From a virus, in IMG/VR virus record IMGVR_UViG_3300021185_003222, positions 1 to 59,096 of that record: a stretch of DNA of 59,096 nt; one strand, 5' to 3'. This document shows positions 1 through 59,096 of this stretch, one piece after another (the first letter of the stretch is position 1; every line of letters starts with the position of its first letter). The notes below the pieces were generated by a model. That model had not been told where the DNA came from. It searched no databases and worked only from the letters and a program-made list of their open reading frames with translations. A program made the position numbers and the translations under genes.

Positions 1-1
1 A

Positions 2-847
2 AATTATTATTTATACCATATACCGGGTAAAAAAATAGGTGTTACACGTGATCTTATATCTAGAGTCGTAGACCAACAAGGTTACAGCTTAGACGAAGTA
101 GAAGTTCTAGAACAAAGTACAGATATTAATTATATATCTGACCGCGAGTTAGAACTTCAACAGTCTTACGGCTATAGGGTTGACAGACAGAAATACAAAG
201 ATTTATATATAAATAAAATAAAACCAAAACCAATGAATATAAACGCAACCGAACAAACCTCAACATTTCCAGTACCAGTATCTAAACTAAAAGGCAGACT
301 CATGGATGAGATGGGTAAATCATGGCTAACCTCTCACGGTAAGTTTGAAATAAACAATGATACTATTAAGTGGATAATGGAAAATGTAAAGACATCTATG
401 TATACTACAGAAAGATGTTATGTATACAATAAAGCTTTTGCTAAGTATTTTAAAACTTCTGAATTTCCTTTTGGTGAAGATGCTTATCAAGCTTACTACA
501 CTACACTATCTAAAAGATCTAAGCCAAATGATATGGAATATATGAAGACTGACAACAGGTTTCAGCTTATAAGAGACTGGGCTGGTGAAAGAGGCTTGTA
601 TACTAGAGGCGATACTAAAACTCAGTTCTGTAAATTAATGGAAGAAGCTGGTGAATTAGGTCGTGCTGTACTAAAAGATGATCAACCTGAGTTTATAGAT
701 GCTATAGGTGATATGGTTGTAGTACTTACAAACCTAGCTCATTTAAACGGTGTGACTATTGAAGACTGTATTGATTCAGCATACAAGGTAATATCTAAAC
801 GTACTGGTAAAATGGTTAACGGAACATTTGTTAAAGATGAAAAGTAA
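2..847 (+). CDS. GIY-YIG-like domain fused to MazG-type nucleotide pyrophosphohydrolase (5' partial)
   Basis: The frame is open from base 2 without a stop, so the in-frame ATG at 233 is probably internal and the true start lies left of the window. The first ~77 residues (YLYHIPGKKIGVTR, then a region ending in an ELQQSYGYRVD-type motif) resemble the small GIY-YIG-like domain seen in many phage proteins. The C-terminal ~80 residues carry MazG signatures, EEAGELGRA followed by EFIDAIGD, whose acidic residues would bind Mg2+ for hydrolysis of (d)NTPs to monophosphates. The middle part is unassigned. The gene overlaps the next by 11 bases and belongs to the nucleotide-metabolism cluster ending in RNR. 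MazG assignment is good, and the N-terminal domain is less sure. Confidence 0.75.
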   Translation, partial: NYYLYHIPGKKIGVTRDLISRVVDQQGYSLDEVEVLEQSTDINYISDRELELQQSYGYRVDRQKYKDLYINKIKPKPMNINATEQTSTFPVPVSKLKGRLMDEMGKSWLTSHGKFEINNDTIKWIMENVKTSMYTTERCYVYNKAFAKYFKTSEFPFGEDAYQAYYTTLSKRSKPNDMEYMKTDNRFQLIRDWAGERGLYTRGDTKTQFCKLMEEAGELGRAVLKDDQPEFIDAIGDMVVVLTNLAHLNGVTIEDCIDSAYKVISKRTGKMVNGTFVKDEK

Positions 848-1136
848 GACTATATTATTCAGGGATCCTGTTGTAGAAAGAGTCTGCGATAAGTTTGTTA
901 AACGTTCTGATGTTGGCTATGCTAAATACGGTAGAACATTACACGATGAAAGAACTGGTGGACATAAAGATCTAGCTGGTTACTTAAACGATGTGCAAGA
1001 AGAGTTAATGGATGCAATACTTTATATTCAAGCTGCTAAAGAAGAGTTAGAAAATAAACCGCAACCAGAAGCTTTTAGACCACCACACGTTTCAACAGCT
1101 CAACTAGACTGGGATGACAAGATCGCGCCGGTTTAG
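837..1136 (+). CDS. small MazG-like all-alpha phage protein
   Basis: The ATG at 837 (99 residues) is preferred over an in-frame TTG at 828, and it lies inside the end of the upstream gene. The protein has the pattern VGYAKYGRTLHDERTG followed by LNDVQEELMDAILYIQ. I know this pattern from short phage proteins that look like one half of the all-alpha NTP pyrophosphohydrolase fold. The EELMDA helix would supply metal-binding acids. Two MazG-type proteins in a row suggest control of the nucleotide pool beside RNR. Catalysis is inferred only. Confidence 0.6.
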   Translation: MKSKTILFRDPVVERVCDKFVKRSDVGYAKYGRTLHDERTGGHKDLAGYLNDVQEELMDAILYIQAAKEELENKPQPEAFRPPHVSTAQLDWDDKIAPV

Positions 1137-1569
1137 CCGCAAGAAAGGTCCGGTAAGATCTAAAAAGGTTAAACATGATGGCATACAATTTGCTTCAGGT
1201 TTAGAAAAACACATGTACATAGCTCTTAAAAAAGCTAAGATAAAAGCACAATATGAGGGACAAACTTACGAGCTTGTCCCTTCTTTTAACTTCGATCAAG
1301 AAGCTTATGAAAGACAAAGTAATGGTAAAGGTGAATACCGTAATAGAGGTAATAAAAAAATACTTAACATCAAGTATACTCCAGATTTTGTGGGAGATAA
1401 TTTTATTATTGAATGTAAAGGACGTGCTAATGAATCTTTTCCCATACGTTGGAAGTTATTTAAAGCTTACGTACATAAACACTTACCGAACATTACGTTA
1501 TACAAACCTCAAAATCAAAAGGAATGCGAAGAAACCGTGAACTTAATTCTTTCCAAAAGAAAGACTTAG
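1114..1569 (+). CDS. T7 endonuclease I-like Holliday junction resolvase
   Basis: The product is 151 residues, close to the 149 of T7 gp3. It has the PD-(D/E)XK layout of that family: SGLE with Glu31, YTPDF with Asp91, and IIECKG with Glu100 and Lys102. The N-terminus is strongly basic (RSRRFSRKK). The family cleaves branched DNA during phage replication, recombination and packaging. The start overlaps the previous gene by 23 bases, and the 3' end overlaps the next by 46. A related DUF1064-type nuclease is the alternative family name. Confidence 0.8.
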   Translation: MTRSRRFSRKKGPVRSKKVKHDGIQFASGLEKHMYIALKKAKIKAQYEGQTYELVPSFNFDQEAYERQSNGKGEYRNRGNKKILNIKYTPDFVGDNFIIECKGRANESFPIRWKLFKAYVHKHLPNITLYKPQNQKECEETVNLILSKRKT

Positions 1570-1721
1570 CCCGAAGAAAATATGCTGAGCGTCAACTTCA
1601 AAAGTTTATTGACTGGAGTATCGAAGCTAAAGGATATTTAAAATATAAAGACTTAATAAAATATTCAAATAAATATGGCCAAACTGACATTATCACTGTA
1701 TCAAGAGAAAAAAAGAGTTAA
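1524..1721 (+). CDS. hypothetical basic 65-residue protein
   Basis: A short, strongly basic, probably helical protein (RRNRELNSFQKKDLARRKYAERQ...). The start lies 46 bases inside the resolvase gene, in another frame, which fits the tight packing here. No family was recognised. Nucleic-acid binding is possible from charge alone. Confidence 0.45.
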   Translation: MRRNRELNSFQKKDLARRKYAERQLQKFIDWSIEAKGYLKYKDLIKYSNKYGQTDIITVSREKKS

Positions 1722-1727
1722 AAGAAA

Positions 1728-1753
1728 AGGAGTGCACAGTAAGTGCAAATCCT
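1728..1753 (+). other. small imperfect hairpin in the leader of the RNR-proximal genes
   Basis: AGGA and TGCAC pair with GTGCA and TCCT around an AGTAA loop, with one G opposite AA as an internal bulge. It sits in the only gap (1722-1805) within this + strand cluster, about 50 bases ahead of the next start codon. It is too short and A/T-flanked to be a convincing terminator. A regulatory role is speculative. Confidence 0.25.
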
Positions 1754-1805
1754 CTAACTTAATAGGAAGTAAATTATATAAAAAGAAATATAAAGGACAA
1801 GGAAG

Positions 1806-2027
1806 ATGAAAGAAAGTACTTTGCTAGAAATGCAAAACAAAATTAAAGCTATAACAAATGTGTTGCAGCAATTAATAAACGAACAAACGCACTTAAGAGA
1901 TTTAAGTGTAGGTACATTAGAAGCTTTAAAACTTATGCCAGGTTATGAAAAAGCGATAGAGTTTCTAAAAAAAGAAGTAACTAAAAAAGAAAACGAAGAT
2001 GGAGCTATCGAACAAGATACTAAGTGA
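1806..2027 (+). CDS. hypothetical coiled-coil protein upstream of RNR
   Basis: 73 residues, mainly helical, with heptad-like hydrophobic spacing (LLEMQNKIKAITNVLQQLI) and a charged tail. The ATG follows an A-rich leader with a weak GGAAG purine stretch, one of the few SD-like sequences in the window. The 3' end overlaps the RNR start by 29 bases, so the two are probably co-translated. Function unknown. Confidence 0.55.
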   Translation: MKESTLLEMQNKIKAITNVLQQLINEQTHLRDLSVGTLEALKLMPGYEKAIEFLKKEVTKKENEDGAIEQDTK

Positions 2028-3861
2028 TATAACTGTATATATGAAGTATGCTAAATTTGTACCTGAGTTAAATCGTAGAGAGACTTGGGAAGAGTTAGTT
2101 ACACGTAATAAAAATATGCATATTAAAAAATACCCAAATTTAAAAAATGAAATTAATGAAGCTTATAAAAGCGTGTATAGCAAAAAAATACTACCATCTA
2201 TGCGATCATTACAGTTCGGAGGAAAACCGATTGAAATTAGCCCTAATCGCGTGTATAACTGCGCTTATTTACCAATTGATCACATTGATAGTTTTCACGA
2301 AACAATGTTCTTATTACTTGGAGGAACAGGTGTTGGATACTCTGTGCAAAACCATCACGTAAGTAAAATGCCGCCAGTTAATAAACCTTATGTTAAAAGA
2401 ACTAGAAGGTTTTTAATAGGTGACAGTATCGAAGGTTGGGCTGATGCTATTAAAGTTCTTATGAAGTCCTATATGGGTGATAATAGATCATCTAGCATAC
2501 AGTTTGACTTTTCTGACATTAGACCAAAGGGAGCTCAGTTAGTTACTTCTGGAGGTAAAGCGCCAGGACCTCAACCACTAAAAGAGTGTATACTAAAGAT
2601 TAAAGGTATACTTGATGCTAAAGATGATGGCGTACAATTAACTACAGTTGAAGCCCATGATATAGTTTGCCACATAGCTGACTCAGTCTTGGCTGGTGGT
2701 ATACGTAGAGCTGCTTTAATTAGTTTATTTTCTGCTGAAGATAGCGAGATGATTAGTTGTAAGTCAGGTAGTTGGTGGGAGAAAAACCCACAAAGAGGTA
2801 GAGCTAATAACTCAGCTGTATTAATGAGACATAAAGTAACTCAAGAGTTTTTTATGGATCTGTGGAAACGTGTAGAACTATCAGGATCAGGAGAACCAGG
2901 TATTTACTTTAATAACGATAAAGACTGGGGTACAAACCCTTGTTGTGAAATAGCATTAAGACCTTTCCAATTTTGTAACCTGTGTGAGGTTAATGCTAGT
3001 GACATTGAGTCACAAGATGATTTTAACGATAGAGTTAGAAAAGCAAGCTTCATAGGTACACTACAAGCTGGTTATACTGACTTTCATTATTTAAGAGATA
3101 TATGGAGAGATACGACAGAGAAGGACGCCCTTATAGGTGTGTCAATGACAGGAATCGCGAGTGCCGCTGTGCTGCCGTTGGATATGAAGGCCGCTGCAAG
3201 TATAGTGAAAAGAGAGAATACAAAGACGGCGAAAGCCATTGGTATTAATTCAGCTGCAAGATGCACAACCGTGAAGCCTGCTGGGACGACATCTCTTGCA
3301 TTAGGAACCTCGTCTGGTATTCATGCTTGGCATGCAGATTATTATACGCGTAGAATAAGAGTCGGTAAAAACGAATCTATGTATAAGTATTTGTCAGAAA
3401 AACATCCTGAGTTGATTGAAGATGAGTTTTTTAGACCTCACGACACTGCTGTAATTAGTATACCACAAAAAGCACCTAAGGGTTCTATACTAAGAGACGA
3501 ATCACCTTTTGATTTACTTGAGCGTATAAAAAAAGTAGCTACAGAGTGGGTTAAGCCTGGTCATAGAAAAGGATCTAACACTCACAATGTATCTGCAACT
3601 GTAAGTCTTAAACAAGATGAGTGGGACGCGGCAGGTAAGTGGATGTGGGAGAACAGGGAGCATTACAATGGCTTATCTGTATTACCTTATGATGGAGGTA
3701 CTTATACTCAAGCACCTTTTGAAGATATAAGTAAAGTTAACTATGATATGGCTATGGCTCATCTCAAAGATATTGATCTTAGCAAAATTATAGAAGTTGA
3801 AGATGAAACAGATCTTTCAGGTGAATTAGCTTGTGCAGGAGGAGCATGTGAGATAACATGA
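1999..3861 (+). CDS. nrdJ: class II (adenosylcobalamin-dependent) ribonucleotide reductase
   Basis: 620 residues, the compact monomeric type of the Lactobacillus RTPR family. It reduces ribonucleotides to deoxyribonucleotides with a radical generated from adenosylcobalamin. Visible landmarks are RVYNCAYLP (first active-site Cys), NPCCEIALRP and FCNLCEVN near residues 313-331 (the thiyl-radical Cys region), KPAGTTS near 426-432, and the C-terminal redox pair Cys612/Cys617 in CAGGAC. No separate small subunit is needed, but the host must supply B12. The gene ends in an ATGA overlap with the next ORF. Bases 3121-3300 are far richer in G+C than the rest of the gene (see findings). Confidence 0.93.
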   Translation: MELSNKILSDITVYMKYAKFVPELNRRETWEELVTRNKNMHIKKYPNLKNEINEAYKSVYSKKILPSMRSLQFGGKPIEISPNRVYNCAYLPIDHIDSFHETMFLLLGGTGVGYSVQNHHVSKMPPVNKPYVKRTRRFLIGDSIEGWADAIKVLMKSYMGDNRSSSIQFDFSDIRPKGAQLVTSGGKAPGPQPLKECILKIKGILDAKDDGVQLTTVEAHDIVCHIADSVLAGGIRRAALISLFSAEDSEMISCKSGSWWEKNPQRGRANNSAVLMRHKVTQEFFMDLWKRVELSGSGEPGIYFNNDKDWGTNPCCEIALRPFQFCNLCEVNASDIESQDDFNDRVRKASFIGTLQAGYTDFHYLRDIWRDTTEKDALIGVSMTGIASAAVLPLDMKAAASIVKRENTKTAKAIGINSAARCTTVKPAGTTSLALGTSSGIHAWHADYYTRRIRVGKNESMYKYLSEKHPELIEDEFFRPHDTAVISIPQKAPKGSILRDESPFDLLERIKKVATEWVKPGHRKGSNTHNVSATVSLKQDEWDAAGKWMWENREHYNGLSVLPYDGGTYTQAPFEDISKVNYDMAMAHLKDIDLSKIIEVEDETDLSGELACAGGACEIT

Positions 3862-4019
3862 AAAAATTAACAATAATTGCCGGTCTTAGCATGATGACAG
3901 CTGGGACCGGTTATATGGTACATCACAAGAACGCGCCAAGATTTAATATGAATCCTAATACAATGGCAATAGCTACTGGAGGATTCTTTGTTGCGTTTGG
4001 TTTAAGTTATAGATTTTAA
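3858..4019 (+). CDS. small membrane protein downstream of RNR
   Basis: 53 residues starting at the ATG that overlaps the RNR stop (ATGA), so it is translationally coupled. It has a hydrophobic N-terminal segment (LTIIAGLSMMTAGTGYM) and a second hydrophobic C-terminal stretch ending GLSYRF, giving one or two membrane helices. No family was recognised. It closes the + strand cluster together with the micro-ORF that follows. Confidence 0.5.
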   Translation: MKKLTIIAGLSMMTAGTGYMVHHKNAPRFNMNPNTMAIATGGFFVAFGLSYRF

Positions 4020-4030
4020 AATGTAAAATT

Positions 4031-4078
4031 ATGTGCGGACTATGTCTAGGCGGTATTTGCGAATATTGCAATATTTAA
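4031..4078 (+). CDS. possible 15-residue four-cysteine micropeptide
   Basis: ATG to TAA encodes MCGLCLGGICEYCNI. Two CxxC pairs are separated by four residues, a spacing that could hold a metal ion. It lies between the small membrane protein and the terminator, in the same transcript. With no homologue or ribosome-binding evidence it may be chance. Confidence 0.25.
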   Translation: MCGLCLGGICEYCNI

Positions 4079-4084
4079 AATAAT

Positions 4085-4116
4085 AAAAGGGGAGGTCATT
4101 TACGACTTCCCCTTTT
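4085..4116. terminator. bidirectional intrinsic terminator between convergent clusters
   Basis: A 13-bp stem (4085-4097 with 4104-4116, one G-U pair) with a six-base loop. It has A-rich and T-rich flanks on both sides, so it can end transcription from either strand. It separates the + strand RNR cluster from the - strand virion cluster. Confidence 0.9.
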
Positions 4117-4132
4117 TGGTTACAGGAACTTT

Positions 4133-4156
4133 TGGGTATGGTGCCCAGTTTTTTTT
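4133..4156 (+). terminator. second + strand intrinsic terminator
   Basis: A short hairpin, TGGGTA/TGCCCA, is followed by GTTTTTTTTG. It lies just past the bidirectional terminator and reaches to within five bases of the 3' end of the giant - strand gene. It would act as a backstop against read-through that makes antisense RNA. Confidence 0.7.
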
Positions 4157-4160
4157 GTTC

Positions 4161-7100
4161 CTATTTTTTATTAGCGTCTTGAATAAGTTTTATTCTGTCT
4201 GCTTCTTTTTTAGCTTTGTTTATTCTGTAAGTTCCATATCCTAGACTTTTAAGCATTTTAACTTGCTCAGCTTTGTTAAGCTTTTTTAAGGTTTCAAAGT
4301 CAGTAGATCCAGATGCTGCTTTTACTCTATTCTTGGATTTGTTTATTTTATTATCTGCTTTTTGTTTATCAGTCATGGCAGGAGCAGTAGGCTCAGACAT
4401 TATATTCCATTTTGGCCAACCAGCCATCATAGCTATACTTTGCCATGTTTCTGTGTCCTCAGCTAAAGCTGCATCTATATTATCGTACTTTTGTAGTAGT
4501 CTATCTAAAGGAATATTAGTTGTAGCACTTATAACTTTAGCACCTGACATCGCAGCTGGGTTATCTAGGCTAAATCCTTTACTATATATTTCTTCTCTTC
4601 TTTTCTTACTATCAAAAGGATAAGCTGCTTGTTTTATTTTATTTATCTTAGAACTAAGTGGTGGTGAAAATTGTGTAAGTTTCCACGCGGCATCAACATA
4701 CTCAGGCCTATCTCTATTAGATCTTTCGTATATATCAAGCAAAAAGTTTTTAGCAACTGATATAGAAGCTCCTCCAATACCTGTACCTCTCAATAAGCCA
4801 TCTAGCATTCCATTCACTGTTCTATTTATTGCTTTTCCGTTGTTCTCAAACGTTTGATCATCATCTGCTGCTATCTTAAACAAAGCGTTTTGAAGACCAT
4901 TAAATATCATATTTTGAACAAAGCCATAGTATATTATTTTACTAACGTTTTCCTTAGCATCTCCTCTTCCATTTTTAAGATCTTGAAAAGCTCTTTTTTG
5001 TATACGAGCATATTGCATAGGTGTATTAGCAAACATAAGTATTAAACGACCAGCATCACTTGATTGCTGACTTGATATTCTACTTGGATCAGCTGATTGC
5101 TGCGATTCTTCAGATTTTTGTCTCCACTCTATTAAAGCTTGCTTTTCAGCTTCAACTAGGGTTTTACCTTCATTTTTAACTAAATCATTTATTCTGTTAC
5201 GATAAAACGTAGCACCGCCAGACGCTATAGCGAAGCTATCAGCATATTGAGTAGGTGCATAACCTTTTTGTAGTATGTACTGTATTCCTGCTTTAAACTT
5301 GTTCTTACTAGTAGAAGCTGCGTCAGCTATTTCACTTTCATTTATGTTAAGCTTAAGACCATTACGTCTATCCATTAAGTAGTCAGAGTTTAATAGTTTA
5401 GTAACGTCTTTCCAATACTGTGGTTGATTTGCTACAGCGGCACCAGCTTTAAGTGGATTATTAAAAGACCAGTTAACATAATTTATATTAGAAATCATCT
5501 GCAAAGCTGCTGATCTAATGTTAAAGAACATTATAGCCGCATTAGATCCGTTAACGTAATCTAGCATTTGATTACTTAATCTATTACCTCCAGCTAGTCT
5601 ATTTTTACCAGCTTTCATTCTAGCTAGTATGTTTTCTAAAGATTCTCTATATTTACTTCCATATATAGCTTCAAGCTTATTTAAGTTTTCTTTACTATAT
5701 ATTTGATCTACATTTGACTGCCACTCTTCTAAATACTTAGATCTTTTACCTGTGTTTATTAAATCTAACAAGTCTGTAGTTATAGTTCCTGCTAACCAAC
5801 TCTCTCCTGGTTTAGCATAACCATCACCTTTTGTAACGCTAAGTATCTGCTCTGCAAAAGTCATTAAATTTGAATCTGATTCAACAACTTTCATTAAGTC
5901 TGCTTTATCAGTTTTGCTAAGCGTTTTGTCTAGCTCTTTACCATAACCTGCTTTTTCAAACAAATAAACTCTAACAGCTTGCTCTTTAGTAAAACCTGTT
6001 TTAGCTTCTTTTCTTAAATCTTTAGGAACATTAAGCTCTTTTTTCAAAGCTTTAAAATCAGTTAATAACTGAACTCTATCTTTTGATAAATTGTCCATAG
6101 CTCTAGAATAAGGATTAATTAAATTTTCCTTGTACCAAGCCATTTGTTTGTCACCTAATTTTCCTTTTGTCAATGTTGGATATATTAAACCAACAAAATC
6201 CTCAGCAGAGTGAGGAATAAAAAATCCAAACTTACCTTTGCTAGCTCCAATAGTTTTAGCTTTGGCAGCTGAATATTCTTTGTAATACTCTATACCTGTT
6301 GATTCTTCTAGTAGCTTATTAAACTCTAAGCTTCTGTTTTCACTATTACTAGCAAATACTTGTTGTGTTTTAGATTTTATATCTAAAGGTTCTAAAGCTT
6401 CTTTAACAGCTTTAACATTAGCCATAGCGTCGTCAGCAAAGAAAAAGTCGTTGTAACCTTCAGCGGCTTTACTAACCAACCATTGCGCTTTAGCTTCACC
6501 TGTTGAATTACCTAAACCAGTTATATTTTCTAATGGTATATCTAATCCTTCAGATTTTAAAAACTCATGTATTGCTTGTTGAGATTCAGGCGCTCTTGCG
6601 GTTAATACAAATACATCGTCTGTACCTCTAGCATCTCTAATCTTTTCAGCAACCTTAAACATAGGGCCTCTCTCACCTTCTCTAACAATGTTAAAGTCAG
6701 TAAAGTCCATAACTGCTCCCTCTTCTATTAAAGACTTGCCGTCTCTTGCAAATTCCTCAGCGTTTAAGACACCTCTTTCATTTTCGTATACTTTAGTCTT
6801 AACTTTATTTACAAAGTCTTTAGGAAGAGGTTTTCCATATTCTATAGTTTCTGTATCTATTTCTATAAATTTATCTCCTAGTTCTTCTCTGTATTTCTTA
6901 ACACTTTCTTGAACAGCTTTTGATGTTTTTTCTACTATAAAACTAGGTAACGATCTTTCTTTTCTAGCTTTGTTTCTAGAAACAGCAGCTTCAGTAGAAG
7001 TTTCTGCATGAACCATAAACACTTCGTAACCTTGCTCTTTAAGTTTGTTAACTTTTTTCATAGTTGCATTATAACTAGCACCTGTCCCGTCTATAATCAT

Positions 7101-10100
7101 ACCTTCTCCAGCTTGTCTGTACTTTTCCATTTTAGCTTCAGCAGCTTTTCTACCAGCAAAACCAATTTTAGATCTTTGGCTTTTCTGCTCTTTGCTATAC
7201 ATACTTTCTGCTTCAGGCAGTCCTACTTTAGCTTTTTCAGCTTCTATAAATATATCTTGATTAACAACTTTCCAACCTTCTCTACCAAGCTCCAAACCTT
7301 TTCCAATGTTTGATTTACCAGATCCAGGTCCACCAATCATAAATATAGCTTTACGTTTAGGTGAAGGTTTTCCAGATGTGTTAGGTCTGTTATAAAATAC
7401 TAAACTTTTACTCTTGGCTAACGTGTCGTCAAAGTCAAAAACTCTTATCTTTTTAGGTTTTTTGTTAGGCTTTCTAGCTAATTCTAATGCTTTATCATTG
7501 TTTTTAGCATTATTTAAGAAATCAACATTAGTTCTAGTATTAGATTCTGAAGCTGCAAAAACAGGATCACTTTTTAAATTGTCTTTAGCTAGCTTCGGGT
7601 TAATGGCTAGCTCAGCAGATTTAGCCCAAGCTTCTCCTTCAACTTTGCCTGTTTTAAAATTATATATAGACCTCATGTTTGGATCATACATAGAAGATTC
7701 ATTGTAGTATCTAGTGCCATCAACAGGTGACAAAACCTCATAACCTGTTCTACGTAAAACACCATCCATTTTGTATGGAATTATATTAACATAAAAGTCT
7801 TCATAAGCTAATTCTAACTCTGTCTTACCTTTTTGATTTAACTCAATCTTGTTTGTACCTTCAATTGTCTTTAAATTATCTTTATTTGAGTATACTTTTA
7901 ATAAATCTAATAACATTTTTTCAGCAGACTTATTATGCTCCCATGTCAAAAGTTTTTCACTTTTACTTTTGTTATCTCTAGGATCAATGTATTTACGGCT
8001 ATTAGTTGTTATTAGTTTTTCACCTTTTAAAGGTATGTATATGCCTCTAACAGGAGCTGCTAATCTAAGAACACTTCCCATACTATTTTTTAAAGCCATC
8101 ATAGCTATACCCATTTGAGCTTCTGGTGATACACCTGACTTAGTGGTAGTTATTTCTCCATTAACGAAAGCTTGAGTTTCGCTTAATATTTGAGTTTCTA
8201 AAAACTTTCTTGCTTCTAAAGCTACTCTATCATACTCCTCAACAAGTTCTTTTACTTTTCCAGATTTATAGTCAGATAATTTAGAATTAATATTTAATCC
8301 AGCCTGTTTAATAAAGGTTTCAGAGTTATGAAAGTTGCTACCACCATATTTCTTTACTTTAAGTTTTTTATCACCCTGAGTTAATGTAGTTTTTTCTAAA
8401 TTAATTCCATATTTATTTATAACACTATTTAATCCAGCTCTCCAATTAGCAGTACCTCCCCAATAAACATGTCTTTTACCTCCTATAGTCGATGAGTTTG
8501 TGTATTGTTCATTAAGAGAAGATAAAACTTCTGCTGCTTTTAGCTTGTCAGTAGAGTTTTCCATGTAGTCACTCCAAGCTGCTTCATCTCTTAATCTTCT
8601 AGCTTTTTGAACATCTGGATCTGTAGACACTTCTTGTAACTCACCTCTTTTTAAACCTAAATAATCTTCGTTTATTCTTTCAAAATCACCTTCTATTATT
8701 TCTTTAGTGTGATCTTTTAAAAACTTTTCAATATCTACCTTGCTTATTTCTTCATATTTTTTTATATTATATTCCACACTAGCCTCTGCTTTTTTAAGGC
8801 CCTTTGCTAAAGCATCTATTATATCGTTTTTATCTTTAGTAGTGTAGAAATCATCAAATAAGTATTTTTTAACAACGCTTCTGATTTGTGTTCTATCTGG
8901 AACACCAGCGTAGTTAACTTTAAAATCTTGAGCTATATCAGATAATTTATTTTCTAAAAAGTCTTTTTGTTTAGGTATATCAAAGTCTCTTAAAGCAGTT
9001 TGAGATGCAGAATAAATGTTTTTAGCTGATCTAAGATCGTTAACTTGATTAGACAAGCCTAGCTCTTGAGCTCTTTCAGAAAATGCTTTTAAAGTCATTT
9101 CTTTAGTTATATATCTTAAAACACCTTTTAACGTTTGAGCTTCACTTTCTCTTTGTGTAAACGAAGCTTCTTTTCTCTTGTCTTTAATACCTATTTTACC
9201 TAAAAAATATTCTTCTGAAAATTTGTTTTTTGTCCATAAAAAATCATTACCAATACGTTGATCTGTTTTAGTAAAGAAGTCTCTTTTTATGTTTCTGTCA
9301 ATACCTGTTGGCTGGTTAATTTTTCCAGACGATGCAGATATATTAATATAGTTATCTCCTTTTCTAGACTTTGGATGTTTAATTCTTTCTGTTGTATTAC
9401 CTTTGTAAGCATATTCTCTCAATACAGGAACATTGTTGTAAGGCATTAAATCAATAGCTTTTGCAAAATTAGGATTTAAACCTCCACCCATCATCCATCG
9501 TTGCGCAACTTTTGCTTCAGGTATATTTAAGTTTTTCTTTGGATCAGTTATAGCTTCCTCTCTAAAACTAAAGTTAGGATCTTTTAATACTTCTTTACCA
9601 AAGGTTGTTAAATCATTTTTCAACTCTTTAGCTGCTATATATGGAATATCTTTTATTAAATTATCAAAAGTACCTAAATAAGCGTCCATTGTTTCAGGAA
9701 CAAAAGGATATTTACCTTCGTCAGTTATTTTTTTCTTTATCTCGTTAGATAGCTCAAACCTGCTTTCTGGACTTAACATACCTAAAGAGTTAGTTCTACC
9801 AGCTCCAAAAGGTTCAGCAGATCTTTCAACTCTTAATGATAATTCAGCTTGACCTTCTCCTCTACCTGCTTTGTCTGATAAAGCTTTCTTTTCGTAAGCT
9901 TTAAAAACATCTAATTTCTTTTTGTTTAGGTTTAATGGATTAAATATCCAACCAGCTAAACCACCTTTTTCACCTTTTATATTTTGAGGATCCCAACTTC
10001 TAACTACATCGTTAATTTTATCTCTTACGTCTAATATGAATTGATCTTTACTAAACGCTTCACCTTGTATTATAATCTTATCACCACTGATTTTCATTTT

Positions 10101-13100
10101 ATCTTTACCAGTGCCTTCTATAATCATAGCGTCAAACTTACCGCTATTAACTAGTTTAACGCCATCCTTAACTCTACCAGCGTCCCACTCTTCTTTTGTT
10201 AACTCAATGTTATTATTCTTGTCTCTTGTTATTTTTAAAGCTTTATCAACATCTTCATTAAAAGATCTTTGTTCTGTTTTAGATTTAAAATAATTAGGAA
10301 CTTCAACATCTGTTTGTTTCTCAGACTCTTTACTAAAAAGATCTAATAAACCTTGATCTATTTTTTTATTTTTAGCTTGATTAAAAAATCTGTTTACAAC
10401 TCTGCCAATGTCTTCTCCAGTTGATAAACCTAGTTCTTTATTAAATATATTAGAAATTCTTTCTTTAACTCCTTTTATTTGTTTTACTTGATTTAGTTTA
10501 AGAGCATCTAGAAATATATTTAATTTTTCCTCGTACAAAGCATCTATAGATTTATCCTTACTATATTGATCTGTAAATCTTTTGTTTATAAGCTTTTGAT
10601 AGTGTTCAGGTAATGAGTTAACAAAAGAGTCTATAATTTCTCTACCTTTTTCACCTTTTAATGAGTTCTTTAAAAAAGCATGAAATAATTCGTGACTAGC
10701 AGCACTAGTAGCTCCTGTTCCTATCTCTCCTCCACCGCCAAGTATTCTTTGTTTGTTTATATATATTTTATTTTCTTTAGGGCTATATAAAGCATCTGAT
10801 TTTTCGTTATTTTTAAATGTTTTCTTCCATTCATCCATAGATGGTACCTCCACAACCTCTTTAACACCAAAACTTTCAGCTATAGATTTAGTAAAATCTA
10901 AATCAGACTTGTAGTCTACAGCCTCTACCTCTTTCATTTTGCCTATATTCTCCTGTTGCTTACCTGCTAGCTCTTTTTGTTCAGCTTTTAAAGTATTTAA
11001 CTTACCATCAAGTAAGCTCTTTTCAGTCATTACCTCAGCTCTTCTTTCTACAGGTACTCCATCAGACTTAGCTGTTTCATTATCAAGCTTTATTTGTTCA
11101 ATTTGATTCTCTACGGTAGCTATCTCCTTAGCCACTTCAAATTCTTTTTGTCTATCTTCTATAAAGCTTTTTTTAATATTAGGATCAGATATTTTTCTAG
11201 CCTGCATGCCAGTTACTTGACCTTGATTAACTAGAGCATTTAGTTGATTAAATTGAAAGCTTTTTGGATCTATACCCATCGCATCGGCGATAATTAAAGA
11301 TGTATTTCTATTTGTGTTGTTTTTACCTTTAATACCTTCTGTCTTTAGATTATCAAGAAGATCCATTTCTTTTAATGTCAACTTCTCATTACTAACAAGT
11401 TTTCTACCTATTATCTCAATTTGAGTTTGAGTAGATTTCATTTTGTTATCTCTTTCAGACATCCATGTTTGAGCGTCTGAAACGTCCTTGTTCATCTCAG
11501 CTATACCTTTAGCTGCTTCAAGCTCTGACAACTCCTTAGAACTTAATTCTTTGCCTTCTGTCTTTGATTTAAATGCTTTTTCTATAGTTGCATAATCATT
11601 AACTCCACTTAATCCTAATGTTTTATTAGCTTTTCTTACAGCTCCACTATTAGTTTCCATACCTTTAACTAATCTTTCTATAGATTTAACAGGTCTTCCA
11701 CCAATATGTAGTAATCCAAATTGTATTATTTCTTTAGCCCAAGCTCTACCACTAGTTAGATTTTTATATATTTCATCTAACCTATCTTTCTCTTTTGGAT
11801 CATTCCAGTCACCAACTAAAACTTCACCTGCTGATATTGCTTTTGATATTGTAGTTGGTATTGTACCAGCTACAGTTGCTCCAGCTACAGTCTTTAATCC
11901 AGGAATAGTAGAAAACGCTCTAATTATTTCCGAACCTCCACGCATATAGTTGGTTAATATTTTTTTAGATATTTTTTGAGTTATAACGTTACCTACTCCA
12001 AAAAAGAAACCATGCTCAACAGGCATTTTTTCTTCACCCATTTCCTCTAGAAAGCCATTAGCTATATTCATCTTTATCATTTCAGCAGATCCATGAGTAA
12101 TAAAATCTATAGTGCCGTTGAATACAGTTGAACCACCACCTCTAAAACTATTTTTCATTAGCTGGCCAAAAGGACCTCTTAAATATTTTAATGTAGGAGC
12201 TACGCCTGGTATTGTTTCTGCTAGTGCAAAAGCAGCTACCATCTTTAATAAACCTGGTGCTTCATCTACTAATTCTTCTCCAAAACTTTTTTCAATTACA
12301 TCATTCTTTAGAACATCTGGATCTATTTTTAAACCTGAAGCTTTTATTACAGCTCTAGTATTTTCAGCTAGCATTTCGGGATTTTTACCAGCACCTATAA
12401 AATCACCAACTTCAGACCAGTTTTCTGTACCTACAAAAGATCCTACTATTTGTGTATAATCATAGAAATTTGTTTCTTCAGCTGTCATAGCGTTAACGTT
12501 AAGCTTTAAAGCTCTATTTAAAACAGCTATATCATCTATTAAGGCATCGTGCTTTTTAGCTAAAGCTATTGAGTTACCGTCACTTCTTGTATTTTCAACC
12601 TCTGACAATATTTTTTTAAGACCTTTAGGCACAACTCCAGTTTTATTAAAATAGCTTATATACTTAGCATAATCAGCCTTAGACCTTTCAGACATGCTGA
12701 AACCGTCACCAATAGAAGAAGCTTCTAAATCACCAGACAGGTCACTCATTTCAGAGTATATACCTTTTAATTCATAAAACTTTTTTCTTCTTAGATCTTC
12801 TAAGTAATCTACAGTTGGTCTTTCTTCAAAGTTTAAAATGCTTTTAGCTTTTTCTGTAATTTCTTTATCACCTATTTTTTGTTCTTCTGTTGCTTTTGTA
12901 ATATCTATTAAAGTGCCAGTTTTATTATCATATATTTTTTCACCTAAGTTTAATTCTTTTTTTACATTTTGAAGATCTTTATCAGCTTCGTTTATAAAAG
13001 CTTCGTATTTTTTAGCTTCTTTTACATTTCCAGAATTTAAAAGTGTCTGCTGTTTAGCTCTTAAGCTATTAATAGAATTTTCAAATTTATAAACCTTAGC

Positions 13101-14258
13101 CTCGTTCTCATTTAAATTAGAGTAGAATAAAGCATTAAGCTGAGAGTCAACAAATCCTTTTTGAGCATTAGAGTCTCCATCAAATATTTTTAAATCTTTA
13201 TTAGCCTCATTAGTTGCTATAATATTCATATAAGCATCAGAAGCCTTATCATCAAAAACTTTTGAAGGATCTACTATTATGTATCCTTTTTTAGATATTT
13301 CTTCACTGTAAGCTCCAGGCATTGATAAATAAGATAAATCTTTACCGTTTACATTTCTAGGTATAACAATTAAATCACTATCAGAACCAACCGTCATGGG
13401 AGCAGAACTGTAACTAGAAGCTATATTATCAACAAAATCACTATGATTCTTAATTAATGAAGCGTCTATGTCAAGAAGTTTAGGAAGAACATCCTTAGCA
13501 TTTTCTTTGTTAACACTCTTTAATGGGTTAACACCTTTTTCTCTGTATTCTTCAGCTTTCTTGTATGACTCTTCGTTGTTTTTGTTAATATTTAGTTTAA
13601 TAGAGTTTTCAGGAACCTTGTGAGTGTAAGATTTTCTGTCTTGATAATCCACATTGGATTCTAAAACTATATCTATAGGGTTTTCTGTTACTAAGCTTTT
13701 TAAATTAGAACTAGTATTTTTATTTACAAAACCTACAAAGGTTTCATATGCTTTAGCATTTCCTTGACCTTTATTTCTATTGTATTCTGTGTTTAATCTT
13801 ATAGATTTACCTTGGCCAGTTGTTTTGTCAGTTACATATATTTGATCATACATATAACCACTTTGACCTATCTGTTCTTCAAACTCATAGTCGTCCCCAT
13901 ATTTTTCTTCTAAAACAGGTATTAAATCTTGTTCTTCAATATTATCAAAAGAGTTTAATTCTATATCTTTAAATTTTTTAATATTAGATTCTAGTTCATC
14001 TTCTTTCTTTACAGGCTTCACTTCGCTAACAAGTTCTTCAGCATCAACTATAGGTTCTTTAACTGATAAACCGTAAGTGTTTTTTATTAAATCTAGTTTG
14101 TTATCGTCGACACCTTCAGGGTCATACTTAGAGTATAAGTCATTTATTAATAAATCATAATCGTCACCATACGTTTCATTAATTAAATTAATTTTATCTT
14201 GGTCAATTTCTTGACCAGCTTTTTTTGAATAAAAATCTATTAAAAATTCATTTATCAT
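4161..14258 (-). CDS. giant multidomain (polyvalent) virion protein with metallopeptidase, HAD phosphatase and P-loop kinase motifs
   Basis: 3365 residues, the largest gene here. The N-terminus has two copies of a short helical motif (KINLINETYGDDYD and KLDLIKNTYG). Around 690-830 there are long Ala/Gly-rich hydrophobic stretches. HELFH near residue 1189 is a zinc-metallopeptidase signature. Near 2276, VFDFDDTLA is HAD motif I. It is followed near 2308 by a Walker A, GGPGSGKS, and zeta-toxin/polynucleotide-kinase-like sequence, after which the HAD resumes with LTAR (~2553) and ADD (~2608). The ~650-residue C-terminus, rich in aromatic and helical segments, resembles the end domain of large phage proteins called polyvalent proteins. 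It is last in the virion operon, after the internal proteins, so probably packaged and injected. No DxDxD RNA-polymerase motif was seen. Confidence 0.85.
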   Translation of the reverse strand: MINEFLIDFYSKKAGQEIDQDKINLINETYGDDYDLLINDLYSKYDPEGVDDNKLDLIKNTYGLSVKEPIVDAEELVSEVKPVKKEDELESNIKKFKDIELNSFDNIEEQDLIPVLEEKYGDDYEFEEQIGQSGYMYDQIYVTDKTTGQGKSIRLNTEYNRNKGQGNAKAYETFVGFVNKNTSSNLKSLVTENPIDIVLESNVDYQDRKSYTHKVPENSIKLNINKNNEESYKKAEEYREKGVNPLKSVNKENAKDVLPKLLDIDASLIKNHSDFVDNIASSYSSAPMTVGSDSDLIVIPRNVNGKDLSYLSMPGAYSEEISKKGYIIVDPSKVFDDKASDAYMNIIATNEANKDLKIFDGDSNAQKGFVDSQLNALFYSNLNENEAKVYKFENSINSLRAKQQTLLNSGNVKEAKKYEAFINEADKDLQNVKKELNLGEKIYDNKTGTLIDITKATEEQKIGDKEITEKAKSILNFEERPTVDYLEDLRRKKFYELKGIYSEMSDLSGDLEASSIGDGFSMSERSKADYAKYISYFNKTGVVPKGLKKILSEVENTRSDGNSIALAKKHDALIDDIAVLNRALKLNVNAMTAEETNFYDYTQIVGSFVGTENWSEVGDFIGAGKNPEMLAENTRAVIKASGLKIDPDVLKNDVIEKSFGEELVDEAPGLLKMVAAFALAETIPGVAPTLKYLRGPFGQLMKNSFRGGGSTVFNGTIDFITHGSAEMIKMNIANGFLEEMGEEKMPVEHGFFFGVGNVITQKISKKILTNYMRGGSEIIRAFSTIPGLKTVAGATVAGTIPTTISKAISAGEVLVGDWNDPKEKDRLDEIYKNLTSGRAWAKEIIQFGLLHIGGRPVKSIERLVKGMETNSGAVRKANKTLGLSGVNDYATIEKAFKSKTEGKELSSKELSELEAAKGIAEMNKDVSDAQTWMSERDNKMKSTQTQIEIIGRKLVSNEKLTLKEMDLLDNLKTEGIKGKNNTNRNTSLIIADAMGIDPKSFQFNQLNALVNQGQVTGMQARKISDPNIKKSFIEDRQKEFEVAKEIATVENQIEQIKLDNETAKSDGVPVERRAEVMTEKSLLDGKLNTLKAEQKELAGKQQENIGKMKEVEAVDYKSDLDFTKSIAESFGVKEVVEVPSMDEWKKTFKNNEKSDALYSPKENKIYINKQRILGGGGEIGTGATSAASHELFHAFLKNSLKGEKGREIIDSFVNSLPEHYQKLINKRFTDQYSKDKSIDALYEEKLNIFLDALKLNQVKQIKGVKERISNIFNKELGLSTGEDIGRVVNRFFNQAKNKKIDQGLLDLFSKESEKQTDVEVPNYFKSKTEQRSFNEDVDKALKITRDKNNNIELTKEEWDAGRVKDGVKLVNSGKFDAMIIEGTGKDKMKISGDKIIIQGEAFSKDQFILDVRDKINDVVRSWDPQNIKGEKGGLAGWIFNPLNLNKKKLDVFKAYEKKALSDKAGRGEGQAELSLRVERSAEPFGAGRTNSLGMLSPESRFELSNEIKKKITDEGKYPFVPETMDAYLGTFDNLIKDIPYIAAKELKNDLTTFGKEVLKDPNFSFREEAITDPKKNLNIPEAKVAQRWMMGGGLNPNFAKAIDLMPYNNVPVLREYAYKGNTTERIKHPKSRKGDNYINISASSGKINQPTGIDRNIKRDFFTKTDQRIGNDFLWTKNKFSEEYFLGKIGIKDKRKEASFTQRESEAQTLKGVLRYITKEMTLKAFSERAQELGLSNQVNDLRSAKNIYSASQTALRDFDIPKQKDFLENKLSDIAQDFKVNYAGVPDRTQIRSVVKKYLFDDFYTTKDKNDIIDALAKGLKKAEASVEYNIKKYEEISKVDIEKFLKDHTKEIIEGDFERINEDYLGLKRGELQEVSTDPDVQKARRLRDEAAWSDYMENSTDKLKAAEVLSSLNEQYTNSSTIGGKRHVYWGGTANWRAGLNSVINKYGINLEKTTLTQGDKKLKVKKYGGSNFHNSETFIKQAGLNINSKLSDYKSGKVKELVEEYDRVALEARKFLETQILSETQAFVNGEITTTKSGVSPEAQMGIAMMALKNSMGSVLRLAAPVRGIYIPLKGEKLITTNSRKYIDPRDNKSKSEKLLTWEHNKSAEKMLLDLLKVYSNKDNLKTIEGTNKIELNQKGKTELELAYEDFYVNIIPYKMDGVLRRTGYEVLSPVDGTRYYNESSMYDPNMRSIYNFKTGKVEGEAWAKSAELAINPKLAKDNLKSDPVFAASESNTRTNVDFLNNAKNNDKALELARKPNKKPKKIRVFDFDDTLAKSKSLVFYNRPNTSGKPSPKRKAIFMIGGPGSGKSNIGKGLELGREGWKVVNQDIFIEAEKAKVGLPEAESMYSKEQKSQRSKIGFAGRKAAEAKMEKYRQAGEGMIIDGTGASYNATMKKVNKLKEQGYEVFMVHAETSTEAAVSRNKARKERSLPSFIVEKTSKAVQESVKKYREELGDKFIEIDTETIEYGKPLPKDFVNKVKTKVYENERGVLNAEEFARDGKSLIEEGAVMDFTDFNIVREGERGPMFKVAEKIRDARGTDDVFVLTARAPESQQAIHEFLKSEGLDIPLENITGLGNSTGEAKAQWLVSKAAEGYNDFFFADDAMANVKAVKEALEPLDIKSKTQQVFASNSENRSLEFNKLLEESTGIEYYKEYSAAKAKTIGASKGKFGFFIPHSAEDFVGLIYPTLTKGKLGDKQMAWYKENLINPYSRAMDNLSKDRVQLLTDFKALKKELNVPKDLRKEAKTGFTKEQAVRVYLFEKAGYGKELDKTLSKTDKADLMKVVESDSNLMTFAEQILSVTKGDGYAKPGESWLAGTITTDLLDLINTGKRSKYLEEWQSNVDQIYSKENLNKLEAIYGSKYRESLENILARMKAGKNRLAGGNRLSNQMLDYVNGSNAAIMFFNIRSAALQMISNINYVNWSFNNPLKAGAAVANQPQYWKDVTKLLNSDYLMDRRNGLKLNINESEIADAASTSKNKFKAGIQYILQKGYAPTQYADSFAIASGGATFYRNRINDLVKNEGKTLVEAEKQALIEWRQKSEESQQSADPSRISSQQSSDAGRLILMFANTPMQYARIQKRAFQDLKNGRGDAKENVSKIIYYGFVQNMIFNGLQNALFKIAADDDQTFENNGKAINRTVNGMLDGLLRGTGIGGASISVAKNFLLDIYERSNRDRPEYVDAAWKLTQFSPPLSSKINKIKQAAYPFDSKKRREEIYSKGFSLDNPAAMSGAKVISATTNIPLDRLLQKYDNIDAALAEDTETWQSIAMMAGWPKWNIMSEPTAPAMTDKQKADNKINKSKNRVKAASGSTDFETLKKLNKAEQVKMLKSLGYGTYRINKAKKEADRIKLIQDANKK

Positions 14259-15787
14259 AGTATGCTAGCTTTTCCTGAGTTTTCTGTAAGACCACGTGGG
14301 TCTTTTAATAATGCATTAACAGTATTTGCGTCTCTTAATCTTTGATCAGAAATATCAATTTTCTCATATCTCACTGTTCCACTTTTTGGATTTGGTTTAT
14401 ACTTAATAATAAGATCTTTTGAATTTACGTTCGATGCATCTAAAGCCGGCTGATATTGGTTTCCAACACCGTCAGGAAATTGTTTTAAAAAATTAGTTCC
14501 AGTCATTATAGTATTTGGATATTCTTCTATAAGTTTCTTTTTGACTTTGTCTTCGTTCTCGGCTATCAACTTTTGCTGTTTTAATTCCTGCATGCTTCCT
14601 GGCATTGCAGAACTATCACCGAAAGTTAAATTATTTTTAGCCCAGTCTTCATAATCCCCTCGTATTGTAACTGTTGATGTGTTTGGTTTGTTTTTATCTC
14701 TTTTAGAGTTATTATTTTTTGGCGCATATATTTTAACATCTGTAAACTTAGCAGACTGTGTACCATTTCTTTCCCTAGCTATTTCAATACTTTTTTCAGC
14801 TAATTTTAATCTAAGTTGTTGCTTTTGATTATCATCACCGCTCCAAGTTGTTTTCTGACCTAAAACATCTTTCCAATAAACTTTAGCATATATTGGATCA
14901 TTAGCCATTCTCATTATAGTTTTGTCATTATTAGACAACTTACCAGCTAAATTTTTAAAAGCTTTTTCATTAGGAACTAAACTTCCCTTAACCATAGTTC
15001 CGTCTTTCTCTGATTTGTAATCATAGTATTCAGTGCTATAATTTTCACCGTCAGCACCACCTAGTAACCCAACAGCAGTTGAAGAAAGCTGATCTTTATA
15101 AGAGGGAACTTTTAAAAACATATCTACCTCATCATCTTGAGCATTAACGTAAGCATCTATATTAAAAACAACTCCATCTCTAGTTAGTAAAGTTTGACCT
15201 TGATCATTAGACTCTAGTCCTATTCCAGGAACTCCATTAGACCAGTCTTGTAAAAGCTTAGCTTGGGGTAGGTTATTATTAGTTATACTTAATGAACCTT
15301 CTTCACCTATTGGATTTTTTAAAGCATCATCTATTATAACAGCTTCTGCCGCTGCTGAATTAACACCTGTAGAGTACTTATCTATTGAGCTGTCTATATT
15401 GGCAATCATTCTAGCTCCTATAACTGGATCTATATAACCTTCTTCATTAGGAAGTTTATTCATGCCTTGCTTTATTTTTACAGCTTCGTTTATTTGATTA
15501 TTCCAATAGTTGCTAGCTTCTTGTTGGTATGTTGTTCCTCCGCCTGTAACCTTACCGACTTTATCATACATAGTTGAAGCTGCTTTAGCGCTATCTTTTT
15601 GCATTTGTAGAATCTCTTTTCTACGTGCAGCATCCATTCTAGTGTCAAATTGCTCTCTAAGCCTTTTGTCGTTCATTTCTGCTATTCCTTGCTGCTGCAA
15701 GTTAGCACCTCTAGAATCTAGTCTAGGTGTTGCTATTTTACCTCCGTAAGAAGATCCTTTGTAAGCGTTTGGTTGTGGTAATGCCAT
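14255..15787 (-). CDS. probable internal virion protein (510 aa)
   Basis: It lies between the Gln/Ala-rich 245-residue protein and the giant protein, overlapping the latter by four bases (ATGA). Residues 25-130 are helical and highly charged (MNDKRLREQFDTRMDAARRK), and the rest is mixed with many Asn/Lys. No catalytic motif was seen. By position it matches the middle internal or ejection protein of short-tailed phages, such as T7 gp15-type genes, but only by synteny. Confidence 0.6.
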   Translation of the reverse strand: MALPQPNAYKGSSYGGKIATPRLDSRGANLQQQGIAEMNDKRLREQFDTRMDAARRKEILQMQKDSAKAASTMYDKVGKVTGGGTTYQQEASNYWNNQINEAVKIKQGMNKLPNEEGYIDPVIGARMIANIDSSIDKYSTGVNSAAAEAVIIDDALKNPIGEEGSLSITNNNLPQAKLLQDWSNGVPGIGLESNDQGQTLLTRDGVVFNIDAYVNAQDDEVDMFLKVPSYKDQLSSTAVGLLGGADGENYSTEYYDYKSEKDGTMVKGSLVPNEKAFKNLAGKLSNNDKTIMRMANDPIYAKVYWKDVLGQKTTWSGDDNQKQQLRLKLAEKSIEIARERNGTQSAKFTDVKIYAPKNNNSKRDKNKPNTSTVTIRGDYEDWAKNNLTFGDSSAMPGSMQELKQQKLIAENEDKVKKKLIEEYPNTIMTGTNFLKQFPDGVGNQYQPALDASNVNSKDLIIKYKPNPKSGTVRYEKIDISDQRLRDANTVNALLKDPRGLTENSGKASIL

Positions 15788-15808
15788 ATTTATATTTTAT
15801 TAATTTTT

Positions 15809-16546
15809 TTATGTCATGCCAAAATCATCGAAATCACCCGTGGTTCGTGCTTGTTGGCCTGCAGCATACGTTTGAATAGTATTTCCTGCAAATTTAGCAC
15901 CAGAAGCCCAAGTTTGAGCTCCTTGAGATATTCTTGCATTAGCATAAAAATCCTGCATATTTCTGTAATAATCAACTTCTGAAGCAGCTCTTGATATATC
16001 AGCAGCTTCTCTCTGTTCTTGAGCATTAAATGTAAACGCCTTACCTTGAGCTTTAGCTTCTTGAACTCTAGCTTTTTCACCTTGTGTAAGTTGTTGAGCT
16101 TGCATTTCACCTTTAGCAGCGAGTTGTTGGTTTGATGATTCTTGCTGTTGTATACTAGCAGTAATACCTCTTTTACTTTTTAGTGCGGCATTAGCTAATG
16201 CAGTTGCTCCACCAGCAGATGCTCCAGTTTCTCTTAAAGTGTCTAATGTGTTTGCTAAAGCAATATCAGCTTGTTCCATTTGCATTGTAGCAGCCTCAGT
16301 TGCTACTGCTAAGTTCGCATATGGATTGTCCATTCTCATCTCTGTAACTCCGCTGTAAGGGTCTACGATGTCTTGTCTGTTATCTCTTAAGTAATCTAAA
16401 CTTTCTTGAGCAGAGTCTTTTAAATCTTCCTGTCTTTTCATTTCTTTCTTCATTCGCCTTCCAGCTACTAGGTTTCCTATGAATTGACTAGAGCCGCCTA
16501 CGCTTTTTCCTAATAAGTTTAATCCAGGTATCGATGGTTGTCCCAT
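15809..16546 (-). CDS. internal virion protein, T7 gp14-like
   Basis: 245 residues. A Gly-rich, weakly hydrophobic N-terminus (IPGLNLLGKSVGGSSQFIGNL) is followed by a basic stretch and a long Ala/Gln-rich helical body (ALANAALKSKRGITASIQQQ). This is the composition of small ejection proteins that line the DNA channel and enter the envelope first. It sits directly downstream of the nozzle genes and upstream of the two larger internal proteins, the usual order. Function is inferred from composition and synteny. Confidence 0.6.
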   Translation of the reverse strand: MGQPSIPGLNLLGKSVGGSSQFIGNLVAGRRMKKEMKRQEDLKDSAQESLDYLRDNRQDIVDPYSGVTEMRMDNPYANLAVATEAATMQMEQADIALANTLDTLRETGASAGGATALANAALKSKRGITASIQQQESSNQQLAAKGEMQAQQLTQGEKARVQEAKAQGKAFTFNAQEQREAADISRAASEVDYYRNMQDFYANARISQGAQTWASGAKFAGNTIQTYAAGQQARTTGDFDDFGMT

Positions 16547-16557
16547 AATCTATAATT

Positions 16558-18528
16558 TTAATTTGATGAAATAACTATTTCAGAACCTATAGAAAATAAT
16601 TCTTTAGTCCCTCCGTAATTAGTTGATGAATCTGTTTTCAATGTTATAATTGAGTAAAAACCTTTTATTCCAGAAGAATTATTACCAAAAACAACTTCTC
16701 CTGGTTTAGGTCCAGAAATATTTTTCAAGTTAGAAAAGTACTTGTTTTCTTTTCTATCAAATCCAGCTCTTAATATCTGCGTGTTAACTGGTAGTGTAGA
16801 TGGATACTCTACAACGGTAGGTGGATCTGTACTTTGGTCAATTGTAAAACCTCCTTCGTAATAGCTTTTAACGCTACTAGCTATATCACTACTAGATATG
16901 TTAGCTGGTAAAAGAGGATCGTATGAAAGTACTCTTGAATCAACACCAGTTGTGCTAGAATACATCATTGATACTTCCCAACCATTTGAGCCTTCGTAGT
17001 TTATAGTTTTAAAGTTTTTAACCATATGAGGGTTAGCGTTTAGTATGCTTGTAATATTACTATCACTTGTTACTTTGTAAAATTCCCCTCTTTTTGATGT
17101 ATCTGAATAATGTTGAAATAAACCAATTGTTCCATATGTCTTAGGATCAACAGGTTTTTCACCATCAATTGTTTCTTGTATAACGCTAGTAGAGTAGAAC
17201 TTGTTTTTAACACTAAACATTTGATCTGGATTATAAGTAAAGAAGCTTACCCAACCTTTTATTTTCTCATCAAAGTTTAAAGTATAAAAACTAGTTCTTA
17301 AACCTTTAAATTCTCTTTTACCTCCTTCAGTGCTTGTCCAAGTCGTTTGTTGTAAATAATATTTTTTTAACGATAATGTATAGCATTTGTTGTGTGCATC
17401 CCAAGAGCCTAAAACTTTATCTTTTACTATAGCTCTAAATCCTACTCCAGTAGTCATTGCGGAAGTAACAATTATTTCTGAGTTTAGTACAACTCTTACA
17501 TTGTTACCAACTCTAGAAAGCGATGAAATACATGTTTGTGCAAAAGTTGATCCATTAGTATCTTGGATTATCATTCCAGGACAAAGCGTTGTCCATTGAT
17601 TTCCAGTGTCTATTTCAATATCAAAATAAGTAGCATTATCACCTACAGCGGCTACACTGTTATCAGCTTTATACCAAACAGGAGCACCTACGTATTTTAA
17701 GTCAATACTTCTGTACTCTTGATTTAATTCACCTAATTCATCTCTAAACCAGTCAAACATACCATATTCAGATATTTCTGTTATACCATCTCTAGATAAT
17801 CTTATTATAGCATTTCTATTTTTATCAGCATAGTATTTTCTAAAACTATGATTAGCAAAGCTTTCAGGAAACTTACTATTACCATAGTCACCAGCGTAAG
17901 GGGTGACCGGACCTATAACAACTTTACCAGCTGTAGTTACTTGTCCGCCTTCAGCTGTGTATATAACGTCTTTATCTATTAAAGCTTGACTACTTTTGTT
18001 TTCTTGAAGTATTAGTAAGTTGCCATCATCAGAGTGTATTTTCTGAATAGAACCATATTCTGGAGATACAGTCCTACTAATGTCTTCACCTACATTAAAT
18101 ACGTTTGTTTTGTTTACGTTAGTTCTATTATTTAAAAGTCCTGAGTATATTAAAGATGAAGATCTTCTCTGTGTAGAAGCATCGCTGTCAACTAAGTAAG
18201 CTTTAACACCTTGCCCAACCATATCGTTATTGTAACCTCCTTTTATTCTTGATTCTTCAAACGACCATCCTAAACCATTCATAAACCAGTTATCAGCCGG
18301 ATTAGAGTTTAAGTTGAATATATTTGTAGGAAATGGAGGGTAACCAGCTGGATCCCAAGGGAAGCCAAAGAAACCACCAATTGGACCAGCTTCATATATT
18401 TGAGGTATAGGATCAGCAGTTTCGTCCCAGTCTGGCGTTGGCTTTACGGTGTACACTTTCTCTCCTCTTGTCGGAACTTTCTTCGCAACAAAGGTGTTAA
18501 AATACTTTACTTCTAATATATAACTCAT
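16558..18528 (-). CDS. tail nozzle/stabilisation protein, distal part
   Basis: 656 residues, beta-rich with few helices. It contains segments I associate with crAss-like stabilisation or muzzle proteins: GSWDAHNKCYTLSL, FDEKIKGWVSFFTYNPDQMF and RLSRDGITEISEYGMFDWFRD. It begins two bases after the 1211-residue gene. Together they may do the job of one long nozzle protein that forms the lower tail barrel and gate. An independent receptor-contact protein is the alternative. Confidence 0.65.
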   Translation of the reverse strand: MSYILEVKYFNTFVAKKVPTRGEKVYTVKPTPDWDETADPIPQIYEAGPIGGFFGFPWDPAGYPPFPTNIFNLNSNPADNWFMNGLGWSFEESRIKGGYNNDMVGQGVKAYLVDSDASTQRRSSSLIYSGLLNNRTNVNKTNVFNVGEDISRTVSPEYGSIQKIHSDDGNLLILQENKSSQALIDKDVIYTAEGGQVTTAGKVVIGPVTPYAGDYGNSKFPESFANHSFRKYYADKNRNAIIRLSRDGITEISEYGMFDWFRDELGELNQEYRSIDLKYVGAPVWYKADNSVAAVGDNATYFDIEIDTGNQWTTLCPGMIIQDTNGSTFAQTCISSLSRVGNNVRVVLNSEIIVTSAMTTGVGFRAIVKDKVLGSWDAHNKCYTLSLKKYYLQQTTWTSTEGGKREFKGLRTSFYTLNFDEKIKGWVSFFTYNPDQMFSVKNKFYSTSVIQETIDGEKPVDPKTYGTIGLFQHYSDTSKRGEFYKVTSDSNITSILNANPHMVKNFKTINYEGSNGWEVSMMYSSTTGVDSRVLSYDPLLPANISSSDIASSVKSYYEGGFTIDQSTDPPTVVEYPSTLPVNTQILRAGFDRKENKYFSNLKNISGPKPGEVVFGNNSSGIKGFYSIITLKTDSSTNYGGTKELFSIGSEIVISSN

Positions 18529-18530
18529 AA

Positions 18531-21500
18531 TTAAGTAAATTTAATCCATGAAGACAATACTCTAGTTTTTGCTCCGTTTGATATAGCTCCTGTTTGATTA
18601 GGATCACAGTTACTCACTGTTATCATCACCCTGTAGGTAGCGTTTATTGATATTTTTTGATCTTGAGGCGCACCAGTATTAGCTATAAGACTCGCTAGTG
18701 TAGAAGCGTTTATCGTTATATAACTGTTTGGAGTATTATTATAAAACCTAAAAAAGTCAGAAGATGATCCAACAGCGCTGCTTAATATGTTTCCAGTAGC
18801 TGCATTGACAGGATATAAACTGTTAATATCTCCAGGTGTATTTTCACCATGTAATTGAACTTTCCAATATAGTTCAGCAGTATTATTCCCAGGTATAGAA
18901 CCAGTAGCTAAGCTAGAATCTCTAGCACCATTCCAAAAGTAGTTTGGCGATGATAGCAAGCTTCCATTCCCGTCTCCAGGTTCTTGATAAGCAGAGCTAG
19001 TATTAGTGCCATTATACCTCATCAATACGTAGTCATTGTTGTTATTTATTTTACCATAAATACCAGTACCGCCAGTGTAGTTAAAATTTATTGGATTACC
19101 ATTACTTCCAGAAGCACTTCCAGATGCGCCGTTGTTTGAATTGTTCCAAAGCCATATATTATTATTTCCAACACCTATTTCGTTAGGATTATTAAAATAA
19201 GGCTCTGTATTTCCTAACGGACCTGTGAAAGTTAAATCTCTTACTTCAGGTACGTCGCCTGAAACAGTGGCTTCTATGTTGAAAGTGTAAACGTCTTCAG
19301 CTTGTGAAGAGCTATTAAACACAAAATCTTCGTTTTTAGTTCTAACAATATAGATACCACTACCAGAGTCGTATATCTCAAATTTAGAAGTTATATCAAC
19401 TGGAGTTGATTGATTATCAAATACAGATGTTAATACAAGCGTGTGTGGATCTGTTATAACAATACCGGAAGGATTAACTAGTTGAAACGCGCGAGTGGCA
19501 TTACTACCTGTAACATCATTTTGAGTTTGTAAGTATGCTAAATCTTGACCTTGAGAAGTATCATTACCTTCGCTATCTTGAAAACCACCTGGTATTTCAA
19601 CCGCAACTATAGCAGCATTTAACTCTGATAGTAAACCAGCAGTTGATGTTTCATAAAATATCTCTAACTTGCTTTCAATTGGTTTAGTTTCATAAACTCC
19701 AAGAGTTTGAAACCTAGCATTTACATATCCACCAGCCGGATCACCACTGCTATCTTCATAGCCATCAGGGCCCATTCTAAACGAATTAGTAGAAGTTATA
19801 CTAGCAATTTGTAATGAGCTAGTACTAGTTAAAGGTATACCATCGTTATAAAAATCCCACATATCACTAGTATCTAGGTTGTAATCATTAAAAGCAGCTA
19901 TAGTAGATACAATGTCAGCTTTAAATGGTGATTCATCACCAGGAAAAGCTTGTAAATTTAACTTATAATTTTTTGGATTAACCCTTGGTAACAACTCCAC
20001 ATCACTTCCAGCAAACTTAGTATCTCTTGGACCTACGTTTATTAATGATCTAGGTATTTTATTTATATTGTCACCAGATAACTCTACTTGAGATTTATTT
20101 TCACTAGCTTGATAAATATATTCAATATCACTAGGAAGCTTAATTGTTTTAGGTGTTAAAGAGTTTACACCTGAAAAGAATACGTTATAATAGTCTTGTT
20201 CTTGTTGTTTAACTACAACCTTATAAGAATACCAACCCAGTGGATTAGTATATTCATCATATAGGTTTTCTTCTATTTTTTTATCTAAATATATTTTTAA
20301 TGAATCACCGAACCATAATTGCGTCGCGGTTGCTTGTTCAGATTGATACGGTTTGTAATGTGATGAAGCTCCAAAAGCAGATCCAGAGTCACTAGTAACT
20401 GTAGTATCATAACTTGATAATATTACTTCAGATTGTCTACCATATTTGTCTGCTAAAACAAAACCTACTTGGTAAGTTCTGTTTTGTTTGACAGAGTGCA
20501 TTGGGTACTCTCTAGATGACTCTCCTGTTTTAGACGTTTGGTTATATCCCATTTTTAAGCCAGAAGCTACCTTGTAATCTATAGATTTAGAATATGGAGC
20601 TCTATCTACATAATTACCTAAAACTACTCTATTACCAACAGAAGATAGTGTTAATGCTTTTATAGGTACTTTATCGTAAACTCTAACGTTTTCACTTTCA
20701 TCTAAAACCTTAAAAGGACTTTTACCTTGGTATTTATAGTCAAAAAAGCTATTAGAACTATTAAAATTATCATTTATTTCTTCATAAGTCAAGGTCTCAA
20801 CTACTTCTATGTTTGTTGCTTTATCTTCTTTTGCTATTATGTCAACTTCTTTTATATTATAATCACTTTGTAACTTACTAATAATAACAGGTAAAGGTAC
20901 AGTTAAAGTTATTTCCTCTATCATGTTATCAAAGAAATTTAAATGCCCTGAGTTTTTAACTTTAGCATCATCATAGTCTAAAAAATGACCAAACTGTTCA
21001 GGTATAAATGCTGCTTGAGTAAATGGAGCTATTAAAGAATACTCATTATCTTCAAACTTAAATCTATAAGAAAATCTTATAAATCTGTTTCTTAAAAAAT
21101 CTTTATCTCCAGCCCAAGAATTAGAATAATCAGGATTACCGTAGTGCAAATAAAACTTTATACCGCCATCTGCACCTGAACTTGGCTTTGGAGATACGGC
21201 ATCAAAAATTAACTGTAGGTCACTATCACTACCATTAAGTGTAAGTATTTTATAATCTGTATTTCCTGTAGTACCACTTGTTATTGATACTACAGTTATA
21301 CTATTATCTTTTGAAAGCTGTGGAATATCTTTAGAAGTTATGTACTTAGCAGCGTTAGGGCCTAAGTAATCTGGATTAAAAAGTTGTTTTGGTGTAGAAG
21401 CACTTGTATCTTTAAATCTTAAAGGAAGATTCATGTTACCACCACTTGGTGTGGTTAACAAGGTTCCACCATTGTCAGATATAGCAGTTATTGAATATGT

Positions 21501-22166
21501 TAAAAGTTTATTAGTTTTATTAACCATGCTCGTGCTAGGGTTGCTAGCATCTGATACGTTGAGCATTTTTAAAGGAGCATACGGATAATATTTAGCTAAA
21601 GAAATTTGATGTTCTTTAGTATAATTAATATCACCTTTTGTACTTATTTTTCTTGGTTGATTTCTATTATCAGTCCAAAATAATTGATCTTCAATAACAA
21701 CAGCTTCTATTCTATGTGTTTTTGAAAAATTTAAAAAGTTACCATGAGCTAAGTTTACACTTGTATTTGTTTTTAAATCTACTTTAAGTATTTGACAACT
21801 TCTTGAAGAAGCTGGAGCTGTTGGCACGCTGCGAAATAAAGTTCCTAAATCCTGAGTACCAAGAGCACTAGACCCAAACAATATAGTAGAGTCCATAAAG
21901 TTAGTTATAAAAACGTATAAAATGTCTTTTGCTTCGTCTTTGCAGTGGCCTATTACTTCATAACCATAATTGTATGTATCAACAGGTAGATTAAAGCTAA
22001 CAGTAAGGTTATTACCTTTTATATTTTCAAGAGCACCAACGTCGGATCCCTCTGATCTGCTTACTGATATATTAGTGGCGTTTCTATATTCATTAGGTGG
22101 TACTATTCTAGAGTCTGAATCTTTATTCATTTTAGACCCCATGAAAGTATTTTTAATTTCTGGCAT
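18531..22166 (-). CDS. tail nozzle/stabilisation protein, proximal part
   Basis: 1211 residues, almost entirely beta. The N-terminus NEYRNATNISVSRSEGSDVG followed by ALENIKGN is a hallmark of the large nozzle (stabilisation, muzzle) proteins of crAss-like and similar short-tailed phages, and is probably the start of a beta-propeller. The C-terminal third, with many Asn/Gly/Ser, looks like added beta-sandwich domains that could face outward. It lies two bases after the connector gene, in the virion operon order ring, ring, nozzle, internal proteins. Confidence 0.75.
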   Translation of the reverse strand: MPEIKNTFMGSKMNKDSDSRIVPPNEYRNATNISVSRSEGSDVGALENIKGNNLTVSFNLPVDTYNYGYEVIGHCKDEAKDILYVFITNFMDSTILFGSSALGTQDLGTLFRSVPTAPASSRSCQILKVDLKTNTSVNLAHGNFLNFSKTHRIEAVVIEDQLFWTDNRNQPRKISTKGDINYTKEHQISLAKYYPYAPLKMLNVSDASNPSTSMVNKTNKLLTYSITAISDNGGTLLTTPSGGNMNLPLRFKDTSASTPKQLFNPDYLGPNAAKYITSKDIPQLSKDNSITVVSITSGTTGNTDYKILTLNGSDSDLQLIFDAVSPKPSSGADGGIKFYLHYGNPDYSNSWAGDKDFLRNRFIRFSYRFKFEDNEYSLIAPFTQAAFIPEQFGHFLDYDDAKVKNSGHLNFFDNMIEEITLTVPLPVIISKLQSDYNIKEVDIIAKEDKATNIEVVETLTYEEINDNFNSSNSFFDYKYQGKSPFKVLDESENVRVYDKVPIKALTLSSVGNRVVLGNYVDRAPYSKSIDYKVASGLKMGYNQTSKTGESSREYPMHSVKQNRTYQVGFVLADKYGRQSEVILSSYDTTVTSDSGSAFGASSHYKPYQSEQATATQLWFGDSLKIYLDKKIEENLYDEYTNPLGWYSYKVVVKQQEQDYYNVFFSGVNSLTPKTIKLPSDIEYIYQASENKSQVELSGDNINKIPRSLINVGPRDTKFAGSDVELLPRVNPKNYKLNLQAFPGDESPFKADIVSTIAAFNDYNLDTSDMWDFYNDGIPLTSTSSLQIASITSTNSFRMGPDGYEDSSGDPAGGYVNARFQTLGVYETKPIESKLEIFYETSTAGLLSELNAAIVAVEIPGGFQDSEGNDTSQGQDLAYLQTQNDVTGSNATRAFQLVNPSGIVITDPHTLVLTSVFDNQSTPVDITSKFEIYDSGSGIYIVRTKNEDFVFNSSSQAEDVYTFNIEATVSGDVPEVRDLTFTGPLGNTEPYFNNPNEIGVGNNNIWLWNNSNNGASGSASGSNGNPINFNYTGGTGIYGKINNNNDYVLMRYNGTNTSSAYQEPGDGNGSLLSSPNYFWNGARDSSLATGSIPGNNTAELYWKVQLHGENTPGDINSLYPVNAATGNILSSAVGSSSDFFRFYNNTPNSYITINASTLASLIANTGAPQDQKISINATYRVMITVSNCDPNQTGAISNGAKTRVLSSWIKFT

Positions 22167-22168
22167 AC

Positions 22169-23374
22169 TTAATGTTTAATCCATTTAGACTTGTTTCTAA
22201 ATACTTGAGCTATTTCTTCTGTTTTAATATTGCTTAATCTTAATTTAGCATTTCTAAGAGAAGATCTTTTTTCTAACTTATATCTATTTATTACATATTC
22301 TGGAACTTGGGACCGAGTAGAAAGTATAGAGTATATAATATGCATGTACATCGCTTGCTCTGCTAGTTTAGGTACCATCATGTCTTCATCATAAGCTAAA
22401 CCATCAGATATATATTCAAACATTAAAAGCTTACCAGCTAGATCACTAGAAAGAGATATAGAACCTAGTCTTTCGTTTATAGTGTATTTACCGTTTATAT
22501 TAGCTTCCTCAGGGTTTAGTCCATATTTTTGACCCATTAAACCCTGTCTAGGTGTTATTCTATAATCAGAAGGAGCTAAAGAGTTGTTATTGCCTATACC
22601 TTTCCATCTTTGCTCTACTATTGAATCATCAGCTGCAGTATTGCTACCAAAAGAATCTTGTATATATTGACCAGCGCCATCTTGAAGTGATAGATCAGTA
22701 GGATTTGATGTTACTCTAGTTGGGTATATAATATGTTTTGCACCAACATCGTCAATCCACGAAAGTTTAACGTAGTTTACATAATCTTGAGGTAAAGCAA
22801 AGCTTAATGATAGCGGAGCATTTATTTCAAGTGATTTTATTACCTTTAAAGTATCATAACTAAACTCTTGCAAGCCTCTTTTAGCATGAAATATAATGTC
22901 TTGCTTCTTTACTTTTCTTATCAACTTGTCTTCACCAACATATCCTACTATAAAGTTGTTTATAATATCTTTTAATTTTATATAAGAGTAATTTCCGTAA
23001 TTATTATCAATAGCAAACTTTTTAAGTTGTATATAAAAGTTTCCATCATAGGTGCCATTAGTTGCGCTAGGAAGTACTTCAATTTCGCCTGTGTATTCAT
23101 TTGAAACTCTTATTAAGTCTTCGTCTATCGCTGTGTAATTTCCAGTTCCAATTGGTTCATAAAATATAGTAAAATTAGAAATAGATGATTTTTGAGTAAA
23201 TCTTTGGTTACCACCTGAAGTAATTATAGGTTCAGCAAAAGCACTTATAGGTTTAGTATCAAAACCCCAAACTCCACCATTTATAAAATAAGGATCACCA
23301 GCCGAGGTTGTTGCTCTATCTAGTATTTGTTGACCAGCGTAATATTGACCGTTGTTTTCTGTTATAAGTCCCAT
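22169..23374 (-). CDS. head-tail connector / ring (tail hub-type) protein
   Basis: 401 residues. The central part (LKDIINNFIVGYVGEDKL, then FHAKRGLQEFSYDTL, then LPQDYVNYVKLSWID) matches the pattern of the P22 gp4/T7 gp11-like adaptor family in crAss-like phages, where a helical bundle docks on the portal. The N-terminal 100 residues are extended and Gly/Asn-rich. The C-terminus is helical and basic. It lies between the shorter ring protein and the nozzle gene. Confidence 0.7.
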   Translation of the reverse strand: MGLITENNGQYYAGQQILDRATTSAGDPYFINGGVWGFDTKPISAFAEPIITSGGNQRFTQKSSISNFTIFYEPIGTGNYTAIDEDLIRVSNEYTGEIEVLPSATNGTYDGNFYIQLKKFAIDNNYGNYSYIKLKDIINNFIVGYVGEDKLIRKVKKQDIIFHAKRGLQEFSYDTLKVIKSLEINAPLSLSFALPQDYVNYVKLSWIDDVGAKHIIYPTRVTSNPTDLSLQDGAGQYIQDSFGSNTAADDSIVEQRWKGIGNNNSLAPSDYRITPRQGLMGQKYGLNPEEANINGKYTINERLGSISLSSDLAGKLLMFEYISDGLAYDEDMMVPKLAEQAMYMHIIYSILSTRSQVPEYVINRYKLEKRSSLRNAKLRLSNIKTEEIAQVFRNKSKWIKH

Positions 23375-23377
23375 TTA

Positions 23378-24151
23378 TTATTGTTTTTCGTTTGCTTCTT
23401 CTTGCTGTATTTCATTGTTAGCTACTTGAACTATTGAAGGATCTTTTATTACAACTCCAGCGTAAAGCAGTATATTTATTACAACTTCTATTTGTTCTGA
23501 GTTATGCAACTCAAAGTTAGTAGAATTTGTAGAGTCATAAACATAAGCGCCATTAGATAAAGTGGTAAAAGCCCAATTAACGTCAACAGGTTTCTTTACG
23601 TAAGTAACTCTAAGTAAGTTTATATTGTTTGGAAATGGAAGAATTTTATTGTCTTCATATAAGTATATAGGAGACTCAAAATCAGGAGATGTTAATGGAG
23701 ATTTATTTATGTTATAAAAATCTGTTCTTCCTACTCTCTGTAGTTCAGCAGCAGTTGTAGTCATTGGAAAGACTGGCGGTGGAACCTCACCTCTTGTAGG
23801 CTGTGAAGGAAATGTTGCCGAGTCAAAAGTTACAGTGTTTATTCTGTATAAATTAGCAGGGCAATCAAAAAATTTATAAAAAGGAGGATCTGCTGCCGCT
23901 GTTCCAGTTACAGATGCTTCAGTTTTAAATTCTGCTATTTTTTCGTCGATATTGGCAACTCTATCTGCGTAGTCAAACTCACTTTGAGGTATTCTAAGTT
24001 GTTGGTTTAGATCTTCAAAGTATCGTTCAAATATTTTTCTTTGGACTTGCGTTGCTGTTTTACTAAATTCTTGAGGTGTCATATAACCTCTTTGTTCTTT
24101 ATTTAGTATAAGCAAAACAGTTTGATATACATCATTTACGTTTATTGCCAT
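23378..24151 (-). CDS. ring/adaptor protein of the head-tail neck
   Basis: 257 residues. The N-terminus (VNDVYQTVLLILNKEQRGYM, then TPQEFSKTATQVQRKIFERY) is a very recognisable start of a conserved crAss-like structural protein placed between capsid and tail hub genes. The family forms a ring under the portal. The C-terminal ~40 residues are helical, ending in an acidic Gln-rich tail. A strong terminator lies directly upstream of this gene, so it probably needs its own promoter or read-through. Confidence 0.7.
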   Translation of the reverse strand: MAINVNDVYQTVLLILNKEQRGYMTPQEFSKTATQVQRKIFERYFEDLNQQLRIPQSEFDYADRVANIDEKIAEFKTEASVTGTAAADPPFYKFFDCPANLYRINTVTFDSATFPSQPTRGEVPPPVFPMTTTAAELQRVGRTDFYNINKSPLTSPDFESPIYLYEDNKILPFPNNINLLRVTYVKKPVDVNWAFTTLSNGAYVYDSTNSTNFELHNSEQIEVVINILLYAGVVIKDPSIVQVANNEIQQEEANEKQ

Positions 24152-24161
24152 TATAAATATT

Positions 24162-24194
24162 TTAAAAAAAAAGGGTAGAGTGAACTACCCTTTT
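24162..24194 (-). terminator. intrinsic terminator after the 267-aa gene
   Basis: On the - strand the stem AAGGGTAG/CTACCCTT (24171-24178 with 24185-24192), extended by A-T pairs, has a six-base loop and is followed by a run of nine T. It fills the 56-bp gap between two virion genes. Confidence 0.88.
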
Positions 24195-24207
24195 ATATAA
24201 TCACTTG

Positions 24208-25011
24208 TTATTTAAGTTTTTTCTGTATAGACTTATATACTTCTAAACCTTCATCAGTCTGAAACCAAGCAGCCATAGCTGAATATGGGTTCTCTTCAAA
24301 AGGCACTTGCATTAACTTTTTACTATTACTAGCCCAAGACCAAGTTCTTTGATCAGCACTTAATCTAATAACATTAAGTTCAGCAGCTTTTACAGCCACG
24401 TTTCTTAATTCAACTCTATCATCGTCTGCTAACTCTAAGAACAAACCAGGGTTTTGTCTTGCAAATAATAAAGCATCTCTTTTAACTTCTTTAGAACTCA
24501 TCTTAGACACTTTAGAACCAATCTCTACTCTTAATATAGCTTCTAATTGATCAATATCCATTTCTGTTGCTAAATTCATGGCCTGCATTTCAGCTTCAAG
24601 CCAAGATAGTTCATCTACAGCTTCTTTAGTTTTATCTTCTTCATAGTATGTTTGATCTCTATAAGGATGATATAAGCTAAGAAGTTTTTGTAAAACTGTT
24701 TGACTTTTAGGCACAGAAAGAACACCATCTACAAATTGAACATGTCCTAATGTAGCTGTTCCAGTTTGCTCATCTACAAAAGGTGAGTTTTGATTTGTAG
24801 CATATCTTAACTCTCTATTTTGTTTCTTTTCGTTATCCCAATACATTAAAGGATGTCTATTTGTATGTTTGCAACTAATAGTAAAGGTTAATGGCTTTTC
24901 TTCTCCTTGTAAAACGTATAGCCTATCTTTATACTCCCAGTTATCAACAGGAGCTTTTTTAATTTCTTTTGTAATTACTTTTTTAGTAATTTCTTTTTCT
25001 TTTGTTTCCAT
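24208..25011 (-). CDS. conserved structural-region protein of unknown function
   Basis: 267 residues. A Lys/Glu-rich N-terminal arm is followed by a motif region (LMYWDNEKKQNRELRYATNQ, then SPFVDEQTG, then LQKLLSLYHPYRDQ). I recall this region from marine phage proteins encoded right after the capsid gene. The second half is helical and acidic. Flanked by terminators on both sides, it may be made at a level different from the capsid. Role unknown; neck, decoration or head-completion are guesses. Confidence 0.55.
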   Translation of the reverse strand: METKEKEITKKVITKEIKKAPVDNWEYKDRLYVLQGEEKPLTFTISCKHTNRHPLMYWDNEKKQNRELRYATNQNSPFVDEQTGTATLGHVQFVDGVLSVPKSQTVLQKLLSLYHPYRDQTYYEEDKTKEAVDELSWLEAEMQAMNLATEMDIDQLEAILRVEIGSKVSKMSSKEVKRDALLFARQNPGLFLELADDDRVELRNVAVKAAELNVIRLSADQRTWSWASNSKKLMQVPFEENPYSAMAAWFQTDEGLEVYKSIQKKLK

Positions 25012-25037
25012 AGTATAATATAATATAATAATAAATA

Positions 25038-25061
25038 GCTAGAGCGCTTTCGCGCCCTAGC
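25038..25061 (-). terminator. intrinsic terminator after the major capsid gene
   Basis: The 24-bp hairpin has a stem of nine pairs plus one A-C mismatch, closed on the - strand by a GAAA tetraloop (GCGC-GAAA-GCGC). It is followed by TATTTATTATT. It is by far the most GC-rich spot in the surrounding 200 bases. It would cap the highly expressed capsid message. Confidence 0.85.
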
Positions 25062-25086
25062 ATAAATTTAGTTAAACCTAACTTCG

Positions 25087-26529
25087 TTAAGCGTCACCTG
25101 TTTTCTTAAATAATAAGAAATTGTTTGCAGCTTGCACACATAAACATCTCTCAGATAAGAAATGTACTTCCATAGCATCAAGATCAGAAGTATAAGCACC
25201 ACCGACAGAACCAGTGATCCATGTTTTATATCTTCTATCTTCAGTTTCAGAAGCTCTATATCTTACGTGTAAGAAAGGACGTCTAATGTTAGCACCTAGC
25301 ATTTGATCATATACTGAAGAAGTTCCAGCAGGTACCAATACACCTTCGATGTCATCAAATAATCCTCTTGTAGTTGGATCGTTTAAGTATTTCCAATCAG
25401 TTTTGTAGAAGTCATAAGAACCTCTTCTAAAACCTGAAAATCCTAAATTAAGAGCCATATCAGCATCATTGTCAAAAAGACCAAAAGCAGATCCAGCTCC
25501 ATTATTTCCACCATTTATTCCAGCTAGCATATCATCGAAATCTAAATTCATGTCTCTGTTTAAGAATAACATGTTTTCTTCGATAGCACCTTGCTTGTCT
25601 AGGTTTTTAAGGATATTGTCAAAATCTTGTAATCCAGTTCCAGCAGCGAAATCTTGGTATACATTACCTCTTGATTCGATAGCTTGAAATAAACCTTCAG
25701 TTCCTTCAAATCCAGCAGTAGTAACACCACTTTTTACACCTTCAACCATAGCCATTTCAAGATAGTCATCATATCTTAATCTAGTTTCTGATTCAGCTTT
25801 TAAATACCATAAGTATCCAGATGTTCCGTCTTCAGTAGCAACTTCAACCCACCCAATTTGAGAGGCGTCAGAACCGTTAACTTCGTATCTGTCTTTTATG
25901 ATAATTGGCTTGTTAGCAAAGGATTTAAACTTTGGCTGTAAAGCACCTTCCATACCTTCTGTTCCTTTAGCAAATTCAGAACCATAAACGAACATTTTTA
26001 CAGGATCGTCTAGATCGAATTTAGAAGCTAAGTTAGTGTGTCCATAAACAGAAACAGTTACAGTAGCATCATTTCCAGTAACAGAAATTGCTGTTGCTTT
26101 AACTTTTACTGTTTGAATACCAAGGTGACCAGTTTTAGTAGAAGTACCGCTTACTGCTAAAGTAGCGCCTTTTCTAATAGCACAAGTAATATCAGTTCCC
26201 ATATCTATTTCTAGAGTAGTAGCACTTTTTACTATAGCTAAGTCATAACCAATGTGTAGTCTTTCTTGTTCAGACCAAATTACTTGATCAGAAGTCATCG
26301 GCATTTCTGCACCTACCATTCTCAAGAAACCACCTAGTGTTCTGTTTCCGTATCTTTCTACTTCTGCTTCGTAAAGTTCAGGTAGAAATTGTTGTGTCCA
26401 ATCAGCAGAGCCATCATGAAAATTAAGATAATTTCCTTGAGTAACATTTTTACTTTCTGCTGGCATTGGGCTAATTGAATATTTCCCGACTTTATTTCCA
26501 TCAGGAGCAAATCCGTTTTCGATTGCCAT
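25087..26529 (-). CDS. major capsid protein (HK97 fold, crAss-like type)
   Basis: 480 residues, normal for crAss-like MCPs. Position between a charged probable scaffold and the neck genes, and the sequence near the C-terminus (LDAMEVHFLSERCLCVQAAN followed by NFLLFK), support the call. The N-terminal arm is extended, and residues 100-170 are Thr/Val-rich beta, as expected for an E-loop plus insertion domain. It forms the icosahedral shell. Terminator downstream, A/T-rich leader without SD upstream. Confidence 0.85.
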   Translation of the reverse strand: MAIENGFAPDGNKVGKYSISPMPAESKNVTQGNYLNFHDGSADWTQQFLPELYEAEVERYGNRTLGGFLRMVGAEMPMTSDQVIWSEQERLHIGYDLAIVKSATTLEIDMGTDITCAIRKGATLAVSGTSTKTGHLGIQTVKVKATAISVTGNDATVTVSVYGHTNLASKFDLDDPVKMFVYGSEFAKGTEGMEGALQPKFKSFANKPIIIKDRYEVNGSDASQIGWVEVATEDGTSGYLWYLKAESETRLRYDDYLEMAMVEGVKSGVTTAGFEGTEGLFQAIESRGNVYQDFAAGTGLQDFDNILKNLDKQGAIEENMLFLNRDMNLDFDDMLAGINGGNNGAGSAFGLFDNDADMALNLGFSGFRRGSYDFYKTDWKYLNDPTTRGLFDDIEGVLVPAGTSSVYDQMLGANIRRPFLHVRYRASETEDRRYKTWITGSVGGAYTSDLDAMEVHFLSERCLCVQAANNFLLFKKTGDA

Positions 26530-26555
26530 AATTATAAGTTTTAATTGTTATTTAT

Positions 26556-27698
26556 CTATTTTTTAATTTTCAATTTAGAACTATTTATTCCTGATATAGC
26601 TTTAACTTTCCATCCGTTTACAAATACCTCTCCGTTGGAAACTTTCCTTGGCTCGTCATTTACGTTATTAGACTTTGACATAATGTCTTTTGTTGCGTCA
26701 GCTTTTCCTTGTTCGTAAAAGTGACTTGCTATAGTATCAGCATTTCTAGCTGCAAAAAGTGCCTTATGATACTTTTTTAAATCTTTAATTTCGCCTTCTT
26801 CTATAAAATCATCTAAAAAATTATTTATATCAGACTGCTTGTTTAAAGTAGTATCAAGGTCGTTTACTCTATAATTATACCTTTTCTCTCCAACGTTAAA
26901 TTCAAAACCTTTGAATTCGTTATTAAAGAAACTATTGGTTCTATTATTAAAAGATTCACTCACCTCTTGAGCTTGAGCTAGATCCTCATTGTATCTATTG
27001 AAGAAGTCCATAGCTTTCTGTTGTTCATTAGAGGTATTAGGCTTATTTTTAATTTCAGCATAATACTTACTCTTCATGTCCTCTAGAAAATTACGAGCTT
27101 CGGCAATTTCTTCTTTATAAGCGAGTTTCTTTTTTCTTACATCTCGCTCTTCATCCACTTCTTCGTCATATGAGAAATTATCTTCCATTATGAAGTTTAT
27201 TTCATCTTGATTAAGATGTGGTTTAGTATTTTTATAATATTCTCTTAGCAGTGTGCTGTCATCTATGTTTGAATAATCAGCATTTATTCTAACGTAGTCT
27301 TCTACAGACCCTCCTGTTTCGTCCATAAAAGAAACTAATTTTTCTATATTTTCAGGTAGTTTTTTACCTAAAACCTTTTCATCTCTTTTAGCTTCCTTTA
27401 GTTCCTTCTGTACTTCGTTAACGTGTTTTTCTTCTTTCTGAACTGTTAGTTCTTCTAGCGGTGGTAGATCATTTTTAACTTCTACTTCCTTTGCTTCAGT
27501 TTCAACTTTAACTTCTTCTACAGGTGTTTCAGTTTTAACTTCTTCAGATTTGCTTAAATCTATTTTGTTTTCCACTGGTTTTTCTTCAGCTTTTTTTGAC
27601 ATATCAATTTTAGCTGTTTCATTAGTTTTTACTAATTTTTTAGGTTTCTTTTTTATTTTAAAGTCACCCTCCTGTTTTACTTCTTTTTCTTTAGACAT
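26556..27698 (-). CDS. probable scaffolding protein
   Basis: 380 residues between portal and capsid genes. The first ~110 residues are low-complexity Lys/Glu/Val (EVKVETEAKEVEVKND) and the remainder is mostly helical, acidic coiled coil. The C-terminus is a short basic tail (SSKLKIKK) of the kind that binds capsid subunits. No protease motif was seen. Assignment rests on position and composition. Confidence 0.6.
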   Translation of the reverse strand: MSKEKEVKQEGDFKIKKKPKKLVKTNETAKIDMSKKAEEKPVENKIDLSKSEEVKTETPVEEVKVETEAKEVEVKNDLPPLEELTVQKEEKHVNEVQKELKEAKRDEKVLGKKLPENIEKLVSFMDETGGSVEDYVRINADYSNIDDSTLLREYYKNTKPHLNQDEINFIMEDNFSYDEEVDEERDVRKKKLAYKEEIAEARNFLEDMKSKYYAEIKNKPNTSNEQQKAMDFFNRYNEDLAQAQEVSESFNNRTNSFFNNEFKGFEFNVGEKRYNYRVNDLDTTLNKQSDINNFLDDFIEEGEIKDLKKYHKALFAARNADTIASHFYEQGKADATKDIMSKSNNVNDEPRKVSNGEVFVNGWKVKAISGINSSKLKIKK

Positions 27699-27724
27699 AA
27701 TATAATATAATAGTTAATATAAAA

Positions 27725-30139
27725 TTATCTAGGCATAAACTGCTCTAGACCAAACCCACCCATATTGTCGTTACCAGCGGATTCAAAGTTCTTTGGTAAT
27801 AAATCATTTTTTCTTTGATCTATTAACTCAGACTGTTGTGTTGCTTGTATTTTAGTTCGTTCGTCTTTACGATCCTCAATTTCTTTTACTTTATCTTTTT
27901 CTTGACCTTGCTTTGTCTGAGCTAATTGTATGTTATATTGGAACTCCTGCTCCATTAATTTCATTTTTAACTGAGACTCTTCTCTCATTTTAGCTGTAGC
28001 AAATTCAGATTTCATTTTTTCTAATTGTATACTTTGCTCAGTTAGCACTTGTTGTTTTTGAGTTTCAGCCAATGCTGTTTGCTCTGCTAGCTGTGCGTTT
28101 GCTTGTGCTTGTGCTTGTATGTTAGCTTGTTGAGCTTGTTGATCTCTATTAGACTTCTGCTTTCTTTTAAGCTTTAACATTTGATTAGCAAGCTTTAAAT
28201 TTCTTACTTGCCTAATGTCTATTGCATCTTCTAAGTCTATTCCACCACTCTGTAATGCTACTTGAATATTTTGTTCTAGTTGAGCTTTTTCCTCTTCGTC
28301 TGGTTCTAGCTCTAAATATATACCAAAGTCTCTTAAATGTAAAGAATCAATATCAGCTAGCGTACCCACATTATAGCTACTTATACTATACTTTAAACTT
28401 TCATTTGTTAATGAAAACCTTAAACTATCAGCTGCTCTTAAAGCTATGTTTTCACAAGATCTAAGTGTTAAATATAAACTGGAATTTAATATGTGTCTTG
28501 TAGCTATGTTTGAGTTTTGAGCTGCAAGTTTTTGAAGACCAACTAGTGACTGCTTGTCAGGAACAGAAGCATCTCTTGCTTCGTTTAAGCCCGTCACGTC
28601 TCTTATCATTTGTAAGTAATATTGGTAAGTTTGTATTAATGCATTTATTTTACCCATACCATTTGAGGTAGAAAGTTCTTGTATTGGAACTTTACCTGGG
28701 TTCATGCTACCATCTTGGGTCATTGATCTACCAACTATACTACCAGTTTGAAAATACATATTTAAAGCTTCAGCTGGGTTATAACTAGTGCCATTACCTA
28801 AATCAACTTCTGCTAGTCCATCTACGTCCATATAAACACCATCTGGAACCATTCTAGATAAAACTTGTTGTAGTTTTAAATGTGTTATTTGAACCATGTC
28901 TGCAAAACCAGTAACTCTACTAACTGTAGATTCAATCCTGCCTTTATACATTTTAGGAGCAACAATGCTGTAGTTCATATTAACTTTTACAGTATTTGAA
29001 AAGGGTCTAGTCATATTTTCAGACATTTGCCAGTTCAACATTTTATCGTGTCCAAGTATTTTAGCACCACTATATAAAACCTCTATTGATCTAAAAGCTT
29101 TTTCAAAAGATTCGTTTTCAGGTGGATTAAAATCATCTCCTTTTTCTAGTGATTTCTCAAGACCTTGCGCTGTTTGTTTTATTTTAAAAACTTGATTAGT
29201 ATAAGTTTTGTATTCAAAATATAAAATTTGAACAGTATCATCACTAGTTCTATCGCTATGATTTCTTCCATAACTATTAGATGGATACTTCTGTATTTCT
29301 TCAAGTTCTTGACCAGTCAAGTAAGGAAATTGCTTTTTTAACTCTGGTAAAGTAACAGATTTTACTTCTCCAACGTAGTATAAGTCTTCAAAATTAGGGT
29401 CATCAGTATAAGAATAAACTAAATTAGTAGGATCAACGTACTCAACTTTTATACCTTCCGATCTATTAAAACTTGTCTTAACAGCAGCGATACCAAGTAT
29501 TGTTAAATCTTCAACTATTCTTTTCTTTGTTAATTTATATTTGTTTCTAGTTAAAGTATTGTTTATTAACTCTTCTTCTGCTATTTCTATAGATTCTTTA
29601 TAATCTAACTGCATATGTAGATCAAGTTCTTGTTGATTCTCTGGAAGTGCTTCTGGCTTGTCAGTATTAAAAACATCTATATTAGCAGTTTGCTTAAGTT
29701 TCATTAACAGTTCTTTAGCCTGCATATCTCTTAGTAATTTTTCAGCGTATCCAGTTCTTTTTCTAAGTGAAGCCGGGTCTTGAGCATAAGCTTTTATTTC
29801 ATAATCTTTAGAAGATATGCCATTTACTAATATGTCTACAAATTTTGGTATTATTGGAATAGGTTTCCAGTCTAAATTTAAATAAGATAAATCACCATTG
29901 ATAGATAGTTCGTCTTTATACTTCTGTATTGACTGTTCTCCTCTAGCGTATAATCTAAGTCTATGAAAGTTATTATAATTAGTTCTAAACCTATCGTTCA
30001 TTCCAACGCCAGAGTCTACTCTAAACCATTCTCCTTCTATAGCTCTAGCTACTCTTAGGCCATAGTCCATACTATTTTTCTCCTCGTTACTAACGACTTG
30101 ACTAGGAAATGAACTGTTGAAATTTGTGTTTATCTGCAT
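27725..30139 (-). CDS. portal protein
   Basis: 804 residues, directly after TerL with no gap, as usual for portal genes. The body (residues 1-620) has the portal-like pattern of a wing/stem with conserved segments such as YVDPTNLVYSY and MIRDVTGLNEARDAS. The last ~170 residues are Gln/Ala/Lys-rich coiled coil, corresponding to the barrel that projects into the capsid. It forms the dodecameric vertex through which DNA is packaged and ejected. Confidence 0.85.
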   Translation of the reverse strand: MQINTNFNSSFPSQVVSNEEKNSMDYGLRVARAIEGEWFRVDSGVGMNDRFRTNYNNFHRLRLYARGEQSIQKYKDELSINGDLSYLNLDWKPIPIIPKFVDILVNGISSKDYEIKAYAQDPASLRKRTGYAEKLLRDMQAKELLMKLKQTANIDVFNTDKPEALPENQQELDLHMQLDYKESIEIAEEELINNTLTRNKYKLTKKRIVEDLTILGIAAVKTSFNRSEGIKVEYVDPTNLVYSYTDDPNFEDLYYVGEVKSVTLPELKKQFPYLTGQELEEIQKYPSNSYGRNHSDRTSDDTVQILYFEYKTYTNQVFKIKQTAQGLEKSLEKGDDFNPPENESFEKAFRSIEVLYSGAKILGHDKMLNWQMSENMTRPFSNTVKVNMNYSIVAPKMYKGRIESTVSRVTGFADMVQITHLKLQQVLSRMVPDGVYMDVDGLAEVDLGNGTSYNPAEALNMYFQTGSIVGRSMTQDGSMNPGKVPIQELSTSNGMGKINALIQTYQYYLQMIRDVTGLNEARDASVPDKQSLVGLQKLAAQNSNIATRHILNSSLYLTLRSCENIALRAADSLRFSLTNESLKYSISSYNVGTLADIDSLHLRDFGIYLELEPDEEEKAQLEQNIQVALQSGGIDLEDAIDIRQVRNLKLANQMLKLKRKQKSNRDQQAQQANIQAQAQANAQLAEQTALAETQKQQVLTEQSIQLEKMKSEFATAKMREESQLKMKLMEQEFQYNIQLAQTKQGQEKDKVKEIEDRKDERTKIQATQQSELIDQRKNDLLPKNFESAGNDNMGGFGLEQFMPR

Positions 30140-32356
30140 TTATATTATTTTTGAATAATAACCGTCATTGTCATATCTTTTTATACCTAAATTGATAGAC
30201 TTTTTAGTTCTCTTATTGACTGGTGTATACTTATTTTTATTACAAGCCATAATGGCTAAACCAGAACTTATTGAAGCATCATGCTTTGTTCTATTGTTTA
30301 TGTCAAACATAGCCCAATCTTCTAAAGTTTTTTGGAAATACATATCGCCGTGTAAATCCTCTCTTAAGCCAACATGCTCTTCTATGTAAGCTTCAATAGC
30401 TGCGGCATGTGCTTGTTTAATATCTTGACTAGTGTTAGGAATTCCACCTATTTCTTTTTCAGTTGTGGAAAGCTTGTTCCAAACTTTATCAGGTCTGTTA
30501 ATACTAAAACCTCTGTAACCTCTTCTTTTTAAGTAATACAATAAACGAGGTTTGTTGTTTTCACAAAGTATTGGCATGCTATAAAAGTGTAAAGCCATTA
30601 AAACATCTTCAAAAAACATTTCAGCTGTTTGTGGCCTAGCTATATATTCTAAAAAAAAGTGATTAGCTGGAGCTTCTTCCATACTAAACTTTGTTAATCC
30701 ATGAAGTGCTCCTTTACTTCCGCGACCGTCAACAGTACCGCTAATATCATAAGAGTCACAACCAAAAGCTCCAATGTGTTCGCTGCCTGGATATTTAATT
30801 CCATTTTTAATAATAATTTTATTTTGCAAATTTAAATCAGGCACCCAAGAAACCAAAAACCTACCATTTTTATTTGGATTAAATACAACTTTTTCATCTT
30901 GTATAGCCCAAGAAAAACTACCTTTAGTGACGTTCATTGTGTTGTCAAACTCTTGGTTATAATCTATTTGCTGATAAATTTTTGTTAAGTTGAATAAGCT
31001 ATTTTTAGTTTCGTCTCTAAAAGCATGTTGTTCAGTTCTTGGAAACTGTCTATAGTATTCGTTTAAACTGTCTTGATCTTCTTTAAGTCCGTCAACTTCA
31101 TTTTCCCAGTGTTCAATAACTCCTGTTGTAATGTCGTAGCCATCAACTCCTTTGACTGGAGTTTTGCTTCTAACGAATACAGGTAATCCATAAGTATCGA
31201 TGAATCCTTCGTAGTTCCACTCCATAGGAATGAACAGGCTATAGAGCCCAGAAGATGTTTGTCCGTTTCTATTTCTTTTAGCAACGTCAGAAGCGTAGTA
31301 TAATTTTTTGAAGTTGTCTCCACCTTTGTCTAAAGCGTTTGAGGTTGATCCCATCATACATTTTCCTACTATTCTTTTACCTAGCCTTAATGTAGTTTTT
31401 GTAACCCTCCAGTTGTTTAATATATTATCAGGTCTTTCCCATTTACCACTTTCATCATGAGCTAATAATTTTAGCTTTTCACCATCATAAGAGTTGTCAC
31501 CTGTATTTTTCCAGTCAATAGTTGTATCAAGTCCATCTAGTTCTCTAAGCTGCTCATTTGATTCAAGCTTTCTTCTAGTAAGCTTTGATGCCGGAACACG
31601 ATATGCCAGTTCCGTTTTCGGCCTATCCATACCGTCTTGAATCGGTTTAAAGAAGAACGGGTAGTTAACTGATATGGGTACAACTTTATCCGTGAACATT
31701 TTTTTGGCATCTGCACCAGACTTGGAAAGTATTCCAAACCTAGCATCGGAAGATATTGTAGCTTGGTTGACAAGTTCTGCGCTTGACATAAAAGAGAATC
31801 CAGATCGTCTGTTTTTGAGGTAGCACATACCATAACACCTAACATCTGCTTTACATGCTTCCCAGAATATAAAGAAGAGCCTGTTTGATTCTCTAAAATC
31901 CGGTGCTCCAATATCGATTTTTGACCATTGGAGGTACATGTAATGAGTACCAGTAATGTAAGTAGCCAAGCCGTTATTGTAAAACCAATAACCATTTTCT
32001 CTTCTTTTGAATTCTTCGTCGATATAGTCATACCATTTTTCTTTAAAATCTGATGGGTATTCCTCCCAATCAAATCTACTTTTAATTTTACTTAATTCTT
32101 TTGGATACTCTTTTTTTTCCCAGTGTTGTTCAGCTTTTTTTTCGCTTCGTTTAAACGGTTCATCTGCTGTTGGTAGAGCAATGCGGAGACCTTGTATTTC
32201 AATGATTTGTCCAATTTTTCCAGTTTTACTTATTACTATAAAATCATAATCAGAGTTATAACCATACTCCCACTTTTTATATCTGTTGTTCTTAGCTAAT
32301 ATCTTAGGATTTACAACGTCCTCAATCTCTTTACAAAGAGTTTGATAATAACTCAC
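30140..32356 (-). CDS. terL: terminase large subunit
   Basis: 738 residues, typical of crAss-like TerL. The ATPase part has a degenerate Walker A (KNRRSGFSF, near residue 185) and a Walker B with catalytic Glu in LKLLAHDESG (~300). The RNase H-like nuclease starts at GAFGCDSYDISGTVDGRGSK (~531), which holds the metal-binding Asp residues. It powers DNA translocation into the prohead and cuts the concatemer. The start overlaps the small upstream gene by four bases. Bases 31561-31800 are richer in G+C than the flanks. Confidence 0.92.
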   Translation of the reverse strand: MSYYQTLCKEIEDVVNPKILAKNNRYKKWEYGYNSDYDFIVISKTGKIGQIIEIQGLRIALPTADEPFKRSEKKAEQHWEKKEYPKELSKIKSRFDWEEYPSDFKEKWYDYIDEEFKRRENGYWFYNNGLATYITGTHYMYLQWSKIDIGAPDFRESNRLFFIFWEACKADVRCYGMCYLKNRRSGFSFMSSAELVNQATISSDARFGILSKSGADAKKMFTDKVVPISVNYPFFFKPIQDGMDRPKTELAYRVPASKLTRRKLESNEQLRELDGLDTTIDWKNTGDNSYDGEKLKLLAHDESGKWERPDNILNNWRVTKTTLRLGKRIVGKCMMGSTSNALDKGGDNFKKLYYASDVAKRNRNGQTSSGLYSLFIPMEWNYEGFIDTYGLPVFVRSKTPVKGVDGYDITTGVIEHWENEVDGLKEDQDSLNEYYRQFPRTEQHAFRDETKNSLFNLTKIYQQIDYNQEFDNTMNVTKGSFSWAIQDEKVVFNPNKNGRFLVSWVPDLNLQNKIIIKNGIKYPGSEHIGAFGCDSYDISGTVDGRGSKGALHGLTKFSMEEAPANHFFLEYIARPQTAEMFFEDVLMALHFYSMPILCENNKPRLLYYLKRRGYRGFSINRPDKVWNKLSTTEKEIGGIPNTSQDIKQAHAAAIEAYIEEHVGLREDLHGDMYFQKTLEDWAMFDINNRTKHDASISSGLAIMACNKNKYTPVNKRTKKSINLGIKRYDNDGYYSKII

Positions 32357-32628
32357 TTACTTCTCCCTTCTGCAAAACCTCTAAAAGTTTTTTGTTCTTT
32401 AACTTCTTTAGGCTTTTCATTTAACATATCTTCCTCTTCTTGTATTCTATTTAATATCTCAAAAGCATCAAATATGGCTAGCTTTTTAGTGGCGGCAGCA
32501 TTTTTTAATCTATCAGCGCTTACATCATCGTCTGAGTCTACAATCTTTTCTTTTGCTACCTTGATAAGTTCCTCAACTGCTTTTTGCCCAGCTAGGATTA
32601 TTTTCTTTTTCGTTTCCTTGGTATTCAT
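32353..32628 (-). CDS. possible terminase small subunit
   Basis: 91 residues, helical and charged, directly upstream of TerL and overlapping it by four bases. Segments VSADRLKNAAATKKLAIFDA and FEILNRIQEEEDML suggest a helical core with a coiled coil, as in oligomeric TerS proteins. It lies partly (56 bases) inside the GroES-like gene in another frame. Small terminase subunits diverge quickly, so this rests mainly on location. Confidence 0.45.
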   Translation of the reverse strand: MNTKETKKKIILAGQKAVEELIKVAKEKIVDSDDDVSADRLKNAAATKKLAIFDAFEILNRIQEEEDMLNEKPKEVKEQKTFRGFAEGRSK

Positions 32629-33166
32629 GAGTTAAAGCTATATCATTTGATTTCATACAATAAAGTCGTTCACCTTCTATAATAAACTCAAACTCAGAGT
32701 TAGGTGTAAACGTAATAAGTGTTTCAGGTGTTACTCCTAGAGCTTCTAAGAACTTGTTAGAATATTTCACTATTCCTACATTAGGTTGTTCTTTTCTGTT
32801 CTCTAATGAGTTTTGGTTTTCAATTGGTTTTACAAAACAATAATCTAAGTGAGGCTTCAAATTGTACATGTATATTTGATCTGGTGAAGCAAAGTATAAA
32901 TCATCTTTAAAATACATTGACGAGTTTTGCTCTTCACCTTTCATATTGTACCACCTTCTAAATATATTATGATGCACATATACGTTATCACCAACTTTTA
33001 TTTTTGAAGCATAAGCTGCTGGAGTCGAAACAACAACAGCTTTTTTGCTAATAAAAATGTGGTTTTCAATACTTGTGTTAACTATGAGTTGTTTACCTTT
33101 AATCTCTTTAATATTTTCATATCTATCTTTTAAAGGTTTAATTATAAAGTTATATAAACTTTTCAT
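32573..33166 (-). CDS. GroES-like protein, probably two co-chaperonin-type beta domains
   Basis: 197 residues. Two halves have a GroES-like beta-barrel pattern. One is IENHIFISKKAVVVSTPAAY then IKVGDNVYVHHNIFR. The other is LDYCFVKPIENQN, NVGIVKYSN and FIIEGERLYCMKSNDIAL, where the last phrase matches the usual C-terminal GroES strand order. The canonical GGIVL mobile loop is not evident, so it may bind something other than GroEL, or act as a structural barrel. It lies upstream of the terminase genes, away from the GroEL/GroES pair. Confidence 0.55.
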   Translation of the reverse strand: MKSLYNFIIKPLKDRYENIKEIKGKQLIVNTSIENHIFISKKAVVVSTPAAYASKIKVGDNVYVHHNIFRRWYNMKGEEQNSSMYFKDDLYFASPDQIYMYNLKPHLDYCFVKPIENQNSLENRKEQPNVGIVKYSNKFLEALGVTPETLITFTPNSEFEFIIEGERLYCMKSNDIALTHEYQGNEKENNPSWAKSS

Positions 33167-33393
33167 TAATACTTTAAATCGAACTCAACAGATACAGCCA
33201 TATTTTTATTAAATTTTTTCCAAGGTAAAACCTCGTCATTTTTTTGAATAAAAATATTATAAGACTGATCTTCATCTACAAATATAATATCAATAATAGT
33301 ATGCCCGCCATAAACCTCTTGACCAACAGAATAATGCATTGCGTCATTCTTGTAGTCAGAACCTATGCTTATTTTTCTTATTTTATTTTGCAT
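33166..33393 (-). CDS. hypothetical small beta-rich protein
   Basis: 75 residues from the ATG at 33393, which overlaps the previous stop. An upstream in-frame ATG at 33405 is possible. Beta-strand pattern (YSVGQEVYGGHTIIDIIFVD), acidic to neutral. The last base of its stop codon is shared with the ATG of the GroES-like gene. No family was recognised. Confidence 0.5.
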   Translation of the reverse strand: MQNKIRKISIGSDYKNDAMHYSVGQEVYGGHTIIDIIFVDEDQSYNIFIQKNDEVLPWKKFNKNMAVSVEFDLKY

Positions 33394-33631
33394 CACTTGA
33401 TTCAATAGCTTTTATTGATCCAGTTTGCAAGTCTATATTTACAGATCCGTACTTCTTTTCTAATTCTGATTTTAATGCTTCCATTTTACCATTTTCAGAC
33501 TCTATGTTTTTAGAAATTATATATTTAGAAAAATCTAATTTACCAATTTCATTCAACATCTTAGATAAACTGTCTTGAAGTTCTTTAATGCTTTCTAGTT
33601 CTTTTTTTGTTACTTTTTTTGCTTTTGCCAT
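33383..33631 (-). CDS. hypothetical coiled-coil protein
   Basis: 82 residues, Lys/Glu/Leu-rich with clear heptads (ELESIKELQDSLSKMLNEIG), then a short beta tail. First gene of the terminase-capsid block after an 83-bp A/T-rich gap that could hold the late promoter. Function unknown. Confidence 0.55.
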   Translation of the reverse strand: MAKAKKVTKKELESIKELQDSLSKMLNEIGKLDFSKYIISKNIESENGKMEALKSELEKKYGSVNIDLQTGSIKAIESSDAK

Positions 33632-33714
33632 TGTATTTAATTTAATATAATTTAATTGTTATTGTTGTACTTATATAATTACTTATATAAACACTTATTT
33701 ACTTTATTTTGTAG
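33632..33714 (-). promoter_or_regulatory. A/T-only gap, candidate late promoter region
   Basis: 83 bp with only seven or eight G/C bases. On the - strand it contains the near-repeat TATATAAGTAATTATATAAG and ends AAATTATATTAA close to the start codon. The same AAATTATATTAA string abuts the GroEL start codon. It is the longest gap inside the - strand block before the capsid genes, but no consensus is proven. Confidence 0.3.
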
Positions 33715-35181
33715 TTATGATGAGTATTCTATAAACCATTTATACTTGTAAACTTTTGTTTTAGCATTAGCGCTTGGAAACATACCAAATGTTGTAAACG
33801 CTTGAGAATTCATTGTTTCATTATTTCCAGCTATTGGATTTGCCACTGCTTGATTTCCCAATATTCTCCATAAAGGGTAACCATAAGACGCTTCTTCCAT
33901 GTATAATGTTCCTATGTCTCCAACCTCTCCTGTGTAAGCTGGACCGACGGTTATTTCCTGAACGTAATTTCCAGGACTAGCTTGAGTACCACTAAACTGA
34001 GCTGTAAATCTTTGACCACTACTTGTACCTTGTATACTACTGCTATTTAATAGACCATATCCTTGCATCCAAGCTCCTTGAATGCTTCCTGTTGCAATGT
34101 CAGCCCACCTAATGTTAGTATAACATTTAAATTTTACCGCAGTAGCAGAAAAGTTATACGTGTTCCATGTTCCTGTAGTTGTTATACCGTTTGAATAACC
34201 AAGACCAGCGCTTGCAAAGTTAGATCCCCCTTGGCCAGCATTAAAGTCATCTGAAGCAGCTCCTTGAGTATGGCTTATACTCATTTCTTGATATTCAATT
34301 TGATTTGTAGCTGGTGGACTCCATACCCAAGCACCTGGTGTAGGATTTTCAACACAGTAAAATGTATAAGACTTACCATCGTTAGGTATTGAAGCTTGTC
34401 CATCAACAACATAATTAATCTTTCCGCCAGTGGTAGAAGGAAAAACTGAAATAGGCATTAAAGAGTTATTAATAAAAGTAACTTGCTGACCAGTTACTGG
34501 GTCAGGAAGTCTTGTGGCAAGATTAGCTGTTGCAGCAGTTGTTATAACGTTAACACCATATGAAGCTCTAGAAGTAGAAGAAGCAGTAGTACCTTCAAGT
34601 GTTAAAGCTGTTACAGCCTCTCCCATTACTCCCCACTCAACGTTACCTTCAACGTCTTTTGCTTTTAAAAAGCTACCTTTAACAGGTGCTGTCGCAGCTC
34701 CAATACTATGTAAATCTATTTGAATCTCTTTTTTTGATCTAAGTCTTACAGCAGCTGCAGCCCCACCGCCGTTTGAAGATATTAATATAGAACCTTCATT
34801 ACCAGAGTTAACATTAGTTTTTAATTCTATAGAACTTGGTTTACTTGCTCCATTTCCATAACTATAAGTTCCATCAATGGTAACTCCACTTGCTTTAAAT
34901 GTTGCCAAAGATTTACCTTCTATCAGCATGTTGGTATAATACGTTTTAATACCGCTTGATGTTAGCTCCGTTCTATGAACGCTATCTGTAGGTGATCCAG
35001 TTGATGGTATATCACCGCTAGTATTGTAAACAACAAGATTCTTAGAGCTGTTTAAAGGATCTCCAGTTATTTTAACGGTGTTAAATACGTTTGGAGTTCC
35101 TGACTCTACATAGCCAACAAGCCCTTTAACATTACCTAAATCTAATTCAGTTGTTAAATCTGATATTCTTACGTCTGCCAT
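33715..35181 (-). CDS. fiber/adhesin-type protein
   Basis: 488 residues, Ser/Thr/Gly/Asn-rich and beta. The N-terminus MADVRISDLTTELDLGN looks like a short virion-attachment peptide. The middle has repeated short strands typical of trimeric fibers, and the C-terminus is Tyr/Trp-rich (LYMEEASYGYPLWRILGN), as in receptor-binding or collar domains. Probably a head or tail fiber. It is separated from the other fiber genes by lysis and chaperonin genes. Confidence 0.6.
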   Translation of the reverse strand: MADVRISDLTTELDLGNVKGLVGYVESGTPNVFNTVKITGDPLNSSKNLVVYNTSGDIPSTGSPTDSVHRTELTSSGIKTYYTNMLIEGKSLATFKASGVTIDGTYSYGNGASKPSSIELKTNVNSGNEGSILISSNGGGAAAAVRLRSKKEIQIDLHSIGAATAPVKGSFLKAKDVEGNVEWGVMGEAVTALTLEGTTASSTSRASYGVNVITTAATANLATRLPDPVTGQQVTFINNSLMPISVFPSTTGGKINYVVDGQASIPNDGKSYTFYCVENPTPGAWVWSPPATNQIEYQEMSISHTQGAASDDFNAGQGGSNFASAGLGYSNGITTTGTWNTYNFSATAVKFKCYTNIRWADIATGSIQGAWMQGYGLLNSSSIQGTSSGQRFTAQFSGTQASPGNYVQEITVGPAYTGEVGDIGTLYMEEASYGYPLWRILGNQAVANPIAGNNETMNSQAFTTFGMFPSANAKTKVYKYKWFIEYSS

Positions 35182-35202
35182 AATTTCTTTTAATTTTTTA
35201 TT

Positions 35203-35361
35203 TTAAACTGGGTTTGGAGCTTCTGCTCTCTCTAATAATGCATCATAAGGGTAAGCAAATTTAAGTCTTCTGCCATCCTCGTGTAATAAGTAATACGTTT
35301 CATTTTGATTAGTATTTCTATCTCCTTGATGAGGAATTGTATAACCTATACCTAACCACAT
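35203..35361 (-). CDS. small hypothetical protein (52 aa)
   Basis: A 53-codon frame between the fiber gene and the 103-residue gene, encoding MWLGIGYTIPHQGDRNTNQN and a tail EDGRRLKFAYPYDALLE. It starts two bases after its upstream neighbour ends and fills the gap neatly, which supports it as real. No family was recognised. Confidence 0.5.
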   Translation of the reverse strand: MWLGIGYTIPHQGDRNTNQNETYYLLHEDGRRLKFAYPYDALLERAEAPNPV

Positions 35362-35362
35362 A

Positions 35363-35674
35363 TTAATAAAGTGCTACTAGTTCTCCTTCTGCCAATTGAC
35401 CGCCAACGCTTTTTACAGCCCTAACTAGTATTGGTATAAATTGTCCAGCTTTTAAGTTTTTGAAAATGCAATCACTGCCTGTTTCCATTGTTACACTTAA
35501 TGTTGCTATGTCTTTACCTACATACAAACACACGCCGTTTCCAGAAACTTCAACTCCTGGTATTACATCACCAAAAACGTAATTAGCAGTTGCGCCTGAA
35601 GTTATTAAAGATAATGCGTCATGAGCAAATACTCTTGGGTTGCTTTGGAAATTTCCTGTTACTCCTCTTGCCAT
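35363..35674 (-). CDS. small beta-rich virion-associated protein
   Basis: 103 residues, all-beta pattern with GVCLYVGKDIATLSVTMETG and FIPILVRAV. Similar short proteins sit near fiber genes in many AT-rich marine phages, where they may be decoration or fiber-base proteins. The role here is inferred from context only. Confidence 0.5.
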   Translation of the reverse strand: MARGVTGNFQSNPRVFAHDALSLITSGATANYVFGDVIPGVEVSGNGVCLYVGKDIATLSVTMETGSDCIFKNLKAGQFIPILVRAVKSVGGQLAEGELVALY

Positions 35675-35676
35675 TT

Positions 35677-36126
35677 TTATTTATTTATTTTTGTTATTTT
35701 TTCAGCACCACGACTTCCGAAGTATGCTACATATACTGTTACCAGTAAAGTTTTTAATAAGTTTATCCATGATTCATCTACGTCAAACTGTAAGTGAAAT
35801 GAATCTACAGCCATCATGAAAACTGCAGATACTGTTAAAAATACTAAAGCTAAAGGTCTAGTGTTTTTACTAAGCCATGAGTCACTTTTCATATCGCTTC
35901 TCCACCTGCTAGACACTTCTTTCATTTCAGCTATATCTTGTTCTATAAGCTTCATAGCATGTTCTTTGTCAACGGCTTTAATCTTAGTATCACTTGATAT
36001 TAAGTTTTTTACCACTCCAAGTGTTCCCTGATTAGGCAGTACATCGCCTAACGCTTGTAATACTTTAGGAGCTTTGCTAGCTAAAAAAGCACCTACTTTA
36101 GTTTCTTTAAATGTTTTCTTTTCCAT
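35677..36126 (-). CDS. holin-like membrane protein
   Basis: 149 residues. A soluble, charged N-terminal half (MKEVSSRWRSDMKSDSWLSK) is followed by two hydrophobic helices at about 88-108 and 118-137, ending FGSRGAEKI. The SDSWLSKNTRPL-x-hydrophobic pattern is one I associate with phage holins of the 2-3 TM type. It lies about 1.4 kb downstream of the amidase in the same transcript. A second candidate holin lies immediately before the amidase. Confidence 0.6.
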   Translation of the reverse strand: MEKKTFKETKVGAFLASKAPKVLQALGDVLPNQGTLGVVKNLISSDTKIKAVDKEHAMKLIEQDIAEMKEVSSRWRSDMKSDSWLSKNTRPLALVFLTVSAVFMMAVDSFHLQFDVDESWINLLKTLLVTVYVAYFGSRGAEKITKINK

Positions 36127-36329
36127 TACTTTTTATATCTAGAACTTCCACAGTTTCTCAACATAGGGGCTTTGCCTGGTTCTTGTGCGTAAGTAATAGG
36201 CGGTGTTTTTGATTTGTTAGCTATAATAGCATTTTGAAAACCTTTATTCATATCTGTTTCAGGATTCATAGCTTCAGTCTCTAAAGCCGAATTAAAGTTT
36301 ATTCCTGATTTATCTTTATTGTAATTCAT
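36126..36329 (-). CDS. small hypothetical protein
   Basis: 67 residues, Asn/Lys/Pro-rich and probably disordered (GINFNSALETEAMNPETDMN; APMLRNCGSSRYKK). The stop codon touches the holin-like start. No family was recognised. Confidence 0.45.
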   Translation of the reverse strand: MNYNKDKSGINFNSALETEAMNPETDMNKGFQNAIIANKSKTPPITYAQEPGKAPMLRNCGSSRYKK

Positions 36330-36339
36330 AATTTATTTT

Positions 36340-36654
36340 TTAAGTAGTTTCGTTTCTGTATGCTTCTGCTTCCCATGGTAGGTTCTTAGCACCTTCTTTC
36401 ATTTCAGATCTAGAATATTCTTTTCCTTTCCATATAACAGCATCGTCAGTATATGTCAAATCTCCTCTATCGATTTGATCTAAATGTATTTTTTCGTGAT
36501 CGCAAACTTTTTTTATTAACTTAGGATCTGTAACCTCACAGTTTAAATTTATACTTCCAGCTTTATTAGCTCTTCCTAATACTTCTTCAGTTTCTTTTGT
36601 TAAGTAAACTGGGGTATTGTCTATTTCGTAAGGTGCTTTTATTTTAAATCCCAT
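36340..36654 (-). CDS. small HExxH protein, putative zinc metallopeptidase-like
   Basis: 104 residues. KKVCDHEKIHLDQIDRGDL contains HEKIH, with an acid two residues on and a conserved-looking tail (VIWKGKEYSRSEMKEG, LPWEAEAYRNE). HExxH is the zinc-binding helix of many peptidases, and the downstream WE could supply a third ligand. Short proteins with this arrangement occur in other phages near the lysis genes. Activity is unproven. Confidence 0.5.
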   Translation of the reverse strand: MGFKIKAPYEIDNTPVYLTKETEEVLGRANKAGSINLNCEVTDPKLIKKVCDHEKIHLDQIDRGDLTYTDDAVIWKGKEYSRSEMKEGAKNLPWEAEAYRNETT

Positions 36655-36657
36655 ATA

Positions 36658-36942
36658 TTAACATTTCCACCTACGTCTAGCAGCTTTACCTCTTTCACCG
36701 GTCCAGCCTTTTGATCTAGCGCAAAATGATTTTCTTCTTTTAGCAGCTTTACTACCTGGTTTAACTTTTCCAGTTACAGCCGTCTTAAGCTTGCTGCCTG
36801 GGTTTTTTCTTCTATACTCTTTAACTCCCTTAGAAGTCATTCCAGCACCTTCTTCTTTAGTTCTAAAATTTCTACCTTTACCTTTGGTTGTTTTTCTTAT
36901 TTTACCTTTTTTAGCAAAAGGACTACCTGGTTGAGTATACAT
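36658..36942 (-). CDS. small basic Cys-containing marine-phage protein (DUF6321-like)
   Basis: 94 residues, extremely basic. The run KEYRRKNPGSKLKTAVTGKV followed by KAAKRRKSFCARSKGWTGER is a strikingly conserved pattern in cyanophages and other marine phages. Function is unknown; charge suggests binding to nucleic acid or packaging with DNA. Ends WKC. Confidence 0.6.
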   Translation of the reverse strand: MYTQPGSPFAKKGKIRKTTKGKGRNFRTKEEGAGMTSKGVKEYRRKNPGSKLKTAVTGKVKPGSKAAKRRKSFCARSKGWTGERGKAARRRWKC

Positions 36943-36944
36943 TG

Positions 36945-37085
36945 TTATTTTATTTTAACACAGTTGTTAACCATTTTTGGTTTACCACTTTTGGTTTTTT
37001 TACCACTAGGTGATTTCTTCTTGCCTTTAGCCACATATCCAGGCCAACAAGAGTTTTTTGCTCTTTGAAACGGACTTTCATTCAT
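36945..37085 (-). CDS. small basic protein (46 aa)
   Basis: A 47-codon frame starting MNESPFQRAKNSCWPGYVAK and ending NNCVKIK. Its Ser-Pro-Phe start, Lys/Gly-rich core and paired Cys resemble the neighbouring 94-residue basic protein, so the two may share an origin or partner. It fits exactly between its neighbours, with two-base gaps on each side. Confidence 0.45.
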   Translation of the reverse strand: MNESPFQRAKNSCWPGYVAKGKKKSPSGKKTKSGKPKMVNNCVKIK

Positions 37086-37087
37086 AA

Positions 37088-37495
37088 TTATAATTTTCTA
37101 CCTTTTTTATCTACTTTAACTTCTTTTACTATAATTCTAGTACTAGGCTTTTTGTTTTGTAATTCTTCTAGTTGTCTATTAAGATCTTCTAATCTAGCAT
37201 CGGCTTCAGTACCATCTTTAATCATGCTAGAAGTTATACTAACCTCTTCTTTTATTATATCTTGAGTTTGTTCAAGCATCTCCACTTGATCTTTTAGCTG
37301 CATAATCATTTTTTCATTCCACTGCTCTTTTAACTCATACTCTAAACGAGTTACCTCTACCGGTGGTAATGTTTTAGCTAAACGTATATCTTCTTGCAAA
37401 GTATAATACATGCCAACTAAAGTAGTTGTTAGCATTATTATTCCAATTACAGTTTTTAAATCTATTTTAAATTCAGTTGATTCAGAGATTTTCAT
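37088..37495 (-). CDS. membrane-anchored coiled-coil protein, i-spanin-like
   Basis: The start at 37495 (135 residues) is preferred to the longer frame from 37564, because it overlaps the amidase stop by only 14 bases and places the hydrophobic helix near the N-terminus (DLKTVIGIIMLTTTLVGMYY). After the helix comes a long charged coiled coil and a basic tail. This topology, next to an amidase, is that of an inner-membrane spanin. No outer-membrane partner lipoprotein was found overlapping it. Confidence 0.5.
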   Translation of the reverse strand: MKISESTEFKIDLKTVIGIIMLTTTLVGMYYTLQEDIRLAKTLPPVEVTRLEYELKEQWNEKMIMQLKDQVEMLEQTQDIIKEEVSITSSMIKDGTEADARLEDLNRQLEELQNKKPSTRIIVKEVKVDKKGRKL

Positions 37496-37895
37496 ATTCT
37501 TTAGTAGCGTCAAATGATGGGCATGCTTTATTAGCAAACTCATTGTGTGAATAAATAGTAGCAAGCGGAAACATCGCCATTAGTGTTTTAAGGACATGTA
37601 ACAAGCTTTCTTTTTGTTCTGGTGTTCTTGTATCCTTAGGTGTCTTACCATCAGTCTCTACGCCGCCACAATAACATACCCCTATAGAATTTCTATTGTG
37701 ATTCTTGCAATGAGCCCCTGATCGATCTATATCTCTTCCTTTCCATATTTTACCATTTATATCAATGTAAAAATGATAACCTATGTCAGACCAACCACGT
37801 CCTTCAACGTGCCATTTTTTTATAGTATCTACTGTTATGTCTTGTCCTTCTCTAGTTGCAGAACAATGTATTATAATTTCGCTTATACTTCTCAT
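37482..37895 (-). CDS. endolysin, T7 lysozyme-type N-acetylmuramoyl-L-alanine amidase
   Basis: 137 residues, an amidase_2 domain only. Zinc ligands fit His10 (IIIHCSAT), His117 and Cys125 (SHNEFANKACPS), with the same H-x7-C spacing as T7 lysozyme. GYHFYIDINGKIWKGR and NSIGVCYCGG are family landmarks. It cuts the amide bond between MurNAc and the peptide at lysis. No signal peptide, so export needs a holin. Start overlaps the upstream small membrane protein by ATGA. Confidence 0.9.
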   Translation of the reverse strand: MRSISEIIIHCSATREGQDITVDTIKKWHVEGRGWSDIGYHFYIDINGKIWKGRDIDRSGAHCKNHNRNSIGVCYCGGVETDGKTPKDTRTPEQKESLLHVLKTLMAMFPLATIYSHNEFANKACPSFDATKEYENL

Positions 37896-38047
37896 TTTCT
37901 TTTATTCATTAAGTACCACTTGTTAGCTGTGTAGCCAAGCGTCGTTAACAATAGCATTATAGATAATATAGGTTCTAGCCATCCAAGACCAACAACCGTA
38001 GCTGATGTTATATTTAAACAATACAGCTTTATATCTTCTAAGCCCAT
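37892..38047 (-). CDS. small membrane protein, candidate holin
   Basis: 51 residues with one or two hydrophobic helices (ITSATVVGLGWLEPILSIML and LLTTLGYTANKWYL) and a basic C-terminus (NKRK). It begins at the last base of the upstream stop (TAATG) and ends in the amidase start (ATGA), a placement typical of holin-endolysin pairs. Size and topology fit a class II holin. Confidence 0.55.
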   Translation of the reverse strand: MGLEDIKLYCLNITSATVVGLGWLEPILSIMLLLTTLGYTANKWYLMNKRK

Positions 38048-38232
38048 TATTTAACTCTCTGAGCGTTCAAAGCTGCATTACCTTTGTAGGTAGGAGCTTC
38101 TATCTTAAAGCCAGCGGTTACACCTAAGTGAACCATTTTTTTGTTTTCAGGTATACTGCATGAGCAAGAGTGGTCACATCCACAATCTTTTTTCATACCT
38201 GCAGGTTGTTGTATTTCTCCGTAACTTGGCAT
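38047..38232 (-). CDS. small Cys-rich protein
   Basis: 61 residues with a central CGCDHSCSC cluster containing four Cys and a His, enough for a metal site, flanked by otherwise disordered sequence. First gene of the compact lysis block. No family was recognised. Confidence 0.45.
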   Translation of the reverse strand: MPSYGEIQQPAGMKKDCGCDHSCSCSIPENKKMVHLGVTAGFKIEAPTYKGNAALNAQRVK

Positions 38233-38246
38233 AACTATTTATTTAT

Positions 38247-38696
38247 TTATTTATAATTTTTAACGCATCCGGTTTTTTTAAGCGGATTACTTTTTGAAGA
38301 TACTACTTCTTTTGACTCACCATTTATACTTCCTTGATATGTTAGTCCAGAACCAGCACCACCACCTAATGTACTAATATCATAGGTGTTTTTTTCTACT
38401 GCTTCTTTTAATTCTGTTAAATCAGGTGCCTCACCTGTTTCACCTTCAGCGCTTTCAGCAGCCATATCTTGAGTTTCAAACACATCTTGACCAAGAACAG
38501 AGTTAGCACTTGTTTTTAGAGCATTACCAGCTCTAGCTTTAAAACCTTGTCCTTTTAAATCTTTATCTGCAAAACCTTTTACAAGTCCGACTCCGGCTTG
38601 TAAAGCTTTCCCTAGAAATGCAATTTTAGCTGGTGAATCTTCACTTACTTGATTGTATCTACCTGGCGAAGGTAATTTTTTCATGTTATATGACAT
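38247..38696 (-). CDS. hypothetical small virion-region protein
   Basis: 149 residues: a basic N-terminus, Gly/Ala-rich helices (LGKALQAGVGLVKGFADKDL), an acidic middle (MAAESAEGETGEAPDLTELK) and Lys-rich end. Composition resembles the 599-residue neighbour, and the two may be parts of a disordered family. Unknown function. Confidence 0.4.
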   Translation of the reverse strand: MSYNMKKLPSPGRYNQVSEDSPAKIAFLGKALQAGVGLVKGFADKDLKGQGFKARAGNALKTSANSVLGQDVFETQDMAAESAEGETGEAPDLTELKEAVEKNTYDISTLGGGAGSGLTYQGSINGESKEVVSSKSNPLKKTGCVKNYK

Positions 38697-38699
38697 ATC

Positions 38700-40499
38700 T
38701 TATGATTTAAATAAAGGGTTTTTACCATTATCTAACAAACCTGTACCTTTTCCACCACGAGCTTTTTTAGTTTTTACTTTAGGTTTTTTAACTTTTTTAG
38801 GTTTATTATTTTTATCTTTTATTTTATTCTCTTTTATAATTGGCTTTTCAACTTTTCTTTTAGTTGACTTACTAAGTCCGGAAGACGATGATTGAGGCGA
38901 TGATTTAGTTTTAGTTTTAGTTTTAGTTTTATAAATTTTATTAATTTTATCAACAGCTTCTTCTGTTGTTATTTTCCCTTTCTTTTTCTTAGCTATAACT
39001 TTATCACTTTTCTTTTGAGCTTTTTCATAATTATATTTATCCTGCGTGGTTTTGCCATTTATAGTGGCAGCGTAATTTCTATTTGCCACATCTCTATCCA
39101 CTTTAACGTCCTTAACGTTACTTGTGCTTGCTTTAGTATTTGAGTTAATAGATGGTTTTACAGCTTTAGCATTAAGTTTTTTGCTAGGATCAAGAGGTGA
39201 ATTAGCTAATTTGTTTTCAGCAGCGTTAACATCTTGCATTTTAATATCCTTAACATTGCTCGTATTTCCTTTTATGTTTGAATCTATTTTTGCAGAACCA
39301 GATAAAGGTTTAGATCTATTAGTATGCAATGCAGCGTTCTTCATATCTGGACCATTTCCAAGTGTACTACTAGAATTAACATCTGTTTTTCTAGTTTTAT
39401 TTAAACCCGCTTTAAGTCTAGTGTTGTTTATTATGTTAGTATAATGATTATAACCAGCTTCATCTCCTTCTTTTAAGCTAGCTTCTGCATATTTTTTCAT
39501 TTCATTTAAACCAGCTTTACTCCATGCAGTTTTAGCATTAGGATTACCAAAAGACTCAGCAGGTCTATAACTCATATCTGTAGGTATGTCAGATTTTTTA
39601 TTTAAATCAGCTTTAACACCACCTGTTACAGCTGGCTTTTCAACTTTAGGCTTATTAAAAGGGTTAGTATAAGTTACATCAGTTGGGCCACCTTCTTTGG
39701 GTCTATCTCTAACCCAAAGATTATCGTTTCTTTTAACATACTTTCCTCTTTTATTCTTTTCCCAATAATGCTTATTATGCATACTACCAAGACGAGTTTC
39801 ATTACCTATAACTGGCTTTTTAGAACCCTCACTTTGTTTAATAGCATTTTCAGCTGTATTAGAATTACTTTTGGACCCGCTAGGATTAGCAACAACATTT
39901 CCAGTGCTAGGATTTACTTTTGAAGTTTTATTTTCTTCTGCTTGAGCTAGTGAAGTTTCAGACTCTGTAGTTGATATTTCCATACCATTTATTTTTCCAG
40001 TTGCGGTTACAGCATTCTCAGTTGTAGGAGCTTTTCCACTTACAGGATCTGAACTAGAACCAGCTACAACTGTTGGAGTTCCTCCAACTGCATCGTACTT
40101 TTCAGTATCTTTTAAACTAACACCTTTAACACTACTAGAAACAGTTACGCTATCATCTTCTTTGTCTTTTTTAAAAGGTGATACCATAGCGAAAGGCGGT
40201 TGTGAGTTTTGTAAATGGCTGAAGTCACCTCCTGATTGGTCAGCATAAAAATCTTTTTGTTCAGCAGTCTCTTGAGTATTATTTTTTTGTTTATTAGAAA
40301 ACTTTGAAACTAATTTTTTTACAATTTCACCTTTTCCACCTGCACCACCTGCACCACCTGCACCACCTGCACCAGCTTTAGCTACAACACCTTTTATAGC
40401 AGGCAAAGCTTTAGCTACCAGCGCTCCTATAGCAGGAAGAGCTTTAACTGGGGCTGGTTTACTTTTTTGATACCTGTTATGTTTACTTAATCTAGACAT
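38700..40499 (-). CDS. large disordered Lys/Asn-rich protein
   Basis: 599 residues with almost no predicted order: 20-residue Ala/Gly start with four GGA repeats, a Ser/Thr/Asn/Lys middle with repeated phrases (KIDSNIKGNTSNVKDIKMQD and SINSNTKASTSNVKDVKVDR), then TKTKTKTK and a Lys-rich tail. The duplicated SNVKD phrases show internal repeats. No enzymatic motif. DNA-packing or condensate-type roles can only be guessed. Confidence 0.5.
   Translation of the reverse strand: MSRLSKHNRYQKSKPAPVKALPAIGALVAKALPAIKGVVAKAGAGGAGGAGGAGGKGEIVKKLVSKFSNKQKNNTQETAEQKDFYADQSGGDFSHLQNSQPPFAMVSPFKKDKEDDSVTVSSSVKGVSLKDTEKYDAVGGTPTVVAGSSSDPVSGKAPTTENAVTATGKINGMEISTTESETSLAQAEENKTSKVNPSTGNVVANPSGSKSNSNTAENAIKQSEGSKKPVIGNETRLGSMHNKHYWEKNKRGKYVKRNDNLWVRDRPKEGGPTDVTYTNPFNKPKVEKPAVTGGVKADLNKKSDIPTDMSYRPAESFGNPNAKTAWSKAGLNEMKKYAEASLKEGDEAGYNHYTNIINNTRLKAGLNKTRKTDVNSSSTLGNGPDMKNAALHTNRSKPLSGSAKIDSNIKGNTSNVKDIKMQDVNAAENKLANSPLDPSKKLNAKAVKPSINSNTKASTSNVKDVKVDRDVANRNYAATINGKTTQDKYNYEKAQKKSDKVIAKKKKGKITTEEAVDKINKIYKTKTKTKTKSSPQSSSSGLSKSTKRKVEKPIIKENKIKDKNNKPKKVKKPKVKTKKARGGKGTGLLDNGKNPLFKS
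40336..40371. repeat. four perfect 9-bp tandem repeats
   Basis: The unit CCACCTGCA is repeated four times, encoding Ala-Gly-Gly units in the N-terminus of the 599-residue protein. G+C is far above the surroundings. Copy number is likely to vary by slippage. Confidence 0.85.
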
Positions 40500-40932
40500 A
40501 TCCTCTTGTTTTATCTTTATTTAAATAGTCAATTGACTTGGATATTACCTTATGGTTATATTTATTACCCTTGTCAATCTTCCCTTTTATTATGTCTTCT
40601 TCACCTAACATAATACGATACATTTTACTTATCAGCTGTTTACACTTTAAGGAAACTTTATATATATGATATTTTTGGGTTGTGCGATTTCTTTCTCTCC
40701 ACACTATAATCCACCCTTGTTTCAATAATCTGTTCCAGCGTCTATTATCCCAGCTGAATGAGTATGTACCTTTTTTAAAATCATCTTTTGTAAAATGCTG
40801 AATAGAGTCTAAATAAATTAGCAGCTCTAAATCAGCGTCGTTTAAATCATTGTTTTTGCAAGCCCACTTTCTTATAATCCTGTAGTGTTTTAATAAACCT
40901 ATTTCTTTTAAATCTGAAGAGGTTATTTTCAA
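40492..40932 (-). CDS. winged-helix DNA-binding protein
   Basis: 146 residues. NDLNDADLELLIYLDSIQHF, TKDDFKKG, WDNRRWNRLLKQGWI and WRERNRTTQKYHIYKVS follow the helix-turn-helix plus beta-wing order of MarR-like regulators. The Arg-rich wing suits DNA contact. Similar small regulators occur in crAss-like and flavobacterial phage late regions. It may control late transcription. Basic throughout, with no effector domain. Confidence 0.6.
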   Translation of the reverse strand: MKITSSDLKEIGLLKHYRIIRKWACKNNDLNDADLELLIYLDSIQHFTKDDFKKGTYSFSWDNRRWNRLLKQGWIIVWRERNRTTQKYHIYKVSLKCKQLISKMYRIMLGEEDIIKGKIDKGNKYNHKVISKSIDYLNKDKTRGYV

Positions 40933-41549
40933 AGTACTGGTTTTTCAATTTTATCTCCTCCTGGTATTTTTCTCGATGTCTTTTTACCTGATGCGCTCAC
41001 GACACCTTCCCCAATACCAAAAGGTTCGTTTGGCATATCATTTGTCAGATCGCCTTGCTTTCTGCGTGATGGCTCAGAATTAGCACCTTCGGTTTGTTTT
41101 CTTGTTTTAGGTTTTGAAGGCTTACTTGTAGTTGTAGTTGTATTTGAAGTAGTAGAAGAGTTATCCACCTGATGTACAGAGTTGTCAGTAGAGATATTGA
41201 TTCCCATTTTAGGCTTATCTCTCATTATTTGAATATCCATAGCTCTTGAAGTATTTTTATCAGCTACGCTTTCATGACCTTCAATTTGAGCAACTGTATT
41301 TCTAGTATCAGCTTTAATAAGCTTTCTGTTCATTTTGTTAGCAAACGATCTTTCCCTAGCATTACTAACAGTGTTAAAGAAATTTCCTATTTTCTCTTTT
41401 CTATTTTGCTTTAACATGTTTCTTTCATCAGCAGCTGAACCATCTCGCTCATTTACTTCTATACCTTTTTTCTTTAGCTTATTTTGCTTCTTTATTTCTC
41501 TAGCAGCTTCTTTTTCTTCAAATGATTTTTTCTTTCCAAAATATCCCAT
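40929..41549 (-). CDS. disordered basic protein downstream of GroES
   Basis: 206 residues: an N-terminal Lys/Glu helix (SFEEKEAAREIKKQNKLKKK), a basic middle, a Thr/Ser tract, and a Lys/Gly/Pro tail. It overlaps the HTH gene by ATGA. No family was recognised. Composition is like that of the neighbouring disordered proteins. Confidence 0.45.
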   Translation of the reverse strand: MGYFGKKKSFEEKEAAREIKKQNKLKKKGIEVNERDGSAADERNMLKQNRKEKIGNFFNTVSNARERSFANKMNRKLIKADTRNTVAQIEGHESVADKNTSRAMDIQIMRDKPKMGINISTDNSVHQVDNSSTTSNTTTTTSKPSKPKTRKQTEGANSEPSRRKQGDLTNDMPNEPFGIGEGVVSASGKKTSRKIPGGDKIEKPVL

Positions 41550-41552
41550 ATC

Positions 41553-41813
41553 TTAAATTATTACAACAATGTCTGTTTCTTTTATTACTTTGTATTTTTC
41601 TTTATTTATTTCAATATTAAACCCAGCTGCTTTGTCATAATAAACTTCATCATCTTTGTTTAATAATTTAACATCAGAGCCAGGTTCTACAACCTTAGCT
41701 CTTCTGTATCTAATATCTTCTCTTTGCTTCTCAGCCAAGATCAAACCTCCTTTTGTAGTCATATCAGTTTCTTTGATAGGATCTATAACTATATACTTAC
41801 CTACTGCTTTCAT
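41553..41813 (-). CDS. groS: phage GroES co-chaperonin
   Basis: 86 residues, slightly shorter than the ~95 of bacterial GroES. YIVIDPIKETDMTTKGGLIL gives the first strand and a shortened mobile loop, and YKVIKETDIVVII is the closing strand. It overlaps the GroEL start region (ATGA-type, 4 bases) and is transcribed after it, the reverse of the usual bacterial groES-groEL order. It caps the GroEL ring. Confidence 0.8.
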   Translation of the reverse strand: MKAVGKYIVIDPIKETDMTTKGGLILAEKQREDIRYRRAKVVEPGSDVKLLNKDDEVYYDKAAGFNIEINKEKYKVIKETDIVVII

Positions 41814-43354
41814 GCTCTAATGTTGTTAATAACACAATCAGTTGACAGTATAGTTGTAGCTACTGAAGCTGCATTTTGTAAAGCACTTTTTGTAACTAAC
41901 ATTGGGTCTATTATACCAGCCTTTATCATATCTACAGGTTCACCTGTAACTACGTTAATACCTTCTCCGTCACTTAGTTTTTTTAACTCATCAATACCAG
42001 CATTTTTAAGTATTAATTCATAAGGTTTTCTTATTGCTGAGTACAGCACTTCTTCACCTATGCATGTTGGTTTTAAATTAAAACTAGCATTTAATAAAGC
42101 AACTCCACCACCACAAACTATTCCTTCTTTAATAGCTGCTTTTGTAGCACAAATTGCATCTTCAACTCTATCTAGTTTTTCTTTTAGTTCTATTTCAGAA
42201 TTAGCACCTACTTTAACTGTAGCTACTTTAGCTTTTAATTTTGCTAATCTTTTTTCTAATCTAACTAAAATATTAGGGTTTTTAGTTTCTTTAATTTGCT
42301 TTTCAAGTAAAACAACTGTTTCTTTAACTTTGTTGTTATTTGAAAGATCAACTTGTAATATAGTTTCTTCATTATTAGTAACGGATTTAATGCACGTGCC
42401 TAGATGTTCTTCTTGGATAATATCCATATCGTCACCAAGGTTCTCGTTAATAAGTGTAGCGCCAGTAACAGCACATAGATCGCTTAACACGTCTTTCTTG
42501 CTGATTCCATATATTGGCGCATCTACGATATTGACCTTTATATTACCCTTCTTTTTATTCATGGCCAACGCGGAAACTACTTGTGGGTCAACATCTGCAA
42601 TGATAAGAAGACTCTTACCATTTTTTATAATAAATTCAAGGATTGACTGAATCTTCCGCACGTTGGGTATTACTGATTCAACGATTAGAACCAACGGATT
42701 TTCAAGTTCAGCCGTTCCTTTTTCTAGATTGGTAATAAAATGGTTGTTCTTTAATGCTTGGTCATATTGAACACCCTCTATTAATTCTACGACAGTTTCA
42801 GGTTGTTCGTTTGTTTCCATCATAACAACACCGGTTTCGTCCACTAACCTAAATGCTTCTCCTATAACCTTGCCTAGCTTCTTATCATTATTAGCTGATA
42901 TAGTAGCTACTTGGTCTATTTTTTTTCCTTTTACTTTTTTGCTATTTTTAGCTAAATACTTTACAACGTTTTCGACGCCAGAATTTATACCATTTCTCAT
43001 GGTTCTTTGATCATCTAATAACGAATGTTCTGTAGCTTGGTCTAAAATAGCTTTTGCTAACACTGTTGCTGTAGTTGTACCGTCACCAGCATCTGATACT
43101 GTACGTTGCGCAGCTTGTTTAATAAGTGTAGCTCCAATATTTTCTAATGGATCTCTCAATGTGATGCTATTAGCAACTGTTACTCCATCTTTTGTTATTT
43201 GTGGTGCGCCATTGCCATCTTCTAGTATAACACATTTTCCACTTGCTCCTAGTGTTGATCCTACTGCATTAGTAAGTTTTTCAACACCAGTTAAGATCTG
43301 ACTTCTAGCAGTATCGCCAAAAGCCAGCTCTTTAACTAACTTTAATTCTTGCAT
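41810..43354 (-). CDS. groL: phage GroEL-type chaperonin
   Basis: 514 residues, full length. ATP-site residues are present: TKDGVTVAN, GDGTTTATVLA with Asp91, and RVEDAICATKAAIKEGIVCG followed by GGVALL, which keeps the catalytic Asp (Asp398 in E. coli) and the GGG motif. The C-terminus ends VINNIRA without the flexible GGM tail of bacterial GroEL. It probably folds phage structural proteins. The apical domain (~42.4-42.7 kb) is somewhat richer in G+C than the rest. Confidence 0.92.
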   Translation of the reverse strand: MQELKLVKELAFGDTARSQILTGVEKLTNAVGSTLGASGKCVILEDGNGAPQITKDGVTVANSITLRDPLENIGATLIKQAAQRTVSDAGDGTTTATVLAKAILDQATEHSLLDDQRTMRNGINSGVENVVKYLAKNSKKVKGKKIDQVATISANNDKKLGKVIGEAFRLVDETGVVMMETNEQPETVVELIEGVQYDQALKNNHFITNLEKGTAELENPLVLIVESVIPNVRKIQSILEFIIKNGKSLLIIADVDPQVVSALAMNKKKGNIKVNIVDAPIYGISKKDVLSDLCAVTGATLINENLGDDMDIIQEEHLGTCIKSVTNNEETILQVDLSNNNKVKETVVLLEKQIKETKNPNILVRLEKRLAKLKAKVATVKVGANSEIELKEKLDRVEDAICATKAAIKEGIVCGGGVALLNASFNLKPTCIGEEVLYSAIRKPYELILKNAGIDELKKLSDGEGINVVTGEPVDMIKAGIIDPMLVTKSALQNAASVATTILSTDCVINNIRA

Positions 43355-43388
43355 TTAATATAATTTGATATGATTGATTTTGAATATT

Positions 43389-43679
43389 TTACTCGAAGGT
43401 TTTAACTACTTTCGGTCCTTTGGTAAACTCTAGCTTTTTAGCATAATGTTCAATAGAAGCATCTATTGCTTGTTCTGCTCCAGCTATTGTTTCTCTTCTG
43501 GTAACATCGATCCAATCTTCTGAATCGATAGATTTATATTCGGTTTGTAAAAATCCATTTGGTAATTGAACTATCCTCCAGTTTTTCTTCTGTGAAATAT
43601 GTTTCCAATAATTAATGGTTTCTTCGTTTGGTTGTGGTGCACTATTCCACGTGTTAGTACGGGTATATAAAAACGTCAT
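43389..43679 (-). CDS. hypothetical protein between fiber and GroEL genes
   Basis: 96 residues with an aromatic-rich N-terminal half (INYWKHISQKKNWRIVQLPN) and a helical C-terminal half (ETIAGAEQAIDASIEHYAKK). I recall similar small proteins in marine phages but know no function. Own short A/T-rich leaders on both sides. Confidence 0.5.
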   Translation of the reverse strand: MTFLYTRTNTWNSAPQPNEETINYWKHISQKKNWRIVQLPNGFLQTEYKSIDSEDWIDVTRRETIAGAEQAIDASIEHYAKKLEFTKGPKVVKTFE

Positions 43680-43718
43680 TGTATTTGGTTTTAAGTTAAA
43701 CGTTGGTTATTTATTAGT

Positions 43719-43736
43719 ATCACTTGTAAAAGTGAT
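43719..43736 (-). terminator. weak hairpin after the 533-aa fiber gene
   Basis: ATCACTT/AAGTGAT, seven pairs around a four-base loop, lies in the 67-bp gap after a fiber gene. The - strand U-tract after it is poor, so termination would be weak. A regulatory stem is as likely. Confidence 0.35.
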
Positions 43737-43746
43737 TTTCTACATT

Positions 43747-45348
43747 TTATCCTGCAGTAGCGTAGTCATTATAAGCGTAAGCCATTAAACCAGGTCCTGC
43801 AGCGACAAACTCGTATAGTTGAAAATATGCTGAACCAGCTGTTCCCATAGGTGTGCTTGTTGATGAATCAGGCCAATAAACATTACTTCCAAAATTAAAA
43901 GTACCATTACTGTTATTTCTTTTTACTATAACACTGTATCTAGCACCAGATTTAACGTTGGTAGTGCAATTTATAACTATATTTCCTGACGTATGTGTCA
44001 ATAACACTTCTTGAACATTCCCATCTTTCCAATCAATAGTAAAAGTTGCATTTTTATTTGGTATACTATTTTTTATTGAGTATAATTGGTTGTTGGTAGA
44101 AAGCGGGCCAGTTAAAGCTAAACCATTTGTTTGTTCCATTGTTATAGAACTACTACCTGTGAACTTTAAGTTGTAATTACCACTTGCAAACGTTCTATTT
44201 CCAGTTGAGGTGAGATTATTAGTAGCTAAATTAGTATCATTACCGGAAGATACAGTTTGCCACGTTCCGTCTTTTCTTAAAAATGAGTTACCATGAGTAG
44301 AGCTACCTGCTAAAACTAAACCAGCAGCGTAACTGTTTCCACTACCCATAATATCATAAGTAGTGTCAGACCAGGGTACATCTACAAAAGCCTTTTCGTT
44401 GTCTAATTCTAAAGCATATTTTTTACTAGCAGTAGTGTATCCAATTTGTATACCTCCTCTTGTTCCACTAGCTGCTAAAGGTACTGAGCTACCTGAAGGA
44501 GTAGCTATCCATGATAAAGCACCTGATCCATTTGACTCAAGTATTTGGTTGGCTACGTTAGGTAAAGTTTTTGGTAATTTTAAAGTATAAGGAACAGCAG
44601 CATCATGATCTGGACCTTCTATTGTTACAGCATGAGGTGTAGTTTGATCTTTACAAAATATTTTTAATTTTCCAGCATTTGTACCATCTCCTTTTATCGA
44701 TACGGTGTTTTCTACTGATAATTCCTTAGATGAAAAAGTAAATTCGTCAGAACCACTAAGACCATTATTTAGTTTAAATTGAACATAATAATCAGATCCA
44801 ACGGGCGTAATACCAGCTTGAGTAGCCCAAGTGTTGTCACCTCTTAAAAATTGAGTTTGTTTAACTGCGACATCGCTACTTAATCCAGTGGCTGACAAAT
44901 CTATAGTTCCCATTGTGACTGCTCCAGCTGCAGTGGAGTTTTCTGTTCCTGCAGATACAAAAGTACCATTAGTATTAGTAAAGGTAGATACGCCACCACT
45001 ACTAGCCATCCACTTTGCGTTACCGTTAGAATCTTTAGTTAATACATGTCCAACTGTAGCCGCACTAATAGCAGTTAGATCATCTATGGCTTCTTGAGCA
45101 GTTGTTTTACCTGTACCACCGTTAGCTACATTTAACGTGCCTGACAGGGTTACAACGCCAACAGTGTTGTTTGAAGGTAGTAATCCAGTTGTTCCTGCTG
45201 AAAAACTAGCAACGTCTCCACTAGCGCCTGGCAAATCACCAATTGTTATTTGTTTAGTTTCTAATTCTTCTGACTCAGAGTCTGTTATCAGTAACTGATC
45301 GCCACTTACAACATTCGCCTTTATTGGATAATTATGTATTATTGCCAT
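43747..45348 (-). CDS. fiber/adhesin-type protein
   Basis: 533 residues. The N-terminus (MAIIHNYPIKANVVSGDQLL, ITDSESEELETKQITI) is an attachment-type domain shared with the 466-residue gene (MAIIYTYKTKALPSLTDLLI). The middle contains RGGIQIGYTTASKKYALELD and VDVPWSDTTYD, units also found in the 506-residue gene. The C-terminus is a Ser/Thr/Asn-rich receptor-binding-type domain. Overlaps the nucleotidyltransferase gene by 17 bases. Confidence 0.65.
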   Translation of the reverse strand: MAIIHNYPIKANVVSGDQLLITDSESEELETKQITIGDLPGASGDVASFSAGTTGLLPSNNTVGVVTLSGTLNVANGGTGKTTAQEAIDDLTAISAATVGHVLTKDSNGNAKWMASSGGVSTFTNTNGTFVSAGTENSTAAGAVTMGTIDLSATGLSSDVAVKQTQFLRGDNTWATQAGITPVGSDYYVQFKLNNGLSGSDEFTFSSKELSVENTVSIKGDGTNAGKLKIFCKDQTTPHAVTIEGPDHDAAVPYTLKLPKTLPNVANQILESNGSGALSWIATPSGSSVPLAASGTRGGIQIGYTTASKKYALELDNEKAFVDVPWSDTTYDIMGSGNSYAAGLVLAGSSTHGNSFLRKDGTWQTVSSGNDTNLATNNLTSTGNRTFASGNYNLKFTGSSSITMEQTNGLALTGPLSTNNQLYSIKNSIPNKNATFTIDWKDGNVQEVLLTHTSGNIVINCTTNVKSGARYSVIVKRNNSNGTFNFGSNVYWPDSSTSTPMGTAGSAYFQLYEFVAAGPGLMAYAYNDYATAG

Positions 45349-45772
45349 TTTTATATTTTGTTTTTTTGAATTTTTTTATCTCATTTTTGTTACCCGGATA
45401 ATACTCGTTAGTTATTAAAGAGTATTTAGGTAGATCATATGTTTCACCAAACTGTGCCCAAGTATTAGTTTTTATTTTTGATGCTAAATGAAATGTTATA
45501 TCCATAATAAACCAATTACCAAGTTCGTTTTCTGGATTATATATACCATTTACATAGCTAGTAATTTCAGCTGGCTGCAACTGGCAACATGGACATCTTT
45601 TTATTTCGTTAACATAAATACCTACGTCAATGTCAGACTTAGCAGTGAAATCACTACTAACTCTACTTCCGTATACAACTATGTCTACGTACTCTTTATT
45701 TCCTAATACTTCTAATATTCTATTTAGTAGTTTAGCTTTGTCTTGGTCGTTCCAGTCTTGTATTAACATCAT
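45332..45772 (-). CDS. MNT-type nucleotidyltransferase-fold protein inside the fiber cluster
   Basis: 146 residues. VVYGSRVSSDFTAKSDIDVG holds the Gly35-Ser36 and Asp47-x-Asp49 of the polymerase-beta superfamily, and MDITFH (Asp91) can be the third catalytic acid. A CPCC cluster at 60-63 is unusual. The family transfers NMPs to proteins, drugs or RNA, and includes minimal nucleotidyltransferases of toxin-antitoxin pairs. No HEPN partner gene lies beside it; both neighbours are fibers, overlapping it by 4 and 17 bases. Target unknown. Confidence 0.7.
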   Translation of the reverse strand: MMLIQDWNDQDKAKLLNRILEVLGNKEYVDIVVYGSRVSSDFTAKSDIDVGIYVNEIKRCPCCQLQPAEITSYVNGIYNPENELGNWFIMDITFHLASKIKTNTWAQFGETYDLPKYSLITNEYYPGNKNEIKKFKKTKYKNGNNT

Positions 45773-46764
45773 GTAGAAATCCCTGTTACAATACCGTCTT
45801 TAATAGTAAATGTTAAAGATGCGGAGTTGTTTCCATTTCTAACCGTAAAGGTAGATGTTACACCAGTTGAATTATCAGAAGAGTTGTATTTAGCTCTTAT
45901 TGTTCCTTGCCCAACACTCGTTCCATTGTCAACTGTGCATGTAGTTCCATTTATAACTATTGATGGAGATGAATCATTTGCTGGTCCTCTTAATTTTAAA
46001 GATCCAGTCCCTGCTCCTACCAAAGTGTTAGTACCATCAAATATCATAGCGTATTCTAGACCTGACATATTTTTTGTACCTATGAAACCATAAGAACTAG
46101 AATGTGCCCAAGTACCTATTTCCACACCACCATCAGGTCCTGGAAACCTTGTATTTTCACTAAAAGTTTTAGTTCCAGCTATTGTTTGATTTGTTGTTGT
46201 AAGTACCGCACCTGAAAGTGAAGTTAAATAACCAGCTCCATTATCTAACTCGCTGTTATCTGTAGGTATTGTAGCGCTACTAAAAGCGTTAGTTCCTAAA
46301 TCTTTTTTTACAACAGCTCCAGACTCTTCAAATAAAGCGCTTACTGTTTCTGACGATGCTGTTGCAATACTGCTTAATGTTAAAGTATTAACATAAGAAC
46401 CTGTTGAATAAATATCACCCCATGGTCTAGTAGAACTACCTAAATCTAATTTATTAGTATTTGTACCTATACTAGCTAAAGAAGTACCATTTACTCTAAT
46501 ACCATCATAATTATTACCATTAACATATATTTGACCATCTTCGTCAAAATACAAACCATTGCCAGTTGCATCACTTCTAATATGAAGTTTTGCGGTAGAT
46601 GCTCTAGATGCAATTGTTAATGTTGGATCACCATTAGAGTAGCTAAATATAAGTCTACCTTGTTGATCTTTGTCTGGTTCATTAATTGTAAATGCATTAC
46701 CACTATCTAAGTTTATAGTAGTACCTCCATTTATTGTTACGTCTGATAAAAAGCTTATTGCCAT
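45769..46764 (-). CDS. fiber/adhesin-type protein (331 aa)
   Basis: Beta-rich Ser/Thr/Gly/Asn sequence starting MAISFLSDVTINGGTTINLD. It contains short strand repeats (LTLSSIATASSETVSALFEE; TNQTIAGTKTFSENTRFPG) and a C-terminal strand region ending GIVTGIST. This kind of protein usually forms trimeric fibers. No chaperone or peptidase tail was seen. It is translationally coupled to the nucleotidyltransferase gene. Confidence 0.6.
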   Translation of the reverse strand: MAISFLSDVTINGGTTINLDSGNAFTINEPDKDQQGRLIFSYSNGDPTLTIASRASTAKLHIRSDATGNGLYFDEDGQIYVNGNNYDGIRVNGTSLASIGTNTNKLDLGSSTRPWGDIYSTGSYVNTLTLSSIATASSETVSALFEESGAVVKKDLGTNAFSSATIPTDNSELDNGAGYLTSLSGAVLTTTNQTIAGTKTFSENTRFPGPDGGVEIGTWAHSSSYGFIGTKNMSGLEYAMIFDGTNTLVGAGTGSLKLRGPANDSSPSIVINGTTCTVDNGTSVGQGTIRAKYNSSDNSTGVTSTFTVRNGNNSASLTFTIKDGIVTGIST

Positions 46765-46783
46765 TTGATTTGATTTAATTATT

Positions 46784-46830
46784 AATAAAGTGGCGCTGGA
46801 TTAACAACGCCACTATAGTTTTTGTTTTAT
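46784..46830. terminator. intrinsic terminator hairpin between fiber genes
   Basis: AGTGGCG (46789-46795) pairs with CGCCACT (46808-46814) across a 12-base loop. On the - strand it is followed by TTATTAATAATT, on the + strand by ATAGTTTTTGTTTT. It marks the end of the 506-residue fiber transcript. Confidence 0.75.
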
Positions 46831-46833
46831 AAA

Positions 46834-48354
46834 TTAAGAGTCAACTTCAACTTTTTGAACAGCTAGTTCATAAGTGTCGTAACTAGCGACAGCCTCAGCG
46901 AATTTAACTTTTACTGTACTTGCAGTATCAGCACTCATTTCAGCCATAACTATTGTACCAGTGGAAGCTTCAAATAGGTTCATAACTAATTGTTTAGAAC
47001 TTAAACTATGCTCGAATGATAAAGTAGTGGAGTTTATACCTGAAGTTGCTTTACCATACCATTGTCTAGCTTTAATTTTAGCATCAACCTCAACATCAAA
47101 GTCACTAACCTGTGAGTGAGCAATAGATATATTTTGCTCACCTAAAGCAGTTATGATACCTTGCTTGTTTGCTGTAACATTAACAGTTTTACTAGCACTA
47201 CCAGCTGTTTGAGTGCTTGAACCTAGTTGATCATCTAAAGAAACAGCTCCAGCATTTACAACAAAGTTAGCATCATTAAAGCTAGCTATACCTTTTGTAG
47301 TAGTAGTAGCATCATTAAGCTGTAAGTTACTTTGAACAGCAACCCAATTAGCTTGACTTCCACCTGAAGCATAAGCTGTCTTACAAACGATCAAATCACC
47401 AGCTTCTAATGTAACAGGGAAACTTGCAGAGTTACCAGCAACTGTAACAACATAAGTATCACCTACTTCAGCTGAACTTGGTAGAGCACCACTAGCGTCA
47501 TAATTACCCTTAAAGTCCATTCCACTAGTAATGGCATTAGCAATAGCTGTATCCATTTGGCCTTTATTAACACCATCTGAATCTGCAGAACCAGTTTTAA
47601 CGTCTAATAATGCGAAACCGCCAAAATCAACATCAGCTTCAGCATCACCAAGGTTATTTAAATGTATGTCTCCTACAAGAACCTTACCATAGTTAGATGT
47701 CTGACCTGCGCCACCTTTAGCAATTGCTAGGTAATCTTTTCCTGCATCAACTGTTGTTTTATCAGCTAATTCACTTAAGTCAACGTCAAATTGAAGTTCA
47801 CCAGCTTGATCACCTGTTATATCTACTAAAGAACCAGCTACAAAATCAAGTGTATTATCTATAATATTTGCTACATCTTCTGTTCCATCAACATTTATTT
47901 TTAAAGTTCCCTTTGAAGTATCAGTCCATGGTACATTTACGTACATCTTCTCACCGGATAATTGTACAGCATAGTTTCTACCTGATGAAACATATCCAAT
48001 TTGAACACCACCTCTTTCACCACTAGCTGCTAAAGGTAGTGTGTAAGTTGTATCTGTCCAAGGAACGTTAACGTATGCTTTATTACTACCATCAAGTTCT
48101 ACAGCGTAGTTCTTTCCAGTATCAGTATAACCGATCTTAATACCACCTAAATCAGATGATGTTGCAGCGCTTAAGCTAAATGATTGGTCATTTAACGTTT
48201 TCCACGCTGACCCGTTGTAATATTTTAGATCAGTTCCATCTACAAATAATCTACCATTTGTCAAACTTGACGTTGGTAAAGTTCCAGTCTCGATAACGAG
48301 GCCGCTTATTGCATTTGAAGCTAAATCTAAATTTTGTAAAAATTTAATTGCCAT
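46834..48354 (-). CDS. fiber/adhesin-type protein with repeated strand units
   Basis: 506 residues. N-terminal MAIKFLQNLDLASNAISGLV, then two tandem units of the LGGIKIGYTDTGKNYAVELD plus VNVPWTDT type (residues ~68-150), a unit also found in the 533-residue fiber. The middle has helical linkers (KGQMDTAIANAITSGMDFKG). The C-terminus (VSDFDVEVDAKIKARQWYGK) resembles common phage fiber ends. Terminator downstream. Confidence 0.65.
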   Translation of the reverse strand: MAIKFLQNLDLASNAISGLVIETGTLPTSSLTNGRLFVDGTDLKYYNGSAWKTLNDQSFSLSAATSSDLGGIKIGYTDTGKNYAVELDGSNKAYVNVPWTDTTYTLPLAASGERGGVQIGYVSSGRNYAVQLSGEKMYVNVPWTDTSKGTLKINVDGTEDVANIIDNTLDFVAGSLVDITGDQAGELQFDVDLSELADKTTVDAGKDYLAIAKGGAGQTSNYGKVLVGDIHLNNLGDAEADVDFGGFALLDVKTGSADSDGVNKGQMDTAIANAITSGMDFKGNYDASGALPSSAEVGDTYVVTVAGNSASFPVTLEAGDLIVCKTAYASGGSQANWVAVQSNLQLNDATTTTKGIASFNDANFVVNAGAVSLDDQLGSSTQTAGSASKTVNVTANKQGIITALGEQNISIAHSQVSDFDVEVDAKIKARQWYGKATSGINSTTLSFEHSLSSKQLVMNLFEASTGTIVMAEMSADTASTVKVKFAEAVASYDTYELAVQKVEVDS

Positions 48355-48374
48355 TTTTTTTGTTTTTGTTTTTA

Positions 48375-48914
48375 TTAGTTAAGATACGCAGTACCAGCAA
48401 TAGCCTCGCTGAAAGTTAATTGTATTGCGTTTGCATTGGTAAATGTTAGTTCACCAAATATTTCTTCTCCTGCACTGCTTATAACAGTTACTGAAGGGTA
48501 TTTACCTAGATTATGAGTTATACTCCAAACAGTGTTAGTTCCATTTGAATGTGTAAAAGTATCAGAAGTCACATTGACCACACCACTTACTAGCGATGCT
48601 TTAATATTACCAGTAAAGTTGATAACATCTGCATCAGACTTTATTTCAGTTCCACTATCTTCTACACTTATAGAACCTCCTCCTGATTTAGCTATTAAGT
48701 CACTATCAGTTATGCCGTCTTTAAACCAGTACTCTGTTAAAGTACTACCTACTACAAGAGCAACGGTAAGTCCTTTATATCTATAACTGGCATCTAAGTA
48801 TGACGTAGCCGCAGACTTAGCTGCAGCTATATCAGCTCCCGAATAAGGCCCATACTTCGCATCCGCAGGGGCGGTTGTTTTAGCGAGTACGTTATCACTT
48901 AGATTTATAGCCAT
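48375..48914 (-). CDS. short fiber-related protein, paralogue of the next fiber's N-terminus
   Basis: 179 residues. The first ~75 residues (MAINLSDNVLAKTTAPADAK, YGPYSGADIAAAKSAATSYL) are nearly the same as those of the 445-residue gene, whereas the rest is a short C-terminal beta domain. It reads like a reduced copy or an accessory base protein that shares the attachment domain. Confidence 0.6.
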   Translation of the reverse strand: MAINLSDNVLAKTTAPADAKYGPYSGADIAAAKSAATSYLDASYRYKGLTVALVVGSTLTEYWFKDGITDSDLIAKSGGGSISVEDSGTEIKSDADVINFTGNIKASLVSGVVNVTSDTFTHSNGTNTVWSITHNLGKYPSVTVISSAGEEIFGELTFTNANAIQLTFSEAIAGTAYLN

Positions 48915-48918
48915 GTTA

Positions 48919-50256
48919 TTAAGATTCTTTTATTTGAACATCATTAATTGTTGTAACTTTTTGAGCTACGTATACTTTATAGTTTTTAGTCCAATAACCA
49001 TCTTCAGATGCAATTGATTTTACAGATCCTGCAGCAAACAAATCTGTTGAGTTACTACCTATGTTACCATTGTTAGTAGCGTCAACATACCATTTTGTTT
49101 TATTAGCAAATCCTTCAGGTATCGCAAACCAAACCCATTCACCTGAAGCACTAAAGCTCATTGATAGTGTTCCAGAAGCATTTTTTACTTGCTTACTGAC
49201 ATAAGTACCACCTTCGATCAATGCTTCAACTTGAGCAGCTGTTTGCTGAGAAGAAGACTTACCATAATAATAAGGCCAATATCCATATCTTGTAGAAACT
49301 GAAGATGTTACAGTTCTAGCTGATTGTGGAGAATTTACTCCTGTTCCTGCAGATCTTGTATCGTCAGTTCCTTTATTATCTTTTTTAGCTAAACCAGCAC
49401 CAACTGTAGCTTTAGCTCTATATTGAAATACAGATCTAGTGCCAGTTGAAGGGGCTGGAACTTGATATGAGTCTTGAGTAACAGCAAGAGTTCTACCTGC
49501 GTTAGGATTGTTAGGGTTGTTAAAGCCAAACTGATCTGGAACATTTGTTGGAGTTGTAGCTGAACCAGCACCTGTAGCTAGGTTACTATAGCCAGCGCTA
49601 TTTAAGTTAGCCTCGATTGTCACATTTGATATTGCACCTGCGTCATTTTTAACACCAGTTAAAGATGAGGTTGGAGAAATTGTTGAACCGATTTCTTGAC
49701 TAGTAGCAAAACCACTTAAACTTAATGCTGATGTAGGTAGTGTATATGTAGGTAATTGAGTAGGAAATAATATAGTTTCCATCAATGTAACCATATTTAA
49801 ATCTTTTAATGCGGATGCTTTAGTTCCAGAAGAAACCCCACCGACTGAAGTACCTACTTCTAGGTCATCATCTACAGCTGAGTTAAATGTTGTATCTATT
49901 GTAACACCATCTGTTCCAGCGACAGCTGTTGCTTTTACTCCGCTCACGAAGTCTATTTTATCTGTAGTAGCTTCAATTGTAGTACCGTCACTAGCAACTT
50001 CAAGATCACTGCCGCCACCTTGTGATTTTAGAACTAAATTAGAATCAGTTACACCGCCTTGAAACCAGTATTCAACAATATTGCTTGATCCAACGATCAA
50101 ACCTACTGTTAAACCTTCATATCTATAAGAAGCTTGTAGGTAAGTTGTAGCTGCTGATTTTGCAGCTGCTAAGTCTGCTCCTGTATATGGTCCGTACTTA
50201 GCGTCACCCGGAGCTGTGGTTTTCGCTAATATGTTATCACTTAAATTTATTGCCAT
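48919..50256 (-). CDS. fiber/adhesin-type protein (445 aa)
   Basis: It has the MAINLSDN attachment domain shared with the 179-residue gene. It is followed by a domain shared with the 466-residue gene (LMETILFPTQLPTYTLPTSA, against MWDTLLFPTVLPQYKPATLV) and a common C-terminal lectin-like region (WVWFAIPEGFANKTKWYVDA). It is therefore a chimera of the two neighbours' modules. Confidence 0.65.
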   Translation of the reverse strand: MAINLSDNILAKTTAPGDAKYGPYTGADLAAAKSAATTYLQASYRYEGLTVGLIVGSSNIVEYWFQGGVTDSNLVLKSQGGGSDLEVASDGTTIEATTDKIDFVSGVKATAVAGTDGVTIDTTFNSAVDDDLEVGTSVGGVSSGTKASALKDLNMVTLMETILFPTQLPTYTLPTSALSLSGFATSQEIGSTISPTSSLTGVKNDAGAISNVTIEANLNSAGYSNLATGAGSATTPTNVPDQFGFNNPNNPNAGRTLAVTQDSYQVPAPSTGTRSVFQYRAKATVGAGLAKKDNKGTDDTRSAGTGVNSPQSARTVTSSVSTRYGYWPYYYGKSSSQQTAAQVEALIEGGTYVSKQVKNASGTLSMSFSASGEWVWFAIPEGFANKTKWYVDATNNGNIGSNSTDLFAAGSVKSIASEDGYWTKNYKVYVAQKVTTINDVQIKES

Positions 50257-50259
50257 GAC

Positions 50260-51660
50260 TTATGAAATTGTTGCGTTAGTTATTGTTGTTACTTTAGTGG
50301 CGATATATATTTTGTAATCTACCTCCCACAAATTATCTTTTGATTTTATTGTAAAGTTTGTTGGTAAAGGAAACAAATCATCAGACTGCTGTCCTATAGT
50401 ACCATTGTTTAATGCCGTAGCATACCAAGCTGTTTTATTGGAAAATTTATTATAAGTTAAAAACCAGCACCATTCACCATCAGCATTGAAATTCATTGAC
50501 AAGCTTCCAGAGCTATTAGCAACCACCTTGTTAACAGAAGAGTCTCCAGCTATTATTAAGTCTTTTATTTGCTGAGTTGTTAGTTGAGATGATGATTTAC
50601 CGTAGAAGTATGGATAATACCCGGTAATTGTTCTGTTATTAGAACTTTTATTATTTTGAGCTGCTTGAGGAGCAGAGGAGCTGCCTACAGTAGGGGTTCT
50701 AGTATCATAAACACCCTTGTTATTTTTCAATGCTAGGCCAGACCCATAGTCACCTTCTCCAGAATATGTTGTAGTTGTGCTAGTAGCGTTGCCAGTTGGC
50801 GCAGGTACAATGTAACTACTAGTAACATATGACGTGCTATAAGTTTTATTAGGGTTATTGTCATTGTCGAAGCCAAATTGTTGAGGAAGCTCCGTTATGG
50901 TTGCAACAGTTGGAGAGGTTGTTTGTATTAATTGAGTAGAACCTCTTAGTATTTTTAATCTTGTAAACGCTCCTGCGTCTTTTTTAGTGCCTAAAAGCGT
51001 TAAAGTTGGATTAACAGTCGACCCTATCTCTTTTATTCCTGTAACCGTGCTTGATAAAACTAAAGTAGCTGGCTTATATTGCGGTAAAACAGTAGGAAAC
51101 AGTAAAGTATCCCACATTTGCACTAAATTCATATCTTTTATTCCAGATACCTTAGTGCCAGCATCAAAACCGCCAATTGTAGAGGCCATTTCCGTGTCAG
51201 TGCCCAAGCTAGTGTTGTATACAGCATTTAAATCCGCTTGAGTTCCATCAACTCCAACAGATAATCCACTTTTAAAGTTTAATGAAGTAGCTTCTGCTAT
51301 TTTTTGTACGTCATCTTCTTTAATAGATATGCTCCCACCACCACTTGTAGGGTCGATGTATGTTAATCCACTAGCGTCTGCGTTGACAGCTAGTAATTGA
51401 TTAGCGTTTCCTATAGTAGCTAAGCCTGTTCCGCCTAAAGTAGTGGGAATTACATCATTAATGCTTATGTTGATGTCTCCAGTGGCTTTGTCTACCGCTA
51501 AAGGAGATGTAGCTGTGATCTTGTCTACTACATCAATGGCTTCTCTAACACTACTTATAGTTATTTTCTTAGTTTTTTTCTTATCTGCTGTATCACTAAT
51601 GATCAGTAGGTCAGTTAAACTAGGTAACGCTTTAGTTTTATAAGTATATATTATAGCCAT
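50260..51660 (-). CDS. fiber/adhesin-type protein (466 aa)
   Basis: N-terminus like the 533-residue fiber, and body plus C-terminus like the 445-residue fiber (GYYPYFYGKSSSQLTTQQIK against GYWPYYYGKSSSQQTAAQVE). Probably a receptor-binding protein. The conserved C-terminal part may set shared host-surface recognition, with variable loops between copies. Confidence 0.65.
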   Translation of the reverse strand: MAIIYTYKTKALPSLTDLLIISDTADKKKTKKITISSVREAIDVVDKITATSPLAVDKATGDINISINDVIPTTLGGTGLATIGNANQLLAVNADASGLTYIDPTSGGGSISIKEDDVQKIAEATSLNFKSGLSVGVDGTQADLNAVYNTSLGTDTEMASTIGGFDAGTKVSGIKDMNLVQMWDTLLFPTVLPQYKPATLVLSSTVTGIKEIGSTVNPTLTLLGTKKDAGAFTRLKILRGSTQLIQTTSPTVATITELPQQFGFDNDNNPNKTYSTSYVTSSYIVPAPTGNATSTTTTYSGEGDYGSGLALKNNKGVYDTRTPTVGSSSAPQAAQNNKSSNNRTITGYYPYFYGKSSSQLTTQQIKDLIIAGDSSVNKVVANSSGSLSMNFNADGEWCWFLTYNKFSNKTAWYATALNNGTIGQQSDDLFPLPTNFTIKSKDNLWEVDYKIYIATKVTTITNATIS

Positions 51661-51920
51661 TATCTCTTTTTACGTTTAGTTTTTTTGCTTTCTCTTTTAG
51701 TTCCCTTACCATCATTACCTCTGTTGGCTTTTATGGATTCAAATCTTTCATCATCGTGATCGTAGTCTTTTCCCTTTAACCATGATATACCGTATTTTTT
51801 AATAGCTTCCCTTCTCTTCTTTTGATTCTCTGCCTTCTTCTTTCTTCTTGCAGGAGTCTTTGCCGCTGCTAGATCTCTTTTCTTTTTAGCAGCTCTTGCT
51901 TTAGCTGATAGTATACTCAT
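51660..51920 (-). CDS. small highly basic protein, first gene of the leftward block
   Basis: 86 residues, Lys/Arg/Ala-rich (AKARAAKKKRDLAAAKTPAR and RKKKAENQKKRREAIKKYGI), ending KRESKKTKRKKR. Probable nucleic-acid-binding or DNA-packaged peptide. It sits at the edge of the divergent control region, so it may be the first gene transcribed leftward from there. Confidence 0.5.
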   Translation of the reverse strand: MSILSAKARAAKKKRDLAAAKTPARRKKKAENQKKRREAIKKYGISWLKGKDYDHDDERFESIKANRGNDGKGTKRESKKTKRKKR

Positions 51921-52008
51921 GTTTTAAGTTTTAGTCTTATTTATACTATATCACAGAAAAACACTCGTTTTTACCCTATAGTACTAACATAAATAAATTA
52001 TGGGTAGG

Positions 52009-52054
52009 GTGACATTAGCCCCTTACTAGGCTAGGTCTAAGACCCTATTGTCAC
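52009..52054. other. nested inverted repeats resembling a three-way junction
   Basis: GTGACA (52009-52014) pairs with TGTCAC (52049-52054). Inside are two hairpins: TAGCC/GGCTA (52016-52033) and GGTC-TAA-GACC (52034-52044). As DNA it could extrude as a cruciform, and as RNA it could fold into a three-helix junction. It is flanked by further TAGGG/CCCTA pairs. Confidence 0.5.
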
Positions 52055-52100
52055 ACTGCTGTAAGATATATATAATATAAGTACTGTACCCCTAACCCCC

Positions 52101-52175
52101 TGATTGTCAACTAATTACAAATTGGTTTTTATATTGCCCAGTCCACTTAACCATTTGATTATCAACGATTTACAA
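52101..52175 (+). repeat. 20-nt imperfect direct repeat, two copies
   Basis: TGATTGTCAACTAATTACAA at 52101-52120 and TGATTATCAACGATTTACAA at 52156-52175 match at 17 of 20 positions, 55 bp apart (about five helical turns). The spacing suits a bound dimer or an origin iteron. Confidence 0.6.
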
Positions 52176-52246
52176 TAACCTTTTCCTTTCCTTCATCACA
52201 ATAAATCTTAATTTGTCTACAACTATTTACCTTTTACTTATTATAT

Positions 52247-52279
52247 ACAGATTTAATACAAGATATATAAGATAATATA
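52247..52279 (+). promoter_or_regulatory. early-element copy 1 (divergent variant)
   Basis: ACAGATTTAATACAA, 8 bases, AGATAATATA. The first box differs from the consensus ACAAACTAAATACAA at three positions. It lies 25 bases before the start codon of the first rightward gene. Confidence 0.6.
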
Positions 52280-52304
52280 TACGAATCTAAATTAAATAAA
52301 CAAT

Positions 52305-52553
52305 ATGACTATCAATTTAAAATATAATAAACTCAATTCAATTCTAAATAACAATTCTGAAATACATTACATAATTGACTCAGACAATTTCTTCGACGAG
52401 AATAATATCAACATGTCTCAATTCAATAATAATAAATTTATATTATTTGAATACACAACTAACTGGCCTGAAACTATTCAACTATTAAAACAAAATAACA
52501 TAAACTATTCTATTCATACTGACGAACTAGAATTACAATATATAATAATCTAA
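52305..52553 (+). CDS. small Asn/Ile-rich hypothetical protein
   Basis: 82 residues, acidic, with regular beta-alpha spacing (IHYIIDSDNFF; FILFEYTTNWPETIQLLKQN) that could be a small Rossmann-like or ferredoxin-like fold. First gene of the rightward block. No family was recognised. Confidence 0.55.
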   Translation: MTINLKYNKLNSILNNNSEIHYIIDSDNFFDENNINMSQFNNNKFILFEYTTNWPETIQLLKQNNINYSIHTDELELQYIII

Positions 52554-52667
52554 TTAACTAATATATCACTCAATTATAATAAACATCTGATATTCAGGGT
52601 AAATTATAGAGAAGTCGCGTGTAGTACCTACTAACTAAAATAAACTAATAAACAAACATACACTCAC

Positions 52668-52700
52668 ACAAACTAAATACAAAACCACTCAGATAATATA
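52668..52700 (+). promoter_or_regulatory. early-element copy 2
   Basis: Exact ACAAACTAAATACAA, 8 bases, exact AGATAATATA. The 171-bp gap before the next gene otherwise contains only A/T-rich sequence and one G/C-richer string (GAAGTCGCGTG, from 52611). Confidence 0.75.
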
Positions 52701-52724
52701 TATAACTAAAATAAAATATATACT

Positions 52725-52955
52725 ATGACATTTAAAATAACTAACATAACATTAAAAACTTTTACATCAAATAATAAAAACTATAATAATATTAACTACA
52801 CTATTTTTATTAAACAACTAAATCAAACAATTAATATTACTAAACAATATATTAACTTTAAAACTAAAAACTATTTAATTGACATAATTGACTCAATAAA
52901 TAATCAAGACAATTTAAATAATCAACTAATAAACTTTATAAATAACAAATATTAA
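52725..52955 (+). CDS. small Asn/Lys/Thr-rich hypothetical protein
   Basis: 76 residues, beta-rich first half (TFKITNITLKTFTSNNKNYN) and helical end. Codons are almost entirely A/T. No family was recognised. Single-gene unit bounded by early elements on both sides. Confidence 0.5.
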   Translation: MTFKITNITLKTFTSNNKNYNNINYTIFIKQLNQTINITKQYINFKTKNYLIDIIDSINNQDNLNNQLINFINNKY

Positions 52956-52957
52956 AT

Positions 52958-52990
52958 ACAAACTAAATACAAACAGCAACAGATAATATA
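52958..52990 (+). promoter_or_regulatory. early-element copy 3
   Basis: Exact ACAAACTAAATACAA, 8 bases, exact AGATAATATA, starting two bases after the preceding stop codon and 39 bases before the next ATG. Confidence 0.75.
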
Positions 52991-53029
52991 AACGTAAACT
53001 AAATAACAAATAAATAAAATAAAATAAAT

Positions 53030-53266
53030 ATGAAAACTAATAACTTAACTACTAAAAGATTTGTAATCAGAAAATCATTACTTAATACTAATACAGTAAT
53101 CACTTTCACTAACAAAAAAGATATAACATTCACTTATAATCACGATGAAATTTATACTAAGTTTCAAACTAAATTTGACGAAATGAATTGTTTTCAAAAG
53201 TATAAATCTTATACAAATAGTAATACTGTTCCAAAATTCTGCAGAGAATTAAGTACTCAGTCTTAA
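53030..53266 (+). CDS. small basic hypothetical protein
   Basis: 78 residues, basic, Thr/Asn/Lys-rich (TTKRFVIRKSLLNTNTVITF), a beta-type N-terminus followed by DEMNCFQKYKSYTNS. No family was recognised. Followed by a 122-bp gap that holds only A/T-rich sequence, GTCGACG (from 53276) and the next early element. Confidence 0.5.
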   Translation: MKTNNLTTKRFVIRKSLLNTNTVITFTNKKDITFTYNHDEIYTKFQTKFDEMNCFQKYKSYTNSNTVPKFCRELSTQS

Positions 53267-53331
53267 AACTAAAAGTCGACGTTGATAGTAATACTTTAAC
53301 GACTATAAATAACACGAACATATTACTCAGC

Positions 53332-53364
53332 ACAAACTAAATACTACAAAGTGTAGATAATAAT
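53332..53364 (+). promoter_or_regulatory. early-element copy 4
   Basis: ACAAACTAAATACTA, 8 bases, exact AGATAATATA. 24 bases before the ATG at 53389. Confidence 0.75.
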
Positions 53365-53388
53365 ATAAACTAAATAAATATAATAACT

Positions 53389-53592
53389 ATGTCTTATAAT
53401 CCAAACAATCCAAGTAATTGGTCGTGGTCAAAAGCTTTTGCAGAAATGGACAAAACTGTTCATGAAGCTGAAATGACTCAACAATGTATAAATCACATAC
53501 TAGATTATCCTGGTGAAGCTAATGGTGTCTTTATGTCACTAAACAAAACTCAACAAGATGATGTTTACGAAATACTAAATGAAATACTATGA
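53389..53592 (+). CDS. small hypothetical protein
   Basis: 67 residues. MSYNPNNPSNWSWSKAFAEM starts with a Trp/Pro-rich segment; the rest is acidic helix (LNKTQQDDVYEILNEIL). Stop overlaps the next start (ATGA), so three genes to 53980 form one coupled unit. Confidence 0.55.
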   Translation: MSYNPNNPSNWSWSKAFAEMDKTVHEAEMTQQCINHILDYPGEANGVFMSLNKTQQDDVYEILNEIL

Positions 53593-53726
53593 ATAATTTA
53601 AATACTACAATAGACAAAGTAGCAATGTCAGAATTTGACACGCACTACTATCAACTTGGTGATAACGAGAAACAATGGTGTCACGATGAAATGATTAATA
53701 ACAAGAAATGGTTAAAAAGAATATGA
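53589..53726 (+). CDS. small hypothetical protein (45 aa)
   Basis: Starts and ends in ATGA overlaps with its neighbours, which is good support for a real gene despite 45 residues. Sequence MNNLNTTIDKVAMSEFDTHY then a Lys/Trp-rich end (NNKKWLKRI). No family was recognised. Confidence 0.5.
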   Translation: MNNLNTTIDKVAMSEFDTHYYQLGDNEKQWCHDEMINNKKWLKRI

Positions 53727-53980
53727 ATAAAATAATACTAACAATTGGAATGGCTAGTTCGTTACTAGTCTTACCAGCAAAAAAAGATGGTACAATAGTA
53801 AACTCAGTAGAACAAAATAAATATCTACTAAGTGAAGCTTTAAATAATATCCAGAATATGAGAGAATGGATGCTAAGTGATATAGACAATGATAATATAA
53901 CTACAGATCTAGGTGAATTTTATATTGAAAATCTTAATGAAGTTGAAGATATATTAATTGAAATTGCTAATACAAATTAA
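53723..53980 (+). CDS. small exported protein with signal peptide
   Basis: 85 residues from the ATG overlapping the previous stop; an upstream in-frame ATG at 53708 is less likely. MNKIILTIGMASSLLVLPAK is a typical signal peptide with a small-residue cleavage site around AKK. The mature part is acidic and helical. The role in the periplasm is unknown; superinfection exclusion is a possibility without evidence. Confidence 0.55.
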   Translation: MNKIILTIGMASSLLVLPAKKDGTIVNSVEQNKYLLSEALNNIQNMREWMLSDIDNDNITTDLGEFYIENLNEVEDILIEIANTN

Positions 53981-54004
53981 ATACAATCACTAATAGATAA
54001 TATA
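53972..54004 (+). promoter_or_regulatory. early-element copy 5
   Basis: ACAAATTAAATACAA, 8 bases, exact AGATAATATA. It overlaps the end of the upstream gene and lies only three bases before the ATG at 54008. Confidence 0.75.
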
Positions 54005-54007
54005 ATC

Positions 54008-54259
54008 ATGAAATATATACAAACAGATAACTTAACAGTTATAGATTACGGTGACGACACAGGTAAACTACTAATATATAATAGAACTAAATCACCTTAC
54101 GGTTACAACCCAAGAAATCTTATTGTATCTTTATTTGGCAGACCACTAAAAGAAATTACGTACAACTATGTACAAAAACAAGTAGACAAAGTCTATTCTA
54201 CTTTTAACTATAACGAAATAGACGAACTAATAAATAAAATAAATAATGAAAATAAATAA
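54008..54259 (+). CDS. small hypothetical protein
   Basis: 83 residues, mixed beta then helix (NLTVIDYGDDTGKLLIYNRT; FNYNEIDELINKINNENK). No family was recognised. Its 3' end overlaps the lipoprotein gene by 14 bases. Confidence 0.5.
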   Translation: MKYIQTDNLTVIDYGDDTGKLLIYNRTKSPYGYNPRNLIVSLFGRPLKEITYNYVQKQVDKVYSTFNYNEIDELINKINNENK

Positions 54260-54386
54260 TATAGCTCCAATAGTATTCGGAATACTAATGATAACACTAA
54301 TAGCACTTGCAACATCTTGTACAACTCAAGAAAAAATGGTAGGTAATTATTATAATCACTCTAAATATTGTCCAGCTTATAACTAA
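54246..54386 (+). CDS. small lipoprotein
   Basis: 46 residues. Hydrophobic signal (IAPIVFGILMITLIALATSC) ends with a lipobox-like LATSC, so Cys25 would be lipidated, leaving a 21-residue mature tail TTQEKMVGNYYNHSKYCPAY. Phage lipoproteins of this size can act in lysis or superinfection exclusion. Location in the early region favours exclusion or surface change, by inference only. Confidence 0.55.
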   Translation: MKINNIAPIVFGILMITLIALATSCTTQEKMVGNYYNHSKYCPAYN

Positions 54387-54387
54387 T

Positions 54388-54621
54388 ATGAAACTAACTA
54401 ACGAAGAAAAAGACGAAATTACTTGGAAAGTAGTTGACTCACTATATGAAAAATTAGCTAACGAGCTAGAATATGAACTACAAGAACATGAAAACTTTCC
54501 AGAAACTAATGATGCTTATATGGATTTATTCAATGAAATGACTATAAAAATAGTAAAGTATATGAGAAGTGAGCTGTTCTCTCCAGGAACAAGTGAGGAT
54601 TTAGAACTTTATAAAAGATAA
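54388..54621 (+). CDS. small acidic helical protein
   Basis: 77 residues, strongly acidic amphipathic helices (EEKDEITWKVVDSLYEKLAN; LEYELQEHENFPETNDAYMD). No motif. Small acidic phage proteins sometimes mimic DNA, but nothing here shows that specifically. Confidence 0.5.
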   Translation: MKLTNEEKDEITWKVVDSLYEKLANELEYELQEHENFPETNDAYMDLFNEMTIKIVKYMRSELFSPGTSEDLELYKR

Positions 54622-54624
54622 AAT

Positions 54625-54795
54625 ATGACAGAACAACAAGCAATTGAAGCAATCGCTAATGATATACAGGATGGTATCTACGGTTGGACACAGAAATGTG
54701 GAACAGAGTGGCAGAAGTGGACATACTCACTAAATCTAGCTAGAAAAATATATGAAGGTGAATTAATAATAGATTTAAGTATAGACAATGAATAG
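54625..54795 (+). CDS. small hypothetical protein (56 aa)
   Basis: Frame starting MTEQQAIEAIANDIQDGIYG followed by WTQKCGTEWQKWTYSLNLAR. It has four Trp in 56 residues and a helical, compact look. It overlaps the next gene by eight bases. Confidence 0.5.
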   Translation: MTEQQAIEAIANDIQDGIYGWTQKCGTEWQKWTYSLNLARKIYEGELIIDLSIDNE

Positions 54796-54970
54796 AGATA
54801 GAGAATGGGATTTTATGGAAGAGCATAGAGAAGAAGAAAAGTCTTTGCTAGCAACAGTAGGAATAGTAGTCAGAGAACTAACTATAAAGTGTCCTAATGA
54901 TCAAGAACTAGGTAAAGAAGTAAGAGAACTAATTAAAAAATACAAATTAAATACAAATACTAACAGATAA
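54788..54970 (+). CDS. small charged helical protein
   Basis: 60 residues, with Arg/Glu-rich N-terminus (NRDREWDFMEEHREEEKSLL) and a helical body. The C-terminal KYKLNTNTNR is read from the early element that lies at its 3' end. No family was recognised. Confidence 0.45.
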   Translation: MNRDREWDFMEEHREEEKSLLATVGIVVRELTIKCPNDQELGKEVRELIKKYKLNTNTNR

Positions 54971-54974
54971 TATA
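54942..54974 (+). promoter_or_regulatory. early-element copy 6
   Basis: ACAAATTAAATACAA, 8 bases, exact AGATAATATA. It encodes the tail of the upstream gene and ends three bases before the ATG at 54978. Confidence 0.75.
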
Positions 54975-54977
54975 TAT

Positions 54978-55121
54978 ATGAAAACAATTAAATTTTACGC
55001 AAGTAACAGATCACTAATCAGATTAGATGGCAAATTACTAAAAGGTTACACTATAGATAGTATACCAGACGAATATACAAGCTGGTTCAACTACAAAGGC
55101 TTAACTTACATAACAAGTTGA
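54978..55121 (+). CDS. small hypothetical protein (47 aa)
   Basis: MKTIKFYASNRSLIRLDGKL with tail SWFNYKGLTYITS; a beta-rich mini-protein. Well supported by the early element directly before it. Function unknown. Confidence 0.5.
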   Translation: MKTIKFYASNRSLIRLDGKLLKGYTIDSIPDEYTSWFNYKGLTYITS

Positions 55122-55131
55122 CAAACAACTG

Positions 55132-55174
55132 ACGAATTATAGCTCATACTTAACCTGTATGGGCTTTTCGTGGT
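55132..55174 (+). promoter_or_regulatory. structured leader A: nested stems with shared 19-nt motif
   Basis: An outer stem ACGAA/TTCGT (55132-55136 with 55167-55171) encloses a 9-bp stem AGCTCATAC/GTATGGGCT (55141-55149 with 55157-55165) with a seven-base loop, then TTTT. The motif GGGCTTTTCGTGGTATGAA includes the ATG of the next gene. It could be an attenuator-type hairpin or a protein/ligand-binding leader. The same architecture recurs at 57984-58093. Confidence 0.6.
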
Positions 55175-55618
55175 ATGAAATGTAACCACAATATTCCACA
55201 AGCAAGATTAGATCTTGGCTATACTGAGTGTGTTGATTGCTCAACAGTAGAAAAACTCGGTTGTATCGACACTATTCATCACAAAACAGGCAACACTATT
55301 CAAGTAATGTCACGTGAAGATGCAGACAAAGCTAGTAAGCTCACTCAAAGAGCAGGCTTTGGCATACTAAGATCCATGGCAGGTGGTTCAAGTCAACGTA
55401 AACCTAAGTATAAATACGATGGATGCTCAACTACTTATGTAGGTAACGACAATATGTTCGAGCAAGTAGGTAAAACTTACATCGATTTCTTAGATGTTGA
55501 CAAAGAAATTGCAGAGCGCTATCTCGATCGAGCGCTAAACAATCTAGAAATATCTCAATTACAATATAATAAGATAAAACTACTTTGTAACAGACTAAAT
55601 ACGATCACTATTAGATAA
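55175..55618 (+). CDS. zinc-finger-like conserved phage protein
   Basis: 147 residues. MKCNHNIPQARLDLGYTECV followed by DCSTVEKLGCID gives Cys3, His5, Cys19 and Cys22 as a likely zinc site. HHKTGNTIQVM follows, a pattern I recall in marine phage genomes. The C-terminal half is helical and overlaps the next early element. The ATG lies inside the conserved leader motif rather than after an early element, so its control differs from its neighbours. Nucleic-acid binding is plausible. Confidence 0.6.
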   Translation: MKCNHNIPQARLDLGYTECVDCSTVEKLGCIDTIHHKTGNTIQVMSREDADKASKLTQRAGFGILRSMAGGSSQRKPKYKYDGCSTTYVGNDNMFEQVGKTYIDFLDVDKEIAERYLDRALNNLEISQLQYNKIKLLCNRLNTITIR

Positions 55619-55622
55619 TATA
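55590..55622 (+). promoter_or_regulatory. early-element copy 7
   Basis: ACAGACTAAATACGA, 8 bases, exact AGATAATATA. It overlaps the last codons of the zinc-finger gene and lies 11 bases before the ATG at 55634. Confidence 0.72.
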
Positions 55623-55633
55623 TTAAATAATAT

Positions 55634-55792
55634 ATGAATAAAATAACAAAACAACTCGAAAACTTGTATTCTTGGACAAAATTCTATCAAGATCGAGGTA
55701 ATAAAGAAGCAATTAGAAAGTGTCAAACTGAAATAGCCCAGTTGAAAATGGCTTTTAACCAACTAAAATCTAACAAAAATGGCAAAAAATAG
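55634..55792 (+). CDS. small helical protein (52 aa)
   Basis: Basic, helical (NKITKQLENLYSWTKFYQDR; TEIAQLKMAFNQLKSNK), probably a short coiled coil. It follows an early element and overlaps the next gene by 14 bases. Confidence 0.5.
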   Translation: MNKITKQLENLYSWTKFYQDRGNKEAIRKCQTEIAQLKMAFNQLKSNKNGKK

Positions 55793-56171
55793 AACGCTAA
55801 ACGAAATTAGACAATCAAAAGAGTATCAACAAGCTGTTGAACTAAGTGATCAAGGCGGTAAGTATACTGTTCCAAGTAAAGGCCACGCTGCTGTAGCTTT
55901 AAAAGAATTAAAAGGTGAAAACTTTTATGAAAATCCTTTTTCTCATGCAGATGTAGACGAAACTGTTGAAACAATAGTAGAAAAGCTAGATGGTCACATG
56001 TATGACTTAATATTTCAAGCAGTTTGTGATGAAATGAATAATCACTATGTATTTGACTCAACAGAATACTTAACTCAAGCAGGTTTAGAACTATTTGAAG
56101 ACGAATGGTTCGAGTTTTATCATGAAAATCATGGTAGAATAATTAATAAACTACTAAAAAACTTAAAATAA
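55779..56171 (+). CDS. hypothetical acidic protein
   Basis: 130 residues. Helical, acidic (VDETVETIVEKLDGHMYDLI; DEWFEFYHENHGRIINKLLK), basic only at both ends. No motif was recognised. Its stop shares a base with the next ATG. Confidence 0.5.
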   Translation: MAKNRTLNEIRQSKEYQQAVELSDQGGKYTVPSKGHAAVALKELKGENFYENPFSHADVDETVETIVEKLDGHMYDLIFQAVCDEMNNHYVFDSTEYLTQAGLELFEDEWFEFYHENHGRIINKLLKNLK

Positions 56172-56365
56172 TGAAGAAATTTAACGGAATGGAGTCAAAT
56201 CTTATTATAGATGCGCTACAATTTTATGTAGCTCAAGTAGAAAAAGATATATTAGAATTAGAAAAAGAAGGTAAAACATCTATATTTGCACCTGGTTTTT
56301 ATACTATGATCTCAAAAGACTTGAAAGATAAAGTAAAATCTATGACTAAAAAAGCAAAAATATGA
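56171..56365 (+). CDS. small helical hypothetical protein
   Basis: 64 residues, with two amphipathic helices (LIIDALQFYVAQVEKDILEL; DLKDKVKSMTKKAKI). Coupled upstream (shared base) and downstream (four-base overlap) in a three-gene unit with the HAD phosphatase. Confidence 0.5.
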   Translation: MKKFNGMESNLIIDALQFYVAQVEKDILELEKEGKTSIFAPGFYTMISKDLKDKVKSMTKKAKI

Positions 56366-56811
56366 ATTACGCTATATTTGACATGGATGATACTCTATGC
56401 ACTTTAGAGCATCGTAGAAACAAAGCGATGGAATCAGGTAGCATGAATTTTAATATATTATTTGATCCTAAGCTAGTTGAATACGACTTACCTGAAGATC
56501 ATGTAGTAGATTTAGCTCAAACACTAAAAATGTTTAATACTAAAATAATAGTAATGACAGCTAGGCCATATTATATGGATATAGCTACACGTAAGTGGTT
56601 GGTTAAGAACAACATACCTTTTGATCAATTAATAACTAAAGAAAAAAATAAAGTATTTCAAAAGTCTAGCTTATGGAAAGAGTCTAAATTACAAGAGCTA
56701 TTAGAAGATATTAGTATTGAACAAATAGTTTTATCTATTGATGACAATATGGATAATCAAGCTATGTTTGAATCTTATGGAATACCAATTTTTAATCCAC
56801 TATTACAATAA
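56362..56811 (+). CDS. HAD-superfamily phosphatase (5'-nucleotidase or polynucleotide 3'-phosphatase type)
   Basis: 149 residues, capless HAD. Motif I is IFDMDDTLC (nucleophile Asp and acid/base Asp), motif II IVMTARP, a Lys-rich motif III around KSSLWKESKL, and motif IV SIDDN. T4 Pnk-like phosphatase domains and phage 5'-deoxynucleotidases share this layout, so the substrate is a nucleotide or a polynucleotide end. A second HAD domain lies in the giant virion protein. Confidence 0.8.
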   Translation: MNYAIFDMDDTLCTLEHRRNKAMESGSMNFNILFDPKLVEYDLPEDHVVDLAQTLKMFNTKIIVMTARPYYMDIATRKWLVKNNIPFDQLITKEKNKVFQKSSLWKESKLQELLEDISIEQIVLSIDDNMDNQAMFESYGIPIFNPLLQ

Positions 56812-56813
56812 TT

Positions 56814-56846
56814 ACAAACAAAATACAAACACTATAAGATAATATA
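56814..56846 (+). promoter_or_regulatory. early-element copy 8
   Basis: ACAAACAAAATACAA, 8 bases, exact AGATAATATA, two bases after the HAD stop and three before the ATG at 56850. Confidence 0.75.
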
Positions 56847-56849
56847 AAT

Positions 56850-57071
56850 ATGATATACGACAGACTTAAACCACATATCAAAGCCAATATGAAAGAAAAT
56901 GCTAAAGAGTATAAAACTGTAAACTGGCTACTTGATACACTAAAACAAAAACACAGTTATTCTGACTTAACTATCGACGAAATAAGATCTATATGTACAT
57001 TTGGCGATGTATGGTATCACGATCTAACTCAAAGAGACATTATATGGGGTGATTGGCTAACAAATAAATAA
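56850..57071 (+). CDS. small hypothetical protein
   Basis: 73 residues, helical then Trp/Asp-rich (IRSICTFGDVWYHDLTQRDI ending IWGDWLTNK). One base before the next gene. No family was recognised. Confidence 0.5.
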   Translation: MIYDRLKPHIKANMKENAKEYKTVNWLLDTLKQKHSYSDLTIDEIRSICTFGDVWYHDLTQRDIIWGDWLTNK

Positions 57072-57072
57072 A

Positions 57073-57420
57073 ATGACAGAAGAAAAACTAGCAATAGAAA
57101 CACTCACTGCACTAGGTTGCAAAGATGTTACAACAAATAGACAAAAGAAAAACGGTACAACTTGTTTTGAATTACCTACAGGTGACATTGTTTCTGAACA
57201 TAAAACGGGTTATATTAGAAAATATATGACTTGGAAAGGTAAGAAAATAACCTGTTATCAACTAAATCCACAATACAAAACTCCATATAAAATGATTTGG
57301 TCAAATGGCGAGCTGTATGAAGGAACTCATAACAGAAGAATGTTGATATTTAATAGAGCTGAAAGACTAAAAAGACTTGTATTATATACTATTAAGCAAA
57401 TAAATCAAGCTAATGGATAA
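57073..57420 (+). CDS. hypothetical basic beta-rich protein
   Basis: 115 residues. A helical start, then strands (TTCFELPTGDIVSEHKTGYI, RKYMTWKGKKITCYQLNPQY) and a basic helical end (RAERLKRLVLYTIKQINQAN). Might be a nucleic-acid-binding fold. No match was recognised. Confidence 0.5.
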   Translation: MTEEKLAIETLTALGCKDVTTNRQKKNGTTCFELPTGDIVSEHKTGYIRKYMTWKGKKITCYQLNPQYKTPYKMIWSNGELYEGTHNRRMLIFNRAERLKRLVLYTIKQINQANG

Positions 57421-57505
57421 TGACAAAAGAGACTTAGCGCTAATAATGGCAGTTTTAGCGCTAATGCTATACACAATTTTACTAACTGTCTCAATATTAA
57501 ATTAA
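57413..57505 (+). CDS. single-helix membrane micropeptide (30 aa)
   Basis: MDNDKRDLALIMAVLALMLY and TILLTVSILN form one clear transmembrane helix after a charged start. It overlaps the upstream gene by eight bases, as do other real genes here. Codon use matches its neighbours. Confidence 0.45.
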   Translation: MDNDKRDLALIMAVLALMLYTILLTVSILN

Positions 57506-57515
57506 ATTAACTAAC

Positions 57516-57965
57516 ATGGAACAAAAAGAACCAACACAAGAAAAAATAATAGAAGCTGTAAAAAAGTATTACGGCTTAAAAATAGATGAAAACGCTTATA
57601 TGAACGCAGACGTATATGCATACGAAGAAACAACCGCAGATGGTTATTCTGTATATGTTGTAACAGGCGATATGAATAGTGTATGCATAGCTGAAGATGT
57701 GTATTATTATGAAAGTGATATACCGTCAGCAATTATGGAATATGTAGAGTATGCTAATGGCCAATGTACAATATATGCAGATCAATACTTCTTAGATGAT
57801 ATATACTTTGACGATATGTTACTAGAATCATTTCAAGAAGTAGCAGACAAGATATATGACGAAATTATGAATGAAGACAGTGACTACAACTTTGACATGG
57901 CAGAACTGCAATGGTTAAAAGAAGAATTTACTGAATCAGAAGAGATTAATCAGACTGTTAGTTAG
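57516..57965 (+). CDS. very acidic hypothetical protein
   Basis: 149 residues with a large excess of Asp/Glu and many Tyr (YAYEETTADGYSVYVVTGDM; DIYFDDMLLESFQEVADKIY). The fold looks alpha/beta. High negative charge is seen in phage DNA-mimic anti-defence proteins, but also in unrelated small proteins. No motif decides. Confidence 0.5.
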   Translation: MEQKEPTQEKIIEAVKKYYGLKIDENAYMNADVYAYEETTADGYSVYVVTGDMNSVCIAEDVYYYESDIPSAIMEYVEYANGQCTIYADQYFLDDIYFDDMLLESFQEVADKIYDEIMNEDSDYNFDMAELQWLKEEFTESEEINQTVS

Positions 57966-57983
57966 TTAATAGTAGTTTAGTTT

Positions 57984-58094
57984 CCACGAACATGGTGCCT
58001 TACAATTTAAAATAAGGTCAGCTCGTATTAAACTGTCGTTTTAAATACTCAGAGAGGAGATATTAAAACAGGTTTGGTACGGGCTTTTCGTGGT
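57984..58094 (+). promoter_or_regulatory. structured leader B: larger relative of leader A
   Basis: In the 129-bp gap after the acidic gene, CCACGAA (57984-57990) pairs with TTCGTGG (58087-58093). Inside are CCTTA/TAAGG (57998-58002 with 58013-58017) and AGCTCGTA/TACGGGCT (58020-58027 with 58078-58085). Within the last stem, GTATTAAAC can pair with GTTTTAAATAC. The segment GGGCTTTTCGTGGTATGAA is identical to leader A and again contains an ATG. Relative to A, one A-T pair of the AGCTC stem is G-C here, a compensatory change that supports RNA pairing. Confidence 0.65.
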
Positions 58095-58310
58095 ATGAAT
58101 AATATAAATATGATGAAAGCGTTTATGTTGTTAGGAGATCTATCAACTAAACAAGGTGACGAGCTATCAGACATGGCCGTCAAATACCAAGAAAGAATAG
58201 CTTTTGCTACAATGAGAGCTAGTATACCTGATTGGCAACCACCAAGTAATTGGGATAGTCTAAGTAATGAAGAAAAAAACAAAAGACTTAAAAAGTTACA
58301 GTCATTATGA
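58095..58310 (+). CDS. small hypothetical protein under leader B
   Basis: 71 residues if the ATG in the leader motif is used. The ATG at 58110, preceded by the usual AATATAAAT leader string, would give 66. Helical (MMKAFMLLGDLSTKQGDELS; NWDSLSNEEKNKRLKKLQSL) with a PDWQPPSNW linker. Stop overlaps the next ATG. No family was recognised. Confidence 0.5.
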   Translation: MNNINMMKAFMLLGDLSTKQGDELSDMAVKYQERIAFATMRASIPDWQPPSNWDSLSNEEKNKRLKKLQSL

Positions 58311-58417
58311 GTTGCAGTTACTGTAACGAACCACTTTCTTTTGAACAAGAAATATACTTTGAAAAACATGTACAAGAAATGCCTTTATGCACACAATGTA
58401 CACTTTTCAATACGTAA
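58307..58417 (+). CDS. 36-residue zinc-ribbon-like peptide
   Basis: CSYC near the start and CTQC near the end (MSCSYCNEPLSFEQEIYFEK; MPLCTQCTLFNT) give two CxxC knuckles spaced 22 residues apart, a typical zinc-ribbon layout. ATGA coupling to the upstream gene supports it. Confidence 0.55.
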   Translation: MSCSYCNEPLSFEQEIYFEKHVQEMPLCTQCTLFNT

Positions 58418-58419
58418 TT

Positions 58420-58452
58420 ACAAACTAAATACAACAACTAACGGATAATATT
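58420..58452 (+). promoter_or_regulatory. early-element copy 9
   Basis: Exact ACAAACTAAATACAA, 8 bases, GGATAATATT (two end bases differ). Two bases after the zinc-ribbon stop and three before the ATG at 58456. Confidence 0.7.
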
Positions 58453-58455
58453 AAT

Positions 58456-58770
58456 ATGAAACAAGACGAAATAGAAAAATTAGCTCAACTATTATTTGAT
58501 AAAATAATGGAAAAGCAAGAACAAGCCGATATAGAATATGCTGACCAAATTCAACAGTTATATAATAACGGTTATGTTATAGAAAAATCTAACAAAAAAG
58601 ACGACATGGAAGGCTTAAACAGTGAGGAAAGACTAGTTGGTGAACTAGCTAGATTACAAACTATCATGATGATATTTGAAGATAAAGAAGAATACGAAAA
58701 AGCAGCTATGATACAGAAGAAAATAGAAATAATAAATAGAAAATTAAATGACGGATCAGGTAAATATTAA
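58456..58770 (+). CDS. helical protein with UVR-like coiled-coil motif
   Basis: 104 residues. The C-terminal LARLQTIMMIFEDKEEYEKA followed by AMIQKKIEIINRKL resembles the UVR motif used by UvrB/UvrC to dock to each other (two antiparallel helices with a conserved acidic-aromatic pair). The N-terminal half is another coiled coil. It overlaps the ligase gene by 23 bases. It may be a docking partner for a repair or replication protein. Confidence 0.5.
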   Translation: MKQDEIEKLAQLLFDKIMEKQEQADIEYADQIQQLYNNGYVIEKSNKKDDMEGLNSEERLVGELARLQTIMMIFEDKEEYEKAAMIQKKIEIINRKLNDGSGKY

Positions 58771-59096
58771 AGCTATGCTAGCGCATAAGTATAATGAAGA
58801 TAAAGCAGATTACCCTGCTTATATACAACCAAAACTAGACGGCGTACGTTGTCTATTTACTGCCAATGGCGCGTTCTCTCGTGCTAATAACCAGTTTATG
58901 AACGTAGATCACATAACAAAAGATTTAAAGCCTGTATTTGACAGATACCCTACGCTAATTCTTGATGGCGAACTATACAATCACGGACTAAAAGATGACT
59001 TTGAAAAGATTATATCTCTTGTAAAGAAGAAAAAACCAACAGATGATGACAAAGCAGAAGCTGCAGAACTAGTACAATATCATATATATGATGTAG
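58748..59096 (+). CDS. ATP-dependent DNA ligase (3' partial)
   Basis: The first 116 residues are in the window. YIQPKLDGVRCLF is motif I with the Lys that takes AMP, and LILDGELYNHG is the conserved Glu motif (III/IIIa region). The start at 58748 lies inside the preceding gene, the next Met being nine codons on. It seals nicks during replication and recombination, and fits with the resolvase at the left end. The C-terminal OB domain is beyond the window. Confidence 0.88.
   Translation, partial: MTDQVNIKAMLAHKYNEDKADYPAYIQPKLDGVRCLFTANGAFSRANNQFMNVDHITKDLKPVFDRYPTLILDGELYNHGLKDDFEKIISLVKKKKPTDDDKAEAAELVQYHIYDV

What the first reader, a model, noticed from the sequence alone, without database searches (positions are those of the whole stretch)
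6300..7460. P-loop kinase inserted inside a HAD phosphatase in a giant injected protein
In the 3365-residue protein, HAD motif I (DFDDTL) is separated from motifs II and IV (LTAR, ADD) by about 270 residues that contain GGPGSGKS and a zeta-toxin/PNK-like kinase. Kinase plus phosphatase is the activity pair of T4 Pnk, which repairs RNA ends cut by host anticodon nucleases. Delivered with the genome, such a module could act before any phage gene is expressed, for example as a first-line counter-defence. I recall similar stretches in other marine phage giants, so the arrangement may be widespread but functionally unexplored.
Basis: partly seen in the sequence, partly recalled or inferred. Interest (0 to 1): 0.62.

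Follow-up and report, generated by a model that had tools for sequence, protein, structure and literature searches.

The report
Kinase nested in phage virion-protein phosphatase
A marine virus of bacteria makes a giant protein, probably carried in the virus particle, in which a second enzyme (a kinase) is inserted into the loop of a phosphatase; close relatives carry the phosphatase without the insert, so the kinase looks like a swappable add-on, and several tests speak against the RNA-repair role first proposed for it.

Summary
The 3365-aa ORF (4161-14258, minus) holds a HAD phosphatase interrupted after motif I by a ~200-aa zeta-toxin/PNK-type P-loop kinase. AlphaFold2 (pLDDT 84.6) places the kinase between the two strands of the HAD flap hairpin, where C1 caps sit. 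About 30 contigs share this nested module. A larger set of homologous giants has the same HAD with an empty hairpin; a few have the kinase alone, or elsewhere in the chain. Catalytic motifs are intact in 101 of 101 HADs and across the kinases, and the kinase is under purifying selection. Near-isogenic pairs (87-88% DNA identity on both sides) differ by the kinase, and the tree of the flanking C-terminus needs at least 12 changes of the nested state. The kinase is therefore an exchangeable cassette on a resident phosphatase, not half of an obligate T4-Pnk-like pair. The Pnk reading is weakened: no RNA ligase in the (fragmentary) records tested, no PNKP-phosphatase match for this HAD, one T4 kinase residue missing. 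Delivery in the virion is likely from synteny and muzzle/cargo context but not shown. Closest known kind: phage polyvalent proteins. New variant; substrate unknown.

The parts
4161..14258 (-). giant protein, 3365 aa, last gene of the structural cluster (polyvalent-type, probable virion cargo protein)
   Evidence: ORF; syntenic with the last, giant gene of the structural cluster in phi38:1, phi18:3, elemo, ctfjg026 and Panino
7383..7457 (-). HAD phosphatase, first segment (aa 2268-2292): beta-1 with motif I DFDDTL and first strand of the flap hairpin
7419..7436 (-). HAD motif I DFDDTL
   Evidence: DxDDT in 101 of 101 family members
6789..7361 (-). inserted P-loop kinase (aa 2300-2490), zeta-toxin/PNK/AAA_33 type
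   Evidence: Pfam, PDB profile search, AlphaFold2 and Foldseek
7311..7334 (-). Walker A GGPGSGKS
   Evidence: GGPGxGK invariant in the 18-row kinase alignment A7
7254..7265 (-). VNQD, Asp aligned with T4 Pnk Asp35
7080..7094 (-). IDGTG, aligned with zeta toxin VIEGTG
6954..6977 (-). RNKARKER lid motif (RNxxRxxR), as in CthPnkp kinase
6357..6782 (-). HAD phosphatase, second segment (aa 2493-2634): second flap strand, motifs II-IV
   Evidence: kinase-less relatives L234/L239 align from window 6767 downward
6594..6605 (-). HAD motif II LTAR
6489..6491 (-). HAD motif III Lys (aa 2590)
6429..6440 (-). HAD motif IV FADD
10680..10694 (-). HELFH (HExxH) motif of a possible zincin-like peptidase domain upstream of the module
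   Evidence: an HExxH precedes the HAD in 92 of 100 family giants
16558..18528 (-). muzzle-like tail protein (context)
   Evidence: PF25729 crAss_MUZ_C 1.9e-7; phrog_14478 virion structural protein
27725..30139 (-). portal protein (context)
   Evidence: phrog_6547 7e-150
30140..32356 (-). terminase large subunit (context)
   Evidence: phrog_6681 4e-167

Best explanation
The gene encodes a polyvalent-type giant protein of an uncultured podovirus related to phages of Flavobacteriia, most likely stored in the virion and ejected ahead of or with the DNA. Its resident enzyme is a HAD phosphohydrolase found across this giant family. In this phage and about 30 relatives a separately folding zeta/PNK-type ATP-dependent kinase sits in the tip of the HAD flap hairpin, the C1-cap position, leaving the catalytic residues of both enzymes intact. 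The kinase is an optional, recombining accessory. Most likely the HAD removes phosphate from a host nucleotide or nucleic-acid-related substrate early in infection, and the kinase phosphorylates a hydroxyl on a related or different target, broadening the effector repertoire against particular hosts or defences. Shown: anatomy, intact catalytic residues, purifying selection, repeated gain/loss or exchange. Inferred: catalysis, delivery, substrate class, counter-defence role.
For: Nested anatomy with an exact empty-site family. AlphaFold2: kinase between strands 24-30 and 231-237 of the module, i.e. the flap hairpin; the HAD-only model has the uninterrupted hairpin 24-28/34-38. Fold hits to zeta toxin, T4 Pnk and CthPnkp for the kinase; HAD enzymes for the HAD, only marginally significant. 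Motifs conserved in 101 of 101 HADs and across kinases. Kinase dN/dS 0.025-0.28. Near-isogenic pairs L004/L056 (709 versus 112 nt between flanks of 87% and 88%) and L124/L113 (620 versus 14 nt). At least 12 supported changes of state on the C-terminal tree. All giant kinases form one clade, including kinase-only and displaced ones. Late-gene synteny, muzzle protein and MS/MS-annotated positional counterpart. HExxH motif upstream in 92 of 100 giants, matching the polyvalent-protein theme (PMC5512222).
Against: No direct proof that this giant is in virions. The cultured relatives' giants lack both this HAD and this kinase, so their proteomics does not cover the module. The one significant homology to a cultured giant is a C-terminal stretch of Gundel gp074 (135 columns by profile). 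No substrate evidence for either enzyme. Domain orientation in the model is uncertain (pTM 0.67).
Confidence: 0.55

Rival explanations
1. T4-Pnk-like end healing: the kinase phosphorylates 5'-OH and the HAD removes 3' or 2',3'-cyclic phosphate on RNA (or DNA) ends cut by host defence nucleases, delivered with the genome.
For: Foldseek aligns the module with T4 Pnk and Pnkp1 over some 350-370 columns, though with large rmsd; the kinase profile finds T4 Pnk, E 1.8e-8 in the T4 genome; RNxxRxxR lid as in CthPnkp; of the 50 listed HAD-only fold hits the highest TMq, 0.51, is Pnkp1.
Against: HAD not matched by the PNKP-phosphatase model PF25109, which finds T4 Pnk at 201 bits; the HAD profile finds nothing in the T4 genome and only a 31-residue motif-I stretch of T4 Pnk; T4 Arg38 position is Ile; no RNA ligase in the nested-module records, which are fragments; the HAD usually lacks the kinase and kinase-only giants exist.
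Confidence: 0.2
2. Zeta-toxin-like sugar-nucleotide kinase: phosphorylates UDP-GlcNAc or a similar precursor, weakening or remodelling the cell wall during entry, as proposed for zeta-like kinases in polyvalent proteins; the HAD is an independent phosphatase.
For: Top PDB sequence and fold hits are zeta toxins; IDGTG aligned with zeta VIEGTG; a 47%-identical database relative is named UDP-N-acetylglucosamine kinase; Iyer et al. [quoted passage not shown]
Against: The lid region aligns with PNK rather than zeta; the kinase is frequently absent from close relatives, so it is not needed for entry. An antitoxin-like partner was not looked for.
Confidence: 0.15
3. The kinase is a passenger: an inert or selfish insertion tolerated at a permissive hairpin, with the HAD the only functional enzyme.
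For: Patchy presence and a permissive site; L108 carries an unrelated ~43-aa insert there.
Against: Kinase dN/dS well below 1 in all pairs with a defined value, and invariant catalytic residues.
Confidence: 0.07

Closest known systems
Phage polyvalent proteins (Iyer et al. 2017, PMC5512222)
   Same: Giant multidomain late-gene protein with disparate enzymes, an HExxH motif upstream and a zeta-like kinase; predicted to be injected
   Different: A term search of that paper found no HAD phosphatase and no kinase nested in one; here the HExxH region was not tested by profile
T4 polynucleotide kinase-phosphatase (Pnk/PseT) and bacterial Pnkp1
   Same: P-loop kinase plus HAD phosphatase in one polypeptide; kinase detectably homologous
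   Different: T4 domains are in tandem, here nested; HAD not PNKP-type by PF25109; Arg38 missing; no RNA ligase partner found; domains separable in evolution
Zeta toxin / PezT (UDP-GlcNAc kinase)
   Same: Best Pfam and PDB matches of the kinase
   Different: Different lid motif; embedded in a giant protein rather than a toxin-antitoxin pair
crAss-like phage cargo proteins ejected through the muzzle (PMC10172136)
   Same: Muzzle-like protein in the cluster; large protein downstream of it
   Different: Homology of this giant to the crAss001 cargo proteins was not tested directly
Stand-alone zeta/PNK-like kinases of marine T4-like phages (HTVC008M, Melnitz)
   Same: Same kinase family, 34-39% identity
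   Different: Small separate genes, no HAD, no giant

Membership tests
HAD superfamily phosphohydrolase | motif I DxDxT, II T/S, III K, IV DD | tested here: met
   101 of 101 family members keep motifs I, II and IV; the motif III Lys is in 100 as AK and in L116 as SK
HAD superfamily phosphohydrolase | HAD Rossmannoid fold with flap hairpin | tested here: met
   AlphaFold2 models; HAD enzymes prominent among the best PDB hits, but at E 1e-3 to 5e-2, so fold support is moderate
PNKP-type phosphatase | match to HAD_PNKP model PF25109 | tested here: not met
   no giant HAD matches in 13 virus records, T4 Pnk 201 bits as control
Zeta/PNK/AAA_33 P-loop kinase | Walker A, catalytic Asp, lid Arg, family profile | tested here: met
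Polynucleotide 5'-kinase | T4 residues K15, S16, D35, R38, D85, R126 (list from own knowledge) | tested here: not met
   K15, S16, D35 and R126 aligned; R38 is Ile; D85 ambiguous by one position
Polynucleotide 5'-kinase | activity on 5'-OH ends | not testable with these tools
   needs enzyme assay
Zeta toxin | UDP-GlcNAc kinase activity | not testable with these tools
   needs enzyme assay
Zeta toxin | paired epsilon-type antitoxin | not tested
   no search for an antitoxin was made
Phage polyvalent protein | disparate catalytic domains in one giant chain, beside late virion genes | tested here: met
Phage polyvalent protein | zincin-like metallopeptidase domain | tested here: inconclusive
   HExxH motif only, 92 of 100 giants; no Pfam match
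Phage polyvalent protein | packaged and injected | not testable with these tools
   only a positional counterpart, phi18:3 gp123, is annotated from MS/MS

The most novel reading that the evidence does not exclude
The kinase acts as a mobile cap domain of the HAD: sitting on the flap hairpin in the C1-cap position, it gates or retargets the phosphatase, and together they form a single switchable kinase-phosphatase, gained and lost between near-identical phages to match host or defence type.
Probability: 0.25. Interest if true: 0.72.

Novelty: new variant of a known kind. Interest (0 to 1): 0.5.

Why it matters
It shows an enzyme plugged into the loop of another enzyme inside a probable virion cargo protein, with natural near-isogenic pairs that differ by the plug. 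That makes the role of accessory enzymes in phage entry proteins directly testable, and it corrects the tempting reading as a T4-type RNA-repair enzyme.

Tried and rejected
Pnk-type repair unit: tested through RNA ligase families, PF25109 and residue mapping; not upheld, though not excluded. The first PF09511 search had a silent control and was repeated with T4 and Atu_ph07 ringing. HAD profile against PDB sequences gave only chance matches. HAD profile against cultured relatives found nothing; that search had no positive control of its own. Direct homology of the giant's C-terminus to the phi38:1, phi18:3, elemo, ctfjg026 and Panino giants was not detected by profile; only Gundel. A single insertion followed by simple vertical inheritance does not fit the C-terminal tree, although recombination of the module could produce the same count; both trees were quick searches without bootstraps. 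Most of the '?' class was a pattern artefact (motif IV followed by H or V) and was resolved. A literature search for the T4 residue list found no paper, so that list rests on knowledge. A search for the genome paper of the Cellulophaga phages failed on a term and was not repeated.

Full report
The minus-strand ORF 4161-14258 is 3365 aa, with HAD motif I at aa 2275, Walker A at aa 2309, motif II at aa 2552 and motif IV at aa 2607. Pfam gives Zeta_toxin 4.5e-12 and AAA_33 9e-12 for aa 2298-2483. The window is an IMG/VR virus record of 59,096 bases.

Surroundings. Terminase, portal and virion structural proteins lie upstream in the same direction, followed by a muzzle-like protein, two more genes, and the giant. 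The portal is 42-50% identical to those of ctfjg026, Maribacter phage Panino and Flavobacterium elemo phages; Cellulophaga and Tenacibaculum phages also match. In these the structural cluster also has a giant gene at its end; in phi18:3 it is annotated from MS/MS proteomics. Sequence homology is weak: only a C-terminal stretch matches Gundel gp074 (E 2e-4 by BLAST; profile E 2.3e-8 with silent reversed controls), and Gundel gp074 in turn matches phi18:3 gp123 in a different region. The cultured relatives lack this HAD and this kinase, apart from a marginal partial kinase hit in phi38:1 outside the giant. Virion location is therefore inferred.

The module. Homologous giants fall into HAD with nested kinase, HAD alone, and kinase alone. 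The span from motif I to the motif II strand is 75-79 residues without and 273-278 with the kinase. The kinase replaces the turn of a hairpin shortly after motif I. AlphaFold2 agrees: strands 24-30 and 231-237 flank the kinase, and the HAD-only protein has an uninterrupted hairpin there. That insertion in the flap hairpin is the C1-cap position is from general knowledge of HAD enzymes. Foldseek gives zeta toxin, T4 Pnk and CthPnkp for the nested model, and HAD enzymes at marginal E-values for the HAD alone.

Distribution. A scan with the nested module brought the nested form to about 30 contigs, counting the window and two MAG contigs; some are close copies of each other.

Function is retained. 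Motifs I, II and IV are intact in 101 of 101 HADs. The kinase GGPGxGK, the Asp aligned with T4 Asp35, the DxTG loop and the RNxxRxxR positions are invariant in an 18-row alignment. Pairwise dN/dS is 0.025-0.28 for the kinase, with one pair saturated at synonymous sites, and 0.027-0.22 for the HAD.

The kinase moves. L004 and L056 (without) share 86.7% and 88.1% DNA identity on the two sides, with 709 versus 112 nt between. L124 and L113 (without) share 82% and 93%, with 620 versus 14 nt between. The window's closest C-terminal relatives, L234 and L239, have the HAD without the kinase and align at 80-82% from window 6767 downward. On the tree of the region after the HAD the nested state needs at least 12 changes, all forced by supported branches (139 rows; 4 in the first 90 rows). 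These may be gains, losses or recombination. All kinases in giants form one clade in the kinase tree, including two giants in which the kinase lies about 1000 aa upstream of an intact HAD.

What it does. The pairing is not obligate, so the T4 Pnk analogy is not required. It also fails specific tests: PF25109, RNA ligase (the records are mostly fragments, so absence is weak) and Arg38 (the list of essential T4 residues is from knowledge). The kinase remains a relative of both zeta toxin and PNK, so 5'-end or sugar-nucleotide phosphorylation is still possible. The frame that fits best is the polyvalent protein of Iyer et al. 2017 (PMC5512222): late-gene giants with disparate enzymes, zincin-like peptidases and, in their survey, zeta-like kinases. 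Here an HExxH motif precedes the HAD in 92 of 100 giants. The muzzle and cargo ejection model of a crassvirus (PMC10172136) gives a plausible delivery route.

Verdict: a new variant of a known kind, with an unusually clean set of natural with/without pairs; interest moderate because substrate and delivery are open.

Noticed in passing
window 56362-56811 (+): Separate 149-aa ORF matching HAD_PNKP PF25109 (28.5 bits, just over cut-off): a stand-alone PNKP-type phosphatase candidate unlike the giant's HAD
   Followed up: partly
window 1999-3861 (+): Ribonucleotide reductase with a match to the insertion domain of B12-dependent (class II) enzymes
   Followed up: no
window 41810-43354 (-): GroEL-like chaperonin (Pfam 1e-51), also present in cultured relatives
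   Followed up: no
window 1-59096: No tRNA genes found, whereas Panino carries many and a tmRNA
   Followed up: no
L242 and L259: Kinase located about 1000 aa upstream of an intact, un-nested HAD in the same giant, just after an HExxH region
   Followed up: yes
L108: About 43 extra residues, not a kinase, in the same HAD hairpin
   Followed up: no
L023 and L024: HAD reading frames end soon after motif I; real or sequencing error not determined
   Followed up: no
L281, L282, L286: Module relatives in contigs of one Aliivibrio MAG; probably phage sequence binned with it, host not shown
   Followed up: no
L027 and L029: Stand-alone kinase genes in T4-like marine phages; in Melnitz close to baseplate and tail-tube genes
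   Followed up: no

What the first reader, a model, noticed from the sequence alone, without database searches (positions are those of the whole stretch)
45332..45772. Minimal nucleotidyltransferase embedded among fiber genes
A GS-x9-DxD nucleotidyltransferase with a third acid and a CPCC cluster is translationally coupled on both sides to adhesin genes. The family can modify proteins or sugars. Co-expression with fibers suggests modification of fiber, receptor or glycan, or a cargo gene (anti-defence or toxin-antitoxin remnant) parked at a recombination hotspot.
Basis: partly seen in the sequence, partly recalled or inferred. Interest (0 to 1): 0.55.

Follow-up and report, generated by a model that had tools for sequence, protein, structure and literature searches.

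The report
Phage enzyme paired with tail-fibre domain
A small, apparently active nucleotide-transferring enzyme in a marine phage has been found only directly behind fibre genes that carry one particular small domain, and the two move together between phages, which suggests that the enzyme works on the fibre.

Summary
A 146-aa minimal nucleotidyltransferase (NT; motif GS-x10-DxD, not x9) lies at 45332-45772 (-), overlapping a fibre gene at each end. It is no chance ORF: 13 IMG/VR contigs carry relatives, with the motif, CPCC and the third acid invariant and dN/dS about 0.14.

The new result is a strict pairing. In all 14 cases (13 contigs plus the window) the fibre gene just upstream carries a 41-residue C-terminal domain ('VRN domain'). 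A scan of 2.9 million viral contigs for that domain alone returned exactly the same 13 contigs. Among 53 loci of this phage group with enough upstream sequence, the domain occurs in 13 of 13 with NT and 0 of 40 without. NT presence is patchy on a GroEL tree, and fibre end plus NT are exchanged as a block separately from GroEL.

The nearest cellular relatives are MntA-type antitoxins, but no HEPN toxin was found in any of 14 records, so it is not filed as a toxin-antitoxin member.

Best reading: an active solo MNT enzyme dedicated to a fibre, most likely nucleotidylating it. Pairing is shown; the reaction and substrate are inferred. Rivals: an anti-HEPN cargo gene, host-receptor modification, or physical linkage alone.

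The parts
45332..45772 (-). Minimal nucleotidyltransferase (NT), 146 aa
   Evidence: 13 relatives
45626..45670 (-). Catalytic motif GSRVSSDFTAKSDID (GS-x10-DxD), residues 35-49
   Evidence: same form as MntA in PMC7641770
45584..45595 (-). CPCC, residues 60-63, in a loop absent from the cellular MNTs aligned here
   Evidence: invariant in all members
45500..45502 (-). D91, candidate third metal-binding acid
   Evidence: invariant; position; role inferred
45769..46764 (-). Upstream fibre gene, 331 aa, overlaps the NT start (ATGA)
45772..45894 (-). VRN domain of that fibre, residues 291-331, directly before NT; the candidate partner or substrate
43747..45348 (-). Downstream fibre gene, 533 aa, starts 17 nt inside the NT end; present in 5 of 13 relatives and the window
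43389..43679 (-). Conserved 96-aa gene of unknown function, the fixed downstream border of the variable fibre block
41810..43354 (-). GroEL, used for the phage tree
41553..41813 (-). GroES-like ORF, 86 aa (named by its place after GroEL and by its sequence; not tested in a family search)

Best explanation
The gene encodes an active solo MNT-type nucleotidyltransferase that forms a two-gene cassette with the fibre just upstream. It is made in coupled translation with the fibre and acts on that fibre, most likely transferring AMP or another NMP from an NTP to a hydroxyl (Tyr, Ser or Thr) of the VRN domain, before or during assembly. Shown: intact and constrained active site; one-to-one occurrence with the VRN domain; exchange of the pair as a block. 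Inferred: that it is catalytic, that the fibre is the substrate, which nucleotide, which residue, and the benefit (for example altered receptor binding or a counter to receptor or antibody-like masking).
For: Pairing: the 41-residue domain HMM hits 13 of 13 NT loci at iE <= 2e-22, and its best hit in the 40 NT-less loci with at least 2.5 kb upstream is iE 3.9. A scan of viral contigs with the domain alone gave 13 contigs, identical to the 13 found with two independent NT patterns. The fibre bodies differ, so the VRN domain is the only part common to all. It is kept even where the S74-like end between it and NT is missing (window and two contigs), so the farther element pairs better (14 of 14) than the nearer one (11 of 14). 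Exchange: L004/L005 are 97% (fibre end) and 96% (NT) identical in DNA but 76% in GroEL; L001/L063 92, 91 and 76%; L005/L063 the reverse, NT 80 and GroEL 93. NT identity follows the fibre end (r 0.63, p 0.003) and not GroEL (r 0.13, p 0.12) or the 96-aa gene (r 0.12, p 0.24). NT needs at least 7 changes on the GroEL tree, 4 forced by well-supported branches. Catalysis: GS, DxD and D91 invariant. Precedent for the chemistry: MntA transfers AMPs to a tyrosine of HepT with the same GSX10DXD motif (PMC7641770). A sugar-transferase gene (PF04488) holds the same slot in 7 sister contigs, so another modifying enzyme is tolerated there.
Against: No biochemistry. The two genes touch, so physical linkage plus a recombination border at the 96-aa gene could alone explain joint exchange. 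The 13 contigs hold near-copies (four near-identical pairs), about 9 distinct genotypes. The collection scans need short exact motif matches and would miss diverged members; a broader 75-residue profile gave weak hits in NT-less loci (L081 9e-5 for the whole protein, best single domain 0.1; L039 0.003; L080 0.015). Both structure models were poor (mean pLDDT 39 and 50), so neither the fold past residue 59 nor a docking site is known. The closest cellular relatives act on HEPN toxins, not fibres.
Confidence: 0.42

Rival explanations
1. Counter-defence: a solo MntA-like enzyme that modifies and disarms host HEPN toxins during infection, carried as cargo at the fibre hotspot.
For: Best NCBIfam match is MntA antitoxin (9 of 9 members, best E 8e-6, all far under the cut-off). 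hhalign with bacterial MNTs 98% over residues 11-59; of the 10 best bacterial hits in one phylum sample, 8 have a HEPN-like neighbour, judged by eye. The one genome-contig hit is an MntA next to a HepT.
Against: It lies among late structural genes, coupled to a fibre, and is strictly paired with one fibre domain, which an anti-toxin cargo gene would not need. No member was found at any other place in a phage genome.
Confidence: 0.2
2. The enzyme modifies a host surface molecule (receptor or glycan) so that released phages or superinfecting phages do not bind; the link to the fibre domain reflects shared receptor specificity.
For: Would explain pairing with a fibre end and its joint exchange. 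Weak resemblance to aminoglycoside nucleotidyltransferases, which act on small sugars (up to 8 of 9 members, all below cut-off). A glycosyltransferase occupies the same slot in sister phages.
Against: Several fibres per genome, so one fibre end need not set receptor use. No secretion signal was looked for. No direct support for a small-molecule substrate.
Confidence: 0.18
3. Non-enzymatic or structural partner: NT folds on or caps the VRN domain as a dedicated assembly factor.
For: Strict pairing and translational coupling fit a private chaperone.
Against: Full conservation of the catalytic residues in all members.
Confidence: 0.08
4. Linkage only: NT is selfish or incidental cargo that hitch-hikes in the fibre-end recombination block.
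For: Adjacent genes share a recombination block.
Against: Purifying selection. The VRN domain persists where the intervening S74-like end is lost.
Confidence: 0.12

Closest known systems
MntA antitoxin of type VII HEPN/MNT toxin-antitoxin systems (PMC7641770)
   Same: GSX10DXD motif, size class, NTP_transf_2/Polbeta match; profile match 98% over residues 11-59
   Different: No HepT or other HEPN gene in 14 records; far below the MntA cut-off, 22.4 of 60 bits; extra CPCC loop and an unmatched C-terminal half; paired with a fibre domain instead
Aminoglycoside and lincosamide nucleotidyltransferases
   Same: Same superfamily motif; weak matches, below cut-off
   Different: Half the length (146 aa against profiles such as 249); phage late genes
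Phage Gp22 of Klebsiella phage fHe-Kpn01, a nucleotidyltransferase-like protein toxic to E. coli (PMC7291057, passages read)
   Same: Phage-encoded small protein with hG[GS], DhD and hDh patterns
   Different: Described there as resembling CCA-adding enzymes; not compared by sequence here
RlaP and other RNA-repair nucleotidyltransferases of jumbo phages (PMC7824862, passages read)
   Same: Phage-encoded Pol-beta-type NTs
   Different: Work beside RNA ligases; no RlaP match was listed among Pfam hits up to E 0.1
Virion glycosylation by phage glycosyltransferases (mycobacteriophages Che8 and Rita, as cited in PMC11256854, passages read)
   Same: Phage enzyme modifying its own virion protein
   Different: Sugar on capsid proteins, not nucleotide on a fibre

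Membership tests
NTP_transf_2 (PF01909), Pol-beta-like nucleotidyltransferase superfamily | Score over Pfam's gathering cut-off | tested here: met
   25.5 bits against 21; 9 of 9 members match at E <= 0.1
NTP_transf_2 (PF01909), Pol-beta-like nucleotidyltransferase superfamily | hG[GS] and [DE]h[DE]h motif, intact | tested here: met
   YGSRVSSDFTAKSDIDV; invariant G, S, D, D
NTP_transf_2 (PF01909), Pol-beta-like nucleotidyltransferase superfamily | Third acid on the neighbouring strand | tested here: inconclusive
   D91 invariant but not aligned to known NTs past residue 59; models poor
MntA antitoxin (type VII toxin-antitoxin) | GSX10DXD motif | tested here: met
MntA antitoxin (type VII toxin-antitoxin) | Neighbouring HEPN toxin | tested here: not met
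   PF01934, PF05168, PF08780: 0 of 14 records each; no RX4HXY in 5 neighbours tested. Most records are fragments
MntA antitoxin (type VII toxin-antitoxin) | NCBIfam equivalog cut-off | tested here: not met
   22.4 bits against 60 for the window
MntA antitoxin (type VII toxin-antitoxin) | Adenylylates a partner and neutralises it | not testable with these tools
   needs biochemistry
Aminoglycoside nucleotidyltransferase | NCBIfam subfamily cut-off | tested here: not met
   ANT_9 11.9 bits against 340
Peptidase_S74 fibre end (for the upstream fibre) | S74 domain at the C-terminus | tested here: not met
   Window fibre ends with the VRN domain. A GVM[AS] text pattern typical of S74 is found in 11 of 13 relatives; the one tested by Pfam, L004, is below cut-off at 15.9 of 22 bits

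The most novel reading that the evidence does not exclude
A two-gene system in which a phage-encoded minimal nucleotidyltransferase covalently nucleotidylates a dedicated domain of its own tail fibre, and enzyme and substrate domain travel as one exchangeable cassette: substrate-paired nucleotidylation of a virion protein by a repurposed MntA-like enzyme.
Probability: 0.35. Interest if true: 0.82.

Novelty: new variant of a known kind. Interest (0 to 1): 0.58.

Why it matters
Phage fibres decide which cell is infected, and they are thought of as finished once folded. A fibre that needs, or carries, a nucleotide added by its own enzyme would be a new layer of control over host recognition. It would also show that the MNT fold of toxin-antitoxin systems has been reused on a virion protein. 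The pairing gives a named candidate substrate of 41 residues, so the idea can be tested directly. Three literature searches found no report of a nucleotidylated phage fibre in the library held here; subscription papers are largely missing from it.

Tried and rejected
Toxin-antitoxin pair inside the phage: rejected, no HEPN family in 14 records. Association with GroEL or the 96-aa gene, suggested by the fixed order NT - 96-aa - GroEL - GroES in 8 of 13: rejected as the functional link, because NT identity does not follow either. S74-like fibre end as the partner: rejected, absent in the window and two contigs. Mutual exclusion of NT and glycosyltransferase as proof of interchangeable function: not claimed; NT in 13, glycosyltransferase in 5 and both in 0 of 53 loci is also expected by chance at these numbers. 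The Ser/Gly-tailed protein before the glycosyltransferase looked like a second private pair (5 of 5 glycosyltransferase loci with upstream sequence), but shorter relatives of 77-89 aa occur in other loci at another place, so it is only suggestive.

Dead ends: no match to NT in 50,697 phage or 72,556 plasmid records at E <= 1; no match to the upstream fibre in the phage records; PDB search with the NT profile gave only chance-level rows, best E 0.019 to an unrelated protein and 0.7 to a nucleotidyltransferase; PDB search with the VRN domain gave nothing. PHROGs gave only weak hits, best E 0.009. AlphaFold models too poor to use or search. PADLOC: weak PDC-S09 candidates, best 1.6e-5 over the motif. 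One phylum sample of 395 bacterial genomes: 71 with a match at E <= 0.01, nearly all confined to about residues 9-60.

Rows dropped: one search found 103 relatives of the 96-aa gene and kept 80; of these 27 had under 2.5 kb upstream or no anchor ORF and were left out of the 53. L006, near-identical to L005, was left out of the Mantel test.

Full report
What is there. ORF 45332-45772 on the minus strand encodes 146 residues with a Pol-beta-type nucleotidyltransferase motif: NTP_transf_2, E 1.8e-5, over the Pfam cut-off; Polbeta just under it. CPCC follows at 60-63 and an invariant Asp at 91. The upstream fibre (45769-46764) ends in an ATGA overlap with the NT start, and the downstream fibre (43747-45348) begins 17 nt inside the NT end.

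The phage. The terminase is closest to a phage from Manatee Spring (64%) and then to phages of Flavobacteriia: all 87 records with a match are Flavobacterium, Cellulophaga, Tenacibaculum, Maribacter or that one. The nearest annotated relative, MW202828, has GroEL and GroES but nothing annotated as a nucleotidyltransferase in 29000-56000, the region viewed; the NT search of all phage records found nothing.

Relatives. The search for related loci gave 12 contigs and a thirteenth came with the 96-aa gene (L063). A DNA pattern for EIKRCPCC and one for YGSRxxG...DxDVG each returned the same 13 contigs from 2.9 million. Four pairs are near-copies, so there are about 9 distinct genotypes plus the window. 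GS, DxD, CPCC and D91 are invariant in the members aligned, and the same motifs are present in all 13. dN/dS by the Nei-Gojobori method has a median of 0.14.

Neighbourhood. The 96-aa gene upstream of GroEL is the fixed border of a variable fibre block. Of 103 loci with it, 80 were kept and 53 had at least 2.5 kb upstream: NT in 13, a glycosyltransferase (Gly_transf_sug, PF04488) in 5, both in 0. NT is always directly behind a fibre (gap -4 to +1 nt, 13 of 13) and is followed by the 96-aa gene in 8 and by another fibre in 5.

The pairing. Aligning the fibres upstream of NT showed unrelated bodies but one shared stretch of 41 residues, YxSxDxxxGxTxT..VRN....S....FxIKxGxxT, here called the VRN domain. 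It is at the very C-terminus in the window and in two contigs and before an S74-like end in the other 11. Its profile hits 13 of 13 NT loci at iE <= 2e-22; the best hit in the 40 NT-less loci is 3.9 (Fisher p 1e-12, which ignores relatedness). A scan of viral contigs for the domain alone found 13 contigs, exactly those with NT. A broader 75-residue profile had weak hits in three or four NT-less loci, so remote kin of the fibre region may exist.

Exchange. On a GroEL tree of 79 rows NT needs at least 7 changes, 4 forced by well-supported branches; 14 rows carry NT, 34 do not, 7 carry the glycosyltransferase and 24 are unknown. DNA identities show swaps of fibre end plus NT: L004/L005 97 and 96% against GroEL 76%; L001/L063 92 and 91 against 76. 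Over 10 loci NT identity follows the last 230 nt of the fibre (r 0.63, p 0.003) and neither GroEL (r 0.13) nor the 96-aa gene (r 0.12). In L001/L063 the shared block runs from about 300 nt before NT to its end, that is, from about the VRN domain on.

Cellular kin. The NT profile matches bacterial MNTs at 98% (hhalign) but only over residues 11-59. The one genome-contig hit (L021, 40% over about 50 residues) is followed by a HepT-like gene, and 8 of 10 top hits from one phylum sample have a HEPN-like neighbour by eye. No HEPN family was found in the 14 phage records. It therefore resembles MntA in its active site but is not filed as MntA.

Interpretation. Shown: a conserved, selected, intact NT strictly paired with one fibre domain and moving with it. 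Inferred: catalysis, and the fibre as substrate. MntA's transfer of AMP to tyrosine with the same motif (PMC7641770; abstract and passages read) makes nucleotidylation of a hydroxyl residue of the VRN domain the leading guess. Invariant Y3, S5, T13, T15, S24 and T37 are candidates. Physical adjacency is the main caveat: two touching genes in one recombination block will co-occur. Against that, the S74-like end between them is lost in some members while the VRN domain is not.

Literature. Searches for nucleotidyltransferase with tail fibre, for AMPylation with virion or tail fibre, and for S74 with nucleotidyltransferase gave no report of such a system (listings only, with passages of PMC7824862, PMC7291057, PMC11990801 read).

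Noticed in passing
window 4161-14258 (-), kinase part about 6810-7367: A 3365-aa ORF holds a Zeta-toxin/AAA_33-type P-loop kinase domain (residues 2298-2483) beside an FDFDDTLA stretch that looks like a HAD phosphatase motif (recalled): a possible polynucleotide kinase-phosphatase inside a giant, perhaps ejected, protein.
   Followed up: no
L025, L062, L069, L096, L097, L098, L099 (just upstream of the 96-aa gene, directly or with one fibre gene between): A 144-220 aa glycosyltransferase (PF04488, over cut-off in the two tested; L062 also just over the cut-off of PF12919, a glycosyltransferase domain family) sits in the NT slot of sister phages, behind a Ser/Gly-tailed protein in all 5 with upstream sequence.
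   Followed up: partly
window 43389-43679: A 96-aa gene of unknown function, 88-96% identical among the relatives first aligned and just upstream of GroEL in the loci read gene by gene, with no Pfam match: it marks the border of the fibre hotspot.
   Followed up: partly
window 41810-43354: Phage GroEL is only 38-41% identical to its best matches in phage records, across many phage groups.
   Followed up: no
L021:4479-5684: An uncultured bacterium's MntA next to a HepT-like gene, followed by a second MNT-type gene.
   Followed up: no
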